NCBI GenBank assembly: GCA_028282805.1 | Contig: JANQHD010000024.1 | Location: 62,001 to 126,000 of the forward strand | Origin: Phycisphaeraceae bacterium | Lineage (GTDB): Bacteria; Planctomycetota; Phycisphaerae; Phycisphaerales; Zrk34 | Reading direction: 5' to 3' | Length of the DNA: 64,000 nt | Part shown: one piece after another, positions 1 through 64,000 of the stretch | Layout: every line of letters starts with the position of its first letter | Position numbering within the stretch: the stretch's first letter is position 1 | Notes under the pieces: generated by a model | Seen by the model: the letters and a program-made list of their open reading frames with translations, nothing else | What the model was told of the DNA's origin: nothing | The model's database searches: none | Position numbers and translations under genes: made by a program

Positions 1-1796
1 ATGATGACCTCGCGCTTCTGCGTGCGGACCTCGTCGCTGCGGAACGCCCCGCCCACGACGGGCAGGTCGCCGAGCAGCGGCACCTTGTCGCGCACGGAGG
101 TCATGTCTTTCTCGACGAGGCCGCCGATGATGAACGGCGTGTTGTTGGCGATGCGGCCGTAGGTCTGCACGCGCCGCGTGGCGATGGTGGGGGCCTCGGC
201 GAGGATGTCGCCGCCGGCGTCGCGGATGATCAGCTCTTCGCCGGGCACCTCGGCGGAGACGATGCCGTCGATCTGCATCGACACCTCCTCGTCGTCCGCG
301 GCGATGCGCGGGCGCACGTTCAGCAGGATGCCCACGGGGATGTACGAGAACTGGAAGCTGATGCGGTCGCCGCCGCGCAGGCCCGAGGCGCTGGTGGCGA
401 CGGGGATCTCACGCCCCACACGCAGCGACGCCTGGCGGTTGTCCAGCGTCAGCACGCTCGGGCGGGAGAGGATCTCCGCCTGGCCGTTGCGGATCAGCGC
501 CTGGAGTTGTGCGTTGAAATGGCCGAACACGTCGTTGATCGAGATGTCGAGCGTCGGCTCATCACCCGTCGCGAAATCGGGCAGCCGGCCGAGCTTGATG
601 TCGTCGACGTTGCTGAACGGTTCGTTGTTGAAGGGCGTGTTCAGTTCCCACTTGACGCCGAGTTCCTTGAGGCCGGTCTCGCTGATCTCGAGCACCATGG
701 CCTCGATGAGGATCTGCTTGGCGGGCACGTCGATGGTCTTGCGGATGCGGTCGACGACCTCGGAGAACTGCTCGGGGTGGGCGGGGTGGTACATGACCAT
801 CAGGTCCATGACCGGCGCCGCGGAGGTGCGTGCGGGCAGGCTGGTTGGCAGCGAGGGTGTCATGGTCAGGCCGAACGCGCCCTTCGTGCCGCCGGTGCCG
901 CCGACGAGGTCGGTGCTGGACGCGCCGGGCATCGACACGATCACGGGCAGCTTTTTGACGTCGATGTTGCCGGAGGGCTGGACGATCTCTTCCTTGCCCA
1001 GCCCCTTGCCGCCGGGCTTGTACTCGACGGTCTGGTAGCCGAGCGTTTTGAGCATGCCCAGGCAGCGGTCGGCCTCGATGTAGCTGAGCGTGAGGGTGCT
1101 GGTCGCCAGGTCGCGCGGGGCGACGGTGGCGTACTGCTTGTCGAGCGCCTTGCGCCCTTCGGCGAGGTGTTTTTCGACGGCGCTGATGTCGGCGTTGGCC
1201 TTGGGTTGGGCGCCGTCGGCGAGGGTCAGGCCGTGCACGTAGATGTGCGGGGGCTGGCTGCGGAAGGTCTTGTAACCGATGCGGATCATGCGCAGGCCGC
1301 CGGGCGCCTGGCGTGCGAGGGTGCGGATGCCGTGCACGCCCTCGGGGGTGGCGGTGAGGTTCGCGGCCAGCGCGTCGCCGGCCTCGGTGTAGCCGTGCTG
1401 TGTGCTGAGGCGGGTGATGGCCACGTCGATCAGCTCTTCGACCTCGATGCGGTTGAGGCCGGGCATGGGGATGAAGGTGCTGATCGCGGGTTGAGCTTTG
1501 GGCTGGGGTTTGGGGGCCGGTTTCGGCGCGGGCTTGGGTGGCGCTTTGGGCGCGGGCTTCGGTTGGGCCGCCGGTTGCTTGGCGGGTGGGGCGGCCTTGG
1601 GCGTTTGCTTGGGCGCGGGCCTGGCGTCCTGGGCCAGCGCGGGCGTCGCAACGTAGCTCATCAAGCCCATCAGCACCCCGACGAGCAACAGGCGCAGCGT
1701 CGGCCAAGTGCCGCTGGCTTCGGGGTCCCGCTGATCGGGTGCGGGCGGTGGGTCGAACGGGCTTTCGTTGAGGGCGTCGTTGACACCGGTGCGCAT
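1..1796 (-). CDS. Secretin (type II/IV pilus-type outer-membrane channel), 3' end outside window
   Basis: Outer-membrane secretin subunit of a type II secretion or type IV pilus-like system. The C-terminal part reads TPFIIGGLVEK, then VPLLGDLPVVGGAFRS and KREVII, the secretin-domain signature. Upstream lie N-domain-like segments and a Pro/Ala/Lys-rich linker (about residues 60-95) after a hydrophobic stretch ending ATPALA, a probable signal peptidase site. ATG at 1796 is chosen because GGAGG (1802-1806) lies 5 bases upstream. The n-region of about 34 residues is long for a signal peptide. No stop codon separates this frame from the ABC gene upstream, so a fused product cannot be excluded. No other secretion genes are visible. 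Confidence 0.87.
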   Translation of the reverse strand, partial: MRTGVNDALNESPFDPPPAPDQRDPEASGTWPTLRLLLVGVLMGLMSYVATPALAQDARPAPKQTPKAAPPAKQPAAQPKPAPKAPPKPAPKPAPKPQPKAQPAISTFIPMPGLNRIEVEELIDVAITRLSTQHGYTEAGDALAANLTATPEGVHGIRTLARQAPGGLRMIRIGYKTFRSQPPHIYVHGLTLADGAQPKANADISAVEKHLAEGRKALDKQYATVAPRDLATSTLTLSYIEADRCLGMLKTLGYQTVEYKPGGKGLGKEEIVQPSGNIDVKKLPVIVSMPGASSTDLVGGTGGTKGAFGLTMTPSLPTSLPARTSAAPVMDLMVMYHPAHPEQFSEVVDRIRKTIDVPAKQILIEAMVLEISETGLKELGVKWELNTPFNNEPFSNVDDIKLGRLPDFATGDEPTLDISINDVFGHFNAQLQALIRNGQAEILSRPSVLTLDNRQASLRVGREIPVATSASGLRGGDRISFQFSYIPVGILLNVRPRIAADDEEVSMQIDGIVSAEVPGEELIIRDAGGDILAEAPTIATRRVQTYGRIANNTPFIIGGLVEKDMTSVRDKVPLLGDLPVVGGAFRSDEVRTQKREVI

Positions 1797-3560
1797 CATG
1801 TCCTCCGCGTCGGCGTCCGGCGGGCCGGTGAACTCGATGCGCCCGTCGACGAGTTGCACGACCACGTCCGCGTGGCGGATCAGGTCGGGGTTGTGGGTGA
1901 TCATGAGGGTGGTCTTGCCTCGCATGAATTGCCGGATGGCGGGGATGATCTGGTCCTGGCTGGCCGCGTCGATGGAGGCGGTGGCCTCGTCGAGGATGAG
2001 GATGCGGGGGTTCTTGAGCATGGCGCGGGTGAGGGTGATGCGTTGCATCTCGCCGCGGCTGAGGGTCACGCCGTTCTCGCCCACGCGGGTCTGGTAGCCG
2101 TCGGGCAGCTTGGTGATGAACTCGTGGGCGCCGGTGTAGCGGGCGGTGTCGATGATCTGGCGCATCGTCGCGTCGGGCCGGGCGTAGCGCAGGTTCTCAA
2201 AGATCGAGGCGTTGAACAGGAAGCACTCCTGGAAGGCGATGCCGATCGAGCTGCGCAGGTGTTGCAGGTCGTACCTCCGCACGTCGACGCCGTCGACCAT
2301 CACCTGCCCGCAATTGGGGTCGAGGAAGCGCGGCACGAGGTTGACCAGCGTGCTCTTGCCGGCGCCGCTGGGCCCGACGATGGCGCACACTTGGCCGGCG
2401 GGGATGGTGAGGTTGACGTCGTCGAGCACGGGGCCGGCGTCGTCGTAGCCGAAGCCGACGCCGTGGAACTCGATGTCGCCGCGGATGGCGCGGAAGACCG
2501 GGTCTTCGCTGACCGGCTCGGTCTCGTCGTGGTCGAGCAGTTCGAACACGCGGTCGATGCACGCGGTGGCCCGGGTCATCTTCGCGAAGCTGCTCATCAG
2601 CTCGCCCACCGTGGGGTACAGCATGAGCACGTAGCCGTGGAACGCGAGGAAGTCGCCGGTCTTCATGTGCCCGGCGATCACCTGGTAGGCGCCGAAGCCG
2701 ATCAGCGACATGGTGCCGATGCCCACGAGCACGTCGGCGATGACCTTCTGCCACACGTGGTAGCGCTGGCTGCGGAGCTGGCTGTCACGCGAGGTGCCGA
2801 TGGCCTGCTGGAACTGCTGCTTCTCCCGGCGTTCGGCGCCGAAGCCCTTGACGACCTCCATGCCCAGGAACTTCTCGATCAGGTTGCCGTGCACGACGGC
2901 CAATTGGTGCTGGGCGACCTTGCTCGCTTCCTTGATCGGCCGACGGAAGTAGTAAAACGCGAACAGGTGCAACGGCAGCACGACCGTCGCCACGATCGCC
3001 AGCGGCCAGTTGATCGCGTACAGGAACGCCACCAGCCCCAGGAACATCAGCGTCGATTGCAGAAGCGTCGGCAGCGTGTCCTGGATGAACTGCTGCACCA
3101 CGAAGCTGTCGTTCATCACCCGGCTGGAGACCTTGCCGGGGTTGTTCTGCCGGTAGAACTTCAGCGACATCTGCTGGAGCTGCTCGAACAACCGCTTGCG
3201 CAGGGAGAAGGCGACGTTCTCGCCGAGCTGCACGATCTTGAACTTGCTGTTGAAGAACAGCACCTGCCGGGCGATGTAGACCGTGAGGAACCCGGCCAGC
3301 ACCATCCACAGGAACAGGATCCGGCCGTTGGCGAAGACCTCGTCGACCAGCACCTTGAGCATGAACGGCGGGGCGAGGTTGACCAGCACCAGCCCGAACA
3401 GCATCCCCAGCACGATCGATATCCGCCGGCCGTGCGGCAGCAGCAGCTGACCGAGGCGGCGCAGCGAGGAGTGCGAGTCGAGCAGGGAGTGTGGCTCATC
3501 GTCGTCCAAGGGCGAGCCGTCCTGCTTGCCGTTGGTCCAACGCTTGAATGACGCGATCAT
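1797..3560 (-). CDS. ABC exporter, fused membrane and ATPase domains (MsbA-like); frame runs on into the secretin
   Basis: Half-transporter with an N-terminal six-helix membrane domain (about residues 45-330) and a C-terminal nucleotide-binding domain (about 360-575). Walker A is GPSGAGKS (397-404), the Q-loop lies in AFQE, Walker B is ILILDEATAS and the switch histidine is in MITH. The signature motif reads LSRGE instead of LSGGQ, an unusual change. The substrate is unknown; lipid or drug-like molecules are typical for the family. Start ATG at 3560 follows AGGTGG. The reading frame has no stop at the natural end (after ..FTGPPDADAED) and continues in phase into the secretin; the end given here is the junction ATG, not a stop. 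Confidence 0.88.
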
Positions 3561-3783
3561 GTCACCACCTGACTGTCCGTTGCCCGGAGATGGGCCAATC
3601 CTCCCTGATCAGCCCCGCCGGCCGCTGAAAAACTAGACGCCCGGCCGGGTCGGGTTTTGCTTGTAAGACGACTTGGGGGCCGGGCTTGGTTCAAATCGGG
3701 CCCGCGACGGGGTGTTGGTATTGCGCAGCGTTTGTTATCGGAAACCGCCCGCGGCGGGTGGTGCCCGGATTTAGGAACATTTC
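3561..3783. other. Divergent intergenic region between the ABC gene and rpmF
   Basis: The gap between the two divergent genes is 334 bases (3561-3894). It holds the rpmF promoter and 5' UTR on the right and presumably the ABC promoter on the left, for which I could not assign convincing -35 and -10 boxes. Short open frames here lack plausible start signals and are not reported as genes. A CCCGGCCGGG palindrome lies near 3640-3650. Confidence 0.5.
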
Positions 3784-3812
3784 TTGACGTATCCCCAATC
3801 ACCGCTTAATTT
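3784..3812 (+). promoter_or_regulatory. Probable sigma70 promoter of rpmF-plsX-fab
   Basis: TTGACG (3784-3789), a 17-base spacer and TAATTT (3807-3812). This predicts a 5' UTR of about 75 bases before rpmF, and it is the only good promoter-like pair in the gap. Confidence 0.6.
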
Positions 3813-3894
3813 ACGCGACTCGGTAGCAGCGCCCGGGCCCCGGCTCGGGCGTTGGTCATCGGGGATCAACCGCCCTCGTTTAAAGGAAAACCCC

Positions 3895-4080
3895 ATGCTC
3901 CCCGTCAAGCGAACCAGCCGGTCCCGCCGCAATAACCGCCGCAGCCACCACGCGCTGACGGCCAAGCGGACCGTGGCCTGCCCCAACTGCGGCACCCCCA
4001 AGCTCCCGCACACCGCCTGCAACAACTGCGGCTACGTCCGCCCCGGTCTGTTCCTCAAGCAAGGCGACGAGGAAGAGTAA
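3895..4080 (+). CDS. rpmF: 50S ribosomal protein L32
   Basis: Small basic protein of the large ribosomal subunit, 61 residues, normal for L32. It starts MLPVKRTSRSRRNNRRSHH and has a zinc-ribbon pattern C-x2-C-x8-C-x2-C (CPNC then CNNC), so it is the zinc-binding form. Start ATG at 3895 follows AAGGA (3883-3887); the in-frame upstream extension has no ribosome site. It lies 3 bases before plsX, the conserved rpmF-plsX-fab arrangement that links ribosome and membrane synthesis. Confidence 0.96.
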   Translation: MLPVKRTSRSRRNNRRSHHALTAKRTVACPNCGTPKLPHTACNNCGYVRPGLFLKQGDEEE

Positions 4081-4083
4081 TCC

Positions 4084-5121
4084 ATGCGGATCGCCCTCGA
4101 CGTCATGGGCGGCGACAACGCCCCTGACGCCATCCTCGACGGCGCGCTCGACGCGCTCGACCTGTTCGGTCCCGATGACCGCCTCGTCCTCGTCGGCGAC
4201 GGCGAGGTCATCGCCGACACCCTCGTCGAGCGCGGCTGCAAGGACGAGCCGCGCCTCGTCATCGAGCCGACCACCCAGGTGATCGGCATGGACGAATCGC
4301 CCGTCGAAGCGATCCGAGTCAAAACCGACAGCTCCCTGACCCGCATGGCCTGGCTCGGCTCCCGCAAGGCGCCCGCCGACCAGCGCGTCGACGTGATCAT
4401 CTCCGCCGGCAACACCGGCGCCTGCGTCGCCGCCGCCCAGATGTACATGCGCCGCCTGGCCAACGTGCACCGGCCCGGCATCGCCGTGACCATCCCCACG
4501 TTCTTCGGCCCCCTCGTCCTCTGCGACGTCGGCGCCAACATCGTCCCCAAGCCCCACCACCTCTACCAGTACGGCCACATGGGCGCACTGTACGCCAGCG
4601 AAATTCACGGCGTCGAGAACCCCCGCGTCGCGATCATGTCCGTCGGCGGCGAGGAGGGCAAGGGCACCGGTTTGGTCAAAGAGACCCACACGCTGATGAA
4701 GAGCGACCCGACGCTAAACTACGTCGGTTACGCCGAGGGCCGCGACCTGTTCAACGGCGAGGCCGACGTGGTCGTCACCGAGGGCTTCACCGGCAACGTC
4801 GTGCTCAAGCTGGCCGAGGGCCTGGCCGCCGGGCTGTTCAAGACCATCGCCCGCGAGATCTTCGAGATCGACCCCGAGCTGGCCGTGAAGTTCGAGCCCG
4901 TCGTCAAGCGCATCTACGCCAAGCACGACTACCACGAGTACGGCGGCGCGCCACTGCTCGGCGCCAACGGCATCTGCCTGATCAGCCACGGCTCGTCCGA
5001 GGCCCGCACGATCACCGCCGCGATCCGCAACGCCGTCGATTACATCGCGCACGGGGTCAACGACAAGATCGTCACCGTGCTCGGCGAAGCGGAGAAACGC
5101 ATCGGCGAGGTGACCGCATGA
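4084..5121 (+). CDS. plsX: Phosphate acyltransferase PlsX
   Basis: Peripheral membrane enzyme that converts acyl-ACP to acyl-phosphate, the first committed step of phosphatidic acid synthesis by the PlsX/PlsY route. The 345-residue product has the family N-terminus ALDVMGGDNAPDAILDGA and the later TEGFTGNVVLKLAEG and GGAPLLGANG segments. It sits between rpmF and fabH. The last four bases (ATGA) overlap the fabH start, so the two are probably translationally coupled. Confidence 0.97.
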   Translation: MRIALDVMGGDNAPDAILDGALDALDLFGPDDRLVLVGDGEVIADTLVERGCKDEPRLVIEPTTQVIGMDESPVEAIRVKTDSSLTRMAWLGSRKAPADQRVDVIISAGNTGACVAAAQMYMRRLANVHRPGIAVTIPTFFGPLVLCDVGANIVPKPHHLYQYGHMGALYASEIHGVENPRVAIMSVGGEEGKGTGLVKETHTLMKSDPTLNYVGYAEGRDLFNGEADVVVTEGFTGNVVLKLAEGLAAGLFKTIAREIFEIDPELAVKFEPVVKRIYAKHDYHEYGGAPLLGANGICLISHGSSEARTITAAIRNAVDYIAHGVNDKIVTVLGEAEKRIGEVTA

Positions 5122-6116
5122 ACCAAAAGCCATCAGGGGTCAGGATCGCCGGCACGGGCGTCAGTATCCCGCCGCGCATACTCACCAACGCCGACCTCGA
5201 AAAGATGGTCGACACGTCGGACGAGTGGATCACCCAGCGCACCGGCATCAAGACGCGCCACATCGCCGACAAGGGCGTGCCCAACTCCGACCTGGGCGCC
5301 GAGGCCGTGACCGGCGCCCTTGAGGCCGCGGGCGTGGAGCCGGGCGAACTCGATCTGTTGCTGTGCGCCTCGATGACGCCGGACGTGATCTGCCCGGCCA
5401 TGGCGTGCACGATCGTCAAAAAGGTCGGCGCGATCCCCGCCGGCGCGATCGACATGAACATCGCCTGCACCGGGTTCGTCGCCGCCATGGGCTTCGCCGC
5501 CAACGCGATCGGCTCGGGCTTCTACAAGAACGTCGCCGTCGTCGCCTCCGAAACGCTCAGCCGCATCGTCGACTGGGAGGACCGCGGCACGTGCGTGCTG
5601 TTCGGCGACGCCGCGGCCGCGGCCATCGTCACCGCCTCGGACGACCCCCAGCAGAACTGCCTCTACCAGTCGCTCGGCTCCGACGGCAAACGCGGCGAAG
5701 CGCTGTACGTGCCGCGCACCGAGGCGGACGTGCCCGACAGTGAGAAGGAAACCTTCTCCGGCAAGTTCGACACTTTGCAGATGAACGGCCGGGCCGTGTA
5801 CAAGTTCGCCGTGCAGACGCTGGCCGACTGTGTCGAAGAGGCGTTGAACCACACCGGCCGGACCGCCGACGACATCAAGGTGGTGATCCCGCACCAGTCG
5901 AACATCCGCATGCTGAAAAGCGCGTGGAAGCGTTTGGGCTTCCCGGAAGAAAAGATCTACATCAACATCGACCGTCTCGGCAACACCTCCGCCGCCTCGG
6001 CCGGCATCGTGCTGCACGAGCTGATGGACTCCGGCCAGCTGCAAACCGGCGACGAGGTCATCTTCGTCGCCCAGGGCGGCGGCCTGAGCTGGGGCGCTTC
6101 ACTCTGGAAACTGTAA
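5118..6116 (+). CDS. fabH: 3-oxoacyl-ACP synthase III (FabH)
   Basis: Starts type II fatty acid synthesis by condensing acetyl-CoA with malonyl-ACP. The 332-residue protein keeps the thiolase-fold catalytic triad: Cys117 in IACTGF, His259 in VVIPHQSN and Asn289 in RLGNTSAAS. The N-terminus (DEWITQRTGIKTRH) and C-terminus (GGGLSWGA) match FabH. It overlaps plsX by four bases. Downstream, a short palindrome and 33 bases separate it from fabD. Confidence 0.97.
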   Translation: MNQKPSGVRIAGTGVSIPPRILTNADLEKMVDTSDEWITQRTGIKTRHIADKGVPNSDLGAEAVTGALEAAGVEPGELDLLLCASMTPDVICPAMACTIVKKVGAIPAGAIDMNIACTGFVAAMGFAANAIGSGFYKNVAVVASETLSRIVDWEDRGTCVLFGDAAAAAIVTASDDPQQNCLYQSLGSDGKRGEALYVPRTEADVPDSEKETFSGKFDTLQMNGRAVYKFAVQTLADCVEEALNHTGRTADDIKVVIPHQSNIRMLKSAWKRLGFPEEKIYINIDRLGNTSAASAGIVLHELMDSGQLQTGDEVIFVAQGGGLSWGASLWKL

Positions 6117-6124
6117 GGAACAGA

Positions 6125-6142
6125 GCCGCTCGCGGCTTAGCG
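6125..6142 (+). repeat. Palindromic repeat family B, copy 1 (fabH-fabD gap)
   Basis: Contains CCGCTCGCGGCTTAGCG (6126-6142), identical over 17 bases to 37092-37108. The core AGCCGCTCGCGGCT can form a tight hairpin. It begins 8 bases after the fabH stop and occupies the region where the fabD ribosome site would be expected. Confidence 0.75.
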
Positions 6143-6149
6143 ATGAACA

Positions 6150-7067
6150 ATGTCCGATTCATTAATCATCCTGTGCCCTGGTCAAGGCGCTCAACACGTC
6201 GGCATGGGCAAAGCGTGGGCGGAGGCTTCGAAGGCCGCCGCCGATACGTTTGCCGAAGCGAACGACATCCTCGGCTTCGACCTGGCCAAAGTTTGTTTTG
6301 AAGGCCCGGAAGAAGAGGTGACGCGCACCGATGTCGCACAGGCCGCGATCTACACGACGTCGACCGCCGCCGTGCGGGCGTTGGGGGAGCGAGGCACGAT
6401 CACCGGTGACTACGCCGCGGCCGCGGGGCTCTCGCTCGGTGAGTACACGGCCCTGCACCTCGCCGGCGTGTTCGGTTTCGCCGACGGCCTGAACCTCGTC
6501 CGCCAACGCGGCACGTTCATGCAGGAAGCGGCCGAGGCCAACGGCGGGTCGATGGTCGCCATCACCGGCGATGTGAGCGAAGACGCGATCCACGGGTTGT
6601 GCGACCAGGCCCGCGGCGACGGCGTGCTGGTGCCCGCGAACTTCAATAGCCCCATGCAGGTCGTGATCTCTGGCAGCGCCGACGCTTGCGAACGCTCGGT
6701 GCCGATCGCCACGGAGATGGGCTTCAAGCCCACGCCGCTGACGGTTGCCGGGGCGTTCCACTCGCCGTTGATGCAGGCCGCGGCCGACCGCATGGCCGCC
6801 GCGCTCGACGCGGTTGAGTTTGCCGTGCCGGCCGTGCGTGTGATGAGCAACGTCACCGGCGAACCGCACACCGACGACGCAGCGACGATCAAGCGGCGCC
6901 TCGTCGAGCAGATCACCCAATCGGTGCGTTGGAGCCAGAACTGCCAGTGGCTGGTGGCGAACGTGTCGGGTCGTTATGTCGAGCCCGCCCCCGGCAAGGT
7001 GCTGATGGGCTTGATGCGCCGCATCGACCGCAAGACGAAGGTGGAGAACCACGCCGAACCCAAGTAA
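6150..7067 (+). CDS. fabD: Malonyl-CoA:ACP transacylase
   Basis: Loads malonyl groups onto acyl carrier protein. The 305-residue enzyme has the GQGAQ oxyanion motif (11-15), the nucleophile Ser95 in GLSLGEY and His204 in GAFHSPLM. Start ATG at 6150 has no Shine-Dalgarno at normal distance. AAGGA lies at the fabH stop, before the family B hairpin, so hairpin folding might bring it closer; this is inference. The downstream gap carries a tandem copy of the stop region, a family A palindrome and an 8-base periodic array. Confidence 0.96.
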   Translation: MSDSLIILCPGQGAQHVGMGKAWAEASKAAADTFAEANDILGFDLAKVCFEGPEEEVTRTDVAQAAIYTTSTAAVRALGERGTITGDYAAAAGLSLGEYTALHLAGVFGFADGLNLVRQRGTFMQEAAEANGGSMVAITGDVSEDAIHGLCDQARGDGVLVPANFNSPMQVVISGSADACERSVPIATEMGFKPTPLTVAGAFHSPLMQAAADRMAAALDAVEFAVPAVRVMSNVTGEPHTDDAATIKRRLVEQITQSVRWSQNCQWLVANVSGRYVEPAPGKVLMGLMRRIDRKTKVENHAEPK

Positions 7068-7083
7068 CCCGCGCCCAAGTAAC

Positions 7084-7110
7084 CCGTTAGCCCCCGGTTC
7101 CACCGGGGGA
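7084..7110 (+). repeat. Palindromic repeat family A, copy 1 (fabD-fabG gap)
   Basis: CCGTTAGCCCCCGGTTCC followed by ACCGGGGG: one arm CCCCCGGT and the other ACCGGGGG form a hairpin. The element is related to 10111-10165, 45810-45837 and 48567-48595. A direct duplication, CCAAGTAACCCG, lies just before it, with one copy containing the fabD stop codon and the second 15 bases later. Confidence 0.8.
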
Positions 7111-7151
7111 TTCCGAAGGTTCCGGGTTTCCGGGGGTCCGGGCGTTCCGAG
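7111..7151 (+). repeat. Short 8-base periodic array before fabG
   Basis: About four to five degenerate units of the type TTCCGGGK (best phase from 7120) lie between the family A palindrome and fabG. They resemble the other short-period arrays in this window. Confidence 0.5.
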
Positions 7152-7165
7152 ATGGATCAGCGAAC

Positions 7166-7915
7166 ATGAGCGAGAAAAACCAAAAACGCGTCGCCGTCGT
7201 CACCGGGGCCAGCCGAGGCATCGGCGAAGCCATCGCCAAGGCGTTGGCCGAGCAAGGCCGGCACGTGGTGTTGGTCGCCCGCAGCGCCGAGCGGTTGGAA
7301 GCGGTCAAGGCCGCGATCGAGGCCGACGGCGGCAGCGCCTCGGTGAAGACCTGCGACGTGTCGGACAGCGAGTCGATCGAAGCGATGATCGAGTCGGTGT
7401 TCGAGGAAGAAGGCCGGCTGGACATTTTGGTGAACAACGCGGGCATCACGCGCGACACGCTGATCCTGCGGATGAGCGACGAGATGTTTGACGAGGTGAT
7501 CCAGACGAACCTCAAGTCGGCGTTCGTGGCCTGCCGGGCGGTGGCCAAGCCGATGGTGCGGGGCAAGTGGGGGCGGATCATCAACATCAGCTCGGTGGCT
7601 GGGCTGGTGGGCAACCCGGGCCAGGCGAACTACGCGGCGAGCAAGGCGGCGCTTCTGGGGCTGACCAAGTCGCTGGCCAAGGAGCTGGCGGGCAAGAACA
7701 TCACGGCCAACGTGGTGGCGCCGGGCTTTGTGGAGACGGACATGACGGCGGACCTGCCGGAGGCGGTCAAGGAGGGGGTCAAGACCTTCACGCCGCTCAA
7801 GCGGATGGGCACGTCCGAGGAAATCGCGGCGGCGGTGGCGTATTTCGCCTCGGAGGCCGCGTCGTACACCACCGGGCAGGTGCTGGCGGTGGACGGCGGA
7901 ATGACCATGATTTAG
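7166..7915 (+). CDS. fabG: 3-oxoacyl-ACP reductase
   Basis: NADPH-dependent short-chain dehydrogenase that reduces 3-ketoacyl-ACP in fatty acid elongation. The 249-residue protein has the Rossmann motif TGASRGIG (14-21), NNAG at 90-93, and the catalytic Ser143, Tyr156 and Lys160 (ISSVAG and YAASK). The C-terminal GQVLAVDGGMTM is typical of FabG. It lies between fabD and acpP as in many bacteria. Confidence 0.97.
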   Translation: MSEKNQKRVAVVTGASRGIGEAIAKALAEQGRHVVLVARSAERLEAVKAAIEADGGSASVKTCDVSDSESIEAMIESVFEEEGRLDILVNNAGITRDTLILRMSDEMFDEVIQTNLKSAFVACRAVAKPMVRGKWGRIINISSVAGLVGNPGQANYAASKAALLGLTKSLAKELAGKNITANVVAPGFVETDMTADLPEAVKEGVKTFTPLKRMGTSEEIAAAVAYFASEAASYTTGQVLAVDGGMTMI

Positions 7916-7939
7916 CGTAAACCGAGCCTTTCGGGCGGC

Positions 7940-7968
7940 TTGGCAGTCGCACCATAGGCCGATATAGT
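7940..7968 (+). promoter_or_regulatory. Strong sigma70-type promoter of acpP
   Basis: TTGGCA (7940-7945), a 17-base spacer and TATAGT (7963-7968), close to consensus. This gives acpP its own transcript, as expected for one of the most abundant cell proteins; the 5' UTR is about 60 bases. Confidence 0.75.
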
Positions 7969-8033
7969 GCCCGCAAACGCGGCACGACGGAGCAACCGCG
8001 GCGGACCGAACCGCCTCTTAAGGAGAGTCTTAC

Positions 8034-8285
8034 ATGGAACGCGACGAGATCAAAAGCAAGGTGATCGACATCGTGGCTGAGCAGATGGGCGTCGACAAGG
8101 GCGAGATCAACGACGAGACGCACTTCATCAACGACCTGAACGCCGATTCGCTCGACACCGTCGAGCTGGTCATGGAGTTCGAGGACGAGTTCGAGACCTC
8201 GATCCCCGACGAAGAGGCGGAAAAGATCCAGACCGTCGGCCAGGCGATCGATTACATCGTCGCTCACATCGATCAGGCCGACTGA
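8034..8285 (+). CDS. acpP: Acyl carrier protein
   Basis: Small acidic carrier of growing acyl chains. The 83-residue protein has the conserved [14 protein letters not shown] segment, where Ser39 receives the 4'-phosphopantetheine arm. AAGGAG (8020-8025) is 8 bases before the ATG. It is flanked by fabG and fabF and preceded by its own near-consensus promoter. Confidence 0.98.
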
Positions 8286-8395
8286 ACCAGCGATTCACGC
8301 CGCCCGACCCGTGAGGGCGGCCTAAGGCCCGCGGTGCGCGGTGGTCCCGTGTGGACGCCCGCCCATGCGCCGGCCGATACAGGAAACCTTTCCCG

Positions 8396-9634
<1,239 letters not shown>

Positions 9635-9637
9635 GTC

Positions 9638-9700
9638 GGGTTCCGGGTCTCGGCTTCCGGGGGCCGGGTTTCGTCATTCGCACTTCGAGTTTCGAGTTTT
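9638..9700 (+). repeat. Heptanucleotide array after fabF (nine 7-base units)
   Basis: Nine consecutive 7-base units fit the frame GNNNTTC, drifting from GGGTTCC at 9638 to GAGTTTC at 9687. Eight of nine end in C and all begin with G. It starts 3 bases after the fabF stop codon and fills most of the gap to the next gene. Confidence 0.75.
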
Positions 9701-9747
9701 GACCGCCGCGCTCAACCTCGGCGGCCCAGTTGTCCGATAAGACCCCT

Positions 9748-10074
9748 ATGCCTGTGGAAGACGTCAGCACGATCCTCCAGCTCCAGGTGCCGGTGATCGT
9801 CCGCATCGGCCACCGCCGCATGCCCGTCGGCGAGGTGCTCAACCTCTCGCCCGGCTCGATCATCGAGCTGACCAAGGGCTTCGACGACCCGCTCGACCTG
9901 ATGGTCAACAACCGCCAGATCGGCCAGGGCACCGCCGTCAAGGTCGGCGAATACTTCGGCCTGAAAGTCTCCGCCGTCGGCGACGCCGAAGACCGCATCC
10001 GCGCCCTCGGCCCCGAAGCCCCCGGCACCCCCGAGGCCCCCGAAAGCGCCGTCGAAGAACCGGCCGCCGAGTGA
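9748..10074 (+). CDS. FliN/SpoA-domain protein (flagellar motor switch FliN-like)
   Basis: About 108 residues. Residues 5-80 (LQLQVPVIVRIGHRRMPVGE, then SPGSIIELTKGFDDPLDLMV and GTAVKVGEYFGLKV) match the SpoA/FliN C-terminal fold that builds the flagellar C-ring or the secretion sorting platform. The tail is rich in Pro, Ala and Glu. No flagellar or secretion operon surrounds it, so its partner is unclear. ATG at 9748 is used; an in-frame TTG at 9730 is an alternative. Confidence 0.85.
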   Translation: MPVEDVSTILQLQVPVIVRIGHRRMPVGEVLNLSPGSIIELTKGFDDPLDLMVNNRQIGQGTAVKVGEYFGLKVSAVGDAEDRIRALGPEAPGTPEAPESAVEEPAAE

Positions 10075-10109
10075 TCACACCGAACTGCGATCTGCGATCA
10101 TGCGCACAC
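10075..10109 (+). repeat. Heptanucleotide array directly after the fliN-like stop
   Basis: Starting at the base after the TGA, five 7-base units can be read (TCACACC, GAACTGC, GATCTGC, GATCATG, CGCACAC). The tandem CTGCGAT pair at 10085-10098 is exact. The array runs into the family A palindrome. Confidence 0.6.
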
Positions 10110-10110
10110 C

Positions 10111-10165
10111 CGTTAGCCCCCGGTTCTACCGGGGGGATCCCCCGGGTGAAACCCGGGGCTAACGG
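10111..10165. repeat. Family A palindrome, inverted pair (between convergent fliN-like gene and priA)
   Basis: CGTTAGCCCCCGG on the left and CCCGGGGCTAACG on the right form a large inverted repeat of about 55 bases, itself made of two family A units facing each other. Placed between convergent stop codons, it could act as a bidirectional terminator, although no clear T-runs follow. Confidence 0.8.
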
Positions 10166-10186
10166 TTACGTTTGGCGTGGTCACAC

Positions 10187-12520
10187 TCACAACAAACTCA
10201 CCGGGTCAACGTCGACGGCCATGCGGGCGTCGGAGCGGATCAGCTGTCGGCGGCGGGCCTCGGTCAATATGCGTTGCAAGATCGCCGCGTCGGCGGCGAT
10301 CAACTCGATCTGCATGCGGAAGTAACCGCCGAGGCGGGCGATGGGGGGTGTGAGCGGGCCCAACACTAACGCGCCGGTTTGCAACTCGTCGTTGATTTGC
10401 ACGAAAGCGTCGGCAACCTGCGTGGCGGCTTCAAGGGCGCGGTCGAGGTCGCGGTCACGGCAGACCACCCGCGCCATCCGGCTCGCTGGCGGCAGGTTCA
10501 TCTCTTGCCGCATCGCCAGCTCCGCACGCGCAAAACCCCGGTAGTCGTGGTCGGCGGCACGCTCGATCGCGGGGTGGCCGGGCGTGAACGTCTGCACCAC
10601 CACACGCCCCCCGCCCAACCCCCGGCCCGACCGGCCCGACACCTGCGCCACCAGTTGAAACGTCCGCTCGGTTGCGCGGAAGTCCGGCAGGTTCAACGCC
10701 GTGTCCGCGCTGATCACGCCGACCATGCGCACGTTCGGAAAATCCAACCCCTTGGCGATCATCTGCGTGCCGACTAACAGGTCCAGCTTGCCCTCGCCGA
10801 ACTTGCGCAGGGCGTTTTCGTAATCGGTCGCGGTGCGCATCGCGTCGCTGTCCATCCGCAGCATCCGAACCCCCGGGAACTTGCGCTCTAATTCTTCTTC
10901 GACGCGCTGGGTGCCTAGGCCGAACGTCATCACCTTCTTGTTGCACAGCGGGCAGTTGGTCGGCAGGCGGTTTTCGAAACCGCAGTAGTGGCAGCGCGTC
11001 AGCCCCCCGGCCGGCACGCGCGCGTCGAGGTGGTAGACCATGGTCACGTCGCAGTGGTCGCAGTTCATGGTCCACCCGCAGCGGTGGTCGGGGCAGGCGA
11101 CGTAGTTGGCGTAGCCGCGCCGGTTCAAGAGCAAAATCGCCTGGCCCTCGGCGTCGAACGTCTGGCGCAGGGCCTGCTCCATCGCCCGGCTGAGCAGGTG
11201 CACGCGTCGGCCGTCGGCCTGCTGGCTGCGCTGCCGGCGTTCTGCGAGCATGTCGACCACCTGCACCGGCGGCAGCGGCAGGTCGTTCACACGGTTGGGC
11301 AGTTCGAGAAGTTCATAAGTCTGCCGGACGGTGGCGTTGTAGTAGCTTTCGAGCGACGGGGTGGCCGAGCCGAGCACGACGGGGATGTCGAGCATCTGGG
11401 CGCGTTTGATGGCGACGTCGCGGCCGTGGTAGCGGGGGGCCTGGTCCTGCTTGTACGAGTTGTCGTGCTCCTCGTCGACCACGATCAGGCCGAGGCTTTT
11501 CGTGGGCGCGAAGATCGCCGAGCGCGCCCCGACGATCACCTGCGGGTAGCCATCGCGGATGAGCTGCCACTGCTCGTGCCGCTGGGCCGCGGTGAGCCCC
11601 GAGTGCAGCACGGCCACGCGTTCGAAGCGCGACAGGAACCGCCCGGCGGTCTGCGGCGTCAGCGCGATCTCGGGCACGAGCACGATCGCGGTCTGGTTGT
11701 GGGCCACGACCCGTTCGATAGCGCGGATGTACACCTCGGTCTTGCCCGAACCGGTCACGCCGTGCAGCAGTTGGACGCCGAAGCCGGTGCCGAGCGCGCC
11801 GGTCATGCGGTCGAGCGCCACGGCCTGCTCGCCGGTCAGCGTCACGCGCGGCTCGTCGCGGTGCACGTGCTCGGCCCAGATCGCGCGGATCTGCTGCTTG
11901 GCGACCACCTTCAGCAAGCCCTTCTCAACCAGTTGCTTGACCGGGCTGCGCGACTTGCTGCCCGAAAGCGTGGCGAGTTCGAGCGCATCGATCGGCAGCT
12001 TGTGCAACAGTTTCAGTTCGAGCGCCTTGCCGAGCACCGCGGCCTGCTTGGGCGGCAGGCGGTGCTGCTTGACGATCGACGGCAACGCATCGGCGGCGAC
12101 GGGCGAGTGCAGGTCGATCAGGTTCTTCTGCACCAGGCCCGTGCCCTTTTTGACCGCGGCGGGCAGCACCGTGGCGAACACCATGCCCAGCGGGCAGCAG
12201 TAGTAGTCGGCGATCCAGCGGGCGAGGTCGACCAGGTCGTCGGGCAGGTTCACCGCGCGCTCGCGCGACGCGATGGGTTTGATCTTCTCGGCGGGCAGGT
12301 CGGTCGCGTCGGCCAACGCCAACACGTAACCGTCGACGGTGCGCCCGGCCCGGCCGAGCGGCACGAGGACGCGGTCGCCGATGCGCAGGTCGGCCAGCTC
12401 GTCGGGGACCGCGTAGGTCAGGCCGGCGGGCGAGTCGAGGCCCTGCTCGATGGCGACCTGCGCGAACCGGCCGGTGGTGGTGGTCGCAGCGTCGTGGTTT
12501 TCGCCGAAGAGGTTGGGCAT
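10187..12520 (-). CDS. priA: Primosomal replication restart helicase PriA
   Basis: Superfamily 2 DNA helicase that reloads the replisome at stalled forks. The 777-residue protein has an N-terminal DNA-binding part (AVPDELADLRIGDRVLVPLG), Walker A GVTGSGKTEVY, DEEH box in IVVDEEHDNSY, and the zinc-binding insert CPDHRCG, CDHC, CHYC, CPLC between the helicase lobes. Start ATG at 12520 (MPNLFGENHD) is preferred to an upstream in-frame start, because a TATACT box ends only 6 bases before it. It is divergent from the sulfatase-fold gene. Confidence 0.95.
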   Translation of the reverse strand: MPNLFGENHDAATTTTGRFAQVAIEQGLDSPAGLTYAVPDELADLRIGDRVLVPLGRAGRTVDGYVLALADATDLPAEKIKPIASRERAVNLPDDLVDLARWIADYYCCPLGMVFATVLPAAVKKGTGLVQKNLIDLHSPVAADALPSIVKQHRLPPKQAAVLGKALELKLLHKLPIDALELATLSGSKSRSPVKQLVEKGLLKVVAKQQIRAIWAEHVHRDEPRVTLTGEQAVALDRMTGALGTGFGVQLLHGVTGSGKTEVYIRAIERVVAHNQTAIVLVPEIALTPQTAGRFLSRFERVAVLHSGLTAAQRHEQWQLIRDGYPQVIVGARSAIFAPTKSLGLIVVDEEHDNSYKQDQAPRYHGRDVAIKRAQMLDIPVVLGSATPSLESYYNATVRQTYELLELPNRVNDLPLPPVQVVDMLAERRQRSQQADGRRVHLLSRAMEQALRQTFDAEGQAILLLNRRGYANYVACPDHRCGWTMNCDHCDVTMVYHLDARVPAGGLTRCHYCGFENRLPTNCPLCNKKVMTFGLGTQRVEEELERKFPGVRMLRMDSDAMRTATDYENALRKFGEGKLDLLVGTQMIAKGLDFPNVRMVGVISADTALNLPDFRATERTFQLVAQVSGRSGRGLGGGRVVVQTFTPGHPAIERAADHDYRGFARAELAMRQEMNLPPASRMARVVCRDRDLDRALEAATQVADAFVQINDELQTGALVLGPLTPPIARLGGYFRMQIELIAADAAILQRILTEARRRQLIRSDARMAVDVDPVSLL

Positions 12521-12526
12521 AAGGTG

Positions 12527-12532
12527 AGTATA
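12527..12532 (-). promoter_or_regulatory. -10 element just upstream of priA (possible leaderless start)
   Basis: TATACT on the minus strand ends 6 bases before the priA ATG, the spacing of leaderless transcripts. No good -35 box lies 17 bases upstream. Confidence 0.4.
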
Positions 12533-12562
12533 GCGTGATCGGCTGTGGGGCTTGGTTGTTGC

Positions 12563-12610
12563 CGAGCCCTCGGACCACCGAGCCACCGGACCCTCGGACC
12601 ACCGGGGCTC
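12563..12610 (+). repeat. 8-base periodic array between priA and the sulfatase-fold gene
   Basis: Six octads of consensus CGRRCCMY (for example CGGACCAC at 12571 and 12595). It includes a 14-base direct repeat CCCTCGGACCACCG at 12567-12580 and 12591-12604. Confidence 0.6.
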
Positions 12611-12628
12611 GCTGCGCTCGCCCCGGTG
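12600..12628. repeat. Strong hairpin upstream of the sulfatase-fold gene
   Basis: CACCGGGGC (12600-12608) pairs perfectly with GCCCCGGTG (12620-12628) around a GC-rich loop. It lies in a divergent gene gap, so it is not an obvious terminator. Confidence 0.6.
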
Positions 12629-12646
12629 CTTGGGGGGCGTGGGTTT

Positions 12647-14038
12647 ATGGGGCTATTGGGGGTGTGGGATTATGCCGATGATGTCGACGTGGGTGAGCGA
12701 CGCAACATTTTGTTGATCGTCACGACCGGGCAGCGCGGCGATGCGCTGGGCGGGGCGGGGGTGTGGCCGATCGACACGCCGCAGCTCGATGCGCTGGCGA
12801 TCGCGGGGCTGGCGGTGACGGCGGTGAGCCCGTCGCCGGCGGATCGGCCGGCGCTGGCGTCGCTGTATACCGGTTTGCACCCGAGGCAGCACGGGCTGCT
12901 CAACGGCCGGTCGCCGCGCGGCGGCGTGGGCGGCTGGGCGCAGCGGTTTCGCGAGGCGGGTTACCACCTGGCGGGCGTGGGGCGCGTGGGGCTGATCGCC
13001 GATCAATTGCACGCGGCGCACGTGGTGGCGGACCTCGATGAGGTCGAGCCGTTGCGCTGCGAGTACCTGCGCTACGTACAGCGGCGGGGGATGTTGGACT
13101 ACGTGCTCGAAGCGCGGCAGCGGCGGCAGCGGGGCGGGCTGTTTGATCCGTCGGTGGGTTTCGCCGAGCCGAGCAACGACGTCGACGGTTACATCGGCGA
13201 GCTGGCGCGTGGGGTGATCGTCGAGTTGCCGAGCGATCGGCCGTGGTTGATGGTGGTCGCGTTCACCGGGCCGGGCAACGACCTGGCGGCGCCGGAACCT
13301 TACCTGGACTTGGTCGACGCCGAGGCGTTGCGCGGTTCGTTCGTGCCGGCGACGATGCGGAAGGTCGACGCGTACACGGAGCTGCGTTACCCGCGTGCGC
13401 TGCTGCAGGCGGTGACCGGCGCACAGGCGGCGGCGATGCGCCAGCACTACCTGGCGCGCGTGTGCATGCTCGACTTCATGGTCGGGCGGTCGCGCAAGGC
13501 GATGACGAAACACGGCCACGACCTCGGCGCATGGACGGTGCTCACCAGCAACCGCGGCGAGGTGCTCGGCGAGCGCGGCCTGTTTGGTTGCACGGGTTTC
13601 GTCGGCTCGGGGCCTTACGTGCCGATGTGGGTCGCGCCGCCGACGAGCGTGGGCGAGATCGACGCGAACAACGAGAAGCTGCGCGACCGCGACGGGCTGG
13701 TCAGCGGCGTGGACCTCGCGGCGACGCTGTGCGCCATCGGCCAGGTCGACCCGCCGGCCGGTTGCTTGGGGCGGTCGATATTGCCGGGGCTGGTCGGCGA
13801 GACCGTCGGCCACGACGCGGTGATCAGCGAGTTCGGCAAGCGGCTGCTGCTTGAAACGGCTCAGCACAAGGCGATGTTCGACGCCGAGTCGGGCAAGGTG
13901 CGGGCGCTGTTCGACGTGTTCATCGACGAGGCCGAGCAGCACAACCTCGTCGGCGACCCGAAGGGTGCGGCGGTGGTCGACATGCTGCGCTGGCGGTTGG
14001 CGGAGCTGTTGTTGCCGATGCAGCCGGTGGTTGGGTGA
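12647..14038 (+). CDS. Sulfatase-fold protein lacking the catalytic and metal-binding residues
   Basis: 463-residue protein of the alkaline phosphatase/sulfatase superfamily. It has the order of landmarks RRNILLIV near the N-terminus, SLYTGLHPRQHG near residue 75, LTSNRGEVLGERGLFG near 300 and a C-terminal FDVFIDEAEQHNLVGDP. Active sulfatases have TDDQ, C/S-x-P-x-R and SDHGE at these places. Here they read TTGQ (26-29), DRPAL (66-70) and SNRGE (301-305). The formylglycine Cys/Ser and several metal ligands are therefore missing, and I infer a non-sulfatase or binding-only role. Start ATG at 12647 follows a G-rich stretch. It converges with serA. Confidence 0.75.
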   Translation: MGLLGVWDYADDVDVGERRNILLIVTTGQRGDALGGAGVWPIDTPQLDALAIAGLAVTAVSPSPADRPALASLYTGLHPRQHGLLNGRSPRGGVGGWAQRFREAGYHLAGVGRVGLIADQLHAAHVVADLDEVEPLRCEYLRYVQRRGMLDYVLEARQRRQRGGLFDPSVGFAEPSNDVDGYIGELARGVIVELPSDRPWLMVVAFTGPGNDLAAPEPYLDLVDAEALRGSFVPATMRKVDAYTELRYPRALLQAVTGAQAAAMRQHYLARVCMLDFMVGRSRKAMTKHGHDLGAWTVLTSNRGEVLGERGLFGCTGFVGSGPYVPMWVAPPTSVGEIDANNEKLRDRDGLVSGVDLAATLCAIGQVDPPAGCLGRSILPGLVGETVGHDAVISEFGKRLLLETAQHKAMFDAESGKVRALFDVFIDEAEQHNLVGDPKGAAVVDMLRWRLAELLLPMQPVVG

Positions 14039-14107
14039 GCCATAAGCCAATAGGCATAAGTAATAGCCATGAGCCAACAGCCAACAGCCAACAGCCAATA
14101 GATCATC
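14039..14107 (+). repeat. Heptanucleotide array starting at the base after the sulfatase-fold stop
   Basis: Ten units, nearly all 7 bases, of consensus GCCAAYA (one unit has 6 bases). Three in a row are exact GCCAACA (14073-14093). The first unit starts directly after the TGA. Confidence 0.85.
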
Positions 14108-14151
14108 GGTGAAGGGGTTGAGTTGATGTAAGCTCGCGGCGTTCGCAACGC

Positions 14152-14193
14152 CTCATCACTCATCACTCATCACACATTGCTCATCGCGACTCG
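14152..14193 (+). repeat. Second heptanucleotide array in the same gap
   Basis: CTCATCA three times without change (14152-14172), then degenerate copies CACATTG and CTCATCG in the same phase. Confidence 0.8.
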
Positions 14194-14219
14194 GATACAC
14201 CACGATCGTACGGTGGCTG

Positions 14220-14243
14220 ATTCACCAATTCACCGATCCACGC
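14220..14243 (+). repeat. Three octads next to the serA stop codon
   Basis: ATTCACCA, ATTCACCG and ATCCACGC in tandem, ending one base before the serA stop (14245-14247 on the minus strand). Confidence 0.6.
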
Positions 14244-14244
14244 T

Positions 14245-15855
14245 TCAGCCGCCGTTTTCGATCTTCGGCAGGTTGACCGTGGCGACCTTGAGGATGCCCG
14301 GCCGCGCTTTGAGGCGGTTGACGAGCGACTCGTCGGGGGCCGCGTCGATCTTGAGGACCATGATCGCCTTGTCGCCGTGGCGGGCGAGGGTCATGTCGGC
14401 GATGTTGGTGTTCGCGTCGGCCAGCTCGCCGCCGACGATGCCGACCATGCCGGGCTTGTCTTCGTTTTGCAGCAGCAGCATCTGGCCCTCGGGCACCATG
14501 TCCATGTGGTAGCCGCACACGTTGAGCACGCGCGGCAGGCCGTCGTTGTACACCGTACCCACGATGAAGCGTGTGGCGTCGCCCGATTCGACCTCGATCT
14601 TGATGCGCGGGCTGACGCGTGGCTCGTCGATGATCGTGGTCTGGCTCTTGATGCCGCGCTCCTCGGCGATCAGCCGCACGTTCACGACATTGACCGGGTC
14701 GTCGAGCTGCGTCTGCAAAAGGTTGATCACGACCATGCGTTCGATGGTGCTGCCGGCCGAGGCGAGCAGTTCGCCCTCGAGCGTGACCGTGACGTTGCCC
14801 AGCCCCCCATCACACATCGGCGACAGCAGGTGCGCCATGCGCTCGGCCAACTCGACAAACGGCTGCTGCGCCGGGTCGAGGTCGAGGCGGACGCCGCCGA
14901 GGTTCACCGCGCCGCGGACGCCCTCGCCCTTGAGGTATTCGAGCAGCTGGGCGCAGGCGTCGGTGCTCACCGCCTGCTGGGCCTCACTGGTCGAGGCGCC
15001 GAGGTGCGGCGTGCACAGCACCTTGGGGTTGGCCCGCAGCGCATCGTCCTCGGCGGGGGGTTCGGATTCGTAGACGTCGATCGCCGCGCCGCCGCACTGG
15101 CCGGCGTCGATCGCGGCCAGCAGGTCGGGCACGTCGACCACGCCGCCGCGCGCCGCGTTGACCACGCGGATGCCCGCCTTGCACTTGGCGAATGTCTCGG
15201 CGTTGAGCATGCCGCGCGTCTGGTCGTTCAGCGGCACGTGGAAGCTGATGAAGTCCAGGTCGCCGAGCATCGCGTCGAAGTCCTTGAATATCTTCACGCG
15301 CCCGTCGAGCGCCGATTCGGCGTTGAACACCGGGTCGTACGCCACGACCGTCATGCCGAACGCCAGCGCGCGCTCCGCGACGGTCCGGCCGATGCGGCCG
15401 AAGCCGACCACGCCCAGCGTCTTGCCCGACAGCTGTGTGCCGACGTACTTGCTGCGGTCCCAGCCGCCTTCGCTCATGACCTTGTAGGCCGGGCCGATGT
15501 TGCGGGCCAGCGCCATGAGCATCGCGAACGCGTGCTCGGCGGTGGTGATCGTCGAGGCGTCGGCCGAGTTCATCACCAGCACGCCCTTGGTCGTGGCCGC
15601 CGCCAGGTCGATGTTGTCCACACCGACGCCGGCCCTCGCCACGGCCCGCAGCTTGCCGGGGTTCTCGAGCACCTTGGCCGTCACCTGTACGCCCGAGCGC
15701 ACGATCAGGCCGTGGTAATCGCCCACGACCGCGGCCAACTCGTCTTCCGACAGGCCGGTCTTCACGGCCACTTCGACGTCGCTGAAGCTCTGGAGATAGT
15801 CGATGCCGGCTTGGGCGAGCTTGTCGCCGACTAAAATTCGGGTCTTTTCGGACAT
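14245..15855 (-). CDS. serA: D-3-phosphoglycerate dehydrogenase
   Basis: First enzyme of serine synthesis: oxidises 3-phosphoglycerate with NAD. The 536-residue product is the long form, with a catalytic domain, a NAD-binding Rossmann segment ([13 protein letters not shown]), the active-site sequences [15 protein letters not shown] and CTPHLGAST, an intervening (ASB) domain and a C-terminal ACT domain ([16 protein letters not shown]) that usually binds serine for feedback control. ATG at 15855 ([13 protein letters not shown]) is chosen by homology; an in-frame ATG lies at 15873. It is divergent from rpsO. Confidence 0.95.
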
Positions 15856-15958
15856 CGTCCGCGGTCGCTCCATCCTTGGGGGTGTATGCCCAATCGTCGG
15901 CCAAATCCGGCGATCGGGTGGGGGCGGGTATCCTACAGCGGCGGGTTATCCTTGTCGA

Positions 15959-15987
15959 TTGCCCGCTCGCCGGCCGATGGTTATACT
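15959..15987 (+). promoter_or_regulatory. Probable sigma70 promoter of rpsO
   Basis: TTGCCC (15959-15964), a 17-base spacer and TATACT (15982-15987). The transcript would have a 5' UTR of about 75 bases. This contains a hairpin (GCCCGA paired with TCGGGC at about 16030-16049) close to the rpsO ribosome site, a plausible place for S15 autoregulation. Confidence 0.6.
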
Positions 15988-16067
15988 CTCGGGCTTACTT
16001 TCGACCGGTTAGACGCATACAGAGATTGCAGCCCGACCCAGGTTCGGGCCGATGGAGACCCAGACGT

Positions 16068-16337
16068 ATGGCCCTGGCACTCGAAACCAAGAAGACGATC
16101 ATCGACGAGCACAAGCGCGGCGACAAGGACACCGGCTCGCCCGAGGTGCAGATCTCGATCCTCACCCGACGCATCAACGACCTGACCGAGCACGTCCGCA
16201 CTCACAAGCACGATTACCACTCGCGCCGCGGCCTGATCATGATGGTCGGCAAACGCAACCGCCTGCTGCGGTACCTGGCCAAGAAGGACCGCCAGCGCTA
16301 CCTCGACCTGATCGGCAAGCTCGGCTTGCGTAAGTAA
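16068..16337 (+). CDS. rpsO: 30S ribosomal protein S15
   Basis: 89-residue protein of the small subunit that binds 16S rRNA early in assembly. The sequence has the family motifs [29 protein letters not shown] and KRNRLLRYL. The rpsO-pnp order is the classic arrangement. A strong terminator follows directly, so pnp probably depends partly on its own leader or on readthrough. Confidence 0.97.
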
Positions 16338-16345
16338 ACACTCGG

Positions 16346-16376
16346 ACGGGCGGCCGCACCGCGGTCGCCCGTTTCT
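16346..16376 (+). terminator. Rho-independent terminator after rpsO
   Basis: Stem of about 12 base pairs: ACGGGCG (16346-16352) pairs with CGCCCGT (16366-16372), extended inward by GCCGC, with a loop of three bases, followed by TTTCTTTT. Confidence 0.85.
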
Positions 16377-16387
16377 TTTAGACATCC

Positions 16388-16497
16388 AGGACCCGGCGGA
16401 CGGCGTGATGTTCACGCCCGAGATGGGAGGCAGTCGCCACCGCGCCCCTCGAGAACGATGGGCCCGATGACCACTGTCCCCCCCGTAGCCGGGTCCT
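16388..16497 (+). ncRNA. Structured 5' leader of pnp (candidate cis-regulatory RNA)
   Basis: AGGACCCGGC (16388-16397) pairs perfectly with GCCGGGTCCT (16488-16497), closing a domain of about 110 bases. Inside is a second perfect hairpin, GGCGTGA (16402-16408) with TCACGCC (16412-16418), and more GC-rich potential pairing. It sits between the rpsO terminator and the pnp ribosome site (AAAGGAA, 16541). In E. coli the pnp leader is a long stem-loop cut by RNase III and used for autocontrol; the shape here differs. I do not recognise it as a known riboswitch. Confidence 0.5.
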
Positions 16498-16554
16498 TTA
16501 CGACAAGCCGCTGCGCCCGTGTTACACACCCGCGGCGGCGAAAGGAATCTGACT

Positions 16555-18705
<2,151 letters not shown>

Positions 18706-18733
18706 GGACGCCGCCCAAATCATGAGACCGATG

Positions 18734-18758
18734 AGCCCGGCGAAAGCCGGGCTTTTTT
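18734..18758 (+). terminator. Rho-independent terminator after pnp
   Basis: AGCCCGGC (18734-18741), a GAAA-type loop and GCCGGGCT (18746-18753), followed by a run of T. Confidence 0.93.
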
Positions 18759-18854
18759 ATGGTCGCGGGCGACCATGTTTAACGGGGTGTGGGGGTAAAT
18801 GGAGAGTTGACAGGGGGTTGGGGCGATATATGTCGTTTTTGCGAAAAAACCTTG

Positions 18855-18883
18855 TTTGACGGCGCAGGGTCGGAGTATATTAA
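18855..18883 (+). promoter_or_regulatory. Probable promoter of the cold shock gene
   Basis: TTTGAC (18855-18860), a 17-base spacer and TATTAA (18878-18883). A weaker TTGACA lies upstream at 18807, but its spacing to a -10 box is poor. Confidence 0.5.
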
Positions 18884-18889
18884 GGGTAA

Positions 18890-19182
18890 TACATATCGTT
18901 TGATGGAGTGAAAACGTTCGGGCTCAGCGGTTCATGTCCAGCCCGGACGACGAATAAGGTGAAGCGATACGCGGACAAGACTCGTCGCGAGGGGAGGCGA
19001 CAAGGGCTTGTCTTGTGCGTTTGATCAGGGGGTTCGACCACCCCGCCCACGCGGCTAGTTCGAGCGCCACCGTCGTTTCGCCCGCTTTGTCCGAAGTCCA
19101 AAGGCCCGTCGCCCAACTCAGGCGGGCCTGTGAGCGGAAGTGAAATGTTCAGTGTCATCTTTCACGGCGCAGGAGGTGTTTA
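18890..19182 (+). promoter_or_regulatory. Long structured leader of the cold shock gene
   Basis: The gap between pnp and the cold shock gene is 477 bases. If transcription starts near 18890, the untranslated leader is about 290 bases. It holds several potential hairpins, for example AGGCCCG pairing with CGGGCCT around 19100-19127, and GTGAAA pairing with TTTCAC just before the AGGAGG ribosome site. Long leaders of cspA-type mRNAs act as RNA thermometers. No tRNA or protein gene is evident here. Confidence 0.45.
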
Positions 19183-19452
19183 ATGGCCGTGCGCGGGCAA
19201 GTGAAGTGGTTCGATCCCAAAAAGGGGTACGGGTTCATCGTCGGGCCTGATGGGCAGGACGTGTTCGTCCATTACTCGCACATCGAGTCCGAGGGTTTCC
19301 GCCTGCTCAAGGACGGGGAAACCGTCGATTACGAACTCGTCGAGAGCGACAAGGGCTGGCAGGCACGCGAAGTGCACCGGCTCGACGTGCAGGTCAACTC
19401 CGAAGCGGTGGACAATGTGATCAACGACCGATCACCCGCCCCCGAAGAGTAA
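19183..19452 (+). CDS. Cold shock domain protein
   Basis: 89-residue single-stranded nucleic acid binding protein. The OB-fold cold shock domain has RNP1-like KGYGFI and RNP2-like VFVHYSHI, after the typical GQVKWFDPKKGYG. After the domain there is a C-terminal tail of about 20 acidic and polar residues. AGGAGG lies 6 bases before the ATG. It has its own promoter and a long leader. Confidence 0.95.
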   Translation: MAVRGQVKWFDPKKGYGFIVGPDGQDVFVHYSHIESEGFRLLKDGETVDYELVESDKGWQAREVHRLDVQVNSEAVDNVINDRSPAPEE

Positions 19453-19553
19453 GCCGGGTCGCGCCAGTTGCTCCGTTCATCTCGCTGGGCATTACCCTGC
19501 CGGCCGGGTTCGGCGGTACACTGACCGACCGTACCGTTTTGGCTGGTGGTTTC

Positions 19554-20420
19554 ATGCGATGGCTTGAATGGTTGTTGATGGGCATCGGCATCGGCGCCGC
19601 GGCGATGATCCCGGCGGCGTGGTTTATGACGCGCCGCACGGCCGAGCGGGTCCGGCGCCTTGAGCAGCGCGCCCGGTCGGCCGAACGCCTCGCCGAACTC
19701 GGCACGCTCACCGGCGGCCTGGCGCACGAGATCAAGAACCCGCTGTCGACGATCGGGCTGAACCTTCAGTTGCTGCGCGAGTCGTTGGAGGAGGCGGACC
19801 TGCCCGAGCCGCAGCGCGGCCGGCTGGTTCACCGACTCGACGCCGTGGCGGGCGAGTCGGATCGGTTGCGCGAGATACTGGAAGACTTCCTCGCGTTCGC
19901 CGGGCGGATGAAGCTGGACCGCCAACCCGTCGACCTGAACCAGCTGGTGGAAGACCTGGTCATCTTCTTCGGGCCGCAGGCCGAGCAGTCGGGCGTGCAG
20001 CTGCGCACGCAGTTGGCCGAGGGGATGCCTGCCATCGCGGCGGACAGCACGCTGTTGAAGCAGGCGGTGTTGAACCTGATGATCAACGCGACGCAGGCGA
20101 TGGTCGCCGCGCGCTACGCCGACCAGCCGCACGGCGGGGCGACGGACCTGATCATCCGCACCGGCGCCACCGACGACACGCTGAGTGTCCACGTGACCGA
20201 CACCGGCCCGGGCATCGGCGACGAGCAGCTGGCGCGGGTGTTCGAGCCTTATTTCACGACGAAGAAGGGCGGCAGCGGCTTGGGCCTGGCCACGGCCCGC
20301 CGCATCGTCGAAGAACACGCCGGCCACCTCTCCGTGCACAGCGAAGCCGGCAAGGGCAGCGATTTTGAGCTTTCCCTGCCCAAGCAATCCGCCACGCCCG
20401 ACGTGGGCGAGCCGGTCTGA
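19554..20420 (+). CDS. Sensor histidine kinase (one membrane helix, HisKA + HATPase)
   Basis: 288-residue kinase with one N-terminal membrane helix (about residues 5-25), no recognisable sensor domain, then a dimerisation domain with the phospho-acceptor His58 in LAHEIKNPLS, and an ATPase domain with N box (LNLMINATQAM), G1 (DTGPGIGDE) and G2 (GGSGLGLATARRIVEEHAG). No response regulator is next to it, so the partner is unknown. ATG at 19554 is used; an in-frame TTG at 19539 is an alternative. The stop codon overlaps the -35 box of the next promoter. Confidence 0.92.
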   Translation: MRWLEWLLMGIGIGAAAMIPAAWFMTRRTAERVRRLEQRARSAERLAELGTLTGGLAHEIKNPLSTIGLNLQLLRESLEEADLPEPQRGRLVHRLDAVAGESDRLREILEDFLAFAGRMKLDRQPVDLNQLVEDLVIFFGPQAEQSGVQLRTQLAEGMPAIAADSTLLKQAVLNLMINATQAMVAARYADQPHGGATDLIIRTGATDDTLSVHVTDTGPGIGDEQLARVFEPYFTTKKGGSGLGLATARRIVEEHAGHLSVHSEAGKGSDFELSLPKQSATPDVGEPV

Positions 20421-20445
20421 CACGCCCGCTGCACCCCGCTATAAT
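20417..20445 (+). promoter_or_regulatory. Promoter of the leuC-like gene, overlapping the kinase stop codon
   Basis: CTGACA (20417-20422), a 17-base spacer and perfect TATAAT (20440-20445). The -35 box includes the TGA stop of the histidine kinase. Confidence 0.75.
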
Positions 20446-20493
20446 CCGCCGTTCTGCACCGAACGCGATGAAGCTGTATTGGAGGTCCGCCCC

Positions 20494-21894
20494 ATGGGCA
20501 TGACGATGACCGAGAAGATCATGGCCAAGCACGCCGGCCGAGCGAGCGTGAGCCCCGGCGAAAATGTCTGGGTCGATGTCGACGTGCTGATGACCCACGA
20601 CGTGTGCGGCCCGGGCACGATCGGCATCTTCCACGAGAAGTTCGGCCGGGAAGCCAAGGTCTGGGACAACACCCGCATCCCCATCATCCCCGATCACTAC
20701 ATCTTCACCGCGGATGAGAAGTGTCATCGCAATATTGAAATCCTTCGTAAGTTCGTTAAAGAGCAGGGGATAAAATATTTTTACGATCCAGAGTTTGTGA
20801 AAAACGAGGGCATGCCCAACCCCTACAAGGACCCGACGAAGACCAACTACAAGGGCGTCTGCCACAAGGCCCTGCCCGAGGAAGGCCACTGCCGCCCCGG
20901 CGAAATCCTCCTCGGCACCGACAGCCACACCTGCACCGCCGGCGCGTTCGGCCAGTTCGCCTCGGGCGTCGGCAACACCGACGCCGCCTTCACCATGGGC
21001 ACCGGCAAGACCTGGCTCAAGGTTCCGCCCACCATGAAGTTCGGCTTCCGCGGCCAGATCCCCCCGTACCTCACCGCCAAGGACCTCATCCTCGCCGTCA
21101 TCGGCCAGATCGGCGTCGCCGGCGCGACCTACAAGACCATGTACTTCGCCGGCGACGGCATCGCCTCGCTCACGCTCGAAGACCGCATGACGCTGACCAA
21201 CATGGCCATCGAGGCCGGCGGCAAGAACGGCGTCTGCGACGTCGACGAAAAAACCCTCGACTACGTCCGCCACCGCTCCAACCTGCCGCAGTGGGAGGTC
21301 TTCGAAGACGACCCAGGCGCCACCTACTGCTACGAGCACGAGTGGGACCTGGCCACGCTCGAACCGCTTGTCGCCAAGCCGCACAGCCCCGACAACAAGG
21401 ACCTCGCCCGCAACTGCGCCGACGTCCAGCTCGACCGCGCCTACATCGGCTCCTGCACGGGCGGGAAGATCACCGACATGATCTTCGCCGCCAACCTGCT
21501 CAAGGGCCACGAAGTCAAGATCCCCACCTACGTCGTGCCCGGCTCCACCGAGGTCCACCAGGACATGCTCACCCTCGGCCTCGACGGCGAACCGCTCCGC
21601 GACGGCGACAAGAGCGTCTACGCCACCCTCGAAGACGCCGGCTGCCACATGGGCGCCGCCTCCTGCGCCGCCTGCCTCGGCGGACCCGAAGACACCTTCG
21701 GCCGACTCAACGAACCGATCAACTGCATCTCCACGACCAACCGCAACTTCCCCGGCCGCATGGGCCACAAGGAAGCCGGCGTCTACCTCGCCTCCCCGCT
21801 CACCGTCGCCGCCAGCGCCTTGACCGGCCGCGTGACCGACCCCCGCGACTACGTCAGCGAACCCATCGCCACCGGCCAAGCCGGCGTGGTGTGA
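20494..21894 (+). CDS. leuC: Aconitase-family dehydratase large subunit (3-isopropylmalate/homoaconitate type)
   Basis: 466-residue [4Fe-4S] hydro-lyase subunit, most like LeuC/HacA that isomerises isopropylmalate in leucine synthesis. Features are GTDSHTCTAGAFGQFA, the cluster cysteine in GSCTGGKI, the pair in ASCAACLGGPED, and NRNFPGRMG. GGAGG lies 8 bases before the ATG. The small subunit (leuD) is not next to it in this window. A patch at about 20714-20808 has much lower GC (about 36% by hand count) than the rest, although the frame is intact. The homoaconitase alternative cannot be excluded. Confidence 0.88.
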   Translation: MGMTMTEKIMAKHAGRASVSPGENVWVDVDVLMTHDVCGPGTIGIFHEKFGREAKVWDNTRIPIIPDHYIFTADEKCHRNIEILRKFVKEQGIKYFYDPEFVKNEGMPNPYKDPTKTNYKGVCHKALPEEGHCRPGEILLGTDSHTCTAGAFGQFASGVGNTDAAFTMGTGKTWLKVPPTMKFGFRGQIPPYLTAKDLILAVIGQIGVAGATYKTMYFAGDGIASLTLEDRMTLTNMAIEAGGKNGVCDVDEKTLDYVRHRSNLPQWEVFEDDPGATYCYEHEWDLATLEPLVAKPHSPDNKDLARNCADVQLDRAYIGSCTGGKITDMIFAANLLKGHEVKIPTYVVPGSTEVHQDMLTLGLDGEPLRDGDKSVYATLEDAGCHMGAASCAACLGGPEDTFGRLNEPINCISTTNRNFPGRMGHKEAGVYLASPLTVAASALTGRVTDPRDYVSEPIATGQAGVV

Positions 21895-21895
21895 T

Positions 21896-22729
21896 ATGAG
21901 CGTTTCCGGGCTGACATGCGTGGAAGACACACTGTGGTGCGTGGTGTCCCCAACGGGTGATCCCACGTACGATTTTTCGTTTGAAGAACAGTTTGCCTGC
22001 CGTCATCCGTGGCAACTGGATGGGCAGGTGCGCGCCGTCGCGCGGATGGGGGCCGCGTCAGATTATGCGCAGCGCTACCACAATTTGCGGGAGCAGGGCG
22101 TGGAGTTGATACACACGCCCGAGGAGTATCGCCGCACGAGCGAACTACCCGTTTGGTACCCGCTAATCGACGATCTAACGCCACGCAGCGTGTGGTTTGA
22201 GCAATTGCCCCCCGCGGATCAGATCGAAGACCAGTTCGATTGGCCGGTATTTCTCAAAGGTGAACGCCAGACGAGTCGCCATCAACGCCGCTTGTCCATC
22301 ATCGAAAGCCGTCGGCAGTTCGAAGAAGTAATGTCGGAGTGGCAACGCGACCCGATTCTTGCATGGCAACGCGTAGTGTGCCGCGAGTACGTGCCTCTAC
22401 GACGGATTGACACGATCGACACCTCACACAACATGCCGCGGAGTTTCGAGTTTCGTTCCTTCTGGTGGAACAATCGCTGCGTGGGCATCGGCGAATATTG
22501 GGTCGCCGAGCATTACAAGCCTACCGATGATGAAATGGTCGAACTGCTGAAGACTGCACAGGCCGCCGTGGATCGAATCGATGTGACCTTCCTCGTCGTG
22601 GATGTCGCCCAGACCGCTGAGGGTGATTGGATTGTGATTGAAGTCAACGACGGTCAAGATTCCGGCTATGGCGGTGTTCCCCGGCGTGCCATGTGGCAGC
22701 ACATTGTTGATATTGAACGCTCGGCTTAG
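21896..22729 (+). CDS. ATP-grasp domain protein (R2K-clade type)
   Basis: 277-residue protein of the ATP-grasp fold. Recognisable parts are the lysine strand FLKGERQTSRH (about 120), CREYVPLRR (about 165), FEFRSFWWNN (about 185) and the C-terminal metal-binding IVIEVNDGQDSGYGG (about 250). R2K-clade members are predicted amide or peptide ligases; no substrate is known. It starts 1 base after the leuC stop, suggesting cotranscription, but its codon use is visibly less GC-rich than leuC. The accessory genes that follow suggest an acquired segment; this is inference. Confidence 0.7.
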   Translation: MSVSGLTCVEDTLWCVVSPTGDPTYDFSFEEQFACRHPWQLDGQVRAVARMGAASDYAQRYHNLREQGVELIHTPEEYRRTSELPVWYPLIDDLTPRSVWFEQLPPADQIEDQFDWPVFLKGERQTSRHQRRLSIIESRRQFEEVMSEWQRDPILAWQRVVCREYVPLRRIDTIDTSHNMPRSFEFRSFWWNNRCVGIGEYWVAEHYKPTDDEMVELLKTAQAAVDRIDVTFLVVDVAQTAEGDWIVIEVNDGQDSGYGGVPRRAMWQHIVDIERSA

Positions 22730-22746
22730 CGTAGCAGGATCCCCCC

Positions 22747-23031
22747 ATGCCGTTGGTTGTGAAACTCTACTTCGCCGCCGTGGGTGTGATGAGCGTGGTG
22801 ACGTTCACGCTGTATACGTGGGACAAACGCCGCGCCCGCAAGGGCGGCCGGCGCATCCCCGAGGCGACGCTGCACCTGTGCGAACTGCTCGGCGGCTGGC
22901 CCGCCGGCCTCCTCGCCCGCCACCTGCTCCGCCACAAGTCCCGCAAGCTCGCCTTCCGCGTGTTGTCGTGGGCGATAATAATGCTACATATTGGTGCATT
23001 AGCATTGTACGCGTGTTACAACATAGATTGA
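22747..23031 (+). CDS. DUF1294 membrane protein
   Basis: 94-residue protein with two membrane helices and the family motif YTWDKRRARKGGRRIPE, then LLGGWPAGLLARHLLRHKSRKLAFR. Function is unknown. Base composition changes sharply inside the gene: up to about 22972 it is GC-rich, and the last 19 codons are AT-rich and join the AT-rich block that follows. The C-terminal helix may therefore have been replaced by recombination. Confidence 0.85.
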   Translation: MPLVVKLYFAAVGVMSVVTFTLYTWDKRRARKGGRRIPEATLHLCELLGGWPAGLLARHLLRHKSRKLAFRVLSWAIIMLHIGALALYACYNID

Positions 23032-23035
23032 TGCG

Positions 23036-23051
23036 ATGCCTATCTAGGCAT
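23036..23051. repeat. Small perfect palindrome in the AT-rich block
   Basis: ATGCCTA, TC, TAGGCAT, five bases after the DUF1294 stop codon. There is no T-run, so a terminator role is uncertain. Confidence 0.5.
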
Positions 23052-23130
23052 AACAATTCGCTTAGGCTTTAGTTTCCTGTGTTTCTGTAAAGAACAAATT
23101 GCCTAATGCAATTCGGTTGTGGAGGCAGTT

Positions 23131-24366
23131 ATGGCTGACAGCGATCATGTTGAAATACTACGAAATGGTACAACGGCCTGGGGTAGTTGGCGTGGTAATT
23201 ATCCAAACTTAGAGCCTGATCTCTCAGGTATTGATTTTACCAAGCCGCCATTTGATCGCATTAATCTATCCAATTGTAATTTCAACAAATGTAATCTGAG
23301 TGGCGCGAAGTTGATGATGCACGAACTTTCGGGTGCAAGCTTTCATCTAGCTAATCTCGGTGGCGCGGATTTCAGCGGCGCCAATCTATCTGAGGTCAAT
23401 CTAAATGGTGCGCATGCTGTAGCCGCTGTCTTTAGTCACGCCAAAATGCAAGATGCGAAGATTAATGATGCGCTTTTAACCAAGGCGCAATTACGTGGAT
23501 CAAATTTGGCTGGCTCGAAAATCGCGAATACAAACATGGATGCTGCTGATCTGACTGAGGCCAATCTTGCTGGTGCGCAGATTCAGAAAGTGTCGTGTAT
23601 AGGCGCACAGCTTGTTGGAGTTAACCTTGGCCCAAGAAATGAAGTTAATCCGAGCGGTACTTGTTCGAAGTTAAGATATTCAAATCTTAACAGTGCAAAT
23701 CTGCAATTATCTAGGCTGCCAACTGCTGACTTATCTGGAACACTTTTGGAGATGGCTGACTTGCGTAGCGCCTCCATGAACGCATCGACAAAATTCACTG
23801 ATTGCCCTCCGCCGCATGGCATGAAGATAGATCGATACGCATTAGAGATGTTAGGTGACGATTACGGTGGCTTCAGCCGAGGTCACCGCATGGTCATGGA
23901 TATACATGATGATGTGGCTTTTCTTCGGCAGAGGTTTAGTGGTGTATTTCGTATCGTTCATTTAATCGCATTGATCGCATTCTTATTCCCATATGTGTGG
24001 TTCTTGGGTTTGCGATGGTGGGACGCTCATTTTAAAACAGTACAGGAGGACTCGATAACTATACTCGTAGCATTGCTGCGGTTCATTGTTTCGGGTGGCA
24101 GTTCATGGCAAGAAGGATGGAATTGGAGTTGGTCTTTTTCGCTGTTTGTGATTGCAGTAGTCTACAATGTTATGCGATCAATACTCATGGGAAAAACACT
24201 GCACTTAGAGATGAAAGAAGAAATAACAGGGCTTCCCCAGCGATTCTCGCTTGTAGGAAAATGGGGGGCAGCCTATTGGGTGATGAAATATAGTCTTTTG
24301 CTGTATTTAATTGCGGTTCTATTCAACACGATCCGTTTTCTTTGGATGCCGGTGCCTATAGGTTAA
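23131..24366 (+). CDS. Pentapeptide-repeat protein with C-terminal membrane helices, AT-rich
   Basis: 411-residue protein. Residues about 30-210 form pentapeptide repeats of the A(D/N)LxX type (NLGGADFSGANLSEVNLNGA is typical), which fold into a right-handed quadrilateral beta-helix. Residues about 275-405 contain three or four hydrophobic helices, so the helix is probably held at the membrane. GGAGG lies 5 bases before ATG 23131. The gene is far more AT-rich than the genome and fills a block of about 1.4 kb with sharp edges, strongly suggesting horizontal transfer. Function is unknown. Confidence 0.85.
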   Translation: MADSDHVEILRNGTTAWGSWRGNYPNLEPDLSGIDFTKPPFDRINLSNCNFNKCNLSGAKLMMHELSGASFHLANLGGADFSGANLSEVNLNGAHAVAAVFSHAKMQDAKINDALLTKAQLRGSNLAGSKIANTNMDAADLTEANLAGAQIQKVSCIGAQLVGVNLGPRNEVNPSGTCSKLRYSNLNSANLQLSRLPTADLSGTLLEMADLRSASMNASTKFTDCPPPHGMKIDRYALEMLGDDYGGFSRGHRMVMDIHDDVAFLRQRFSGVFRIVHLIALIAFLFPYVWFLGLRWWDAHFKTVQEDSITILVALLRFIVSGGSSWQEGWNWSWSFSLFVIAVVYNVMRSILMGKTLHLEMKEEITGLPQRFSLVGKWGAAYWVMKYSLLLYLIAVLFNTIRFLWMPVPIG

Positions 24367-24369
24367 TAC

Positions 24370-25533
24370 ATGTGCGTGCGCACGGAGACAGCGCATTGCC
24401 CATGGGTGATGGACGACCTCGATGTCAATTTGCTCAACGCGTGGGACCGGGTGTGGGAGCGGTGCAAGCGGGACCCCGTCGAGGCGCGGCGGCGCTATCG
24501 GCGGACGCGGGGGGTGATGCTCAATAAGCCGCCGCGGGCGTGGTGTTTGACGCTGCGCAGCAGCGACACGCGGTTGCACCCGGGGAACGTGGATTTTGAT
24601 TCCAAGCAAGCGTGCATCGATCGTAAAACGCACGAGGTCACGCTGTGTGGCGAAGCGATACGACAGCTCTGTGCGCCCGTGTCGATTGATTGGCCGGGGC
24701 TGAAACTCAAAGATGCGGCGAAAAAATTGGGCAAAACGGTCGACGCGGTGCGGCATTGGATGCCGGTGCGGCCGGGGCGGGCGCGCGGTAAACACAGCAA
24801 GTGCCCGCCGCGGTGGAAGGAGATCACCGCGCCGTCGAAGCCCTTATCGGTGCGGTACGAGCCGCCGGGGTACTACCGGCACGGCGGGGGCGACGTGGCG
24901 GTGGTGTGGACGCGGAGCCCGATCGATCCGGGCGGGCCGATGGGGCGGTGCCCGCACGCGATCTGGGGGAGCATGTGGCAGTACATCCACGAGAACTTGC
25001 CGGCCGATTATGTGTTGACGGTGCGGCGTGAGCCGCGCTTCAAGCCGTATGGTGGGGGCGAGCGTTTCCGGGGGTGGGACTGGGTGTGTCCGGGGCGTGT
25101 GGTCGGTGGCGAGCATCGGCCGTGCGGGCGAAGGTGTCGGTTGTTGTTCGGGCCGTTGCCGGTGCGGACGCTGGGCAGGGCGCTGGGACTGGCGGAAGGA
25201 TTGGACATCCAAAATGGCGAATCGCGAATCACGGATGACAAAAGCGGGTTGCGATTGTCGGGGGCGTGGTTCCCGGGGATGGACGATCCGTTGGCGGGGG
25301 TGCGGTCGTTTGCGTGTCGGCACTGCTGGGGCGTGGTGACGACGTACCTGCACAGCCATGTGGGGTGGAACGATTTTGTGATGTACATCAGCGGGGGGTT
25401 GCTGTACGGCCACGAGGTCGAGCGGCCGGGTTGGGTGCGTTACACCGAGCCGAGGCCGAGACGGCGGCGGGCGGCGGATCGGCGGGGCGTAGAAACCGCA
25501 GGCGGGCGGGCTTCAGGCGCTTCGGCGATGTGA
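24370..25533 (+). CDS. Unrecognised protein with HTH-like and cysteine-pair motifs
   Basis: 387-residue basic protein I do not recognise. The segment LKDAAKKLGKTVDAVRHWM (about 117-135) looks like a helix-turn-helix. Cysteine/histidine groups (CPGR..CGRRC about 235-255, CRHC about 318-321) could form a zinc ribbon. The C-terminus is Arg-rich. The coding sequence contains a short segment (25206-25255) with a tandem GCGAATC pair that looks like an inserted intergenic repeat kept in frame. It starts 3 bases after the pentapeptide gene but is GC-rich again; ATG at 24409 is an alternative start. Confidence 0.6.
   Translation: MCVRTETAHCPWVMDDLDVNLLNAWDRVWERCKRDPVEARRRYRRTRGVMLNKPPRAWCLTLRSSDTRLHPGNVDFDSKQACIDRKTHEVTLCGEAIRQLCAPVSIDWPGLKLKDAAKKLGKTVDAVRHWMPVRPGRARGKHSKCPPRWKEITAPSKPLSVRYEPPGYYRHGGGDVAVVWTRSPIDPGGPMGRCPHAIWGSMWQYIHENLPADYVLTVRREPRFKPYGGGERFRGWDWVCPGRVVGGEHRPCGRRCRLLFGPLPVRTLGRALGLAEGLDIQNGESRITDDKSGLRLSGAWFPGMDDPLAGVRSFACRHCWGVVTTYLHSHVGWNDFVMYISGGLLYGHEVERPGWVRYTEPRPRRRRAADRRGVETAGGRASGASAM
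25217..25230 (+). repeat. Heptanucleotide pair inside a coding region
   Basis: GCGAATC twice in tandem, in an A-rich local context (25206-25255) unlike the surrounding gene. Confidence 0.55.
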
Positions 25534-25579
25534 CGATAGTGCCAAGGACGCTGCACTTTCGTGGGTGAGGTATTGGGCT

Positions 25580-25999
25580 ATGGACGGTCATCAGAAAGTC
25601 ATTGCGCGGTTTGCCGACGGGCGGATGCTCAAGGGGTATACCGATAACTTCTGGCCCACGCACCCGCAGTTCAACCTGCACGAGGTCGGCCGACCCGACG
25701 GGCAGGGGGTGACGGTGATGCTCGCGGACCTCAAGGCGGTGTTCGTGGTCAAGTCGTTCGAGGGGTTCGGCGGGCACGCGGACGCCGGCACGCTGGCGCA
25801 GAACCTGAGCACCAACGGCACGCCCATGCGCGTGCGGTTCAAGGACGGCGAGACGATCCTCGGCTCGACCATGAGCTACGACCCCCGCGGGCTGGGCTTC
25901 TTCCTGTTCCCCGCCGACCCGCGCTCGAACAACGAGCGGGTGTTCATCGTCAACGCGGCGGTCTCGATGGTCGAGCACATCAAGCTGGCGGCGCACTGA
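25580..25999 (+). CDS. DUF6982-like protein
   Basis: 139-residue soluble protein with two similar halves: KVIARFADGRMLKGYTDNF near the start and MRVRFKDGETILGSTMSYDPRG in the middle, then FFLFPADPRSNNERVFIVN. This pattern matches a small conserved family of unknown function with beta-strand structure (DUF6982 type). ATG at 25580 is preferred to an upstream GTG (25565). It stands alone between the accessory block and a membrane protein gene. Confidence 0.75.
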   Translation: MDGHQKVIARFADGRMLKGYTDNFWPTHPQFNLHEVGRPDGQGVTVMLADLKAVFVVKSFEGFGGHADAGTLAQNLSTNGTPMRVRFKDGETILGSTMSYDPRGLGFFLFPADPRSNNERVFIVNAAVSMVEHIKLAAH

Positions 26000-26113
26000 G
26001 CGGGCGGCTTCGCACCCGTGCCAAATTAAAGGGAGCGGTTCGCACCGGCGGCAGCGCGTGGGCGCGGCGGCTGTGGTATGCTCGTGGCCAACCCTTTGCC
26101 AATGGGGGCGAGC

Positions 26114-27058
26114 ATGAACGAGAAACGGGAAAAACCGAAGAAAGAAAAGGCCAGGCCGGCGTCGGTGGTGTTCCACTCGTACCCGAAGCTGATCTTCGCC
26201 TGGCCTTTGATCGTGATGGGCTTTGTGTTTTACTTCATCGCGTTCCCGAAGACCGCGGACCTGGCGACCGACCCGGACAAGGTGGTCGAAGCGGTCCAGC
26301 AGGTGGAGCAAGAGGCGGCCGAGGCGCCGGACGCCGGCGCGGCTGCCGACCAGATCAGCGCCACCGCGCAAGAGGCCGCTGCGCCGAAGGGCCACGTGCA
26401 CTCGGGCCGCCTGGAGGTGTTGGGCTGGGTCTACCTGATCCTGGCGGTGCTGGTCGTGCTGACGATCGGCGTGGACATCGAGCGGAACGTGGGCGTGTTC
26501 TGGGCGATCGCGATCCTGTTCCTCTACTTCCTCGGCAAGTGGCTGGGCGACGCCAAGGGGCTGCCGGTCTTCGAGCACATGTACGACTTCTTCGCCGACA
26601 TGCAGGTGCAGTACAACCGCGGGTTCGGCCTGGCGGTCAGCTGCCTGCTGCTGGTCCCCTACGGTGTGATCGTCTTCTGGGCGCGGATCCAGAACAAGTG
26701 GCGCATCACGCACAACGAGTTCGAGCACTACTCGTTCGGCCGGGCCGACGACTCGCTGGCCCGCGGCGCGAAGCGCGTGCGCTCGACGTACCCGGACCTG
26801 TTGGAGCTGCTGTTGCTCGGCTCGGGGACACTGATCGTGTACAGCGCCACGGGCCGGTCGGAGCTGCGGCGGATCCCCAACGTGCCGCTGCTGCCGCTGA
26901 TGCGCCGGCGGATCAACGCGATATTGGAGCAGACCGCCGTGACCATGAGCAACGACGCGGCACTGGTCGACGAGGCGTCGGACGCCGAGGCCGTGGAACG
27001 CAGCGGCGCCGACGGGCCCGGGAACTCGGCCGACGGGGGCGGGCGCGAGCCGTTGTGA
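26114..27058 (+). CDS. Conserved membrane protein of unknown function, possible PH-like domain
   Basis: 314-residue protein. A charged N-terminus is followed by a membrane helix (about 28-45), an Ala/Glu-rich loop, two or three more helices (about 105-145 and 180-200) and a soluble part that starts RIQNKWRITHNEFEHYSFG and continues ELLLLGSGTLIVYSATGRSELRRIPNVP, reminiscent of bacterial PH-like domains. No catalytic motif is seen. It ends 21 bases before a STAS gene and may be cotranscribed with it. ATG at 26114 starts the conserved basic segment. Confidence 0.7.
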   Translation: MNEKREKPKKEKARPASVVFHSYPKLIFAWPLIVMGFVFYFIAFPKTADLATDPDKVVEAVQQVEQEAAEAPDAGAAADQISATAQEAAAPKGHVHSGRLEVLGWVYLILAVLVVLTIGVDIERNVGVFWAIAILFLYFLGKWLGDAKGLPVFEHMYDFFADMQVQYNRGFGLAVSCLLLVPYGVIVFWARIQNKWRITHNEFEHYSFGRADDSLARGAKRVRSTYPDLLELLLLGSGTLIVYSATGRSELRRIPNVPLLPLMRRRINAILEQTAVTMSNDAALVDEASDAEAVERSGADGPGNSADGGGREPL

Positions 27059-27079
27059 CCCATCGGGTATCATGCCGAC

Positions 27080-27424
27080 ATGGAGTTCTACCACGACGAA
27101 ACCGAAGGCGACCTGCTCATCGTCCGTGCCGACGGCGGGCTCAACGGCGACACCGCCAACCAGTTCGTCAACGAGATCGAACGCCTCGTCGATTCGGGCC
27201 TGCGCAAGGTCATCGTCGATTGCACGGCGCTGAGCTACATCTCCAGCGCCGGCCTCGCCGTGCTCATGCGGCTGCACAAGCACATGAAGCCCCACGGCGG
27301 CAACGTCAAGATCGCCAACGTCAAGGGCGCCATCATGCAGGTGCTCGAGATCACCCACCTGTCCAAGGTCTTCGAGCTCTACCCCGACGTGGAACAGGCC
27401 CGCCTGGCCTTCCGAGATACGTAA
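27080..27424 (+). CDS. STAS-domain anti-sigma factor antagonist
   Basis: 114-residue single-domain protein of the SpoIIAA/RsbV type. The segment VIVDCTALSYISSAGLAVLM holds the phosphorylatable serine (Ser55 or Ser56). It would bind an anti-sigma kinase in its unphosphorylated form. No kinase or sigma factor gene lies next to it, so the pathway is not visible. It converges with the nitroreductase gene with only 3 bases between stop codons. Confidence 0.93.
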   Translation: MEFYHDETEGDLLIVRADGGLNGDTANQFVNEIERLVDSGLRKVIVDCTALSYISSAGLAVLMRLHKHMKPHGGNVKIANVKGAIMQVLEITHLSKVFELYPDVEQARLAFRDT

Positions 27425-27427
27425 GCC

Positions 27428-28090
27428 TCAGGGGTGCACCACCATGACTTGCTCGAGCGGCTTGCGCCGCGTCGCCGCCTCGGGCACCACGCAGCCGTCG
27501 GCCGGATAACCGACCGGGATCAACAGGTACGGCCGCTCGTGATCGGGCCGCCCCAGCAACCCCGCGAGAAACCTCATCGGGCTCGGCGTGTGCGTCAGCG
27601 TCGCCAGCCCCGCGTGCTGCGCCGCGGCCAGCAGCATGCCCACCGCGAGCCCCACCGATTCCTCGGGGTAATACACCTGCGACCCGTCGTCGTCCCGCAC
27701 CAGCTTGAACACCACGACCAGCCACGGCGCAACCTCGAGGAACGACTTGTCGTCGTCCGTGCCCAGCGGTTCGAGGTCGGCGAGCCAACGCTCGCCCGCG
27801 CGGCGCTGGTAGAACTCGCGCTCCTCCGCTTCGGCGCCCAAGCGGATCTCGCGCTTCAGCGCCGGGTCGCCGACGCACACGAAACGCCACGGCTGCTTGT
27901 TCGCGCCGCTCGGCGCAGAACCCGCCGTCCGCACCAGCGCTTCGATCACCCCGCGCGGCACCGGGCGATCGGAAAACATCCGCACGCTCCGCCGCAGCCT
28001 CATCACGTCGTAAAAGCGCGCCGCGACCCGCTCGGCCGGTTCGTCCGGCACGTGACGCGGGGCGTACGGGATCATGCGGGCTTTCGGCAT
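27428..28090 (-). CDS. Nitroreductase-family flavoprotein
   Basis: 220-residue FMN-binding oxidoreductase. The N-terminal [38 protein letters not shown] segment has the FMN-binding RRSVR and the SGANKQPW loop. [23 protein letters not shown] and the C-terminal LLIPVGYPA fit the family. The substrate cannot be predicted. Start ATG at 28090 lies 2 bases after the stop of the GYF/DUF4190 gene, suggesting an operon. Confidence 0.92.
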
Positions 28091-28092
28091 GG

Positions 28093-28428
28093 TTACAAGT
28101 CCCTGGTGATGGCGAACACGACAAACGCCAGCACCACGGAAAAGATGATGCCCATGATCAGCCCGAAGATCGCCCGGCCCATGCCGTGCTTGTCCGGGTC
28201 CTTGCGGATGTCGATGATCGCAAAGATCGCGGCGATCAGCGCCAACGGCGCCGGGAACACCAATACCGACACCAACCCCAGGTACCCCGCGGCGATCGCC
28301 CAGCCGCCGCACCAGACCTTGTCCTCCGGCAGAAGGTGCGCGCTGGCCGCCCACTGCCGCAGCGTGTCGACCGGGTAAGGCCCCAGCCGCTCTTGCCCGC
28401 GTGATAAGTACCAGTCTTCTGATTCCAT
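28093..28428 (-). CDS. GYF-domain and DUF4190-type membrane protein
   Basis: About 111 residues. The N-terminus [22 protein letters not shown] is a GYF_2 domain, followed by two membrane helices with the DUF4190-like [20 protein letters not shown] segment. GYF domains bind proline-rich peptides; the role here is unknown. Alternative starts are ATG 28449 and GTG 28455. It lies directly upstream of the nitroreductase. Confidence 0.8.
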
Positions 28429-28481
28429 CGGCGTGCCCCGTGTGTTCATGCCCACCGCCCATGGTAACCGATAACACCGGT

Positions 28482-28769
28482 ATGCAAGAAGTTCAAGGCG
28501 ACAAAGGGATGCGAAACGCGCTACGCACGATCGGCCGGGGCATCAAGGGTTTGAGCAAGGCCGCGGTCAACGCCGACCCGGCCCCGGCGGACACCGTCCA
28601 ACTCCGTCGCGAGCGCTGCGCCGCCTGCGACTACGCGACCGGCAAGAAGAAGACCCACATCGCCGGTTACGAGGTGCTCAGCCCCACCAGCCGCTGCCGC
28701 CTGTGCAAGTGTTTGGTGAGCGCCAAGACCAAGCTCCGTGGCGAGAGTTGCCCGATCGGCAGTTGGTGA
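28482..28769 (+). CDS. Small cysteine-rich protein (zinc-ribbon-like)
   Basis: 95-residue basic protein with CAACDYATG near residue 50, [12 protein letters not shown] near 73 and a final CPIGSW. The spacing (CxxC ... CxxCxC ... C) recurs in small proteins of planctomycetes and phages and probably binds zinc. Function is unknown. Starts at 28482 or 28509 are both possible. Its TGA is followed at once by a family C palindrome. Confidence 0.7.
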
Positions 28770-28808
28770 CACCACCCCAAGCCGGACCGAAGCGCAGCGC
28801 AGGTCCGG
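28770..28808 (+). repeat. Palindromic repeat family C, copy 1
   Basis: Starts at the base after a stop codon with CACCACCCCAAGCC. CCGGAC (28782-28787) pairs with GTCCGG (28803-28808) around a loop rich in GCGCAGCGC. An inverted near-copy lies at 29868-29905. Confidence 0.85.
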
Positions 28809-28873
28809 ATCGAGGAACCCGCCGGTCTGATCGGTGGCAAACGCAAGGCCCCGAACACAAAGCCTGGCCGGCG

Positions 28874-29758
28874 TCACTCCGCGGGCTGTGTCGTCGGTTC
28901 GTCGTTTTCCGCCGGGGCACCCATCGCGCCGTTCGCCGCATCAACGGCTTTTTCGACCGCTTCCCCTTCGACCGTCGGCGTGGGGATCACGTACGACACG
29001 TAAGCCGGCGCATCCGACGCCTGCCGGGGCACGAACAGCTCCTCGTGGTCACGCATCACCACCGCGTGCGCCGCGTCGATGCTCGCGGTCTTCATGGTCA
29101 TCGCCCGGCTGTACGTCACGAACCGCACCTCCACCGGATCGGTCAGCTGCGCTTCGGTCAGCTCCACCACCTGCGGCGGATGATCGTTCACGATCACCAC
29201 CACCTTGTTGCCCACGCGGTGCACCGTCACGTCGAGGTTCGCCTGCTTCCAGGTCTTCAGCAGCTGGATCGATTCTTTGTTGATCAGCAGCTTCGGCTTC
29301 TTGGCGTTGGTGTAGGTGTGGCTGATAAACGCGGTGAACCGGTACGTGAAGTCGCCCACGAAACCGATGCGCGGCACGATCCGGGTGTCGCCGTTGGTCT
29401 TCTTGCAGCTGAACTTGTTTTTGCTGAACGACCACGCGTGCGGCTTGTTCCAGATGAAGTACGTGCGTGTGGTCGTTTCGTCCTTGAACTCGAACGACTT
29501 GCGGAGCCGACCGATTTCTTTCGTCTCCGGGGGCTTCGGCTTCTCGACGACCTTGGGTTCGGGCGGCGGGGCGGTTTGGCCGCCGGCCGATTTCTTCGAC
29601 ACGCCCTCCGCCGGCTTGGTGTCGGCCGTTTGCTCTGCCGCGGGTTGCTCCTTGGGTGGGTCGTTCGGTTCGTCTGAGCAGGCGATCAGCCCCGTTGCAA
29701 ACACCAGCGTCAGCGCCACACGCCAGCAGACCCAGCCCTCTTGTCGTGTCGTCGTCAT
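28874..29758 (-). CDS. Predicted lipoprotein of unknown function
   Basis: 294-residue protein with a signal sequence and lipobox (TGLIAC, Cys27). A low-complexity linker rich in Pro, Glu and Lys (about 30-80) is followed by a beta-rich domain (about 85-240) with no motif I recognise, and a Thr/Pro-rich tail. It is likely anchored to the outer or inner membrane on the periplasmic side. The gene is framed by two inverted copies of the family C palindrome, one beyond each end. Confidence 0.75.
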   Translation of the reverse strand: MTTTRQEGWVCWRVALTLVFATGLIACSDEPNDPPKEQPAAEQTADTKPAEGVSKKSAGGQTAPPPEPKVVEKPKPPETKEIGRLRKSFEFKDETTTRTYFIWNKPHAWSFSKNKFSCKKTNGDTRIVPRIGFVGDFTYRFTAFISHTYTNAKKPKLLINKESIQLLKTWKQANLDVTVHRVGNKVVVIVNDHPPQVVELTEAQLTDPVEVRFVTYSRAMTMKTASIDAAHAVVMRDHEELFVPRQASDAPAYVSYVIPTPTVEGEAVEKAVDAANGAMGAPAENDEPTTQPAE

Positions 29759-29867
29759 GGCCTCGCATCTCCGTGTGATGATTTGGAACCCGGCCGCGAC
29801 AAATGGCGGCGGCGACGGGGTGATTGTACTAGCCGAGGTGTCAGCAGGGCAATGGCGTGCGCGGGGT

Positions 29868-29905
29868 CCGGACTTGCGCTGCGCTTCAGTCCGGCTTGGG
29901 TGGTG
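29868..29905 (-). repeat. Palindromic repeat family C, copy 2 (inverted)
   Basis: Read on the minus strand, it starts directly after the dprA stop (TAA) with CACCACCCAAGCC, then GTCCGG/CCGGAC arms (29889-29894 and 29868-29873). The orientation relative to the preceding gene is the same as in copy 1. Confidence 0.85.
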
Positions 29906-31036
29906 TTAGCGTCGTCGTCGGACCTGGTTGCCGCCGAGGCGGTCGATCAAACCGCGCAGCTGGAACTGGGTCAGTTCGGCCTGGATCACGTGGATGGGCA
30001 GGCCGGTCTCGCGCACGAGGTGGTCGATGGGCTTGGCGTCTTTGTCGATGGCGTCGAAGAGTTGCAACTGCTGTTCGGTCAGATCAGAAGCGCCGACTTC
30101 GAGGGGGCGTTCGTCCGATGAAACGGGTTTGCTTTCATAGTCGGCCTTGAGCAGTTGGCCGGTTTCGCCGAGGGCGTCGAGGATGTCGGTGGCGTTGGTG
30201 ACCAGAGTCGCCCAGCCTTCGCGGAGGATCTTGTGGCAGCCGGCGGAGGCGGGGGAGTCGACGCGGCCGGGCAGGGCCATGACCTCGCGGTTGTGGTCCT
30301 CGGCGGCGAGGCGGGCGGTGATCAGGGCGCCGCTGCGCAAGGCGGCTTCGACGACGAGGGTGCCGAGCGACAGGCCGGAGATGATGCGGTTGCGCCGGGG
30401 GAAGTTGCGGGCGTCGGGCGCGGCGGACATGGGCAGCTCGCTGACCACCGCGCCGCCGGCCGAAGCGATCTGATGAAAAAGCTCGGCGTTTTCAGCGGGG
30501 TAGTCGACGGCCAGGCCGCAGCCGAGCACGGCGATGGTGCGGCCCTTGACACGCAGCGCGGCGCGGTGGGCGGCGGTGTCGATCCCGCGGGCGCCCCCGG
30601 AAACGATGGTCAGGCCGGCTTGGGCGCATGATGCTGCTAAGCGGTCGGCCTGCTCGCGGCCGTAGGCGGTGGCCTTGCGTGAGCCGACGACGCCGAGGGC
30701 GACGGCGTCGGTGCGTTTCAACTCGCCGCGCACGAACAGCAGGGGCGGCGGGTCGTGGATGTGTTTGAGCAGGGTGGGGTAGCGTTCGTCGTCGAACGCA
30801 ATTAGTTGCGCGCCGTGTTTTTCGATCAATGCGTGTTCACGTTCGAGGTCGGCTCCGGCGAGGTTGCGGTGGACGTCGGCGGGCTTGGCGATGCCGAGCG
30901 CCTTGAGTTCACTCACGGATGCGCTGACGGCGGCTTCGGGGCGGCCGAAGTGGTCGAGCAGCTTTTGCGTGCCGCGTGGGCCGAGTCCCCGGGCGAGCGC
31001 GAGCCGCAGGCGTGCGTCGAGCGAGGCGGAGCGCAT
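29906..31036 (-). CDS. dprA: DNA processing protein DprA
   Basis: Loads RecA on incoming single-stranded DNA during natural transformation. The 376-residue protein has an N-terminal HhH/SAM-like part, the Rossmann fold segment VVGSRKATAYGREQA, SGGARGIDTAAHRAAL, FPRRNRIISGLS, and a C-terminal winged-helix domain (LTEQQLQLFDAI onward). It is preceded on the same strand by a small membrane protein gene. A family C palindrome abuts its stop codon. Confidence 0.96.
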   Translation of the reverse strand: MRSASLDARLRLALARGLGPRGTQKLLDHFGRPEAAVSASVSELKALGIAKPADVHRNLAGADLEREHALIEKHGAQLIAFDDERYPTLLKHIHDPPPLLFVRGELKRTDAVALGVVGSRKATAYGREQADRLAASCAQAGLTIVSGGARGIDTAAHRAALRVKGRTIAVLGCGLAVDYPAENAELFHQIASAGGAVVSELPMSAAPDARNFPRRNRIISGLSLGTLVVEAALRSGALITARLAAEDHNREVMALPGRVDSPASAGCHKILREGWATLVTNATDILDALGETGQLLKADYESKPVSSDERPLEVGASDLTEQQLQLFDAIDKDAKPIDHLVRETGLPIHVIQAELTQFQLRGLIDRLGGNQVRRRR

Positions 31037-31080
31037 GATTGGAGTTTAGGGGAATCAGCAGGCCCCCGCCATTCGCGGAC

Positions 31081-31617
31081 TCATGGCGGGGCTTGGGTTC
31101 CGGGGGCGGTGGGCTTGCGGAGGGTGGTGAGCATGGCGCAGCCGGCGAGCAGGGCGCCGGCGATGAAGAGCATGGGGCGTTTTCGACCGGAGCTCAGGTC
31201 GACCAGCAGCGTGTCGGGCGGCGGCGGGGGCGCCAGGTCGGCGACGACGAGGTCGGGGTCGACGGTCCACTGGTCGACGCCGGCCGGGTCGGCTTGCGCC
31301 TCGGGCAGGGCGTCGTCGAGGGGCACGGCGCCGACGGGCTTGAGGTGCAGCTCACGCCAGGCGAGGCGGGTTAGCAGGTTCGCGTCGCCCCGGTCGATGG
31401 AGGCGATGAGCGACTCGTAGTTGTCGCGCTGGGCGCGGAGGGATTCGACCTGTTGGCCGAGCCGGCGGTGGTGGTGGGCCATCTGTTGGACTTCGATCTG
31501 AGATGGCACGAGCAGGGCCACGGCCAACGCGCCCATGGCGATGACGAGGAACACCCACCCGATCAAGTCGTAGCGGACGGCGGCGGTCGAGATGGTGCGT
31601 GCGGCGCGTCGGATCAT
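31081..31617 (-). CDS. Membrane protein with coiled coil, function unknown
   Basis: 178 residues: a first membrane helix (about 18-40), a coiled-coil-like segment (QQMAHHHRRLGQQVESLRAQ, about 43-70), a linker with a run of prolines, and a second helix (about 150-168). The first half resembles FtsB/DivIC-like proteins in layout, but I see no specific motif. It lies 44 bases upstream of dprA on the same strand and 97 bases after the glycosyltransferase. Confidence 0.65.
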   Translation of the reverse strand: MIRRAARTISTAAVRYDLIGWVFLVIAMGALAVALLVPSQIEVQQMAHHHRRLGQQVESLRAQRDNYESLIASIDRGDANLLTRLAWRELHLKPVGAVPLDDALPEAQADPAGVDQWTVDPDLVVADLAPPPPPDTLLVDLSSGRKRPMLFIAGALLAGCAMLTTLRKPTAPGTQAPP

Positions 31618-31681
31618 TGGGTCTTGTATCGGTTGCCGCGCAAAAGTTGCTGCAATGAAACGCGTTTTTAATGCGGGGCGG

Positions 31682-31714
31682 AACCCGGCCCTGCGGGCCG
31701 TCGCTAAACGGGTT
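31682..31714 (-). repeat. Palindromic repeat family D after the glycosyltransferase stop
   Basis: On the minus strand, AACCCGTTTAGCGACGG follows the TAA without a gap. GGCCC/GGGCC and AACCCG/CGGGTT arms form a nested hairpin. Like family A and B elements it contains TTAGC. Confidence 0.7.
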
Positions 31715-33043
31715 TTATGCGGGCGTTTTGGGCAGTTGCATGTGGGTCAGCACACGGTCGGCGAGGTTGGCGACGGAGTAGTACTCGGCGATCTTCGGGC
31801 CGTCGGCGCTGAGCTTCTGCCAGAGCGGCTGGTCGGTGATGAGTCGGCCGATCTGGTCGGCGAGGTCGCCGGAGTCCCACACCTTAAAGTGCAGGCCGGA
31901 TTGCAGGCCGTTGACCCGCACGGTTTCCTGCACGCCGCCGTAGTCGGGCACGACGGCGGGGGTGCCGTAGGCCGCGGCTTCGACGGGGACCATGCCGAAC
32001 GGCTCGCGGTGGATCGAGGGGTAGACCACGGCCCGGCTTCCGGCGAACAGCGCGTCGCGGACCTCGTCGGGCACAAACTTCGCCCACTGCACCTTCAGGC
32101 GCAAGTCGACAGCGATCTGCACCAGCGCCTTGGAGTAGTGGATGCCGAAGAGGGTCGGGCCGATCACGGCGGGCTGCACGTCGACGCCGCGCTCCTGAAG
32201 AACCTTGGCGGCGTAGAGGAACAGGTCGATGCCCTTTTCGACGTCGCGCCGGCCGAGGAAGGTGACGATGGGCTTGGTCACGTCGAGCTTCTTGAAGTGG
32301 CCGGCGATTTTTGCGAGCGCTTCGTCGCGCGTCATGTTGACCTGCGTGGGCACGCCGGGCGGCAGGGGCACCAGCGCCTCGCCGGGCACGCCGATGTCGT
32401 GTATCACGCGCTGGCGGTAGTCTTCGCTGACGGTGATGGAGGGGTAGTCGGCCTCGTTGGCGCAGCTGCGCATCACCTCGTAGAGCTGCTGTTCGAGCTG
32501 CACGAGGCGGGCGTAGTGCACGTACAGCTCGTAGCCCTGAAACGTGACGAGGTACTTGGGCTTGGTCGAAGCTTTTTCGCGGGCGAGCTTGGCGTAAGGC
32601 GCGAGCATGCCGAGCATGGGCAGCATGTGGGTCACGCCGGCCCGCTCGACCTCGGCGACGAAACGCTTGGTCACCGCCGGGTCGTTTCCGATGCCGTCGA
32701 CGATCAAGCGCATGAGGTTGCCCATCATGCGCTCGATCAGTTGCGGGCGTTTCTGGACGGAGCGCTGGCGGGACTTGTCGCTGGACATTGCGCGCAGCAC
32801 TTGGCCGGCCGCCTCGTGCAGCCCCCGGCCCCAGTTCGCCTTGTAGCGGAAGCCGCCGAACAGGTGGTGCTCGGTGATCGACGGGCGGAGCGGCGAGTCC
32901 TTGGGCTGGTCCATCGCCCACCAGACGTGGACGTCGAACCCGCGGTCGGCCAGTTCGTTGGCCAAACGGATATCGCGGATCAGCGCGCCGCTGAGCGAGC
33001 CGCCGAGGAAGATCATGCCGAAGGTGGGCTTGGGGTCGTTCAC
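31715..33043 (-). CDS. GT4-type glycosyltransferase
   Basis: 442-residue GT-B fold enzyme. The N-terminal domain starts IFLGGSLSGALIRDIRLANELADRGFDV, and the C-terminal domain has VTFLGRRDVEKGIDLFL and the donor-binding REPFGMVPVEAAAYGTPAVVPDYGG (the E-x7-E motif). Donor and acceptor cannot be told. It stands between the electron-transfer genes and the dprA group; no other polysaccharide genes are nearby. Confidence 0.92.
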   Translation of the reverse strand: MNDPKPTFGMIFLGGSLSGALIRDIRLANELADRGFDVHVWWAMDQPKDSPLRPSITEHHLFGGFRYKANWGRGLHEAAGQVLRAMSSDKSRQRSVQKRPQLIERMMGNLMRLIVDGIGNDPAVTKRFVAEVERAGVTHMLPMLGMLAPYAKLAREKASTKPKYLVTFQGYELYVHYARLVQLEQQLYEVMRSCANEADYPSITVSEDYRQRVIHDIGVPGEALVPLPPGVPTQVNMTRDEALAKIAGHFKKLDVTKPIVTFLGRRDVEKGIDLFLYAAKVLQERGVDVQPAVIGPTLFGIHYSKALVQIAVDLRLKVQWAKFVPDEVRDALFAGSRAVVYPSIHREPFGMVPVEAAAYGTPAVVPDYGGVQETVRVNGLQSGLHFKVWDSGDLADQIGRLITDQPLWQKLSADGPKIAEYYSVANLADRVLTHMQLPKTPA

Positions 33044-33080
33044 GGGGCGAGAGGTTAGCGGAAAACGTGCCGGTTTGCGC

Positions 33081-33941
33081 TTAAAGGGAATAGAAGTCCA
33101 GCCCGTTGGAGACCAGGCCGCCCCAGTGCCCCACGAGCCCCACCAACGCCGCCGCCGCCAGCAACAGCAACCGCCGCAGCCAGCGCAACGCCGAGACCCT
33201 CGGCAGCCGGTGCGACAGCTCGCTGATCACCAGGGCCGCCACGGCCACCACGGCCACGACGATGCCCAGCAGCTCGTGCTTTTCGACCAGCTCCTGCCGC
33301 GCGCCGCTGTACGTGCCGAACTTGTGGTGCGCCAGGCCGAGCAACACCGTCAACACCGCGGCGGGCGCCGCGATCGCCAGGCACAAGCGCAGCATCGGCG
33401 CCAGCGGCGCAGCCTTGTTGCACCACAGCACCACCTCCACGAGCAACGCCACCAGCAGCAGCGCGATCGGCAGGTGCGTCGTGGCGGGGTGGAACTTGCC
33501 GACAAACTCCAGCCAGCGCGGCCCGGGGCGCTTGGCGATCGGTATCGCCTCGGGCAACACCGGCGGCGCGTCGGGGGCCGCGGCCGGCTCCGCGAGCTTC
33601 GCGCCCCGCGCGATCCAGTCGTGAATCAACTGGCGCTCGACGGCGCTGACCGGCCCGTTGAGCGCGCCCTCGGTGGGCATGTCGCCGTTGGCGATCAGGT
33701 AGTACAGATCCGATGCGTCGGGGTCGCCCGGCTCGATCAACACCTCTTCGACCATCTTCTGCATGTCGTCGACAAACCCGAAGCCGCCCTCGGGCGCTTC
33801 GAGTTGCGGGCCGTGGCACTCGGCGCAGCGCGTGACGAGGATCGTCTGCACCGCGATCGCGTCGGGTTCGAGCGCGCCGGCAACGGGCGTCAGCGCCAGC
33901 ACGATCGCGGCAACGAGCGGGGCGGTCGGGCGTTTGAGCAT
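33081..33941 (-). CDS. Planctomycete-type monoheme cytochrome c with DUF2231 membrane domain
   Basis: 286 residues with a signal peptide (cleavage near VAGALE), one heme c motif CAECH (39-43) with the planctomycete cytochrome pattern (GPQLEAPEGG, then LYYLIANGDMP), and a C-terminal DUF2231 domain of four membrane helices starting at FHPATTHLPIALLLVALL. It probably moves electrons at the periplasmic face of the membrane. It follows the b562 gene by 3 bases on the same strand and faces the octaheme gene divergently. Confidence 0.85.
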   Translation of the reverse strand: MLKRPTAPLVAAIVLALTPVAGALEPDAIAVQTILVTRCAECHGPQLEAPEGGFGFVDDMQKMVEEVLIEPGDPDASDLYYLIANGDMPTEGALNGPVSAVERQLIHDWIARGAKLAEPAAAPDAPPVLPEAIPIAKRPGPRWLEFVGKFHPATTHLPIALLLVALLVEVVLWCNKAAPLAPMLRLCLAIAAPAAVLTVLLGLAHHKFGTYSGARQELVEKHELLGIVVAVVAVAALVISELSHRLPRVSALRWLRRLLLLAAAALVGLVGHWGGLVSNGLDFYSL

Positions 33942-33944
33942 CGT

Positions 33945-34400
33945 TTATTTCTTGTACTGGTTGTGGCCGGCGCGTTGCAGGTTGTTCAGCTCCTTGACGC
34001 CCGCCTTGGCCGCGTCCTGGTCGCCGGCGAGCAGCGCGATCTCGATGTCGCACATCACGCGCAGCGACTGCGCCGACACCTTGCGGTACTTCAGCTGTTC
34101 GGCGGCGCCCTTGTCTTCGATCGAGTGCGGTGTGAGCACCTTGGCCGCGTGCATCAAAGCCTGCATCTCGTGCACGGTCGCGAGCGTTTGGTCGTTATTC
34201 CCCGCGTCGCCGACGCTCTTGCGCAGCGATTTGAAGTGACCGCCAAGCTCTTCCATGATCTCGTGGAGGCTGCCCTCGGCGTGCTCATCGTGTTCGCCGT
34301 GCTCCTCGGCGCCGGTCGCTTGCCAGGCGAACAGGCCCAACGCGGCGATTAAGGCCAGCGGCAGCCAGAACCGATAACGATATTCAGGCGGTTGCGACAT
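33945..34400 (-). CDS. Cytochrome b562-family protein
   Basis: 151 residues: a membrane or signal helix (about 11-28), a His/Glu-rich linker and a four-helix bundle that fits cytochrome b562. LHEIMEELGGHFKSL aligns with the first helix and AGHNQYKK with the last. The axial ligands Met49 and His146 are both present, 97 residues apart, close to the 95 of E. coli b562. There is no CxxCH, so heme would be non-covalent. Start ATG 34400 is preferred; ATG 34418 is possible. Confidence 0.75.
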   Translation of the reverse strand: MSQPPEYRYRFWLPLALIAALGLFAWQATGAEEHGEHDEHAEGSLHEIMEELGGHFKSLRKSVGDAGNNDQTLATVHEMQALMHAAKVLTPHSIEDKGAAEQLKYRKVSAQSLRVMCDIEIALLAGDQDAAKAGVKELNNLQRAGHNQYKK

Positions 34401-34519
34401 GGGTGTGAGTCCTATCATGACGGGTGAGCGTCTATTGTACCGTGTCGCCCCGCGCAGATTGCGGCAGGCCGTATAACTTCCCGCTTGCGTGCACAACCCG
34501 TTTGCTGTGAGATGGTTGC

Positions 34520-37090
34520 ATGATTCGAGCCTTGATCTTCTTGTTGACGACCGCCGCCATCGTCTGCGTGTTGGTGTTCGGGGCGTTGTGGATGGCCGAT
34601 CGCAAGCCCGGCCCGACCGCCCTGGTGCCCCTGACCGAGCCGTTGCTGCCCATCCGCCTCGACGCGATCGACCCCGTCGCCACCGCCAAATACGTCGGTA
34701 GCCCCAACTGCGTCGAGTGCCACAAAGACCAGTACGACCTCTGGCTCAACAGCCACCACGACCTGGCCATGAAGGTCGCCAACGACGAGACCGTGCTCGG
34801 CGACTTCGACGACGCCGAGTTCGTCTACACCCCGACCAAAAACCTGAAGGAAGGCCAGGAGATCAGGGAGGTCACCCGCTTCTACCGCGAAGGCAGGCGG
34901 TTCCTGGTTGAAACCCTCAACGAGAAGGGCGACCTCCAGGAATACGAGGTGCTCTACACCTTCGGCTGGACGCCGTTGCAGCAGTACCTCGTCGACACCG
35001 GCGACGGGAAGTTGCAGTGCCTGCCCTTCGCGTGGGACGCGCGCGAAAAAGGCACCTACAAGGACATGGACGACGACGGCAACGTCATCGAAGCCGAGGG
35101 CGGCCAACGCTGGTACCACCTCTACGGCGACGAGTACATCCCCCCCGGCGACATCCTCCACTGGCTCGAGGTCAACCAGCGCTGGAACTTCATGTGCGCC
35201 GAGTGCCACTCGACCAACCTCAAGAAGAACTTCGACCTGGCCAACAACCGCTACAACACCACCTGGGCCGAGATCAACGTCGCCTGCGAGTCGTGCCACG
35301 GCCCGGGCTCCGACCACATCAAGTGGGGCCGCGCCAACAAGGACATCGACAAGAAAGACGCCCCGCCCGCCGAAGAAATGGGCCTCGTCGTCAACCTCAA
35401 GAACGACGGCGGCGGCGTCTGGCAGTACAACCAGTCCAAGAACGTCTACGAACGCACCAAGCCGCTCACCTCACGCGTGCAGATGGAGATGTGCGGCCGG
35501 TGCCACGCGCGACGCCACCAGCTCACCGACCAGTACAAACACGGCCAACGCTTCCACGACGCCCACGGCCTGTTCACCGCCGAAGACCCCGCCCTCTACT
35601 TCGCCGACGGCCAGATCAAAGACGAGGTCTACGTCTACGGCTCGTTCCTACAGAGCAAGATGTACGAGCAGGGCGTCCGCTGCATCGACTGCCACGACCC
35701 CCACAGCCTGCTGCTCAAAGAGCAGGGCAACGCGCTGTGCATCGCCTGCCACAACAAGAACACCTACGACTCGACCAGCCACCACTTCCACAAGATGGAC
35801 CAGCCCGGCGCCGACTGCGTGAGCTGTCACATGTACGAGCGGCCGTACATGGGCCACGACTGGCGCTCGGACCACAGCTTCCGCATCCCCCGGCCGGACC
35901 TGTCGGTGTTCTTCGAAACGCCCAACACCTGCACCCAGTGCCACATGCAGATGGACACCAACGAGGGCCGCGACCGCAAACAGACCGACCTGTGGGCGTT
36001 GGAGAAGGTCAACGAGTGGTACGGCCCGATCAACGAACGCGAGCAATGGCCGCACTACGCCGACGCGTTCAAGGCCGTCGAAATCGGCCGCGTCGACGCC
36101 GACGAACGACTGTTCCGCGTGGTCATGGTCGACGAGTACCCGGTGTTCGCCCGCGTCTCGGCCCTGCGGTCGATGACCAACCGAGGCTTCCGCTCCTACC
36201 AGGAACTCGGCCGGGTGCTCCAAGTCGCGCTGGCGCACGAGAGCCCGATGTTCCGCACCGCCGGCGTCGCCGCGCTCGAGGCGCTCAGCACCCAGGAAGA
36301 CAACGCCGAACTCAAACGCGCACTCATGCGGCAGCGATGGGCAGTGGCCGAACGCCACAACCTGTTGGCCGATGAGGTCCGCTCGGTACGCATCGAAACA
36401 GCCCGGCTGCTCGCCACCGACCTGCTCGATGAAGACGAGATCGACCCCGAGATGAAGAGGCAGTTCGACGCGGCGCTCGCCGAGTTCATCGACACCCAGC
36501 GCACCAACGCCGACCGCGGCTCGGCCCACATGAACCTCGGCGTGCTCTACCTGAACATGGGCGACCTCGACAAGGCCGAACAGGCCTACAAGCAGGCGAT
36601 CACCGTCGACCCCGATTTCATCCTGGCCCACATCAACCTCTCCGACTTCTACAAGAAGGAGCGCAAGGACACGACCACCGCGATGACCGTGCTCCGCCGT
36701 GCCCTGGAAAGGCACCCCGACGTGCCGCTGCTGCACTACACGATGGGCCTGACCCGCAAGAGCATCAACTCACCGGAGTACAACAAGCTCGCCGTCGAGT
36801 CGTTCGAGCGGGCCGCCGAGCTGGCGCCCGAGATACCCCACTACGCTTACACCCACGCGCTGTCGCTCAACGCGATCGGCAAGTCCCACGCCGCGATCGT
36901 GGTGCTGCTCAAGAACTACAAGGACCACCCCGAACACCTCGACACCATCCACGCCCTGGCCACGATCTACCGCGACACCGGCCAGATGGACAAGGCCGTG
37001 CGCTACGCCCGGCTGCTCATCAAGCTCGAGCCCCACAACCCCAACTACCGCGCCCTGCACGACAGCATGCTCCAAACGGGCTTCGAGTAA
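34520..37090 (+). CDS. Octaheme cytochrome c with HEAT-like and TPR domains
   Basis: 856 residues. An N-terminal membrane anchor (about 5-25) is followed by eight CxxCH motifs (CVECH, CAECH, CESCH, CGRCH, CIDCH, CIACH, CVSCH, CTQCH; the first at 64-68) in the first half. A helical-repeat region (about 540-640) and TPR repeats (AHMNLGVLYLNMGDLDKAEQ and later) make up the C-terminal half. The hemes suggest a periplasmic redox enzyme or electron conduit related to the c554/nitrite reductase group; no substrate is evident. It is divergent from b562 and the c-DUF2231 gene. Confidence 0.9.
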   Translation: MIRALIFLLTTAAIVCVLVFGALWMADRKPGPTALVPLTEPLLPIRLDAIDPVATAKYVGSPNCVECHKDQYDLWLNSHHDLAMKVANDETVLGDFDDAEFVYTPTKNLKEGQEIREVTRFYREGRRFLVETLNEKGDLQEYEVLYTFGWTPLQQYLVDTGDGKLQCLPFAWDAREKGTYKDMDDDGNVIEAEGGQRWYHLYGDEYIPPGDILHWLEVNQRWNFMCAECHSTNLKKNFDLANNRYNTTWAEINVACESCHGPGSDHIKWGRANKDIDKKDAPPAEEMGLVVNLKNDGGGVWQYNQSKNVYERTKPLTSRVQMEMCGRCHARRHQLTDQYKHGQRFHDAHGLFTAEDPALYFADGQIKDEVYVYGSFLQSKMYEQGVRCIDCHDPHSLLLKEQGNALCIACHNKNTYDSTSHHFHKMDQPGADCVSCHMYERPYMGHDWRSDHSFRIPRPDLSVFFETPNTCTQCHMQMDTNEGRDRKQTDLWALEKVNEWYGPINEREQWPHYADAFKAVEIGRVDADERLFRVVMVDEYPVFARVSALRSMTNRGFRSYQELGRVLQVALAHESPMFRTAGVAALEALSTQEDNAELKRALMRQRWAVAERHNLLADEVRSVRIETARLLATDLLDEDEIDPEMKRQFDAALAEFIDTQRTNADRGSAHMNLGVLYLNMGDLDKAEQAYKQAITVDPDFILAHINLSDFYKKERKDTTTAMTVLRRALERHPDVPLLHYTMGLTRKSINSPEYNKLAVESFERAAELAPEIPHYAYTHALSLNAIGKSHAAIVVLLKNYKDHPEHLDTIHALATIYRDTGQMDKAVRYARLLIKLEPHNPNYRALHDSMLQTGFE

Positions 37091-37091
37091 A

Positions 37092-37108
37092 CCGCTCGCG
37101 GCTTAGCG
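37092..37108 (+). repeat. Palindromic repeat family B, copy 2
   Basis: CCGCTCGCGGCTTAGCG, identical to the copy at 6126-6142, one base after the octaheme cytochrome stop codon and just before the convergent uxaE stop. Confidence 0.8.
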
Positions 37109-37110
37109 CC

Positions 37111-38385
37111 TCAACAATACCTTGCCATCGGCTCGAGGTGCTTGACGAAGTGCGCCTCCAGCACCGCCGCGTAGTCGTCGGCCTGCTCGCTGAGCAGTTG
37201 CTTGATCGACGAACCCAGCCGCGGGTCCGTCATCACCGAGCCGAACGCGCAGTGCAGAATCTGCCGGCCCGCCTCGGTAAAACCCTCGCCCGCCGCCACG
37301 TCTTCCCACCGCTCGAGGTACACTTTCTCCAGCGACTCGGCGTCGGCCAGGTCGTCGGCCGAGGGCACCGTGGCGTTGGCCGCGTGCACGTGGTACGTCG
37401 CGCGGTCGGCGTCGTAACGGTCGCGCGAGAAAGCCACGACTTGGCGGAACAGGTCTTCGTCGTGCATCAACACGACGCGCAACGCTTCGAGGTAACTCGT
37501 GCCCGCGGTCTTCACGTGCAGCAGCCCCCCCGTGGCCCGCGCGAACGCCGCGTACATCGATAGCTTGTCCGACCCCGAGTGCAGCGAAAGCTTGTAAGGC
37601 CCCAGCTGCCTGGCGATCGCCGCGTGGTCCGCGATCGACGCTTCCAGCGCCGCCACGTCGCCGATGTAGTCGACGCCCTTCTCGAACTCGCCGATGTAGC
37701 GCGGCGCCAGCGACACCAGCTTCACCCCCGCCTCGAGCACCTGCTCGGCGATGATGTAGTGCTCGGCCAGCGTGGTCGGTTGATCCGTTTCGTCGACGCT
37801 CAACTCGATCTCATGATCCGCCCCGTGCTTCGCGGTGATCTGTTCGATCGACCGCGCCAGGCTGCGCGCGTGGTTGATCGCCCGTCCGTACTTCACCGCG
37901 GCGCGCATCACCGTCGGCTCGTCGAACGTGATGGTGGGGCCGCCGTCGACCTTGACCGTTTCGTTGAGGTAGCGGTCGACCCAGTCGACGGCGTCACACA
38001 CCTGTTTGTACGCCATCGCCAACTCGTCGGCGCCGTAGCTGTCGGCTTGCTGGTCGACGTGGTCCGACGGGTCGATGGTGTAAAACGTGAACCCCGCCGC
38101 GGCGGTGACCTCGACGTCTTCGGGTGTTTTCAGGTGGTCGGCGTCGGCGCCCCACGCATCGTCGAAACCCGCGGCGGTCAGCGCATCGGTCGCTGCCGTC
38201 ATCACCTCGGTCGCCGTGCGATCGGTGCGCTGCATCTCGCGGATCGACTGCTGCGCAAAAATGCCCTTGATCGGCCCGCCCGCTTGACGCAACGACGCGA
38301 GGTGGCCGGGCGTGGCGAAACCGAGCCGATCGCCGAATCCGAAGCTGGGGGCAAGGCCTAATGTGACGGGTTGCGTGCGTGACAC
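37111..38385 (-). CDS. uxaE: Tagaturonate epimerase family protein (UxaE-like)
   Basis: 424-residue protein. The N-terminus PSFGFGDRLGFATPGHLA, the central KLSLHSGSDKLSMY and the C-terminal IKQLLSEQADDYAAVLEAHFVKHL match the UxaE family, which interconverts D-tagaturonate and D-fructuronate in hexuronate breakdown in Thermotoga. No other uronate genes are in the window, so the substrate is inferred from the family only. GTG at 38385 is the start. The gene is divergent from hypF. Confidence 0.8.
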   Translation of the reverse strand: MSRTQPVTLGLAPSFGFGDRLGFATPGHLASLRQAGGPIKGIFAQQSIREMQRTDRTATEVMTAATDALTAAGFDDAWGADADHLKTPEDVEVTAAAGFTFYTIDPSDHVDQQADSYGADELAMAYKQVCDAVDWVDRYLNETVKVDGGPTITFDEPTVMRAAVKYGRAINHARSLARSIEQITAKHGADHEIELSVDETDQPTTLAEHYIIAEQVLEAGVKLVSLAPRYIGEFEKGVDYIGDVAALEASIADHAAIARQLGPYKLSLHSGSDKLSMYAAFARATGGLLHVKTAGTSYLEALRVVLMHDEDLFRQVVAFSRDRYDADRATYHVHAANATVPSADDLADAESLEKVYLERWEDVAAGEGFTEAGRQILHCAFGSVMTDPRLGSSIKQLLSEQADDYAAVLEAHFVKHLEPMARYC

Positions 38386-38507
38386 GGCGTTCTAATCCTT
38401 TGCGTAATTGCGGGGCCAGTATGGCTTAATGTCTTCTATGACGCAACATGAATAGGCCGTCCGCGGTGGCATTGCTGTAAAATGATAAAAATATCCAAAT
38501 AAGACAC

Positions 38508-38536
38508 TTGGCAAACCGACGCGAGGCGTGTATAAA
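38508..38536 (+). promoter_or_regulatory. Probable sigma70 promoter of the hyp-hox operon
   Basis: TTGGCA (38508-38513), a 17-base spacer and TATAAA (38531-38536), in the 254-base gap between divergent uxaE and hypF. The region 38460-38560 is AT-rich. No complete FNR or sigma54 site was found. Confidence 0.65.
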
Positions 38537-38639
38537 ATAGATATAGATATCCTAATTTCTATGCTCCTGTGGAATTAGCCGTCCGTCTGTCGTTGGGTCG
38601 CATTCAGTACGAGCAACGGAATAGAAGGAGTGAGTCGCG

Positions 38640-40967
38640 ATGCACGCCTCAGCGACTCAGCATATTCAACAACTCCGGCGACAATGGCTCATCCAGGGTC
38701 AGGTCCAGGGTGTCGGTTTCCGCCCGTTCGTCTATCGGCTCGCCCGCGAACTGCAACTGCAAGGCTACGTCCGCAACGACGGGCAGGGCGTGACCGTCGA
38801 AGCCCAAGGCGCCGCCAAGCAACTGGCACGCTTCGAACGGCGATTGCAAACCGATAAGCCCGGGCTGGCGGTGATCGATTCGATCTACACCACACACGTC
38901 ACACCAAACGCGCACGAAGACGGCTTTATCATCGTGCACAGCGAAGCCGACGGCGCAACGGCACGCGTCACCATCGACACAGCGCTATGCGACATGTGCA
39001 AGCGCGAACTGCTCGATCCGATCGACCGCCGGCACGGTTATGCGCTGATCAATTGCACGCATTGCGGGCCGCGCTACTCGATCGTCAACGGCATCCCGTA
39101 CGACCGGCCGAACACGACCATGGCCGGGTTCGACATGTGCCCCGACTGCGAGGACGAGTACACCGACCCGGCCGACCGGCGTTACCACGCGCAACCCATC
39201 GCCTGCCACGCGTGCGGCCCGACGCTGCAACTGCTCGCCCCGACCGGCGATCCGTTCGACGCCGACCCCATCGCACGCGCCGCCGAACTTCTGCTCGACG
39301 GGGGCATCGTGGCCATCAAGGGCTTGGGCGGTTTCCACCTCGCGGTTCGAGCCGACGACGAAAACGCCGTCCAACGCCTGCGCCAACGCAAGCAGCGCGA
39401 CGCCAAACCTTTCGCCGTGATGGTGCGTGACATCGACGCCGCCAAACACTTGGCCAGGCTCAGCGACGAGGCGGCCAAGCTGCTGCGATCGGCGGTCTGC
39501 CCGATCGTGTTGGCCGAAGCGAACAACGCCGCTGCGCTGGCGCAGTCGATTGCGCCGGGCGTGCACCGGGTGGGCTTGATGCTGCCGTACACGCCGATCC
39601 ATCACCTGTTGTACGCCGCCGAGCCACGGTTGAACCTTCTGGTCATGACCAGCGCCAACCTCACCGACGAACCGCTGGTGATCGACAACGACGAAGCGGT
39701 CGAACGGTTGGGCGGCCTGTGCGATGCGCTGCTGTTGCACGACCGGCCGATCGCCCGGCGTGTCGACGATTCGGTAGTCATCGACATGCCCGATGCGCCG
39801 CCGCTGCCGATCCGTCGCGCCCGCGGTTACGCGCCGGCACCGCTGCGCCTGCCGATCGCGGCCGACGAGCCGGGCCTGTGCGTGGGCGGCGAGCTGAAAA
39901 ACACCGTCGCGGTCGTGCGGGGCGACGAGGTCATCCTCAGCCAGCACCTCGGCGACCTGAAACACCCCTTGGCGCTCGAGGCGTTCGAGCAAGCGGTGCA
40001 TGACCTGATGGCGCTGTTCGAGGTTCAACCGCGCTGGGTGGCGTGCGATGCGCACCCGCTGTACCTCAGCACGCAGCGTGCCAAGCGGTGGGCCGAGCAG
40101 TGGGGCGTGCCATTGATCGAGGTGCAACACCACCACGCGCACGCCGCGGCCCTGTTGGCCGAGCACCGCATGACCGAGCCCATTTTGGCGGCGGTGTGCG
40201 ACGGCGTGGGCTACGGCGACGACGGCGGTGTGTGGGGCGGCGAACTGTTACTCGCGGGCGCGATGGGCTATCGGAGGCTCGCCCATCTGCGGCCCTTACG
40301 CCTTCCGGGCGGCGACGCGGCGGCGCGAGACACGCGCCGTTGCGCTTTGGCGCTGCTGTACCAGGCGTTCGGCGACGACTTCGCCGACCACCCGGTGGCG
40401 CTGCGGTTGTACCCGTCGCGCGACGAGCGCACGGTGCTGGCGACGATGATCAAAAACAACGTGCGCTGCGCCGAGAGCACCGCCGCGGGGCGCGTGTTCG
40501 ACGGCGTCGCGGCCCTGCTGGGCCTGTGCAGCGAAAACCGCCACGAGGCCGAGGCCCCGATGAAGCTCGAGGCCGCCGCCAGCATGGTCGGGCAGTTGGG
40601 CGTGGGCTTGAAGCTCGACGCCGAGGTCACCGGCGATGTGATCGACTTGGCGCCCATGGTCCGCCAACTGCTCGTCGCCGAGGCGAAGGGCAGTTCGAAG
40701 CACGAGTTGGCCGCGGCGTTCCACGCGGGCTTCGCCGACGCCTGGGCGGAACTCGTCGGCCACGCCGCGGCGACGACCGGCGTGCGCTGCGTGGGGCTGA
40801 CCGGCGGGGTGTTCTGCAACGAACGGCTGACGACGACACTGAGCGAACGGCTGACCGCAGCACGCCTGCGCGTGCTGCGCCACGAGGCCGTGCCGCCGAA
40901 CGACGGCGGGCTGGCGCTGGGCCAGGCGTACGCGGCGATCGACCACCTGAAAGACACGGAAGGGTAA
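38640..40967 (+). CDS. hypF: [NiFe]-hydrogenase maturation carbamoyltransferase HypF
   Basis: Converts carbamoyl phosphate to the thiocarbamate that HypE turns into the cyanide ligands of the NiFe site. The 775-residue protein has an acylphosphatase domain (IQGQVQGVGFRPFVYRLA, about 18-35), two zinc fingers (CDMC..CTHC and CPDC..CHAC), a YrdC-like domain and a Kae1-like C-terminal domain (QHHHAHAAALLAEH, GLTGGVFCNERL). AAGGAG lies 9 bases before the ATG. It is the first gene of the hydrogenase operon. Confidence 0.97.
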   Translation: MHASATQHIQQLRRQWLIQGQVQGVGFRPFVYRLARELQLQGYVRNDGQGVTVEAQGAAKQLARFERRLQTDKPGLAVIDSIYTTHVTPNAHEDGFIIVHSEADGATARVTIDTALCDMCKRELLDPIDRRHGYALINCTHCGPRYSIVNGIPYDRPNTTMAGFDMCPDCEDEYTDPADRRYHAQPIACHACGPTLQLLAPTGDPFDADPIARAAELLLDGGIVAIKGLGGFHLAVRADDENAVQRLRQRKQRDAKPFAVMVRDIDAAKHLARLSDEAAKLLRSAVCPIVLAEANNAAALAQSIAPGVHRVGLMLPYTPIHHLLYAAEPRLNLLVMTSANLTDEPLVIDNDEAVERLGGLCDALLLHDRPIARRVDDSVVIDMPDAPPLPIRRARGYAPAPLRLPIAADEPGLCVGGELKNTVAVVRGDEVILSQHLGDLKHPLALEAFEQAVHDLMALFEVQPRWVACDAHPLYLSTQRAKRWAEQWGVPLIEVQHHHAHAAALLAEHRMTEPILAAVCDGVGYGDDGGVWGGELLLAGAMGYRRLAHLRPLRLPGGDAAARDTRRCALALLYQAFGDDFADHPVALRLYPSRDERTVLATMIKNNVRCAESTAAGRVFDGVAALLGLCSENRHEAEAPMKLEAAASMVGQLGVGLKLDAEVTGDVIDLAPMVRQLLVAEAKGSSKHELAAAFHAGFADAWAELVGHAAATTGVRCVGLTGGVFCNERLTTTLSERLTAARLRVLRHEAVPPNDGGLALGQAYAAIDHLKDTEG

Positions 40968-40971
40968 ACCC

Positions 40972-41217
40972 ATGTGCTTGGCGGTACCGGCAAAGATCGT
41001 GGCGGTGAAGGACGAGGCCTGTGCGACGGCCGACCTGCACGGCAACCAGATCGATGTCAGCACGGTCATGACGCCGGACGCGGGCGTGGGCGATTGGGTG
41101 TTGATCCACGCGGGTTTCGCCATCCAGCAACTCGACCAGCAGACGGCGATGGAGACGTGGGCCGTGCTCAACGACCTCGAACCACCGCCGACCCAACAGG
41201 CAGGGCCGCCGACATGA
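40972..41217 (+). CDS. hypC: Hydrogenase maturation chaperone HypC
   Basis: 81-residue chaperone that carries the Fe(CN)2CO unit with HypD and docks on the large subunit. The invariant N-terminus MCLAVPAKIV is present, with Cys2 as the functional residue. It lies 4 bases after hypF, and its TGA overlaps the hypD ATG. Confidence 0.97.
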   Translation: MCLAVPAKIVAVKDEACATADLHGNQIDVSTVMTPDAGVGDWVLIHAGFAIQQLDQQTAMETWAVLNDLEPPPTQQAGPPT

Positions 41218-42347
41218 ACGACTTGAGATCGACAACGCAACGGGCGCTCGATCGGCTCAAGCGCGCCGCCGACACACTCGGCCGCGACGTGAAGCTGATG
41301 GAGGTGTGTGGCACACACACCATGAGCGCGTTCCGCAGCGGGTTGCACGCGCTGATCCCCGACAACGTCAAGCTGATCAGCGGGCCGGGCTGCCCGGTGT
41401 GCGTCACCGCGCAGGGCGACATCGACCAGATGATCGCGATATCGGGTGAGCCCGACGTCGTGCTGTGCACGTACGGCGACATGATGCGCGTGCCCGGCAA
41501 GCACGGGTCGCTGGAGGCCATGCGCTGCAAGGGCGCCCGCATCGAGGTGATCTACTCGACCCTCGAAGCGGTGCAGCTGGCGCAACGGCAGCCCAACTCG
41601 CGGGTGGTGCTGGCGGCGGTGGGCTTCGAAACCACCACGCCCCCCACGGCCGCGGCCATCGACGCCGCCGCGAAGCTGGGTTTGAAAAACTTCAGCGTGC
41701 TGGCCAGCCACAAGCTGGTCGTGCCGGCGATGACGGCGCTGCTCGACTCGGTGGGCGACGACACGACGGGCATCGAAGGGTTCCTCTGCCCGGGCCACGT
41801 GTCGGTCATCATCGGCAGCGACGCCTACCAACCGCTGATCGACACCTACCGCATGCCCTGCGTGATCGGTGGGTTCGAGCCGATGCTCATGGCCGACGGC
41901 ATGGCCTCGCTGGTCGAGCAGGTCGTCGCCGGCGAGGCGAAGCTCGAAAACCTGTACCCCGAGGCCGTCACCCCCGGCGGCAACCCGGTGGCGCAGGAAC
42001 TGATCGACCGCATCTTCGAGCCGGACGAGGTGCGCTGGCGCGGCGTGGGGCCGATCCCCGGCAGCGGCCTGGCGATCCGCGACGAATACGCGGCGTACGA
42101 CGCACGCAAGGTGTTTGCGCTCGACGACATGCCCGACCGCGAACCGAATGGCTGCATTTGCGGCCAAGTGATCGCGGGCCTGGCCAACCCCGACGGGTGC
42201 AGCCTGTTCGGCACGGTGTGCACGCCGGTGCGGCCGATCGGCCCGTGCATGGTCAGCGGCGAGGGCACGTGCCAGGCGTGGTTCAAGTACCAGCGCCCCG
42301 CGATCGCCGCACGCGGTCGCGTGGCGAAGGAGGTGGTGACCGCATGA
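41214..42347 (+). CDS. hypD: Hydrogenase maturation factor HypD
   Basis: Iron-sulfur scaffold on which the Fe(CN)2CO unit is built. The 377-residue protein has EVCGTHTMS, GPGCPVCVT, FLCPGHVS and the C-terminal cysteine region (PNGCICGQVIAG, FGTVCTP, GEGTCQAW). Start ATG at 41214 overlaps the hypC stop, and the stop overlaps hypE by the same ATGA arrangement, indicating coupled translation. Confidence 0.97.
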   Translation: MNDLRSTTQRALDRLKRAADTLGRDVKLMEVCGTHTMSAFRSGLHALIPDNVKLISGPGCPVCVTAQGDIDQMIAISGEPDVVLCTYGDMMRVPGKHGSLEAMRCKGARIEVIYSTLEAVQLAQRQPNSRVVLAAVGFETTTPPTAAAIDAAAKLGLKNFSVLASHKLVVPAMTALLDSVGDDTTGIEGFLCPGHVSVIIGSDAYQPLIDTYRMPCVIGGFEPMLMADGMASLVEQVVAGEAKLENLYPEAVTPGGNPVAQELIDRIFEPDEVRWRGVGPIPGSGLAIRDEYAAYDARKVFALDDMPDREPNGCICGQVIAGLANPDGCSLFGTVCTPVRPIGPCMVSGEGTCQAWFKYQRPAIAARGRVAKEVVTA

Positions 42348-43417
42348 CTGCCGTCGACAAAACACAAAACGACGTCGGCACCGCGCGGCATGTGGCCGAG
42401 CGCGAGATCGTGCTCGCCCACGGCGGCGGCGGGCAGTTGACCGACCAGCTGTTGCTCGAAACCGTGATGCCACGGCTGAGCAACCCGGCGCTCGACGCGC
42501 TCGACGACGGCGCGCTGCTGGATCCGACCGGCCAAGACCGCGTGGTGATGACGACCGACGGCTACGTGGTGCAGCCGTGGCGTTTCCCCGGGGGGAACAT
42601 CGGGCAGATCGCGGTGTGCGGCACGGTCAACGACCTGGCGGTCAGCGGCGCGACGCCCATGGGCATCTCGCTGGCGATCATCGCCGCCGAGGGTTTGAAG
42701 AAGAAAGACCTGGAAGCGGTGCTCGACTCGGTGGCCGCGGCGTCGAAGCGGGCGGGCGTGCCCGTGGTGACCGGCGACACCAAGGTCGTGGGGCGCGACC
42801 AGGCGGACGATATCTACCTGACCACGGCGGGCGTGGGCCGGCGCTCGCCGAAGGTCAAGCTCGGCATCGAACACGTTCGGCCGGGCGACGTGCTGCTGGT
42901 CAACGGCCCGATCGGCGAACACGGGTTGGCGGTGATGCTGGCCCGCGAGATGCCGGAGGTGACCAGCGTGCTGCGGAGCGACGTGGCGCCACTGAACCAC
43001 TTGATCGCGGCGTGCATGGCGGAGCTGGGCGACGACCTGGTGTTCATGCGGGACGCGACGCGCGGCGGGCTTGCGGGGGTGGCGGCGGACCTCGCGGCAC
43101 AGTCGGGCTACCACGTGACCCTCGACGAAGAAGCGATCCCCGTGCGGCCCGAAGCGCAGCACGCGGCGGACATGCTCGGCCTCGACCCGTTGGAAGTCGC
43201 CAACGAGGGCAAGGTCGTCATGGTCGTGCGCGAAGCGGCGGCGGAGAAGGCGCTGTCGGTGGTGCGCGGCTTCGAAGACGCCGAACTCGGCGGCGAGGCG
43301 GCGGTCATCGGCCGCGTGGGCGACGCCGCCGACGGCGTGTGCGAGCTGCACACGGTCATCGGCGGCCGGCGCGTGATCCAGAAACCCTACGGAGAAGAAC
43401 TACCACGCATCTGCTGA
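42344..43417 (+). CDS. hypE: Hydrogenase maturation factor HypE
   Basis: Dehydrates the carbamoyl group, bound to its C-terminal cysteine, to form cyanide. The 357-residue protein of the PurM-like fold begins LAHGGGGQLTDQLL, has MTTDGYVVQPWRFPGGNIG, MRDATRGGLAGV and ends in the required PRIC. It overlaps hypD by four bases. The start MTAVDKTQNDV adds about 20 residues before the conserved core. Confidence 0.97.
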   Translation: MTAVDKTQNDVGTARHVAEREIVLAHGGGGQLTDQLLLETVMPRLSNPALDALDDGALLDPTGQDRVVMTTDGYVVQPWRFPGGNIGQIAVCGTVNDLAVSGATPMGISLAIIAAEGLKKKDLEAVLDSVAAASKRAGVPVVTGDTKVVGRDQADDIYLTTAGVGRRSPKVKLGIEHVRPGDVLLVNGPIGEHGLAVMLAREMPEVTSVLRSDVAPLNHLIAACMAELGDDLVFMRDATRGGLAGVAADLAAQSGYHVTLDEEAIPVRPEAQHAADMLGLDPLEVANEGKVVMVVREAAAEKALSVVRGFEDAELGGEAAVIGRVGDAADGVCELHTVIGGRRVIQKPYGEELPRIC

Positions 43418-43436
43418 TGCGATGAAAGGAGACACC

Positions 43437-43556
43437 GTGAATACGCTTGCTCACTTCGTGATCGACCCGGGATGGATGTTGTTGGGTATGGCGGCCGGCG
43501 CCGTGCTCGGCGTGGCGGTTTACCGCGCGCTGACCAAGCAGGACGACCAAGGCTGA
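43437..43556 (+). CDS. 39-residue single-helix membrane protein between hypE and hoxE
   Basis: Short GTG-started frame: an N-terminal MNTLAHFVIDPGW, one membrane helix (about 14-30, MLLGMAAGAVLGVAV) and a charged tail ending KQDDQG. AAGGAG lies 5 bases before the GTG, a good ribosome site. It sits in a 180-base gap within an otherwise tight operon. No known hydrogenase component of this kind comes to mind. It could anchor or regulate the hydrogenase; function is unknown. Confidence 0.6.
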   Translation: MNTLAHFVIDPGWMLLGMAAGAVLGVAVYRALTKQDDQG

Positions 43557-43597
43557 TCGGGTTCTGGGCCGCACCTGGAAACTGAAGGATACGGACT

Positions 43598-44098
43598 ATG
43601 ATCGCATCATTGAAAAAGCCCGAAGCGCCTTCGGACGACAAGCGATGGAAGATCGTGCAGGCGACGATGCGCCGCAACGGTTACAGCCGCAACGCGCTGA
43701 TCGAGACGCTGCACACCGTGCAGAACAGCTTCGGCTACCTCGACGAGGAGTCGCTGCGCTACGTGGCGGCGTCGCTGCGTGTGCCGCTGAGCGCGGTGTA
43801 CGGCGTGGCGACGTTCTACCACCTGTTCACGCTCAAGCCGCAGGGCGAACACACCTGCGTCGTGTGCACGGGCACGGCCTGCTACATCAAGGGCACGCCG
43901 GAGCTGCTGCAGCACATCGAAACGCGTTACGGGATCAAGGACGGCGACACGACGGCCGACGGCAAGGTCTCGCTGCTGACCGCCCGCTGCATCGGCGCCT
44001 GCTCGATGGCCCCGGCGGTGGTGTTCGACGGCGAGATGGAAGGCAACGTCACCGAAGAGCAACTCGACACCGAAGTGGATGGGTGGTTGAAATCATGA
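43598..44098 (+). CDS. hoxE: Bidirectional hydrogenase diaphorase subunit HoxE (NuoE-like)
   Basis: 166-residue thioredoxin-fold protein with a [2Fe-2S] site: Cys in CVVCTGTACYIKG and in TARCIGACSMAP. It links the hydrogenase to the NAD module and possibly to ferredoxin or the membrane. The N-terminus RRNGYSRNALIETLHTVQNSFGYL matches NuoE/HoxE. The TGA overlaps the hoxF ATG. Confidence 0.95.
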   Translation: MIASLKKPEAPSDDKRWKIVQATMRRNGYSRNALIETLHTVQNSFGYLDEESLRYVAASLRVPLSAVYGVATFYHLFTLKPQGEHTCVVCTGTACYIKGTPELLQHIETRYGIKDGDTTADGKVSLLTARCIGACSMAPAVVFDGEMEGNVTEEQLDTEVDGWLKS

Positions 44099-45798
44099 CA
44101 CCAGAAGAACTCGAACAGATCGCCGTCGATCAGCAGGAAGCGGAAAACCAGCTGGACCACCGCATCAACGTGTGCATGGCCGCCAGCTGCATGTCCCGCC
44201 ACAGCGAGCAGATCGTCAAGGACATGCAAGCGAAGCTGAAGGACATGGGCGAGAAAGGCGAAAAGACCCAGGTGCGCTGCGTGGGCTGCATGGGCCTGTG
44301 CTCGGCCGGGCCGCTGGTGGAGGTTGACCATCCGGCCGACGAGGCCGCGGGCAAGGGGCCCGAGAAGGTCATGTACCGCGACATCAGCCCCGAGCACGCC
44401 GAGTCGATCGTCAACGCCACCGTGGACGGGCGGACGCTGCCCGACCTGGTGCAGCCGACCGACATCCCGTACTTCACCCGCCAGAAGCGCATCGTCACCG
44501 AGAACTCGGGCTACATCGACCCCGAGTGCATCGAGGACTACATCGCCGCCGGCGGTTACAGCGGGCTGGTCTCGGCGCTGACCGAGATGTCGCCCGACGA
44601 CGTGATCCACGAGGTCACCGTCAGCGGCCTGCGCGGCCGCGGCGGCGGCGGCTTCCCCACGGGCCTCAAGTGGAGCACCGTCGCCCGCACCGACGCCGAC
44701 CAGAAGTACGTGGTCTGCAACGCCGACGAGGGCGACCCCGGCGCGTTCATGGACCGGGCCGTGCTCGAGAGCGACCCGCACCGGATCATCGAGGGCATGA
44801 CCATCGCCGGCTACGCGGTCGGCGCGAGCAAGGCCTACATCTACGTCCGCGCCGAGTACCCGCTGGCGATCAAACGCCTCAAGCGAGCGATCAGCCAGGC
44901 GAACAAGTTCGGCTTGCTCGGCACGAACCTGTGCGACACGCCGTTCAATTTCGATATCGAGCTCCGCCTCGGCGCCGGCGCGTTCGTCTGCGGCGAGGAG
45001 ACGGCGCTGATCGCGTCGATCGAGGGCAAGCGCGGCACACCCCGCCCGCGCCCGCCGTTCCCGGCCAGCTACGGCCTGTTCGGCAAGCCCACCCTGATCA
45101 ACAACGTCGAAACGATGGCGACCATCCCCTGGATCACCCGCTACGGCGGCGAGGCGCTGGCCGCGATCGGCACCGAGAAGTCCAAGGGCACGAAGGTGTT
45201 CGCGTTGGCCGGCAAGATTAATTGCAACGGCCTGATCGAGGTGCCCATGGGCATCAGCCTGCGCGAGATCATCTACGAGATCGGCGACGGCATCCCCGAC
45301 GGCGCGACCTTCAAGGCCGTGCAGACCGGCGGCCCGTCCGGCGGCTGCGTCCCGGCCGACAAGCTGGACATGCCCGTCGACTACGAGTCGCTCCAGGAAG
45401 CGGGCACCATCATGGGCTCGGGCGGCATGGTCATCATGGACGAGACCTCGAGCATGGTGGACGTCGCCCGCTTCTTCATGGAGTTCTGCAAGGACGAATC
45501 GTGCGGCAAGTGCGTGCCCTGCCGCGTGGGCACCGCGCAGATGCTCGACCTGCTCGAGAAGATGTGCGCCAAGTCGGCCACGCAGAAGGACCTGGACCTG
45601 CTCAAGGAGCTGTGCGACGTGACCAAGGCGTGCAGCCTGTGCGGCCTGGGCCAGACCGCGCCCAACCCCGTGCTCTCGACGCTGCACTACTTCGAGAACG
45701 AGTACATGGACTCGCTGCAGGGCGAGGTCACCGGCGTCGGCGCCGTGCCGGCCACCGAGACCAAGGCCGGCGCGCCGGACCCGACCCACGAGAAATAA
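44095..45798 (+). CDS. hoxF: Hydrogenase diaphorase subunit HoxF (NuoF-like, NAD/FMN)
   Basis: 567-residue flavoprotein that exchanges electrons with NAD(H). The N-terminal thioredoxin-like domain has a second [2Fe-2S] set (CMAASC, CVGCMGLC). The core has the NADH-binding GRGGGGFPTGLKW and NADEGDPGAF, and the FMN site around YIYVRAEYP and GAGAFVCGEETAL. The C-terminal [4Fe-4S] motif is SCGKCVPCRVG with a later Cys in ACSLCGLG. Start ATG at 44095 overlaps hoxE. A family A palindrome lies between its stop and hoxU. Confidence 0.96.
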   Translation: MTPEELEQIAVDQQEAENQLDHRINVCMAASCMSRHSEQIVKDMQAKLKDMGEKGEKTQVRCVGCMGLCSAGPLVEVDHPADEAAGKGPEKVMYRDISPEHAESIVNATVDGRTLPDLVQPTDIPYFTRQKRIVTENSGYIDPECIEDYIAAGGYSGLVSALTEMSPDDVIHEVTVSGLRGRGGGGFPTGLKWSTVARTDADQKYVVCNADEGDPGAFMDRAVLESDPHRIIEGMTIAGYAVGASKAYIYVRAEYPLAIKRLKRAISQANKFGLLGTNLCDTPFNFDIELRLGAGAFVCGEETALIASIEGKRGTPRPRPPFPASYGLFGKPTLINNVETMATIPWITRYGGEALAAIGTEKSKGTKVFALAGKINCNGLIEVPMGISLREIIYEIGDGIPDGATFKAVQTGGPSGGCVPADKLDMPVDYESLQEAGTIMGSGGMVIMDETSSMVDVARFFMEFCKDESCGKCVPCRVGTAQMLDLLEKMCAKSATQKDLDLLKELCDVTKACSLCGLGQTAPNPVLSTLHYFENEYMDSLQGEVTGVGAVPATETKAGAPDPTHEK

Positions 45799-45809
45799 AC
45801 GATCCGCCC

Positions 45810-45837
45810 ATTAGCCCCGGGTTCTACCCGGGGGGGC
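45810..45837 (+). repeat. Family A palindrome, copy 3 (hoxF-hoxU gap)
   Basis: ATTAGCCCCGGGTTC, then TACCCGGGGGGG. It is 11 bases after the hoxF stop, inside the operon. Confidence 0.85.
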
Positions 45838-45852
45838 CAAAGGACATTCGAA

Positions 45853-46578
45853 ATGGCTAGACAAAAACTACCGCCGACCCAGACGCTGACGATGAAGATC
45901 GACGACGTCGACGTCACCGCGAAGCCGGGTCAGACGATCCAGGACGTGGCGCGTGACCACGACATCGAGATCCCCGGCCTGTGCTACATCGACGGGCTGA
46001 CCATCTGGGGCGCTTGCCGGCTTTGCCTCGTCGAGGTCGAGGGCATGCGCAAGCTGCTCGCCGCCTGCTCGACCGAGGTGGCCGAGGGCATGATCGTCCA
46101 CACCGATACCGAGCGCCTCCGCCGCTACCGCAAGATGGTCATCGAGATGCTGTTCGCCGAGCGCAACCACGTGTGCTCGGTGTGCGTGTCGAACGGCCAC
46201 TGCGACCTGCAGGCGATGGCCGTGCAGCTGGGCGTGGACCACGTGCACCTGCCGTACATGAACCCGGACGTGAAGGTCGACTCGTCGCACGACCGCTTCC
46301 GCCTCGACCACAACCGCTGCATCCTGTGCACGCGCTGCGTGCGCGTCTGCGGCGAGATCGAGGGCGCGGCGACCAAGGGCGTGGGCGGACGCGGCATCAA
46401 CGCCCGCATCATCAACGACCTGAACATGCCCTGGGGCGACTCGCAGACCTGCACGTCCTGCGGCAAGTGCGTGCACATCTGCCCGACCGGCGCCCTGGTT
46501 GAAAAGGGCACCGCCGCGGCCGAGATGAAGAAACACCGCAGCTTCCTTCCGTACCTCACCGTCATGCGGGAGTCCTGA
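45853..46578 (+). CDS. hoxU: Hydrogenase electron-transfer subunit HoxU (NuoG N-terminal-like)
   Basis: 241-residue iron-sulfur protein that connects HoxF to the hydrogenase HoxY. It has an N-terminal [2Fe-2S] ferredoxin fold (GLCYIDGLTIWGACRLCLVE, later ACSTEV), a His-Cys3 [4Fe-4S] site (CSVCVSNGHCDLQ) and two [4Fe-4S] sites (CILCTRCVRVC, CTSCGKCVHICPTG). AAAGGA lies 9 bases before the ATG. It is followed 2 bases later by hoxY. Confidence 0.96.
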   Translation: MARQKLPPTQTLTMKIDDVDVTAKPGQTIQDVARDHDIEIPGLCYIDGLTIWGACRLCLVEVEGMRKLLAACSTEVAEGMIVHTDTERLRRYRKMVIEMLFAERNHVCSVCVSNGHCDLQAMAVQLGVDHVHLPYMNPDVKVDSSHDRFRLDHNRCILCTRCVRVCGEIEGAATKGVGGRGINARIINDLNMPWGDSQTCTSCGKCVHICPTGALVEKGTAAAEMKKHRSFLPYLTVMRES

Positions 46579-46580
46579 AC

Positions 46581-47132
46581 ATGAGCAGTGATACCACACC
46601 AAAACCCGTAACCATCGCGACCGTCTGGCTCGACGGGTGCTCCGGCTGCCACATGTCGTTCCTCGACATGGACGAGCGCCTCATCGAGATCGCCCCGCTG
46701 ATCCAGATCGTGCACTCGCCGGTCGTCGACACCAAGCAGATCCCCCCCGGCACCGACGTGGGCATCATCGAGGGCGCGATCAGCAACGAGGACGACGAGG
46801 CCAAGGCGAAGAAGATGCGCGCCGCGTGCAACTTCATCGTCTCGCTCGGCGACTGCGCCGTGACCGCCAACGTCCCGTCGATGCGCAACGTGTTCGACAA
46901 ACAGGAGTGCTTCGACCGCGCCTACCACGAGAACGCCGACCTGCAGCCCGCCAACCCCGATGTGGTCGTCCCGCCGCTGCTGGACAAGGCCCTGGCCGTG
47001 CACCAGGTGATCGACGTGGACCTGTACGTGCCCGGCTGCCCGCCCCCGGCCGACGCGATCTACTACGTGCTCAGCGAACTGTTGGCCGGTCGCCAGCCCG
47101 ACCCGCTGCAACTGACAAGATTCGGAAAGTAA
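46581..47132 (+). CDS. hoxY: Bidirectional hydrogenase small subunit HoxY
   Basis: 183-residue small subunit carrying the proximal [4Fe-4S] cluster near the NiFe site. Cysteines lie in [23 protein letters not shown] and [15 protein letters not shown]. There is no Tat signal, in line with a cytoplasmic group 3 enzyme. It is tightly spaced between hoxU and hoxH. Confidence 0.96.
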
Positions 47133-47136
47133 CGCC

Positions 47137-48561
47137 ATGACCAAGACCATCACCATCGACCCCGTGACGCGCATCGAGGGCCACGCCCGCATCACCCTGC
47201 AGCTCGACAAGAAGGGCCAGGTCGACGATGCGCAGTTCCACGTGACCCAGTTCCGCGGCTTCGAGAAGTTCTGCGAGGGCCGGCCGTTCACCGAGATGCC
47301 CGCGATCACCGCGCGCACCTGCGGCATCTGCCCGGTCAGCCACCTCATGGCCTCCAGCAAGGCGTGCGACGACCTGATGGCCGTCGACATCCCGCCCACC
47401 GCGGACATGCTGCGCCGCCTGATGAACCTCGCGCAGCTTACCCAGTCGCACGCGCTGAGCTTCTTCCACCTCTCCAGCCCCGACATGCTGCTCGGCTGGG
47501 ACAGCGACCCGGCCCAACGCCACATCTTCGGCGTTGCGGCCAAGCACCCCGAGCTCGCCGTCGACGGCGTCAAGCTCCGCAAGATCGGGCAGACCATCAT
47601 CGAGATCCTCGGCGGCAAGAAGGTCCACCCCGCGTGGATGGTCGGCGGCGGCGTCAACGCGCCCCTCACCGAAGAGACCCGCCAGAAGATGCTCGACATG
47701 CTCCCCGAAGCCCTCGACATCGCCCGGCGCACCATCAAGTGGTACAAGCAGACCCTCGGCCAGTTCGGCGAAGAGGTCCGCACCTTCGCCAACTTCCCGT
47801 CGATGTTCATGGGCCTCGTCGATAAGTCCGGCGGCCTCGAGCACTACGACGGCTACCTCCGCGTCACCGACGAGAACGGCAAGACCGTCGAGGACATGAT
47901 CGACCCCAAGCGCTTCCACGAGGTGCTCGGCGAGGCGGTCGAGAAGTTCTCTTACATGAAGTTCCCGTACTACAAGGCGCGGGGCTACCCCGATGGCATG
48001 TACCGCGTCGGCCCGCTGGCCCGGTTGAACATCTCCGACCACGCCGGCACCCCGATCGCCGACCAGGAGCTTGCCGAGTTCAAGGACCTGCACCGCGGGG
48101 CCGTGCTCAGCTCGTTCCAGTACCACTACGCCCGGCTGATCGAGATCATCTTCGCCATCGAGCGCATGAAGCAGCTGCTCGAAGACCCGATGATCCTCGA
48201 CCCCCACGTCCGCGCCCGCGCCCGCGGCAACCGCAACGAGGGCATCGGCGTCGCCGAGGCGCCGCGCGGCACGCTCATCCACCACTACAAGATCAACGAC
48301 GACGGACAGATCACCTGGGCCAACCTCATCATCGCCACCGGCCACAACAACCTGGCGATGAACCGGGGCGTCAAGCAGGTGGCCCAGCACTTCGTTGACG
48401 GCACCAAGCTCCAAGAAGGCATGCTCAACCGCGTCGAGGCGGTCATCCGCTGCTTCGACCCGTGCCTGAGCTGCGCCACCCACGCCATGGGCCAGATGCC
48501 GCTGCACGTGCAGCTGGTCGACCCCACCGGCAACGTGGTCGACGAGGTGCTACGCGACTGA
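47137..48561 (+). CDS. hoxH: Bidirectional [NiFe]-hydrogenase large subunit HoxH
   Basis: Holds the NiFe active site that interconverts H2 with protons and electrons. The 474-residue precursor has the L1 motif [10 protein letters not shown] (Cys62, Cys65) and the L2 motif DPCLSCATH (Cys443, Cys446), followed by a 25-residue C-terminal peptide that the maturation protease should remove after His449. The HoxEFUYH set points to the NAD-linked group 3d. A family A palindrome follows its stop. Confidence 0.97.
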
Positions 48562-48566
48562 TTTCC

Positions 48567-48595
48567 CGTTAGCCCCGGGTTCCACCCGGGGGGAT
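48567..48595 (+). repeat. Family A palindrome, copy 4 (after hoxH)
   Basis: GTTAGCCCCGGGTTC, then CACCCGGGGGGATC. It is 7 bases after the hoxH stop, before the protease gene. Confidence 0.85.
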
Positions 48596-48605
48596 CGAGT
48601 GACCC

Positions 48606-49085
48606 ATGACCCCAAGCGTGCTCATCATCGGATACGGCAGCGACCTGCGGGGCGACGATGCGCTCGGCCAGCGGGCCGCAGAGATGCTGCTCGAGCGTTA
48701 CGGCGAGGTCGCCAACGTCACCGTGCTGCAACGCGCCAGCCTCACCCCCGAGCTGGCGCACGACGTGTCGCTGGCCGACGTGGTGGTGTTCGTCGACTGC
48801 GACGCCGACGCCGAGCCCGCCGTGATCACGCGCCACGACACCGTGCCCATCGACGACGCGTCCGCGGCGATGGTGCACTTCCTCGACCCGCCGGCGCTGC
48901 TCGGCTGGTCGAAGCTGCTGTACGGCAGCGAGGCGCGTGGCGTCATGTTCACCATGGGCGGCGTCACCTTCGAGTGCGCCGATGAGCTGTCGACGCCGGT
49001 CGAGTCGGCGATGCCCGAGCTGATCGACAGAGTGAGCGCCGAGGTCGACGCGGCGTTGGGCGACCGGGAGGTGGTCGATGCATGA
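48606..49085 (+). CDS. hoxW: Hydrogenase maturation protease (HoxW/HyaD family)
   Basis: 159-residue endopeptidase that trims the C-terminal peptide of HoxH once nickel is in place. The N-terminal IIGYGSDLRGDDALGQRA is the family signature, with an Asp as likely nickel ligand where Glu is common. A central VFVDCDAD and HFLDPPALL (His ligand) follow. It overlaps hypA by 8 bases. The position directly after hoxH supports this specificity. Confidence 0.93.
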   Translation: MTPSVLIIGYGSDLRGDDALGQRAAEMLLERYGEVANVTVLQRASLTPELAHDVSLADVVVFVDCDADAEPAVITRHDTVPIDDASAAMVHFLDPPALLGWSKLLYGSEARGVMFTMGGVTFECADELSTPVESAMPELIDRVSAEVDAALGDREVVDA

Positions 49086-49440
49086 GTTCTCGATTGCCGA
49101 AGCGCTGCTTAGCCAGGTCGAGGCGCACACCCCGGCCGGTTGCGTGGTGCGCTCGGTGGTCGTGCGCGTCGGCCCGTTGCAGATGATCGAACAAGACGCC
49201 ATGGCGATGGCCTGGAACGCCATCACCAGCGGCACGCGGCACGACGGGGCGGAGCTGGAGTTGGACGTGCGGCCGCCGCACCGTGTGTGCCCCGATTGCG
49301 GGCGCGACTGGACCGGCGGCGAAACGATCGAGCCGTGCACGTGCGGCTGTGTGCGGCCGAAATGGATCGACGGCGACGAGCTGACGCTGATGTCGATGCG
49401 GGTCGACGAGCCACAAACCACCGACGCCACGGCGGGCTGA
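49078..49440 (+). CDS. hypA: Hydrogenase nickel metallochaperone HypA
   Basis: 120-residue nickel carrier. The N-terminal MHEFSIAEALL holds the nickel ligand His2. The zinc site is CPDCGRDWTGG with the second pair in CTCGC. It works with HypB to insert nickel into HoxH. It overlaps the protease gene and is followed by hypB after 16 bases. Confidence 0.96.
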   Translation: MHEFSIAEALLSQVEAHTPAGCVVRSVVVRVGPLQMIEQDAMAMAWNAITSGTRHDGAELELDVRPPHRVCPDCGRDWTGGETIEPCTCGCVRPKWIDGDELTLMSMRVDEPQTTDATAG

Positions 49441-49456
49441 GCGAAGGAGCAGAGCC

Positions 49457-50116
49457 ATGGAAGTCAAAGTTGTCGAGAACGTGCTGAAACTCAACGACCA
49501 GATCGCCGCGCGCAACCGGCAGGCGTTTCGCGACGCAAACCTGTTCGTGATCGACTTGATCGGCGCGCCCGGCTGCGGCAAGACCGCGCTGCTCGAGCAG
49601 ACCGTGCGGCGTTTTGACGGCGAGCTGGCCATCGGCATCGTGGTGGGGGACTTGGCGACGACGCGCGACGCGGAGCGTTTGCTCAATGCCGGAGCGACGG
49701 CCGTGCAGATCAACACCGGCCGTGGTTGTCACCTCGACGCCAACCAGGTGCAGCAGGCGGTAGCGCAGCTCGACCTCGGGTCGCTCGACGTTCTGGTCAT
49801 CGAGAACGTCGGCAACCTGATCTGCCCGGTCGGCTTCGACCTCGGGCAGGACGTGAAGGTCGGCATGTTCTCGGTGAGCGAGGGCGACGACAAGGCCGCC
49901 AAGCACCCGCACCTGGTGCACGCCGCGTCGTTGCTGTTGCTGAACAAGGTCGACCTGATCGGCAAGGTGCCGTTCGACCCGGCGGTCTTCCGCGCTGACG
50001 TGGCGCAACTGAACGCCGAGGTGGCGATCGAGGAGATCGCGGTGCTCGAAGACGAAGTCGACGGCTGGCTCGACTGGGTCCGCCGGGGCGTGGCCGCGGT
50101 GCAGCCGACCGCTTAG
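49457..50116 (+). CDS. hypB: Hydrogenase nickel incorporation GTPase HypB
   Basis: 219-residue SIMIBI-class GTPase that powers nickel delivery. The P-loop is GAPGCGKT (36-43). GDLATTRDAERL, NTGRGCHLDANQV (metal-binding Cys/His), IENVGNLICP and LLNKVDLIG follow. No His-rich nickel-storage tail is present. AAGGAG lies 7 bases before the ATG. It ends the hydrogenase operon, convergent with ccoS. Confidence 0.97.
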   Translation: MEVKVVENVLKLNDQIAARNRQAFRDANLFVIDLIGAPGCGKTALLEQTVRRFDGELAIGIVVGDLATTRDAERLLNAGATAVQINTGRGCHLDANQVQQAVAQLDLGSLDVLVIENVGNLICPVGFDLGQDVKVGMFSVSEGDDKAAKHPHLVHAASLLLLNKVDLIGKVPFDPAVFRADVAQLNAEVAIEEIAVLEDEVDGWLDWVRRGVAAVQPTA

Positions 50117-50155
50117 AAGCGAACGGTCGTCCAACCCTTATTCAGCGATCGGGTG

Positions 50156-50317
50156 TTACTTGTCGCTTGGCGGCGGCGGGTCGTCGTCGTGGAGCATGCG
50201 GACGGCGGGGGTGTCGACGTCGTCGTACTGGCCGCGTTTGACCGACCAGACGAAGGCCCCGACCGCGATCGCGGCGAGCAGGATCGCCAAAGGCACCACG
50301 ATGAACAGCACGGACAT
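50156..50317 (-). CDS. ccoS: Cbb3 oxidase maturation protein CcoS
   Basis: 53-residue single-helix membrane protein, MSVLFIVVPLAILLAAIAVG, then AFVWSVKRGQYDDVDTPAVR and an acidic Pro-rich tail. The WSVKRGQYDDVDTP segment matches CcoS, needed to fit cofactors into cbb3 oxidase. ATG at 50317 lies 3 bases after the ccoI stop. It is the last gene of the cco operon. Confidence 0.93.
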   Translation of the reverse strand: MSVLFIVVPLAILLAAIAVGAFVWSVKRGQYDDVDTPAVRMLHDDDPPPPSDK

Positions 50318-50320
50318 GAC

Positions 50321-52774
50321 TTACGCCTCTTTGAACGTGCGCGCGCTCAGCGCGACGAGCACGACGGTAAACGAGCTGATCGGCATCAGCACGGCGGCGG
50401 CCAGCGGCCCGATCACACCCGCCGCGGCCAGCGCGACCGCCAGGGCATTGTAGCCGAGCGACACACCGAGCGCGACGCGGATGGTGGTCAGCGTGCGTCG
50501 AGCGCCGAGGATCAGCTGCACGGCGTGGGTCAAACCGGGCGAGGCGAAGTACACGTCGGCGGCGGCGAGCGCGGCCTCGGCGCCGCCGTGCATCGCCAGC
50601 CCCACCGGCGCCGCGGCCAGCGCCGCCGCGTCGTTGACGCCGTCGCCGACCATGGCCACGTGATGCTGCGCCGACAGGTCGTTGATCATGTCGAGCTTGG
50701 CCTGCGGGCTCATGCCGCCGTGGGCATTGTCGGGGGCGATGTCGAGTTGTCGGGCGATGTGTTGCACGATGCCGGGGTGATCGCCGGAAGCGATGACGAT
50801 GCGCCAGCCGAGGCTACGCAGCCGGTCGATGGCTTGCGGGGTGTCGTCGCGCAGCGCATCGCCGATGGCGGCGACGGCGGCGACCTTGCCGTCGGCGGCG
50901 ACGAGCACGGGTGTGGCCGCGGCGTCGAGCGCGGCGTCGACGGCCGATTGCATGGCGGCGTCGATGGTGTGGCCGCGTTCTTTGATGAAGCCGACCGAGC
51001 CGATGGTGAGCGTGCGGCCCTGGCACGTGCCTTCGATGCCGTTGGCCTTGCGGTCGGTGACCTCGGCGTCGCGCGGTTGGTTGTCGCCGCCCGCCTCGGT
51101 CAGCGCCACGGCGGTCGGGTGGTCGCAAAGGCTTTCGATCGCGGCGACGAGAGGTTTGAGTTCGTCGTCGCCGTGCCATGCGTTGAGGCGCAGCCGGCCT
51201 TGGGTGAGCGTGCCGGTTTTGTCGATGACGATGACACCGGACCGGCCGAGAGCCTCGATGGCGTGGCCGGACTTGATGAGGATGTGCTGCTTGGCGGCGC
51301 GGCCGATGGCCACGGCGAGCGCCAGCGGCGTGGCGAGGCCCAGCGCGCACGGGCAGGCCACGATCAGCAGCGCTACCGCGTGGGTGATGGCGCCCGCGCC
51401 CTGCGTCGGCCACCAGGCGATGGTGGTCAGCAGCGCGATCGTGCTGACGACGATCACGAACCAGCCGGAGATGCGGTCGGCGAACTGCACGATGCGGGGC
51501 TTGCTGTGTGCGGCTTGCGTGACCAGTTCGATCAGCTTGCCGAGCCGTGTTTCGTCACCGGCGGTTTCGACGCGCACGCGGATCGGGGCGAGGGTGTTGA
51601 CGGCGCCGGCGCTGACGGCGTCGCCCACTTCGATGGGCACGGGGTTCGACTCGCCGGTGAGCAGGGCGGCGTCGATGGCGCTGGAGCCTTGCACGACGAT
51701 GCCGTCGACCGGCACCGAGGCGTTGGTGGGCACTTCGACGAAATCGGCGGCGCGCAGTGCGTCGATCGGCACCTCGCGCACGGCGTCACCCTCGATGCGC
51801 AGCGCGCTGCGCGGCGACAGGGCAAAGAGCGACGAGAGCCGGTCGTCGGCTCGCCGCTGTTGCTGGTATTGCAGATACCGTCCGACCAGCAGCAGGAACA
51901 CCAGCACCGCGAGCGAATCGAAGTACACGTCGCCGGCGCCGGCGAAGGTGTGGTAGGTGCCGGCGAGCCCGCCGACGCCGATGCCCAGCGCGATGGGCAG
52001 GTCCATGTGCGGCACGCGCGCCCGAAGCGCCGCGAACGCGCCGCGGAAGAACACCATGCCCGGCCAGAGCAGCGCGACCCAACCGATGGCCATGCTCGTG
52101 TAACGCAACAGGTTGCGGTAGACGTCGGCCATGCCCTGCGCATCGCCGGCGTACATGGCGATGGCGGCGAGCATGGCGTTGCCCGCGCACGCACCGGCGA
52201 TGGCGATGCGGATCAGGTGGCTGCGGTTCTCGTGGCGGCGCAGCGCGGCGGCGTTGGTGTCGTGCAGCGGGTGGGTGGGGTAGCCGAGCGAATCGAGCCG
52301 GCGGGCGATGGCGGACAGCTGCACCTGCGCCGGGTGCCACACGATGCGCGCGGTCTGTCGGCGGAGGTTCAGGCGCGCCTCGATCACGCCCGGTTGGATG
52401 CTCGGCAGCCGTTCGACCAGCCAAACGCAAGCGGCGCAGTGCACGCCTTCGAGGTAGAACTCGGCGGACAGCAAGCCTGTGGCGTTTTGTGTGGCGTGGC
52501 GTTCGAGGAACGACGGGTCGTCAAACTCGGCGTAGGTGCGGTCGGTGGTGCGCGCTTTTTGGCGTTCCCACGGCGCGTCGTCGCGCGTGGCGTAGAAGCT
52601 GTCGAGGCCGCACGCCTGGATCATGTCGTACACGGTGCGGCAGGCGTTGCAGCAGAACTGATGGTCGGCGTTGGGTTCGAAAAGGCCCAGCGGCACGGGA
52701 AGCCCGCAGTGGTCGCACGCGACAGCGATGTTGCGTGTGTGGGGCGCAGGCGGGCTTATGAGGTCACTCGGCAT
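50321..52774 (-). CDS. ccoI: Copper-exporting P1B-type ATPase for cbb3 assembly (CcoI)
   Basis: 817-residue copper ATPase that feeds copper to CcoN. The N-terminal cysteine-rich part (CDHCGLP, CCNACRTVYDMI) is typical of FixI/CcoI. It is followed by a heavy-metal domain with CAAC, eight membrane helices, the CPC motif in VACPCALGLATP, phosphorylation site DKTGTLT and MVGDGVNDAAAL. The start overlaps the SafE-type gene by 11 bases. The order ccoG-ccoH-ccoI-ccoS is conserved. Confidence 0.95.
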   Translation of the reverse strand: MPSDLISPPAPHTRNIAVACDHCGLPVPLGLFEPNADHQFCCNACRTVYDMIQACGLDSFYATRDDAPWERQKARTTDRTYAEFDDPSFLERHATQNATGLLSAEFYLEGVHCAACVWLVERLPSIQPGVIEARLNLRRQTARIVWHPAQVQLSAIARRLDSLGYPTHPLHDTNAAALRRHENRSHLIRIAIAGACAGNAMLAAIAMYAGDAQGMADVYRNLLRYTSMAIGWVALLWPGMVFFRGAFAALRARVPHMDLPIALGIGVGGLAGTYHTFAGAGDVYFDSLAVLVFLLLVGRYLQYQQQRRADDRLSSLFALSPRSALRIEGDAVREVPIDALRAADFVEVPTNASVPVDGIVVQGSSAIDAALLTGESNPVPIEVGDAVSAGAVNTLAPIRVRVETAGDETRLGKLIELVTQAAHSKPRIVQFADRISGWFVIVVSTIALLTTIAWWPTQGAGAITHAVALLIVACPCALGLATPLALAVAIGRAAKQHILIKSGHAIEALGRSGVIVIDKTGTLTQGRLRLNAWHGDDELKPLVAAIESLCDHPTAVALTEAGGDNQPRDAEVTDRKANGIEGTCQGRTLTIGSVGFIKERGHTIDAAMQSAVDAALDAAATPVLVAADGKVAAVAAIGDALRDDTPQAIDRLRSLGWRIVIASGDHPGIVQHIARQLDIAPDNAHGGMSPQAKLDMINDLSAQHHVAMVGDGVNDAAALAAAPVGLAMHGGAEAALAAADVYFASPGLTHAVQLILGARRTLTTIRVALGVSLGYNALAVALAAAGVIGPLAAAVLMPISSFTVVLVALSARTFKEA

Positions 52775-53534
52775 CGGGCGGGCAGCAGGGCGGCGTGTCG
52801 GGGATCAAGTCGATCGGCGAGTTTACCGCGCCTTGCGTTTGAACGGGCGGCTGTTGTGCCATGGCGGGCATTTCGAGGCGGTTGAAGATGGTGAACAGGC
52901 CGACGACGACGATCGCGATCGACATGATCATCGCGAGCCTCGGCTTGAGGATGCCGGTCAGCGACGCGACGCCCGCGCCGAGGCCGGCGAGGATCGGCAC
53001 GGTGCCCGCCCAGAACACGGCCATCGTCAGTGCGCCGTACAGCGGGTCGGCGGTGCCCGCGGCCACGGCGGCGAACGCCCACAACCAGCCGCACGGCAGC
53101 AGCGTGGTGAGCAGGCCGATGGTCAGCGCACGCTGCAACGGCGGTAGGCACATCGCCAGTTTCATTGCGCCGTTGACCGCGTTCTGTAAGAACTTGGGCA
53201 GTCTGGTCGCGGCGATCTTGTAACCCATCGCTCGCGCAAGACCGACCAGGCCGAATATGACGATGAACAGGCCCGCGAGGATCGTTGCGCCGCGTTGCAG
53301 GCCCACCAGCGACCCGCCGAAGTCGACCACCGCGCCGACGCCGCCGCAGATCGCGCCGAGCAGCGCGTAGGTCACGAGCCGGCCGAACTGGTAAGCGGCG
53401 TTGAGTCGCCAGCGGCGTTTGAGGCTCGGGTTGCCCGAGCCGACGGCGAACGCAACGAACGCCCCACACATGCCCGCGCAGTGCATCGAGCCGATCAGGG
53501 AAGCAACGAACACCGCTGTGAACAGGCCGGTCAT
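52764..53534 (-). CDS. SafE/TauE-type membrane protein within the cco operon
   Basis: 256-residue protein with six or more membrane helices. The motif SLIGSMHCAGMCGAFV near residue 12 and LLPCGWLWAF near 145 mark the DsbD-like SafE group often found next to ccoI. In other organisms such proteins are linked to copper supply or thiol redox for cbb3 assembly. A C-terminal tail with CCPP could bind metal. It overlaps ccoH by 4 bases and ccoI by 11, so it is part of the operon. Confidence 0.88.
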   Translation of the reverse strand: MTGLFTAVFVASLIGSMHCAGMCGAFVAFAVGSGNPSLKRRWRLNAAYQFGRLVTYALLGAICGGVGAVVDFGGSLVGLQRGATILAGLFIVIFGLVGLARAMGYKIAATRLPKFLQNAVNGAMKLAMCLPPLQRALTIGLLTTLLPCGWLWAFAAVAAGTADPLYGALTMAVFWAGTVPILAGLGAGVASLTGILKPRLAMIMSIAIVVVGLFTIFNRLEMPAMAQQPPVQTQGAVNSPIDLIPDTPPCCPPDAE

Positions 53535-54061
53535 GGCGTGAACCTGGGGCGGAAGACGCCGACGTATTTTTGGATTTCGGTGATGAACCGGTCATCGCCG
53601 CGTTGTGCGTTCAGTTCGATGCGCCACCAGCCATCGCGTTGCATCGGTGCGGTGGCGCGGTATTCGCCGGGGGCGGTGTGATCGAAGGTCAGGGGCATCC
53701 GGTTGGCGGCGCGCGCCTGGTGAAACACGATGGCTTCGACCGCCAACTCGTCGAGCGGCGCGCCGTGGCGGTCGGTGAGCGTGACCGACAGGGGGCGGTG
53801 CCCGTTGGCGTCGAGCTCCCCGATGTTCAAAGCGCACGCCCAGCCCAGCGCGTCGGACGCACGCTGCGCCGCGACGTGCTGGTCCCACGCCAGGCCTTGC
53901 TGATAAGCATCGGGCTCGACGGCGAACGACGGGTCGTTCGTGGCGTAGTAGAACGTCACGGCGCAGAACGCCGCGTTGCCCAGCAGCAGGCCGACGATCA
54001 TGATCGGCCAGCGCAGCCCACCGCGGGGTGGTGTGGCGTTGTCGGTGGCGGTTGCGTTCAT
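53531..54061 (-). CDS. ccoH: Cbb3 oxidase assembly protein CcoH (FixH)
   Basis: 176-residue protein with one N-terminal membrane helix (LRWPIMIVGLLLGNAAFCAV) and a periplasmic domain containing YYATNDPSFAVEPDAYQQGLAW, typical of FixH, which helps copper loading and assembly. The C-terminal DGWWRIEL segment is a beta-strand of the Ig-like fold. It overlaps both neighbours by ATGA. Confidence 0.92.
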   Translation of the reverse strand: MNATATDNATPPRGGLRWPIMIVGLLLGNAAFCAVTFYYATNDPSFAVEPDAYQQGLAWDQHVAAQRASDALGWACALNIGELDANGHRPLSVTLTDRHGAPLDELAVEAIVFHQARAANRMPLTFDHTAPGEYRATAPMQRDGWWRIELNAQRGDDRFITEIQKYVGVFRPRFTP

Positions 54062-55524
54062 GGCGTCGGCTCCACGCGGTCGGGGCCGACCAGCGGTGTT
54101 CGGATGCGCTTGACCTCGTGCTCGCCGTTGCGGATCGCCAGGTCGACCATCGCCGTGCCATTGACGAACAGCTCGGGCTCGGCGTACACGATCAACCCCA
54201 CGCGGTGTATGCGGCCGGGCTCGACGGTGAGCTGCTTCTCGGTCAGCCGCAGGGTGATGCGCGGCTCGTCGACCACGGCCACGGTGTAGGTCGCGGCCCG
54301 ATCGGTGCGGTTGGTGAGCTTCAGCCGCAAGCGGTTGACGACCTTGCCCTCGCTGATCGTGTGCAGTGCGCCGGCGCTGCGGAGGACGCTGGCGTCGACC
54401 TCGCTCTTGGTCGTCAGCGTGACCAGCAGGGCCGTGAACAGGACCGCCAGCACCGCCGGGTACAGGATCACGCGCGGGCGGAACAGGCGGCGGCGGCCCT
54501 CTTCCACCGCTTCCTGCGAGCTGTAGCGGATCAGCCCGGTGGGCTTGTTGACCTTGGTCATGATCGCGTCGCACGCGTCGATGCACTGGGCGCAGTGGAT
54601 GCACTCGAGCTGAAGGCCGTCGCGGATGTCGATGCCGGTGGGGCAGGTGCTGACGCACATCTCGCAGTCGATGCAGTCGCCGCGCGACTCGCCTTCCTTG
54701 GGTTTGTGCTTGCCGCGCGGTTCGCCGCGCGACTCGTCGTAGGTGACGATCAGCGACTGGCGGTCGAGCAGCACCGATTGCAGCCGGCCGTACGGGCAGG
54801 CCACGATGCACAGCTGCTCGCGGAAGTAAACGAAGTCGAACATCATCAACCCGGTGACGGCCATGACCACGAGGAACGCGACCGGGTGGTCGAGCGGCGA
54901 GCCGAACACCCACTGCCGCAGGTTCGCCACGCCCACGAAGTACGCGAGGAACGTGTGGGCGAGGTAGAACGAGATGAGGAAGTAGACGACGATGCGCGCC
55001 ACCTTGCGCCAGCCGGCGACGGCGCGTTTGGCCGTGCCGCCCCGGCCGGCGGTGCCCTCGAACAGCCGCTCGATCGGGCGGAAGACGTACTCCATGTACA
55101 CCGTCTGCGGGCAGGCCCAGCCGCACCACACGCGGCCGAACAGCGCCGTCAGCAGGAAGATCGAGATCAGCACGCTCAGCGCGAACAGCGCCAGCGGCAG
55201 GGTGTCGGTCGGCAGGAACGTGTAACCGAGGATCGTGAACTCGCGGTTGAGGATGTCCAGCAGGATCGCGGGTTTGCCGTTGATGGGGATGTAGGGCAGC
55301 AGCGTGAACAGCGCGATCAGGAAGTACGCCACGATGCGCCGGCGGTTGAAAAACCGCCCCGGGCTGACGCGCGGCTTGAGCCACCGGCGCGTGCCGTCGG
55401 CCTCCAACGTCGAGAGCACCCGCTCCTCCGGCTGAAGCAGCGTGGACTCGGCGGTGTGTTCGGCTTGCGGCTCGTTGGCCGTGGCGGCCGGCCGTTTCGC
55501 GGGTTGGGTGGGCGTGTGGTTCAT
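54058..55524 (-). CDS. ccoG: Cbb3 assembly iron-sulfur membrane protein CcoG
   Basis: 488-residue protein with membrane helices, two [4Fe-4S] ferredoxin motifs (CIDCEMCVSTCP and CIHCAQCIDAC) and an upstream Cys pair in RVWCGWACPQTVYMEYVF. A C-terminal Ig-like domain follows (about 370-488). CcoG reduces Cu(II) for the oxidase maturation pathway. The N-terminal 60 residues are a non-conserved Ala/Glu-rich extension. Confidence 0.95.
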   Translation of the reverse strand: MNHTPTQPAKRPAATANEPQAEHTAESTLLQPEERVLSTLEADGTRRWLKPRVSPGRFFNRRRIVAYFLIALFTLLPYIPINGKPAILLDILNREFTILGYTFLPTDTLPLALFALSVLISIFLLTALFGRVWCGWACPQTVYMEYVFRPIERLFEGTAGRGGTAKRAVAGWRKVARIVVYFLISFYLAHTFLAYFVGVANLRQWVFGSPLDHPVAFLVVMAVTGLMMFDFVYFREQLCIVACPYGRLQSVLLDRQSLIVTYDESRGEPRGKHKPKEGESRGDCIDCEMCVSTCPTGIDIRDGLQLECIHCAQCIDACDAIMTKVNKPTGLIRYSSQEAVEEGRRRLFRPRVILYPAVLAVLFTALLVTLTTKSEVDASVLRSAGALHTISEGKVVNRLRLKLTNRTDRAATYTVAVVDEPRITLRLTEKQLTVEPGRIHRVGLIVYAEPELFVNGTAMVDLAIRNGEHEVKRIRTPLVGPDRVEPTP

Positions 55525-56195
55525 GTCCCTGATGGGCTTGGCTCAACCGGTTCGGGTGCTTGATCGGCTTTCGGCTCGGGCGGCGCCGGCCAGGCGGGGA
55601 TCTTCTTGCCCGGGTCGGCGGTCCAGCCGACCGTCGGCAGGTTCTGACCGCGCAGCGACGCGACATAGGAGGAAACCAGCACGATCTCGTTGATGTGCAG
55701 CTTGCTTCCGTGCTCCGGCATCTGGTTATTATTCGCACCGTTGGTGACGACTTTCGCGATGTCCTCGATTTTTTTTACGTGGATGTACAGGTCGTCGGTC
55801 AGGTTCGGCCCGGCCACCCCCGCCGCGTCCGCGCCGTGGCAGGAGGCGCACTTGCTGCGGTAGACACTCTTGCCCACGGGCGCCCATTCCGGGTCGTTCA
55901 TGTACAGCAGGATCGTCTCGGCGTCGGGTTTCAGGTCGCCGATCTTGCCGAACCGCTGGGTCAGGCGGAAGGCGGTCTCCGCCTCGAACTGCTCGTGGAT
56001 CGAGGGGCCGACGCCGATGTGGTAGAACAGGATGTACAGCAGGCTGAAGACGACCGTGCCGGCGAACAGCCAGTTCCACCAGCCGGGGATGGGGTTGTCG
56101 TATTCCTTGATGCCGTCGTACTCGTGATCGGTCAGCGGGTCCTCGAGCGGCGTCTGGTCGTGGGGCGGTTCGTGTTCGGGCGGGGTGTGGGTCAT
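55521..56195 (-). CDS. ccoP: Cbb3 oxidase subunit CcoP, single-heme form
   Basis: 224-residue membrane-anchored cytochrome c. The N-terminal part has the CcoP signature YDGIKEYDNPIPGWWNWLF and one membrane helix. Only one heme motif, CASCH in SKCASCHGADAAGVAGPNL, is present, with Met ligand likely in QMPEHG. Most CcoP proteins have two hemes, so this is a shortened, monoheme type. The C-terminal tail is Pro/Glu-rich. It overlaps ccoG by 4 bases. Confidence 0.93.
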   Translation of the reverse strand: MTHTPPEHEPPHDQTPLEDPLTDHEYDGIKEYDNPIPGWWNWLFAGTVVFSLLYILFYHIGVGPSIHEQFEAETAFRLTQRFGKIGDLKPDAETILLYMNDPEWAPVGKSVYRSKCASCHGADAAGVAGPNLTDDLYIHVKKIEDIAKVVTNGANNNQMPEHGSKLHINEIVLVSSYVASLRGQNLPTVGWTADPGKKIPAWPAPPEPKADQAPEPVEPSPSGT

Positions 56196-56201
56196 GGCCC
56201 G

Positions 56202-56384
56202 TTACTCCGTGCGGTTGGCTTGGGGGGTGTCGTCGTCGAGGGGCAGCCGGGCCTGGCGATCGACCTCGCTGCGGCGGCGGAGCAGGGCGTTGAGCAGGAT
56301 CGCCACGAACGCCAGCACGAACAGCACCAGCGCCACCACGGCGTACCACTCGGCCTCCATCAGCTCCACGACGCCGCGCAACAT
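56202..56384 (-). CDS. ccoQ: Cbb3 oxidase small subunit CcoQ
   Basis: 60-residue single-helix protein (AVVALVLFVLAFVAILLNALL) with a charged C-terminal tail. ATG at 56384 shares one base with the ccoNO stop (TGATG), and the gene ends 6 bases before ccoP. Identified mainly by position and layout, as CcoQ sequences vary. Confidence 0.8.
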   Translation of the reverse strand: MLRGVVELMEAEWYAVVALVLFVLAFVAILLNALLRRRSEVDRQARLPLDDDTPQANRTE

Positions 56385-58738
56385 CAATTCGCTCCCTGCG
56401 GTTCGGCGTTGTCTGTTCCGGGTTCGGCGGGCTTCTCATCTTCGGCGGCGGGCGTTCGGGTGATGTCCTTGCCCACCCGGTCGAGGTACGCGATCAGCGC
56501 GAGCACCTGGGTTTCCTGGATCTCCTCGATGGGCTTGTTGCGGTCCTTGGCGATGCTCTCGGCGATGGCCTGGGCCTGGCGCTTGGCGTTGTTCATCGCG
56601 TCGTCGATCTGTTCTTGGGTGTACGGCGCGCCGAGGTACGAAGCGGCACGCACGCGCACCGGGACGGACTTCCAGTCGATCTTGCGTTTCAGCAGGTGCG
56701 GGTAGGGGGGCATGATCGATTTGGCCACCAACAGCTTCGGGTCCTCGAAGTGCTTGTGGTGCCACTGGTACGACTTGTTGACCCGGTGCAGGTCCGGGCC
56801 GATGCGGCGCGAGCCCCACTGGAACGGGCGGTCGTACACGAACTCGCCGGCCTTGGAATACTCGCCGTAGCGCAGCTTCTCAGCGTACATCGGCCTGATC
56901 ATCTGCGAGTGGCAGTTGTAACACCCCTCACGCACGTAGATGTCGCGCCCGGCCAGCTCCAACGGCGAGTAGGGCGTGACCGTGGCGATGGTCGGCACGT
57001 TCGAGCGGATCAGGAACGTGGGGATGATCTCGAACAGCGACGCGACGGACACCGCGACGATCACCCACACCGTGAACTTCAGCGGCAGCCGTTCCCAGCG
57101 CCGGTGCCAGTGGCCCTGCATCCACACGTCGACCTTCTTGGCCAGCTCGGGGTGGCCGTGCTCGGAAAGGCGGTGCTTGGGTGCGGGGGCGTCGGTGTAA
57201 TCGGCGCTGAGCGGCGGCGCGGTGTGGACCGGCTCGGCGTAGGTCTTCGGCCGCATCTTCCACGTCTTGTAGACGTTGAACGCGCCCAGCAGCACGCCGG
57301 CCAGGTACATCCCACCGCCGACCGCACGCAGGTAGTAGAGCGGGATCAGGTACTCCACCGACTCGATGAACTCGATCTTCAGGTTGCCCTCGGGCGTGAT
57401 GGCGCGCCAGTCGAGGCCCTGCTTGATGCCCGCGATGTACATCGCCACGATGTACACCAGGATGCCGAGCGTGCCCAGCCAGAAGTGCCACTCGGCCAGC
57501 TTCTTGCTGTACAGCCCCTTGGTCTGGAACAGCCGCGGCAGCAGCCAGTACAACATGCCGAAGGTCATGAACCCGTTCCACCCCAGCGCCCCGGAGTGGA
57601 CGTGGCCGATGGTCCAGTCGGTGTAGTGGCTCAGGGCGTTGACGGACTTGATCGACAGCATCGGCCCCTCGAACGTGCTCATGCCGTAGAACGTGATGCC
57701 GACGACGAAGAACTTGAGCACGGGGTCGGCGGTGACCTTGTACCACGCGCCGCGGAGGGTGAGCAGGCCGTTGATCATCCCGCCCCAGCTGGGCATCCAC
57801 AGCATCAGGCTGAAGACCATGCCCAGCGTCGAGGCCCACGCCGGCAGGGCGGTGTAGTGCAGGTGGTGCGGCCCGGCCCAGATGTAGATGAACACCAATG
57901 ACCAGAAGTGGATGATGCTCAGGCGGTAACTGAACACCGGCCGGTTCGCCGCCTTGGGCACGAAGTAGTACATCAGCCCGAGGAACGGCGTGGTCAAAAA
58001 GAACGCCACCGCGTTGTGGCCGTACCACCACTGCATGAACGCGTCCTGCACGCCCGCGTAGATCGGGTAGCTCTTGAGGTAGCCCAGCGCCGTGCCGGGC
58101 TGGCCCGCGGCGACCAGCGGGACCCAGATGTTGTTGAACACGTGCAGCAGCGCCACCGTCACGATCGTGGCGATGTAGAACCAGATCGCCACGTACATGT
58201 GCCGCTCGCGGCGGACCTTGAGCGTCATGAAGAAGTTCACCCCGAAGAACCCCACCCACACGATCGCGATCAGCAGATCGATCGGCCACTCGAGCTCGGC
58301 GTACTCCTTGCCCTGCGTGACGCCCAGCGGCAGCGTGACCGCCGCGCTGACGATGATCAGCTGCCACCCCCAGAAGTGCAGCCGGCCGAGCTTGTCGGAC
58401 CACATGCGCGTCTTGAGCAGGCGTTGGGTGGAGTAGTAGATCGCCGCGAAGATCGCGTTGCCGGCGAAGGCGAAGATCGCCGCGTTGGTGTGCAGCGGGC
58501 GCAGCCGGCCGAACGTGGTCCACTCCAGGCCCAGGTTCAGCGCCGGCAGCGCCAGCTGCATCGCGATCAGCAGGCCCACCAGCATCGCCACGATGCCCCA
58601 GATCAGCGTCGCCAGCGTGAACATGCGGACGATGCCGTCGTCGTAGGTGAACTGCTCCAAGTGCGGCGATGCACCGGCGGGTTGCGGTGAACCCTCCGAC
58701 GCCGACCCTCCGGCGTTAGCCGTCTCTGCCTGGCTCAT
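56384..58738 (-). CDS. ccoNO: Cbb3 oxidase subunits I and II fused (CcoN-CcoO)
   Basis: 784-residue fusion. Residues about 30-490 are CcoN: twelve or so helices with the heme b and CuB ligands (WWYGHNAVAFFL, PHHLHYTALP, HYTDWTIGHVHSGALGWNGF). A linker of about 50 residues follows, then a helix and CcoO with one heme c site, CYNCHSQMIRPM, and the MPPYPHL Met-ligand region. The fusion keeps the catalytic core and cytochrome c subunit as one chain. ATG at 58738 is used; an in-frame GTG lies directly before it. Confidence 0.95.
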   Translation of the reverse strand: MSQAETANAGGSASEGSPQPAGASPHLEQFTYDDGIVRMFTLATLIWGIVAMLVGLLIAMQLALPALNLGLEWTTFGRLRPLHTNAAIFAFAGNAIFAAIYYSTQRLLKTRMWSDKLGRLHFWGWQLIIVSAAVTLPLGVTQGKEYAELEWPIDLLIAIVWVGFFGVNFFMTLKVRRERHMYVAIWFYIATIVTVALLHVFNNIWVPLVAAGQPGTALGYLKSYPIYAGVQDAFMQWWYGHNAVAFFLTTPFLGLMYYFVPKAANRPVFSYRLSIIHFWSLVFIYIWAGPHHLHYTALPAWASTLGMVFSLMLWMPSWGGMINGLLTLRGAWYKVTADPVLKFFVVGITFYGMSTFEGPMLSIKSVNALSHYTDWTIGHVHSGALGWNGFMTFGMLYWLLPRLFQTKGLYSKKLAEWHFWLGTLGILVYIVAMYIAGIKQGLDWRAITPEGNLKIEFIESVEYLIPLYYLRAVGGGMYLAGVLLGAFNVYKTWKMRPKTYAEPVHTAPPLSADYTDAPAPKHRLSEHGHPELAKKVDVWMQGHWHRRWERLPLKFTVWVIVAVSVASLFEIIPTFLIRSNVPTIATVTPYSPLELAGRDIYVREGCYNCHSQMIRPMYAEKLRYGEYSKAGEFVYDRPFQWGSRRIGPDLHRVNKSYQWHHKHFEDPKLLVAKSIMPPYPHLLKRKIDWKSVPVRVRAASYLGAPYTQEQIDDAMNNAKRQAQAIAESIAKDRNKPIEEIQETQVLALIAYLDRVGKDITRTPAAEDEKPAEPGTDNAEPQGAN

Positions 58739-58795
58739 CACGGCCCTTCCTTGATGTTGCGACCAAGTCTTCTGAACGAACGGCGGTCATTGTAC

Positions 58796-59731
58796 TCAGA
58801 ACGACCAGATCAGCGACGTCGTCCACCGGCTGCCCCACAGGTCGTTGTTGTCGGTCAGCGCCGGCTCGTACGCCGCACGGACCGCCACGTCGTACGCTTC
58901 AAACGGGCGGAACTCCGCGCCCAGCGCCGCGGTGATCACCGGCTCGTCGTGGTCGCCGCCGAGGTTCGCCACGTCCACGCCCGTCACCGGCAACGGTGTC
59001 GCGCCGCCGATCGTGCCCTCGTCGAGCACGTGGTACCCGTTGAACTCGAGCACCGGGCTGAACCAGTCGCACACGTAATAGTCGGCGTGCAGGTGCCAGC
59101 TGAGCCAGTCGCTGTTGCCCAAGCCCTGCGACGAATCGTCGGCGATGAACACGTTGACCGTTGCGCCCAAATGCAGTTCGTCGAAGCCCTTGTTGATCGA
59201 ACCCCAGATACGCCACTCGTCGTCGTTCTGCATCACGCGTCCGTCGCCCGAGGCGATCTCGTACCCGACGCCCACGGCCATGTGGAACTGGTTTTCCCAA
59301 TCCTGGATGAAGTTCCACTTCACGCCCGCGGCGATGTCCATCTTGCCCTCGCTCGAACCGGTCAGCGACGAGTTGTAATCGACGTAGCCGTCTTTGTAGG
59401 CGAGGAACTGCAACTCGTGGGTCAGCGCCAAGCGGACCTGCGCCGCGTAGAGGTGGGCCTCGCCGTCGCCGAACGCGCCGGGCAGGCTATGGCGGACGTA
59501 CCACAGGCGCACGTCGGAAGTGACGAACGAGTCTTCGTGGTAGTAGGGCGAGGTGACGGGGTGGACGAATTGCTGCGAGGCCGGCGCTTCCGCAGCGGCT
59601 TCAGTGGGTTCGCCGAACAGGACGAGCTTGGCGTGTTGGGCATATGCCCCGGTCTGCATCAGCAGGGTGATCGCAAAAGCCGTTAAAACGATCGCCGAAT
59701 ACCCAAAACGCTGGACGCTGCGGTACGTCAT
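58796..59731 (-). CDS. Predicted outer-membrane beta-barrel protein
   Basis: 311-residue protein with a signal peptide ending in TGAYAQ and many alternating beta-strands (AAGVKWNFIQDW, MAVGVGYEIASG, LHLGATVNVFIADD). The last residues SLIWSF end in the aromatic residue typical of outer-membrane proteins. Function is unknown. It lies 57 bases upstream of ccoNO on the same strand and could be the first gene of the transcript. An alternative start is 59743. Confidence 0.75.
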   Translation of the reverse strand: MTYRSVQRFGYSAIVLTAFAITLLMQTGAYAQHAKLVLFGEPTEAAAEAPASQQFVHPVTSPYYHEDSFVTSDVRLWYVRHSLPGAFGDGEAHLYAAQVRLALTHELQFLAYKDGYVDYNSSLTGSSEGKMDIAAGVKWNFIQDWENQFHMAVGVGYEIASGDGRVMQNDDEWRIWGSINKGFDELHLGATVNVFIADDSSQGLGNSDWLSWHLHADYYVCDWFSPVLEFNGYHVLDEGTIGGATPLPVTGVDVANLGGDHDEPVITAALGAEFRPFEAYDVAVRAAYEPALTDNNDLWGSRWTTSLIWSF

Positions 59732-59743
59732 GATGGTCTCCAA

Positions 59744-59995
59744 AATTGTCGTTTGAGCCCGGCACCGTGGGGGGCTCGTGGATTTAATTTGGGATCATAG
59801 CATAAAAACGCTTGAGTTTATCCGATTATACTAGAAAATAGGATAAACATAGTCAAGAATATAAAATATAACGCTCACAGTTCTGAAAAAGCGGTGCCCG
59901 GTTAAAAAATGATCGATTTCTAAGTGGCCCTATAGACAGGAACGGAAAAAGCAATAAACTGGATAAGTGAATCCAGATTTAAGGAGCTGGCGACC
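59744..59995. promoter_or_regulatory. AT-rich divergent control region before nifJ with a perfect dyad
   Basis: The 252-base gap is much more AT-rich than its neighbours. GTTTATCC (59816-59823) and GGATAAAC (59841-59848) form a perfect inverted repeat around TATACT (59827-59832), an operator-like layout. No good -35 box accompanies this or the later TATAAA (59860-59865). AAGGAG (59981-59986) is the nifJ ribosome site. Confidence 0.5.
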
Positions 59996-63586
<3,591 letters not shown>

Positions 63587-63628
63587 TCACCTTTAGCGGA
63601 TCACCCGCGTCGCACACGGAGGCGACCC

Positions 63629-64000
63629 ATGGACCTGACAACCCAATACCTCGGACTGACCCTCGCGAACCCGATCGTCCCCGGCGCTTCGCCGCAGACC
63701 GCGGACCTCGACCAGGTCAAACGCCTGGAAGACGCCGGCGCTTCGGCGATCGTGATGCACTCGCTGTTCGAGGAACAGATCGTCAACGAGCAGCTCAGCA
63801 CCTACGCCGCGACGGAGTTCCACGACAACGCGTCCGGCGAGGCGCTGTCGTACCTGCCCGAGCCCGACGAGTTCCACCTCGGCCCCGACGAGTACCTCGA
63901 ACAGATCAGCCAGATCAAGGAGGCGGTGGGCATCTCGGTGATCGGGTCGCTCAACGGCACGACGCTCGGCGGCTGGCTGGACTACTCCCGCCAGATCGCG
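63629..64000 (+). CDS. Dihydroorotate dehydrogenase-like protein, cut by window end
   Basis: First 124 residues of a TIM-barrel flavoprotein: MDLTTQYLGLTLANPIVPG, then DAGASAIVMHSLFEEQI and a segment VGISVIGSLNGTT, matching the DHOD-like family (PreA/PyrD fold). Related genes often sit beside pyruvate:ferredoxin oxidoreductase genes. GGAGG lies 5 bases before the ATG, 42 bases after nifJ. Whether it makes orotate cannot be judged from this part. Confidence 0.88.
   Translation, partial: MDLTTQYLGLTLANPIVPGASPQTADLDQVKRLEDAGASAIVMHSLFEEQIVNEQLSTYAATEFHDNASGEALSYLPEPDEFHLGPDEYLEQISQIKEAVGISVIGSLNGTTLGGWLDYSRQIA

Follow-up and report, generated by a model that had tools for sequence, protein, structure and literature searches.

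The window analysed here, a stretch of 64,000 nucleotides from contig JANQHD010000024.1 of a Phycisphaeraceae bacterium, carries at one edge, on the minus strand, a single gene that joins an ABC exporter to a secretin. This fusion is a genuine gene that cannot be put down to chance or to faulty sequencing: the single frame is conserved among relatives, and a signal-like segment accompanied by cleavage motifs lies between its two parts. The scenario that we regard as probable is that of one precursor, which would be cut at the internal signal to yield an exporter and a secretin jointly forming an export route across the two membranes. Within this scenario, we strongly infer translation as one precursor and we infer cleavage from the sequence of the junction, whereas the joint function and the substrate of the two proteins are more speculative.

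An open frame with exporter and secretin domains

As the first-pass annotation had described, the ABC ATPase and the secretin share one uninterrupted frame, which on the minus strand stays open from the ATG at 3560 to the window edge at position 1, with no stop. In the full contig (locus L008, whose positions equal those of the window plus 10000) the frame ends at L008 8974, and its product of 1528 aa contains Pfam domains of both proteins. The fused gene spans 1..3560 of the window (L008 8974-13560), with 1186 of its 1528 codons inside it, and all the features described below lie on the same strand.

The exporter part comprises a transmembrane domain, ABC_membrane (PF00664, residues 53-312, 2625..3404, E 4.5e-36), and a nucleotide-binding domain (NBD), ABC_tran (PF00005, residues 379-528, 1977..2426, E 3.2e-31). 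The latter contains a Walker A motif (GPSGAGKST), a signature (LSRGE) and a Walker B motif (ILILDEA), with the His of the H-loop just after. By the presence of both domains and all four motifs in one chain, the ABC part is classified as an exporter half-transporter of the MsbA/ABCB type, and the solved structures related to it by sequence are likewise ABCB/MsbA. A more specific identity as the MsbA lipid A flippase was rejected, with a score of 361 bits against a cut-off of 602 for the NCBIfam equivalog TIGR02203, and the ABC part fell below the cut-offs of all the named NCBIfam exporter models shown, type I exporter equivalogs included. The genome holds only three ABC_membrane genes.

Between the NBD and the secretin, a fast-evolving cytosolic linker recognised by sequence comparison (1692..1814, boundary approximate) leads to a signal-peptide-like segment, LLLVGVLMGLMSYVATPALA (1632..1691), with a predicted signal peptidase I cleavage site ALA/QDA at 1632/1631. 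A periplasmic linker rich in Pro, Ala and Lys follows (1473..1631), and then the N-terminal region of the secretin (residues 697-918, 807..1472), which was delimited by alignment and a structure model and has no match to a Pfam N-domain. The secretin core (PF00263, residues 1021-1194, 1..500, E 6e-40) leaves the window, and 3' of it, beyond the window, sequence and model place a C-terminal domain of about 300 aa (L008 8977-9930). Neither this domain nor the signal-like segment had been pointed out in the first-pass annotation.

Membership of the secretin superfamily was clear, with 137 bits for PF00263 against a cut-off of 27.5 and a GspD-like fold. By sequence and by fold, the best matches of the core are GspD/PulD (Foldseek, PulD 1e-16). 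The GspD equivalog of type II secretion was rejected as an identity, its NCBIfam model scoring 171 bits against a cut-off of 351, and the Secretin_N Pfam domain was found in only one of 61 members of the family. The model of the full secretin reached a mean pLDDT of 81 and a pTM of 0.70; confidence was high over about the first 180 residues of the N-terminal region and low in some parts of the core. The C-terminal domain, present with about 300 aa in all 80 secretin loci checked, was modelled with a pLDDT of 91 and had no fold match in the PDB at E ≤0.001; it is possibly a new fold.

Signal segment, internal initiation and partners

A short hydrophobic segment resembling a signal peptide lies between the NBD and the secretin in every fused gene. 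In 17 fused genes its hydrophobic core ends in a lipobox-like Cys (17/17 of this lipobox group), and the 2424 residues of these 17 junctions that lie outside the signal include a single Cys. Within the scanned window, 16 of the 17 match a strict lipobox pattern, two of them (L055 and L057) at an earlier Cys, and the remaining locus, L059, has an NPGC site outside the strict pattern. On the other hand, a strict motif of the signal peptidase I type was present in 17 of the 18 remaining fused genes, although in a few of them the match lies off the obvious site; shuffled controls gave a mean of 3.7, and none of 2000 shuffles was as high as 17. Fused junctions hence display both an internal Sec signal and a cleavage motif, the combination looked for in a precursor. 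Moreover, the separate secretins of relatives start with an equivalent signal peptide, such as the lipobox SACVS of genome G026, and the topology fits, with the C-terminus of the exporter in the cytosol, the segment oriented N-in/C-out and the secretin in the periplasm. From the conserved cleavage motifs, the equivalent signal peptides of the separate secretins and this topology, the best reading of the junction is that signal peptidase would process a single precursor.

According to this model, the ribosome would produce one precursor composed of the half-transporter, the cytosolic linker, the signal-like segment (N-in/C-out), the secretin and the large C-terminal domain. The Sec pathway would pass the secretin part across the membrane by means of the signal segment, and the chain would be cut by signal peptidase I or, in the lipobox lineages, by signal peptidase II. 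The exporter would be left in the inner membrane and the secretin would move to the outer one, their synthesis having been fixed at 1:1 by the fusion. Most likely, both would then constitute a route devoted to export, with the secretin as its exit channel, the role of TolC in type I secretion.

The first-pass annotation had also pointed to a GGAGG-ACATG-ATG site at the junction, and this site is indeed there (1794..1806), with GGAGG at 1806-1802 and ATG codons at 1799-1797 and 1796-1794. It raised the possibility of two products, the fusion and a free secretin started at the ATG at 1799 or 1796, which we consider a credible but unlikely account. The GGAGG lies 5 nt from the second ATG, and GGAGG...ATG is kept in the sister genome G001. 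In addition, nearly all the split relatives (19 of 21), in which the ABC gene lies directly upstream of a separate secretin gene, have a Shine-Dalgarno (SD) core with an ATG at most 45 codons before the signal. In contrast, such a site was found in only 5 of the 35 fused genes, this genome being one of the five, and in 8 of the 35 when any start codon was allowed, for a background of 3% (ATG) and 11% (any start codon) in control windows. Internal initiation was consequently rejected as a general mechanism, the site being absent from most fused relatives, and the idea of two products stands as a possibility for this genus. It is compatible with cleavage of the precursor, and may provide some extra free secretin in the genus.

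The neighbourhood of the gene bears on whether the two proteins work together. On one side of it, in this genome, we find a peptide-chain-release-factor gene, an aminotransferase and an aldehyde dehydrogenase, and on the other side genes of the rpmF/plsX/fab type, judged from sequence with no profile. Partner genes of type II secretion (T2SS) of the gspE/F/G type were not found beside the fused gene in this genome, and the T2SS ATPase family was absent among the neighbouring-gene representatives searched. Likewise, neither an HlyD-type adaptor nor a TolC-type protein appeared among the neighbours examined at the locus, and no substrate gene was identified near it. T2SS-type ATPases (T2SSE) and TolC-family genes do exist elsewhere in this genome, so a shortage of other systems does not explain the presence of this secretin. 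One group of split relatives has subtilase and glycosyltransferase/methyltransferase neighbours.

In some genomes the secretin has no ABC neighbour. Two such cases are G021 and G039 (L044 and L045), with no ABC gene within the fetched flanks; the neighbours at L044 include LpxR-like and PhoX genes. Moreover, members of this secretin family in Verrucomicrobiota, Kiritimatiellota and Lentisphaerota (21 loci) adjoin a gene for an MscS-like protein with a cyclic-nucleotide-binding (cNMP) domain, located upstream or downstream of the secretin (for instance L127 4275-5807 and L137 8413-9954, both on the plus strand). This pairing in other phyla suggests that the secretin may be an exit pore serving different inner-membrane partners. 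The loci with no ABC neighbour or with the MscS-like channel, together with the occurrence of two separate genes in some lineages, could also be taken to mean that the fusion couples expression only, the exporter and the secretin acting in different pathways. We hold this to be rather improbable, as the ABC-secretin pair, fused or adjacent, has been kept together across many families and in the distant Lentisphaeria and Puniceicoccaceae, whereas in the Phycisphaerales neighbourhoods nothing else is broadly conserved.

An uncut signal segment would give one ABC-transmembrane-secretin chain, tethered in the inner membrane with its secretin part in the outer one. Cleavage is predicted from motifs, and a motif match does not prove processing; in this genome the Pro-rich linker, several dozen residues long, could reach across part of the periplasm. 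However, both signal types show conserved motifs at the cleavage site, and in the separate relatives the equivalent segment serves as an ordinary signal peptide. A permanent 1:1 tether would be hard to assemble, since known secretins form 12-16-mers and exporters of the MsbA/ABCB type are dimeric. The tethered chain is therefore quite doubtful, and cleavage of the precursor stays as the preferred reading.

Recurrence and age of the fusion

The family, as recognised by the C-terminal domain of the secretin, is present in 70 of 400 genomes of the order. In 41 of these 70 the secretin belongs to a single frame 1310-1728 aa long, frames from 1310 aa upwards being scored as fused. One more fused genome, G001, was hidden from the 41 by a contig break: in this genome, the only other one sampled from the genus, the frame runs through the junction and the contig ends inside the secretin. 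Most of the genomes compared are metagenome assemblies, and the fused gene also occurs in strains ZRK32 and syqfu, whose chromosomes are complete. When 60 relatives were searched with the secretin part, its close orthologues lay for the most part in frames of 1310-1728 aa, and in the loci of 19 genomes ABC motifs and the secretin part share one frame. A contig scan of genomes added 80 further loci, and loci were sorted with HMMs of the ABC and secretin parts into fused, split, or secretin without ABC neighbour. The fused gene was found in records of Lentisphaeria and Puniceicoccaceae as well, and the secretin family is rare across the phylum (10 of 392 genomes in a phylum-wide sample).

Fused loci were picked by their open frame, and openness alone is no independent evidence; such evidence is provided by the repetition of the open frame, the conservation of the signal site and the in-frame evolution of the junction. 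In this regard, the linker changes fast, and its differences between close pairs are whole codons. Its dN/dS ranges from 0.20 to 0.47 in the five pairs that could be estimated below saturation; the distant pair G030/G046 gave 1.56, and two further pairs were not computable.

In the split relatives, the two genes often overlap, as ATGA or TGATG, and in G026 they are separate and in reversed order. The stop/start overlap in relatives, set out beforehand as a refuting observation, is therefore real, but it represents a second evolutionary state, found in separate clades. The ATGA overlap in the neighbouring frame of this genome resembles, at the sequence level, the split state of other lineages.

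A secretin tree of 70 rows, obtained by a quick search under LG+C20 with SH-aLRT support, requires only 3 changes between the fused and the split state, which indicates an old, inherited fusion; on a larger tree, built under a simpler model, separating fused from everything else took 8 changes. Both are unrooted and come from quick searches, the direction, fusion or fission, not being given by them. As fused genes are placed on both sides of the deepest branches, few events of either kind suffice. Against this background, a one-base indel or assembly error that removed the stop of a truly separate ABC gene, the main alternative in the first-pass annotation, is scarcely credible: at the junction the +1 frame indeed gives ACA TGA, the stop/start overlap seen beforehand, and such overlaps exist in some relatives, but the open frame is common to the sister genome and to dozens of diverged relatives (the 41 of 70), complete chromosomes and old fused lineages among them.

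Two irregular loci were also observed. In the fused gene of G024 (L051 4086-5270 and 5140-9069), the frame is interrupted between the transmembrane part of the exporter and its NBD, by either a sequencing error or a real frameshift. Near the fused gene of G030, a separate ORF of 104 aa (L049 2906-3217, minus strand) matches the end of the C-terminal domain of the secretin, a possible partial duplication of this domain.

Relation to known export systems

Secretins are the exit pores of the T2SS, the T3SS, type IV pili, the Tad system and filamentous phage, and ABC exporters reach the outside via TolC-type channels. No description of an ABC-secretin fusion was found in the open-access literature at the title/abstract level, nor any of Phycisphaerae secretins or MscS-secretin pairs at the same level. 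The idea of a fused exporter and outer-membrane channel as a new architecture consequently holds for the gene, while the mature products, with a signal-like segment at the junction, are most likely separate. Tentatively, we propose for PVC bacteria a two-part trans-envelope export machine unlike any named secretion system, where an ABC exporter would be directly coupled to a secretin through one precursor cut by signal peptidase, and whose secretin family, re-paired with an MscS-like channel in Verrucomicrobiota, would serve generally as the exit pore of various inner-membrane partners. An exporter-secretin gene conserved over the order and beyond is strong gene-fusion evidence that a route of export has gone unrecognised. 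The gene is also a natural example of a bacterial precursor destined for two membranes, whose cleavage would fall to signal peptidase I in some lineages and to signal peptidase II in others.

The secretin shares with GspD/PulD of the T2SS the PF00263 core and its best sequence and fold matches. It differs in that 60 of 61 members lack a Pfam N-domain, and by an extra C-terminal domain of about 300 aa with no PDB fold match, a signal segment internal to the fusion and the absence of T2SS partner genes beside it in this genome. The closest bacterial parallel to a precursor cleaved at an internal signal is, to our knowledge, FbcH of Bradyrhizobium, the precursor of cytochromes b and c1. FbcH is a two-protein precursor split at an internal signal, as the fusion would be; it yields parts of a respiratory complex, whereas here an exporter and an outer-membrane channel are joined, and many lineages have a signal of the lipoprotein type. 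The lipobox versions of the fusion recall HxcQ, a self-targeting lipoprotein secretin, or liposecretin (PMC3542185).

Other ABC exporters also carry a fused extra domain, as in those with a C39 peptidase (PCAT), where it is an N-terminal cytosolic peptidase (PMC8277102); here, the extra domain is C-terminal and is an outer-membrane channel. In type I secretion of the HlyB-HlyD-TolC type and in tripartite ABC efflux, an ABC exporter is dedicated to a passive outer-membrane channel (PMC8277102). The fusion would follow the same plan of exporter plus outer-membrane channel. It departs from type I secretion in that no periplasmic adaptor was found near the fused gene, the outer-membrane part is a secretin and not a TolC-type protein, and both parts are encoded in one frame.

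Follow-up and report, generated by a model that had tools for sequence, protein, structure and literature searches.

An octaheme cytochrome with a HEAT/TPR tail in a Phycisphaeraceae genome, its b562/c-DUF2231 neighbours and its relationship to the NrfA/OcwA/MccA superfamily

Background

Multiheme enzymes of the NrfA/OcwA/MccA superfamily carry out central reactions of nitrogen and sulfur cycling and of extracellular electron transfer. The active-site copper of MccA is held by Cys ligands, and in OcwA a His-His pair lies over heme 2. In PMC6703420, OcwA is described with six bis-His hemes, one His-Met heme and two open hemes (2 and 5), MccA with a pattern of hemes 1-4 and 6-9 in which heme 2 is the active site, and both with a beta-sheet domain within the heme domain. 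MccA further displays an atypical heme site (CX12[AN]KGCH / CX15CH, PMC6976685), and octaheme tetrathionate reductase combines eight CXXCH with a Lys axial ligand on its active heme (PMC12285233).

Organization of the locus

The window analysed here is a stretch of 64,000 nucleotides from a Phycisphaeraceae bacterium (contig JANQHD010000024.1, positions 62,001 to 126,000). Three of its genes code for heme proteins and are arranged divergently around a short intergenic region:

34520-37090, + strand: octaheme c-type cytochrome with a HEAT/TPR tail (856 aa; relatives in 90 other loci)
33945-34400, - strand: cytochrome b562-family protein (start 34400, stop 33945; 151 aa; PF07361)
33081-33941, - strand: monoheme c domain (PSCyt1) fused to a DUF2231 membrane domain, hereafter c-DUF2231 (286 aa; one CXXCH)
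34401-34519, no strand: divergent intergenic region (119 bases between the octaheme and b562 starts)

The b562 stop and the c-DUF2231 start are 3 bases apart, and GC content by codon position supported coding for all three genes (GC3 of 0.93, 0.81 and 0.94). No clear conservation of the 119-base region was seen in comparison with the same-genus sequences G001/L071. Coordinates, genes and divergent layout were as described in the sequence-only reading. Its portrayal of the proteins also held: an octaheme protein joining eight heme c sites to a large repeat region, a b562 retaining both axial ligands and a third protein coupling heme c to a membrane domain. Membrane anchoring appeared likely for two of the three.

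The octaheme gene is followed by hypF-hypC-hypD in the window and in the same-genus locus L089 (hypF and hypD were assigned by Pfam in the window, the L089 genes by reading of the sequence). A hydrogenase link was considered and set aside since no recurrence of this type was found in the neighbour clusters of the family, and the arrangement was treated as genus synteny.

The octaheme-TPR family

Within the octaheme protein, the following features were distinguished:

34523-34597, + strand: predicted N-terminal membrane anchor (aa 2-26, a helix in the AF2 whole-protein model)
34673-36034, + strand: heme domain with eight CXXCH (aa 52-505; model m70e018b9c36a, mean pLDDT 88.3)
34769-35119, + strand: beta-sheet insert between heme motifs 1 and 2 (aa 84-200; strands in the models)
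35195-35209, + strand: CAECH, the second heme motif (aa 226-230; predicted catalytic heme from the profile alignment to OcwA)
35987-36439, + strand: HEAT-like helical region (about aa 490-640; paired helices in the model)
36446-37075, + strand: TPR region (about aa 643-852; several Pfam TPR families above cut-off; helices)

The eight CXXCH motifs start at aa 64, 226, 256, 325, 388, 407, 433 and 471, and the families Cytochrome_C554, Cytochrome_C7, Paired_CXXCH and TPR all scored above their Pfam cut-offs. The label HEAT comes from our reading of the model helices and corresponds to no Pfam match. Between anchor and heme domain, the linker (aa 28-53) displayed pLDDT values below 50 in the AF2 whole-protein model. 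As had been proposed for a TPR tail on a multiheme cytochrome, protein binding is suggested by these TPR matches and by the modelled helices.

Most of the frame could be aligned with relatives at 90 further loci, and eight CXXCH were retained in 89 of the 91 loci (three duplicates, L003, L071 and L081, being left out of this set), the two others displaying seven; a chance origin of the frame is thereby ruled out. By sequence, the protein is a member of a widespread, enzyme-like but uncharacterised full-length family occurring in several phyla. Among relatives of the window genome, 14 of 121 carried the gene.

Heme-domain fold and heme ligands

A profile search retrieved OcwA (3.7e-19), an undecaheme cytochrome (2.9e-10), c554 (2.7e-5) and MccA (1e-4). 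The fold search was run with the heme-domain model only, since the TPRs would swamp a whole-protein search. It placed OcwA first (Foldseek 1.1e-13; VIA Z score of 19.1 over 327 residues at 3.4 A), followed by the undecaheme cytochrome (11.9), MccA (8.4, near the range that the fold tool deems common for models with no clear match), octaheme nitrite reductase (5.4), NrfA (5.1) and c554 (4.9). Of the structural references pointed to by the sequence-only reading, c554 and NrfA were thus surpassed by OcwA and then by MccA, and HAO was absent among the fold matches listed. Judged by its modelled fold and its beta-sheet insert, this domain belongs to the OcwA/MccA branch of the NrfA superfamily.

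In the profile alignment, the order of heme motifs followed that of OcwA with heme 5 skipped (hemes 1-4 and 6-9), so that heme 2 (CAECH, aa 226) is likely the active site and the equivalent of heme 2 in OcwA, MccA and c554. C226, C229 and H230 were found in all 91 rows. Outside the motifs, H266, H395, H421, H424 and H452 as well as Met381 and Met444 were invariant (91/91), and H80 was kept in 89 rows, the two others displaying gaps. H200 (86/91) and H214 (85/91), located at or just after the end of the insert that precedes heme 2, were less strictly conserved. Set against the ligation of OcwA, this count of conserved His and Met fits an open heme 2; axial ligands were assigned by counting conserved residues, the models being heme-free, and an all-bis-His electron wire may be the alternative.

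An electron wire lacking catalysis, for instance one serving OcwA-like extracellular electron transfer with the TPRs as a scaffold towards an outer partner, would agree with the nearest fold being that of OcwA, a cell-surface terminal reductase. We nevertheless consider it unlikely: no second multiheme gene recurred in the neighbour clusters (inspected by eye from sequence starts), the modelled protein is anchored through its N-terminus, and many holders of the gene are, by name, aerobes (Bradyrhizobium, Methylomonas and Nitrosomonas).

The b562/c-DUF2231 pair

The b562 protein matched PF07361 with 37.7 bits (cut-off 30), and its putative axial ligands Met49 and His146 were present in 24 and 26, respectively, of 26 distinct rows, that of the window included. 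In c-DUF2231, both PSCyt1 (24.4 bits, cut-off 22) and DUF2231 (PF09990, 29.2 bits, cut-off 26.4) scored above cut-off; H151, H156 and H222 were found in 39/39 rows and H272 in 27/39, some of these rows being the same gene from overlapping loci.

The three genes had been proposed to form a conserved membrane-bound redox complex, co-conservation in relatives having been named beforehand as the refuting test. This co-conservation largely failed. In the partner profile search, b562 adjoined the octaheme gene in two of the 91 loci (the window, G000, and the same-genus G001) and c-DUF2231 in the window only, many of the loci having short flanks. The G001 contig ends just past b562, and c-DUF2231, if present there, would lie beyond that end. 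Elsewhere among the 91 loci, DUF2231 was encountered near the octaheme gene only in L098, at 8.6 kb. Conversely, b562 and c-DUF2231 were also adjacent in G048 and G054, both of which lacked an octaheme match. From these distributions, we infer that they constitute a separate two-gene unit which is a local neighbour of the octaheme gene.

A three-subunit membrane complex would have c-DUF2231 taking electrons from quinol, b562 shuttling them and the octaheme protein acting as terminal component under one control region. Adjacency and divergence in the window, the equally divergent b562 in G001 and the invariant His of the DUF2231 domain (39/39), which would suit a membrane heme b, are consistent with such a complex; the rarity of the association and the independent occurrence of the pair make it quite improbable.

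Association with sulfatase genes

A sulfatase-family gene occurred in the flanks of 53 of the 91 octaheme loci, as counted with a profile built from linked sulfatases. Of 45 non-planctomycete loci with 5 kb available on both sides, 33 had a sulfatase no more than 5 kb away. Among 121 Hyphomicrobiales genomes drawn independently, the octaheme gene was present in 18. Sulfatases were found in the flanks of 15 of the 16 testable ones (G162 and G147, with short or split contigs, being left out) versus 0.42 expected from PF00884 density, and each of the 15 had at least one linked sulfatase with the C-x-[AP]-x-R motif. Adjacency was read from gene flanks. The corresponding P of 2.6e-24 presupposes Poisson placement as well as independence of the genomes, and gives an order of size only; the genomes are not independent, and some (G122 and G169 at least) are also among the 91. 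A hydrophobic N-terminal stretch was displayed by 51 of the 55 linked sulfatases longer than 450 aa.

These observations raise the possibility that the octaheme-TPR protein acts in the same pathway as an exported sulfatase, the TPRs docking the sulfatase and the heme domain performing a redox step on it or on its substrate or product, with adjacent genes in Proteobacteria and perhaps in trans in the window organism, whose genome is rich in sulfatases (80 PF00884 matches). As the function of the whole family, this is rather doubtful. The 12.5 kb scanned to each side of the window gene contained no sulfatase, and the gene itself groups with L089 and L072, outside a proteobacterial set of 54 rows that are mostly sulfatase-linked (support 80). 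Linkage within 5 kb concerned three of nine planctomycete loci, a figure made little informative by the density of sulfatases there. At least 17 scored sulfatases were counted in 9 of the 14 octaheme genomes among relatives versus 18 of the 107 others (p 0.0004), but this excess follows family and the counts are lower bounds, so that it was not relied on. In Proteobacteria the link is very tight, so that the role of the family can be tested directly in strains amenable to culture.

A more specific proposal concerns sulfatase maturation, for which FGE uses copper and oxygen while anSME is a radical SAM enzyme. The family could represent a third, heme-based formylglycine-generating system, the window protein by extension only: an anchored periplasmic octaheme oxidase would stand in for FGE and anSME, its TPR tail holding the newly exported sulfatase while the active-site Cys is oxidised. 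In the cleanest cases (Rhodopseudomonas palustris JSC-3b, Bradyrhizobium BTAi1, a Nitrosomonas MAG, Methylomicrobium, Methylomonas and G246), the only C-x-[AP]-x-R sulfatase detected is encoded close to the octaheme gene, and neither an FGE motif (three of four PF03781 matches having been read in BTAi1) nor an anSME above cut-off was detected.

Against this proposal, C-x-[AP]-x-R was still carried by 18 of 20 hand-chosen PF00884 regions. The 20 came from 16 Hyphomicrobiales genomes that lack the octaheme gene, any PF03781 match at 1e-30 and any anSME above cut-off, and the 18 represent 15 of these genomes. Lack of the known maturases is therefore not diagnostic. Also read were 17 regions of other genomes without the octaheme gene, nearly all of which had weaker PF03781 matches, and three regions of anSME-positive controls. 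Moreover, strong FGE matches (at least 237 bits) were present in five of the 18 octaheme genomes (G206, G236, G237, G238 and G250), in addition to one of 228 bits in G168, and in 15 of the 103 octaheme-negative genomes of the draw. In a second set, of 18 octaheme-locus genomes, FGE exceeded 240 bits in G123, G130, G131, G132, G135 and G138, and G124 had a partial FGE with the motif; the status of G125, G129 and G134 came from a weak partial match only (83-90 bits), and three of four PF03781 matches were read in G121 and two of three in G136. G139 had no sulfatase in its octaheme flanks despite seven in the genome. The window genome displayed no FGE match at 1e-15 and one anSME-like match of 323.6 bits, below the cut-off of 349.45. 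The literature searched, with most subscription journals outside its reach, yielded no multiheme or octaheme cytochrome tied to sulfatase maturation. A maturase role appears very improbable; the proteobacterial sulfatase link could bear on sulfatase maturation in bacteria where neither FGE nor anSME was found.

Proposed function

The octaheme gene probably codes for an uncharacterised octaheme oxidoreductase of the NrfA/OcwA/MccA superfamily, the b562/c-DUF2231 pair being separate rather than supplying obligate subunits. As c-type hemes are attached in the periplasm, the protein should face this compartment, with an N-terminal anchor and a periplasmic heme domain. Electrons would pass through a series of hemes matching OcwA hemes 1-4 and 6-9, and heme 2, with its distal site open, would be the place where either a protein side chain or a small substrate of N or S type is reduced or oxidised, while the TPR tail would dock a partner protein. 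The pair probably forms an electron-carrier unit composed of a membrane module with heme c and a soluble heme b protein. Divergent neighbours of the octaheme gene in this genus, its members may supply or drain octaheme electrons, as suggested by gene position in one or two genomes.

Comparison with known systems

The window b562 resembles cytochrome b562 (PF07361) in its family score and its likely Met and His ligands, and stands out by an octaheme linkage that, among the 91 loci, is confined to this genus.

NrfA, octaheme nitrite reductase and c554 were distant fold matches only (Z of 4.9-5.4). The catalytic CXXCK of NrfA is missing, every paired Cys of the window protein belonging to a CXXCH, and nothing corresponds to OcwA heme 5, the catalytic heme in NrfA.

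The octaheme protein is unrelated to FGE and to radical SAM enzymes, having a heme domain instead, although in Proteobacteria its gene adjoins C-x-[AP]-x-R sulfatases as that of FGE does in G206 and G237.

With MccA/SirA, the octaheme sulfite reductase (PDB 4rkm/4rkn), it shares eight hemes in the 1-4 and 6-9 arrangement, the beta-sheet insert and, as predicted, the active heme 2. It differs by the absence of the atypical heme site, all eight motifs being CXXCH, and by a TPR tail which MccA lacks. No conserved non-heme Cys of the MccA copper type appeared among near-invariant positions of the 91 rows, a test made at the sequence level, and 42 of the 91 members had no non-heme Cys at all.

OcwA of Thermincola potens (PDB 6i5b) has the heme-domain fold, the beta-sheet insert and the order of heme motifs in common with the octaheme protein. 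Yet it carries nine hemes, including heme 5, and two open sites, whereas the octaheme protein has eight and no motif at the heme-5 place; its C-terminal end is a three-helix bundle instead of HEAT/TPR repeats. Compared with these systems, the family would constitute a widespread branch of the superfamily, combining a predicted open heme with a protein-docking tail.

The three heme-protein genes and their surroundings

The sequence-only reading had placed three heme-protein genes around a shared 119-base control region, and the coordinates confirmed both their divergent layout and the length of the gap between the divergent starts. The two minus-strand genes were separated by 3 bases. Pfam searches called c-heme and TPR families in the octaheme protein, PF07361 in the b562, and PSCyt1 with DUF2231 in the third protein, in agreement with the heme c sites joined to repeats and the heme c joined to a membrane domain described earlier; likewise, the b562 was found to keep its likely axial ligands. 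Alignment of the DUF2231 domain displayed three invariant histidines, with one more present in 27 of the 39 rows, and the invariant residues would suit a membrane heme.

33081-33941, minus strand: c-DUF2231 protein (286 aa, one CXXCH and a membrane domain)
33945-34400, minus strand: cytochrome b562 (151 aa)
34520-37090, plus strand: octaheme protein (856 aa, eight CXXCH, TPR tail)
37111-38385: UxaE tagaturonate epimerase (PF16257, 401 bits)
38640-50116: bidirectional-type [NiFe]-hydrogenase cluster (hypF, hypD, hypE-like, NADH-51K-like, 2Fe-2S/4Fe-4S, small and large hydrogenase subunits, hypB-like)
50321-58741: apparent cbb3 oxidase and assembly genes (judged by eye only)
59996-63586: full-length pyruvate:ferredoxin oxidoreductase (POR_N, POR, EKR, PFOR_II)

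UxaE separates the octaheme gene from hypF in the window, but not in the same-genus locus L089. The top NCBIfam match of the hydrogenase large subunit was VhuA, far under the VhuA cut-off.

The octaheme-TPR family and its supposed partners

The octaheme-TPR family is real, wide and uncharacterised. Of 209 candidate stretches from a scan of named genomes, 198 were confirmed. The best 80 of these 198 were retained, and their holders included Planctomycetota, Acidobacteriota, Pseudomonadota, Nitrospirota and others. Together with relatives they made up 91 distinct loci, every one a single open frame aligned across most of the query, with eight CXXCH motifs in 89 and seven in two.

The suggestion that the three heme proteins form one complex was not supported by their distribution. 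Among 121 relatives, the octaheme gene occurred in 14 (the window's own genome counted), b562 relatives in 24 and c-DUF2231 relatives in 47. The octaheme and b562 genes adjoined only in the window genome (G000) and in G001 of the same genus, whose contig stops 94 bases past the b562 match. The b562 and c-DUF2231 genes lay side by side in G000, G048 and G054; the latter two gave no octaheme match, and there the pair adjoined what we read as an apparent symporter gene. Partner-profile searches recorded b562 in two of the 91 octaheme loci and a DUF2231 gene in two (one at 8.6 kb distance), absences being soft at short-flank loci since flanks run from none to about 12 kb.

A sulfatase link outside the window

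Clustering of all flank ORFs put sulfatases (PF00884) ahead of every other gene type, and a profile built from the linked sulfatases matched in the flanks of 53 of the 91 loci. For a less biased count, 121 tool-drawn Hyphomicrobiales genomes were searched, 18 of which carried the octaheme gene. PF00884 matches were present in all 18, versus 72 of the 103 octaheme-negative genomes. The fetched stretch held a sulfatase in 15 of 16 octaheme genomes with usable flanks, where 0.42 was expected from sulfatase density. Each of these 15 had at least one linked sulfatase with C-x-[AP]-x-R, the place converted to formylglycine in known type I sulfatases. Linked sulfatases were of clearly different kinds, two groups sharing 27-29% identity. 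Outside the window organism, the link is strong.

In the tree, the window protein grouped with L089 and a further locus, L072 (support 98), outside a 54-row set (support 80, quick method) containing 44 of the 52 sulfatase-linked rows. PF00884 was matched 80 times in the 3.9-Mb genome of the window organism, and no sulfatase was found within the 12.5 kb scanned on each side of the octaheme gene. The link therefore belongs to the large proteobacterial clade of the family; for the window gene it is, given this tree position and these flanks, only a lead. Two neighbouring sulfatases occur just past the window end (G000:C3:128347-130919). Two octaheme genes on contigs labelled Mycobacterium sp. KBS0706 (L112, L120) grouped with Bradyrhizobium-type sequences, so that label or assembly may be wrong.

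Sulfatase maturation

Known type I sulfatases need formylglycine, according to PMC3141025. That the octaheme-TPR protein itself supplies it, as a heme-based maturase, is very improbable. A strong FGE match and an above-cut-off anSME were both absent in 12 of the 18 octaheme Hyphomicrobiales genomes (G168, at 228 bits, counted as FGE), and in G206 and G237 FGE adjoins other sulfatases while the octaheme gene adjoins its own. Among 16 selected genomes with no octaheme gene, FGE or anSME, however, 15 kept Cys-type sulfatases; therefore either there is another route or the searches overlook it, and these enzymes can be explained without the octaheme gene. Examples of Cys-type sulfatases in octaheme-negative Hyphomicrobiales where searches for FGE and anSME found neither are those of G142, G145 and G170 (loci L215, L216 and L222).

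Fold and heme order

The heme domain was modelled with pLDDT 88.3 and pTM 0.84. In the model of the whole protein (pLDDT 88.2, pTM 0.87), a loose linker joins an N-terminal helix to the heme domain, which contains a beta-sheet insert, and helical repeats continue from there to the C-terminal end. Among the matches listed, the heme domain was closest to OcwA (Z 19.1), followed by an undecaheme S-layer cytochrome (11.9) and MccA (8.4). Of the relatives proposed for comparison by the sequence-only reading, c554 and NrfA were recovered near Z 5, as was octaheme nitrite reductase, all below OcwA; HAO was not among the matches listed. The protein is not MccA, because it has neither the atypical heme site (a feature taken from PMC6976685) nor any conserved non-heme Cys, and absence of CXXCK rules out NrfA.

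Across the 91 loci, Met381 and Met444 were invariant, as were six non-motif histidines, barring gaps. This count leaves no conserved histidine for heme 2 except H200 and H214, missing from five or six members, so heme 2 would be open, and it is likely the catalytic one. Motifs of the family profile lined up with OcwA hemes 1-3 and 6-9 and, weakly, with heme 4, which leaves OcwA heme 5 without a counterpart in the family. The six invariant non-motif histidines equal in number the bis-His hemes of OcwA, given as six in PMC6703420.
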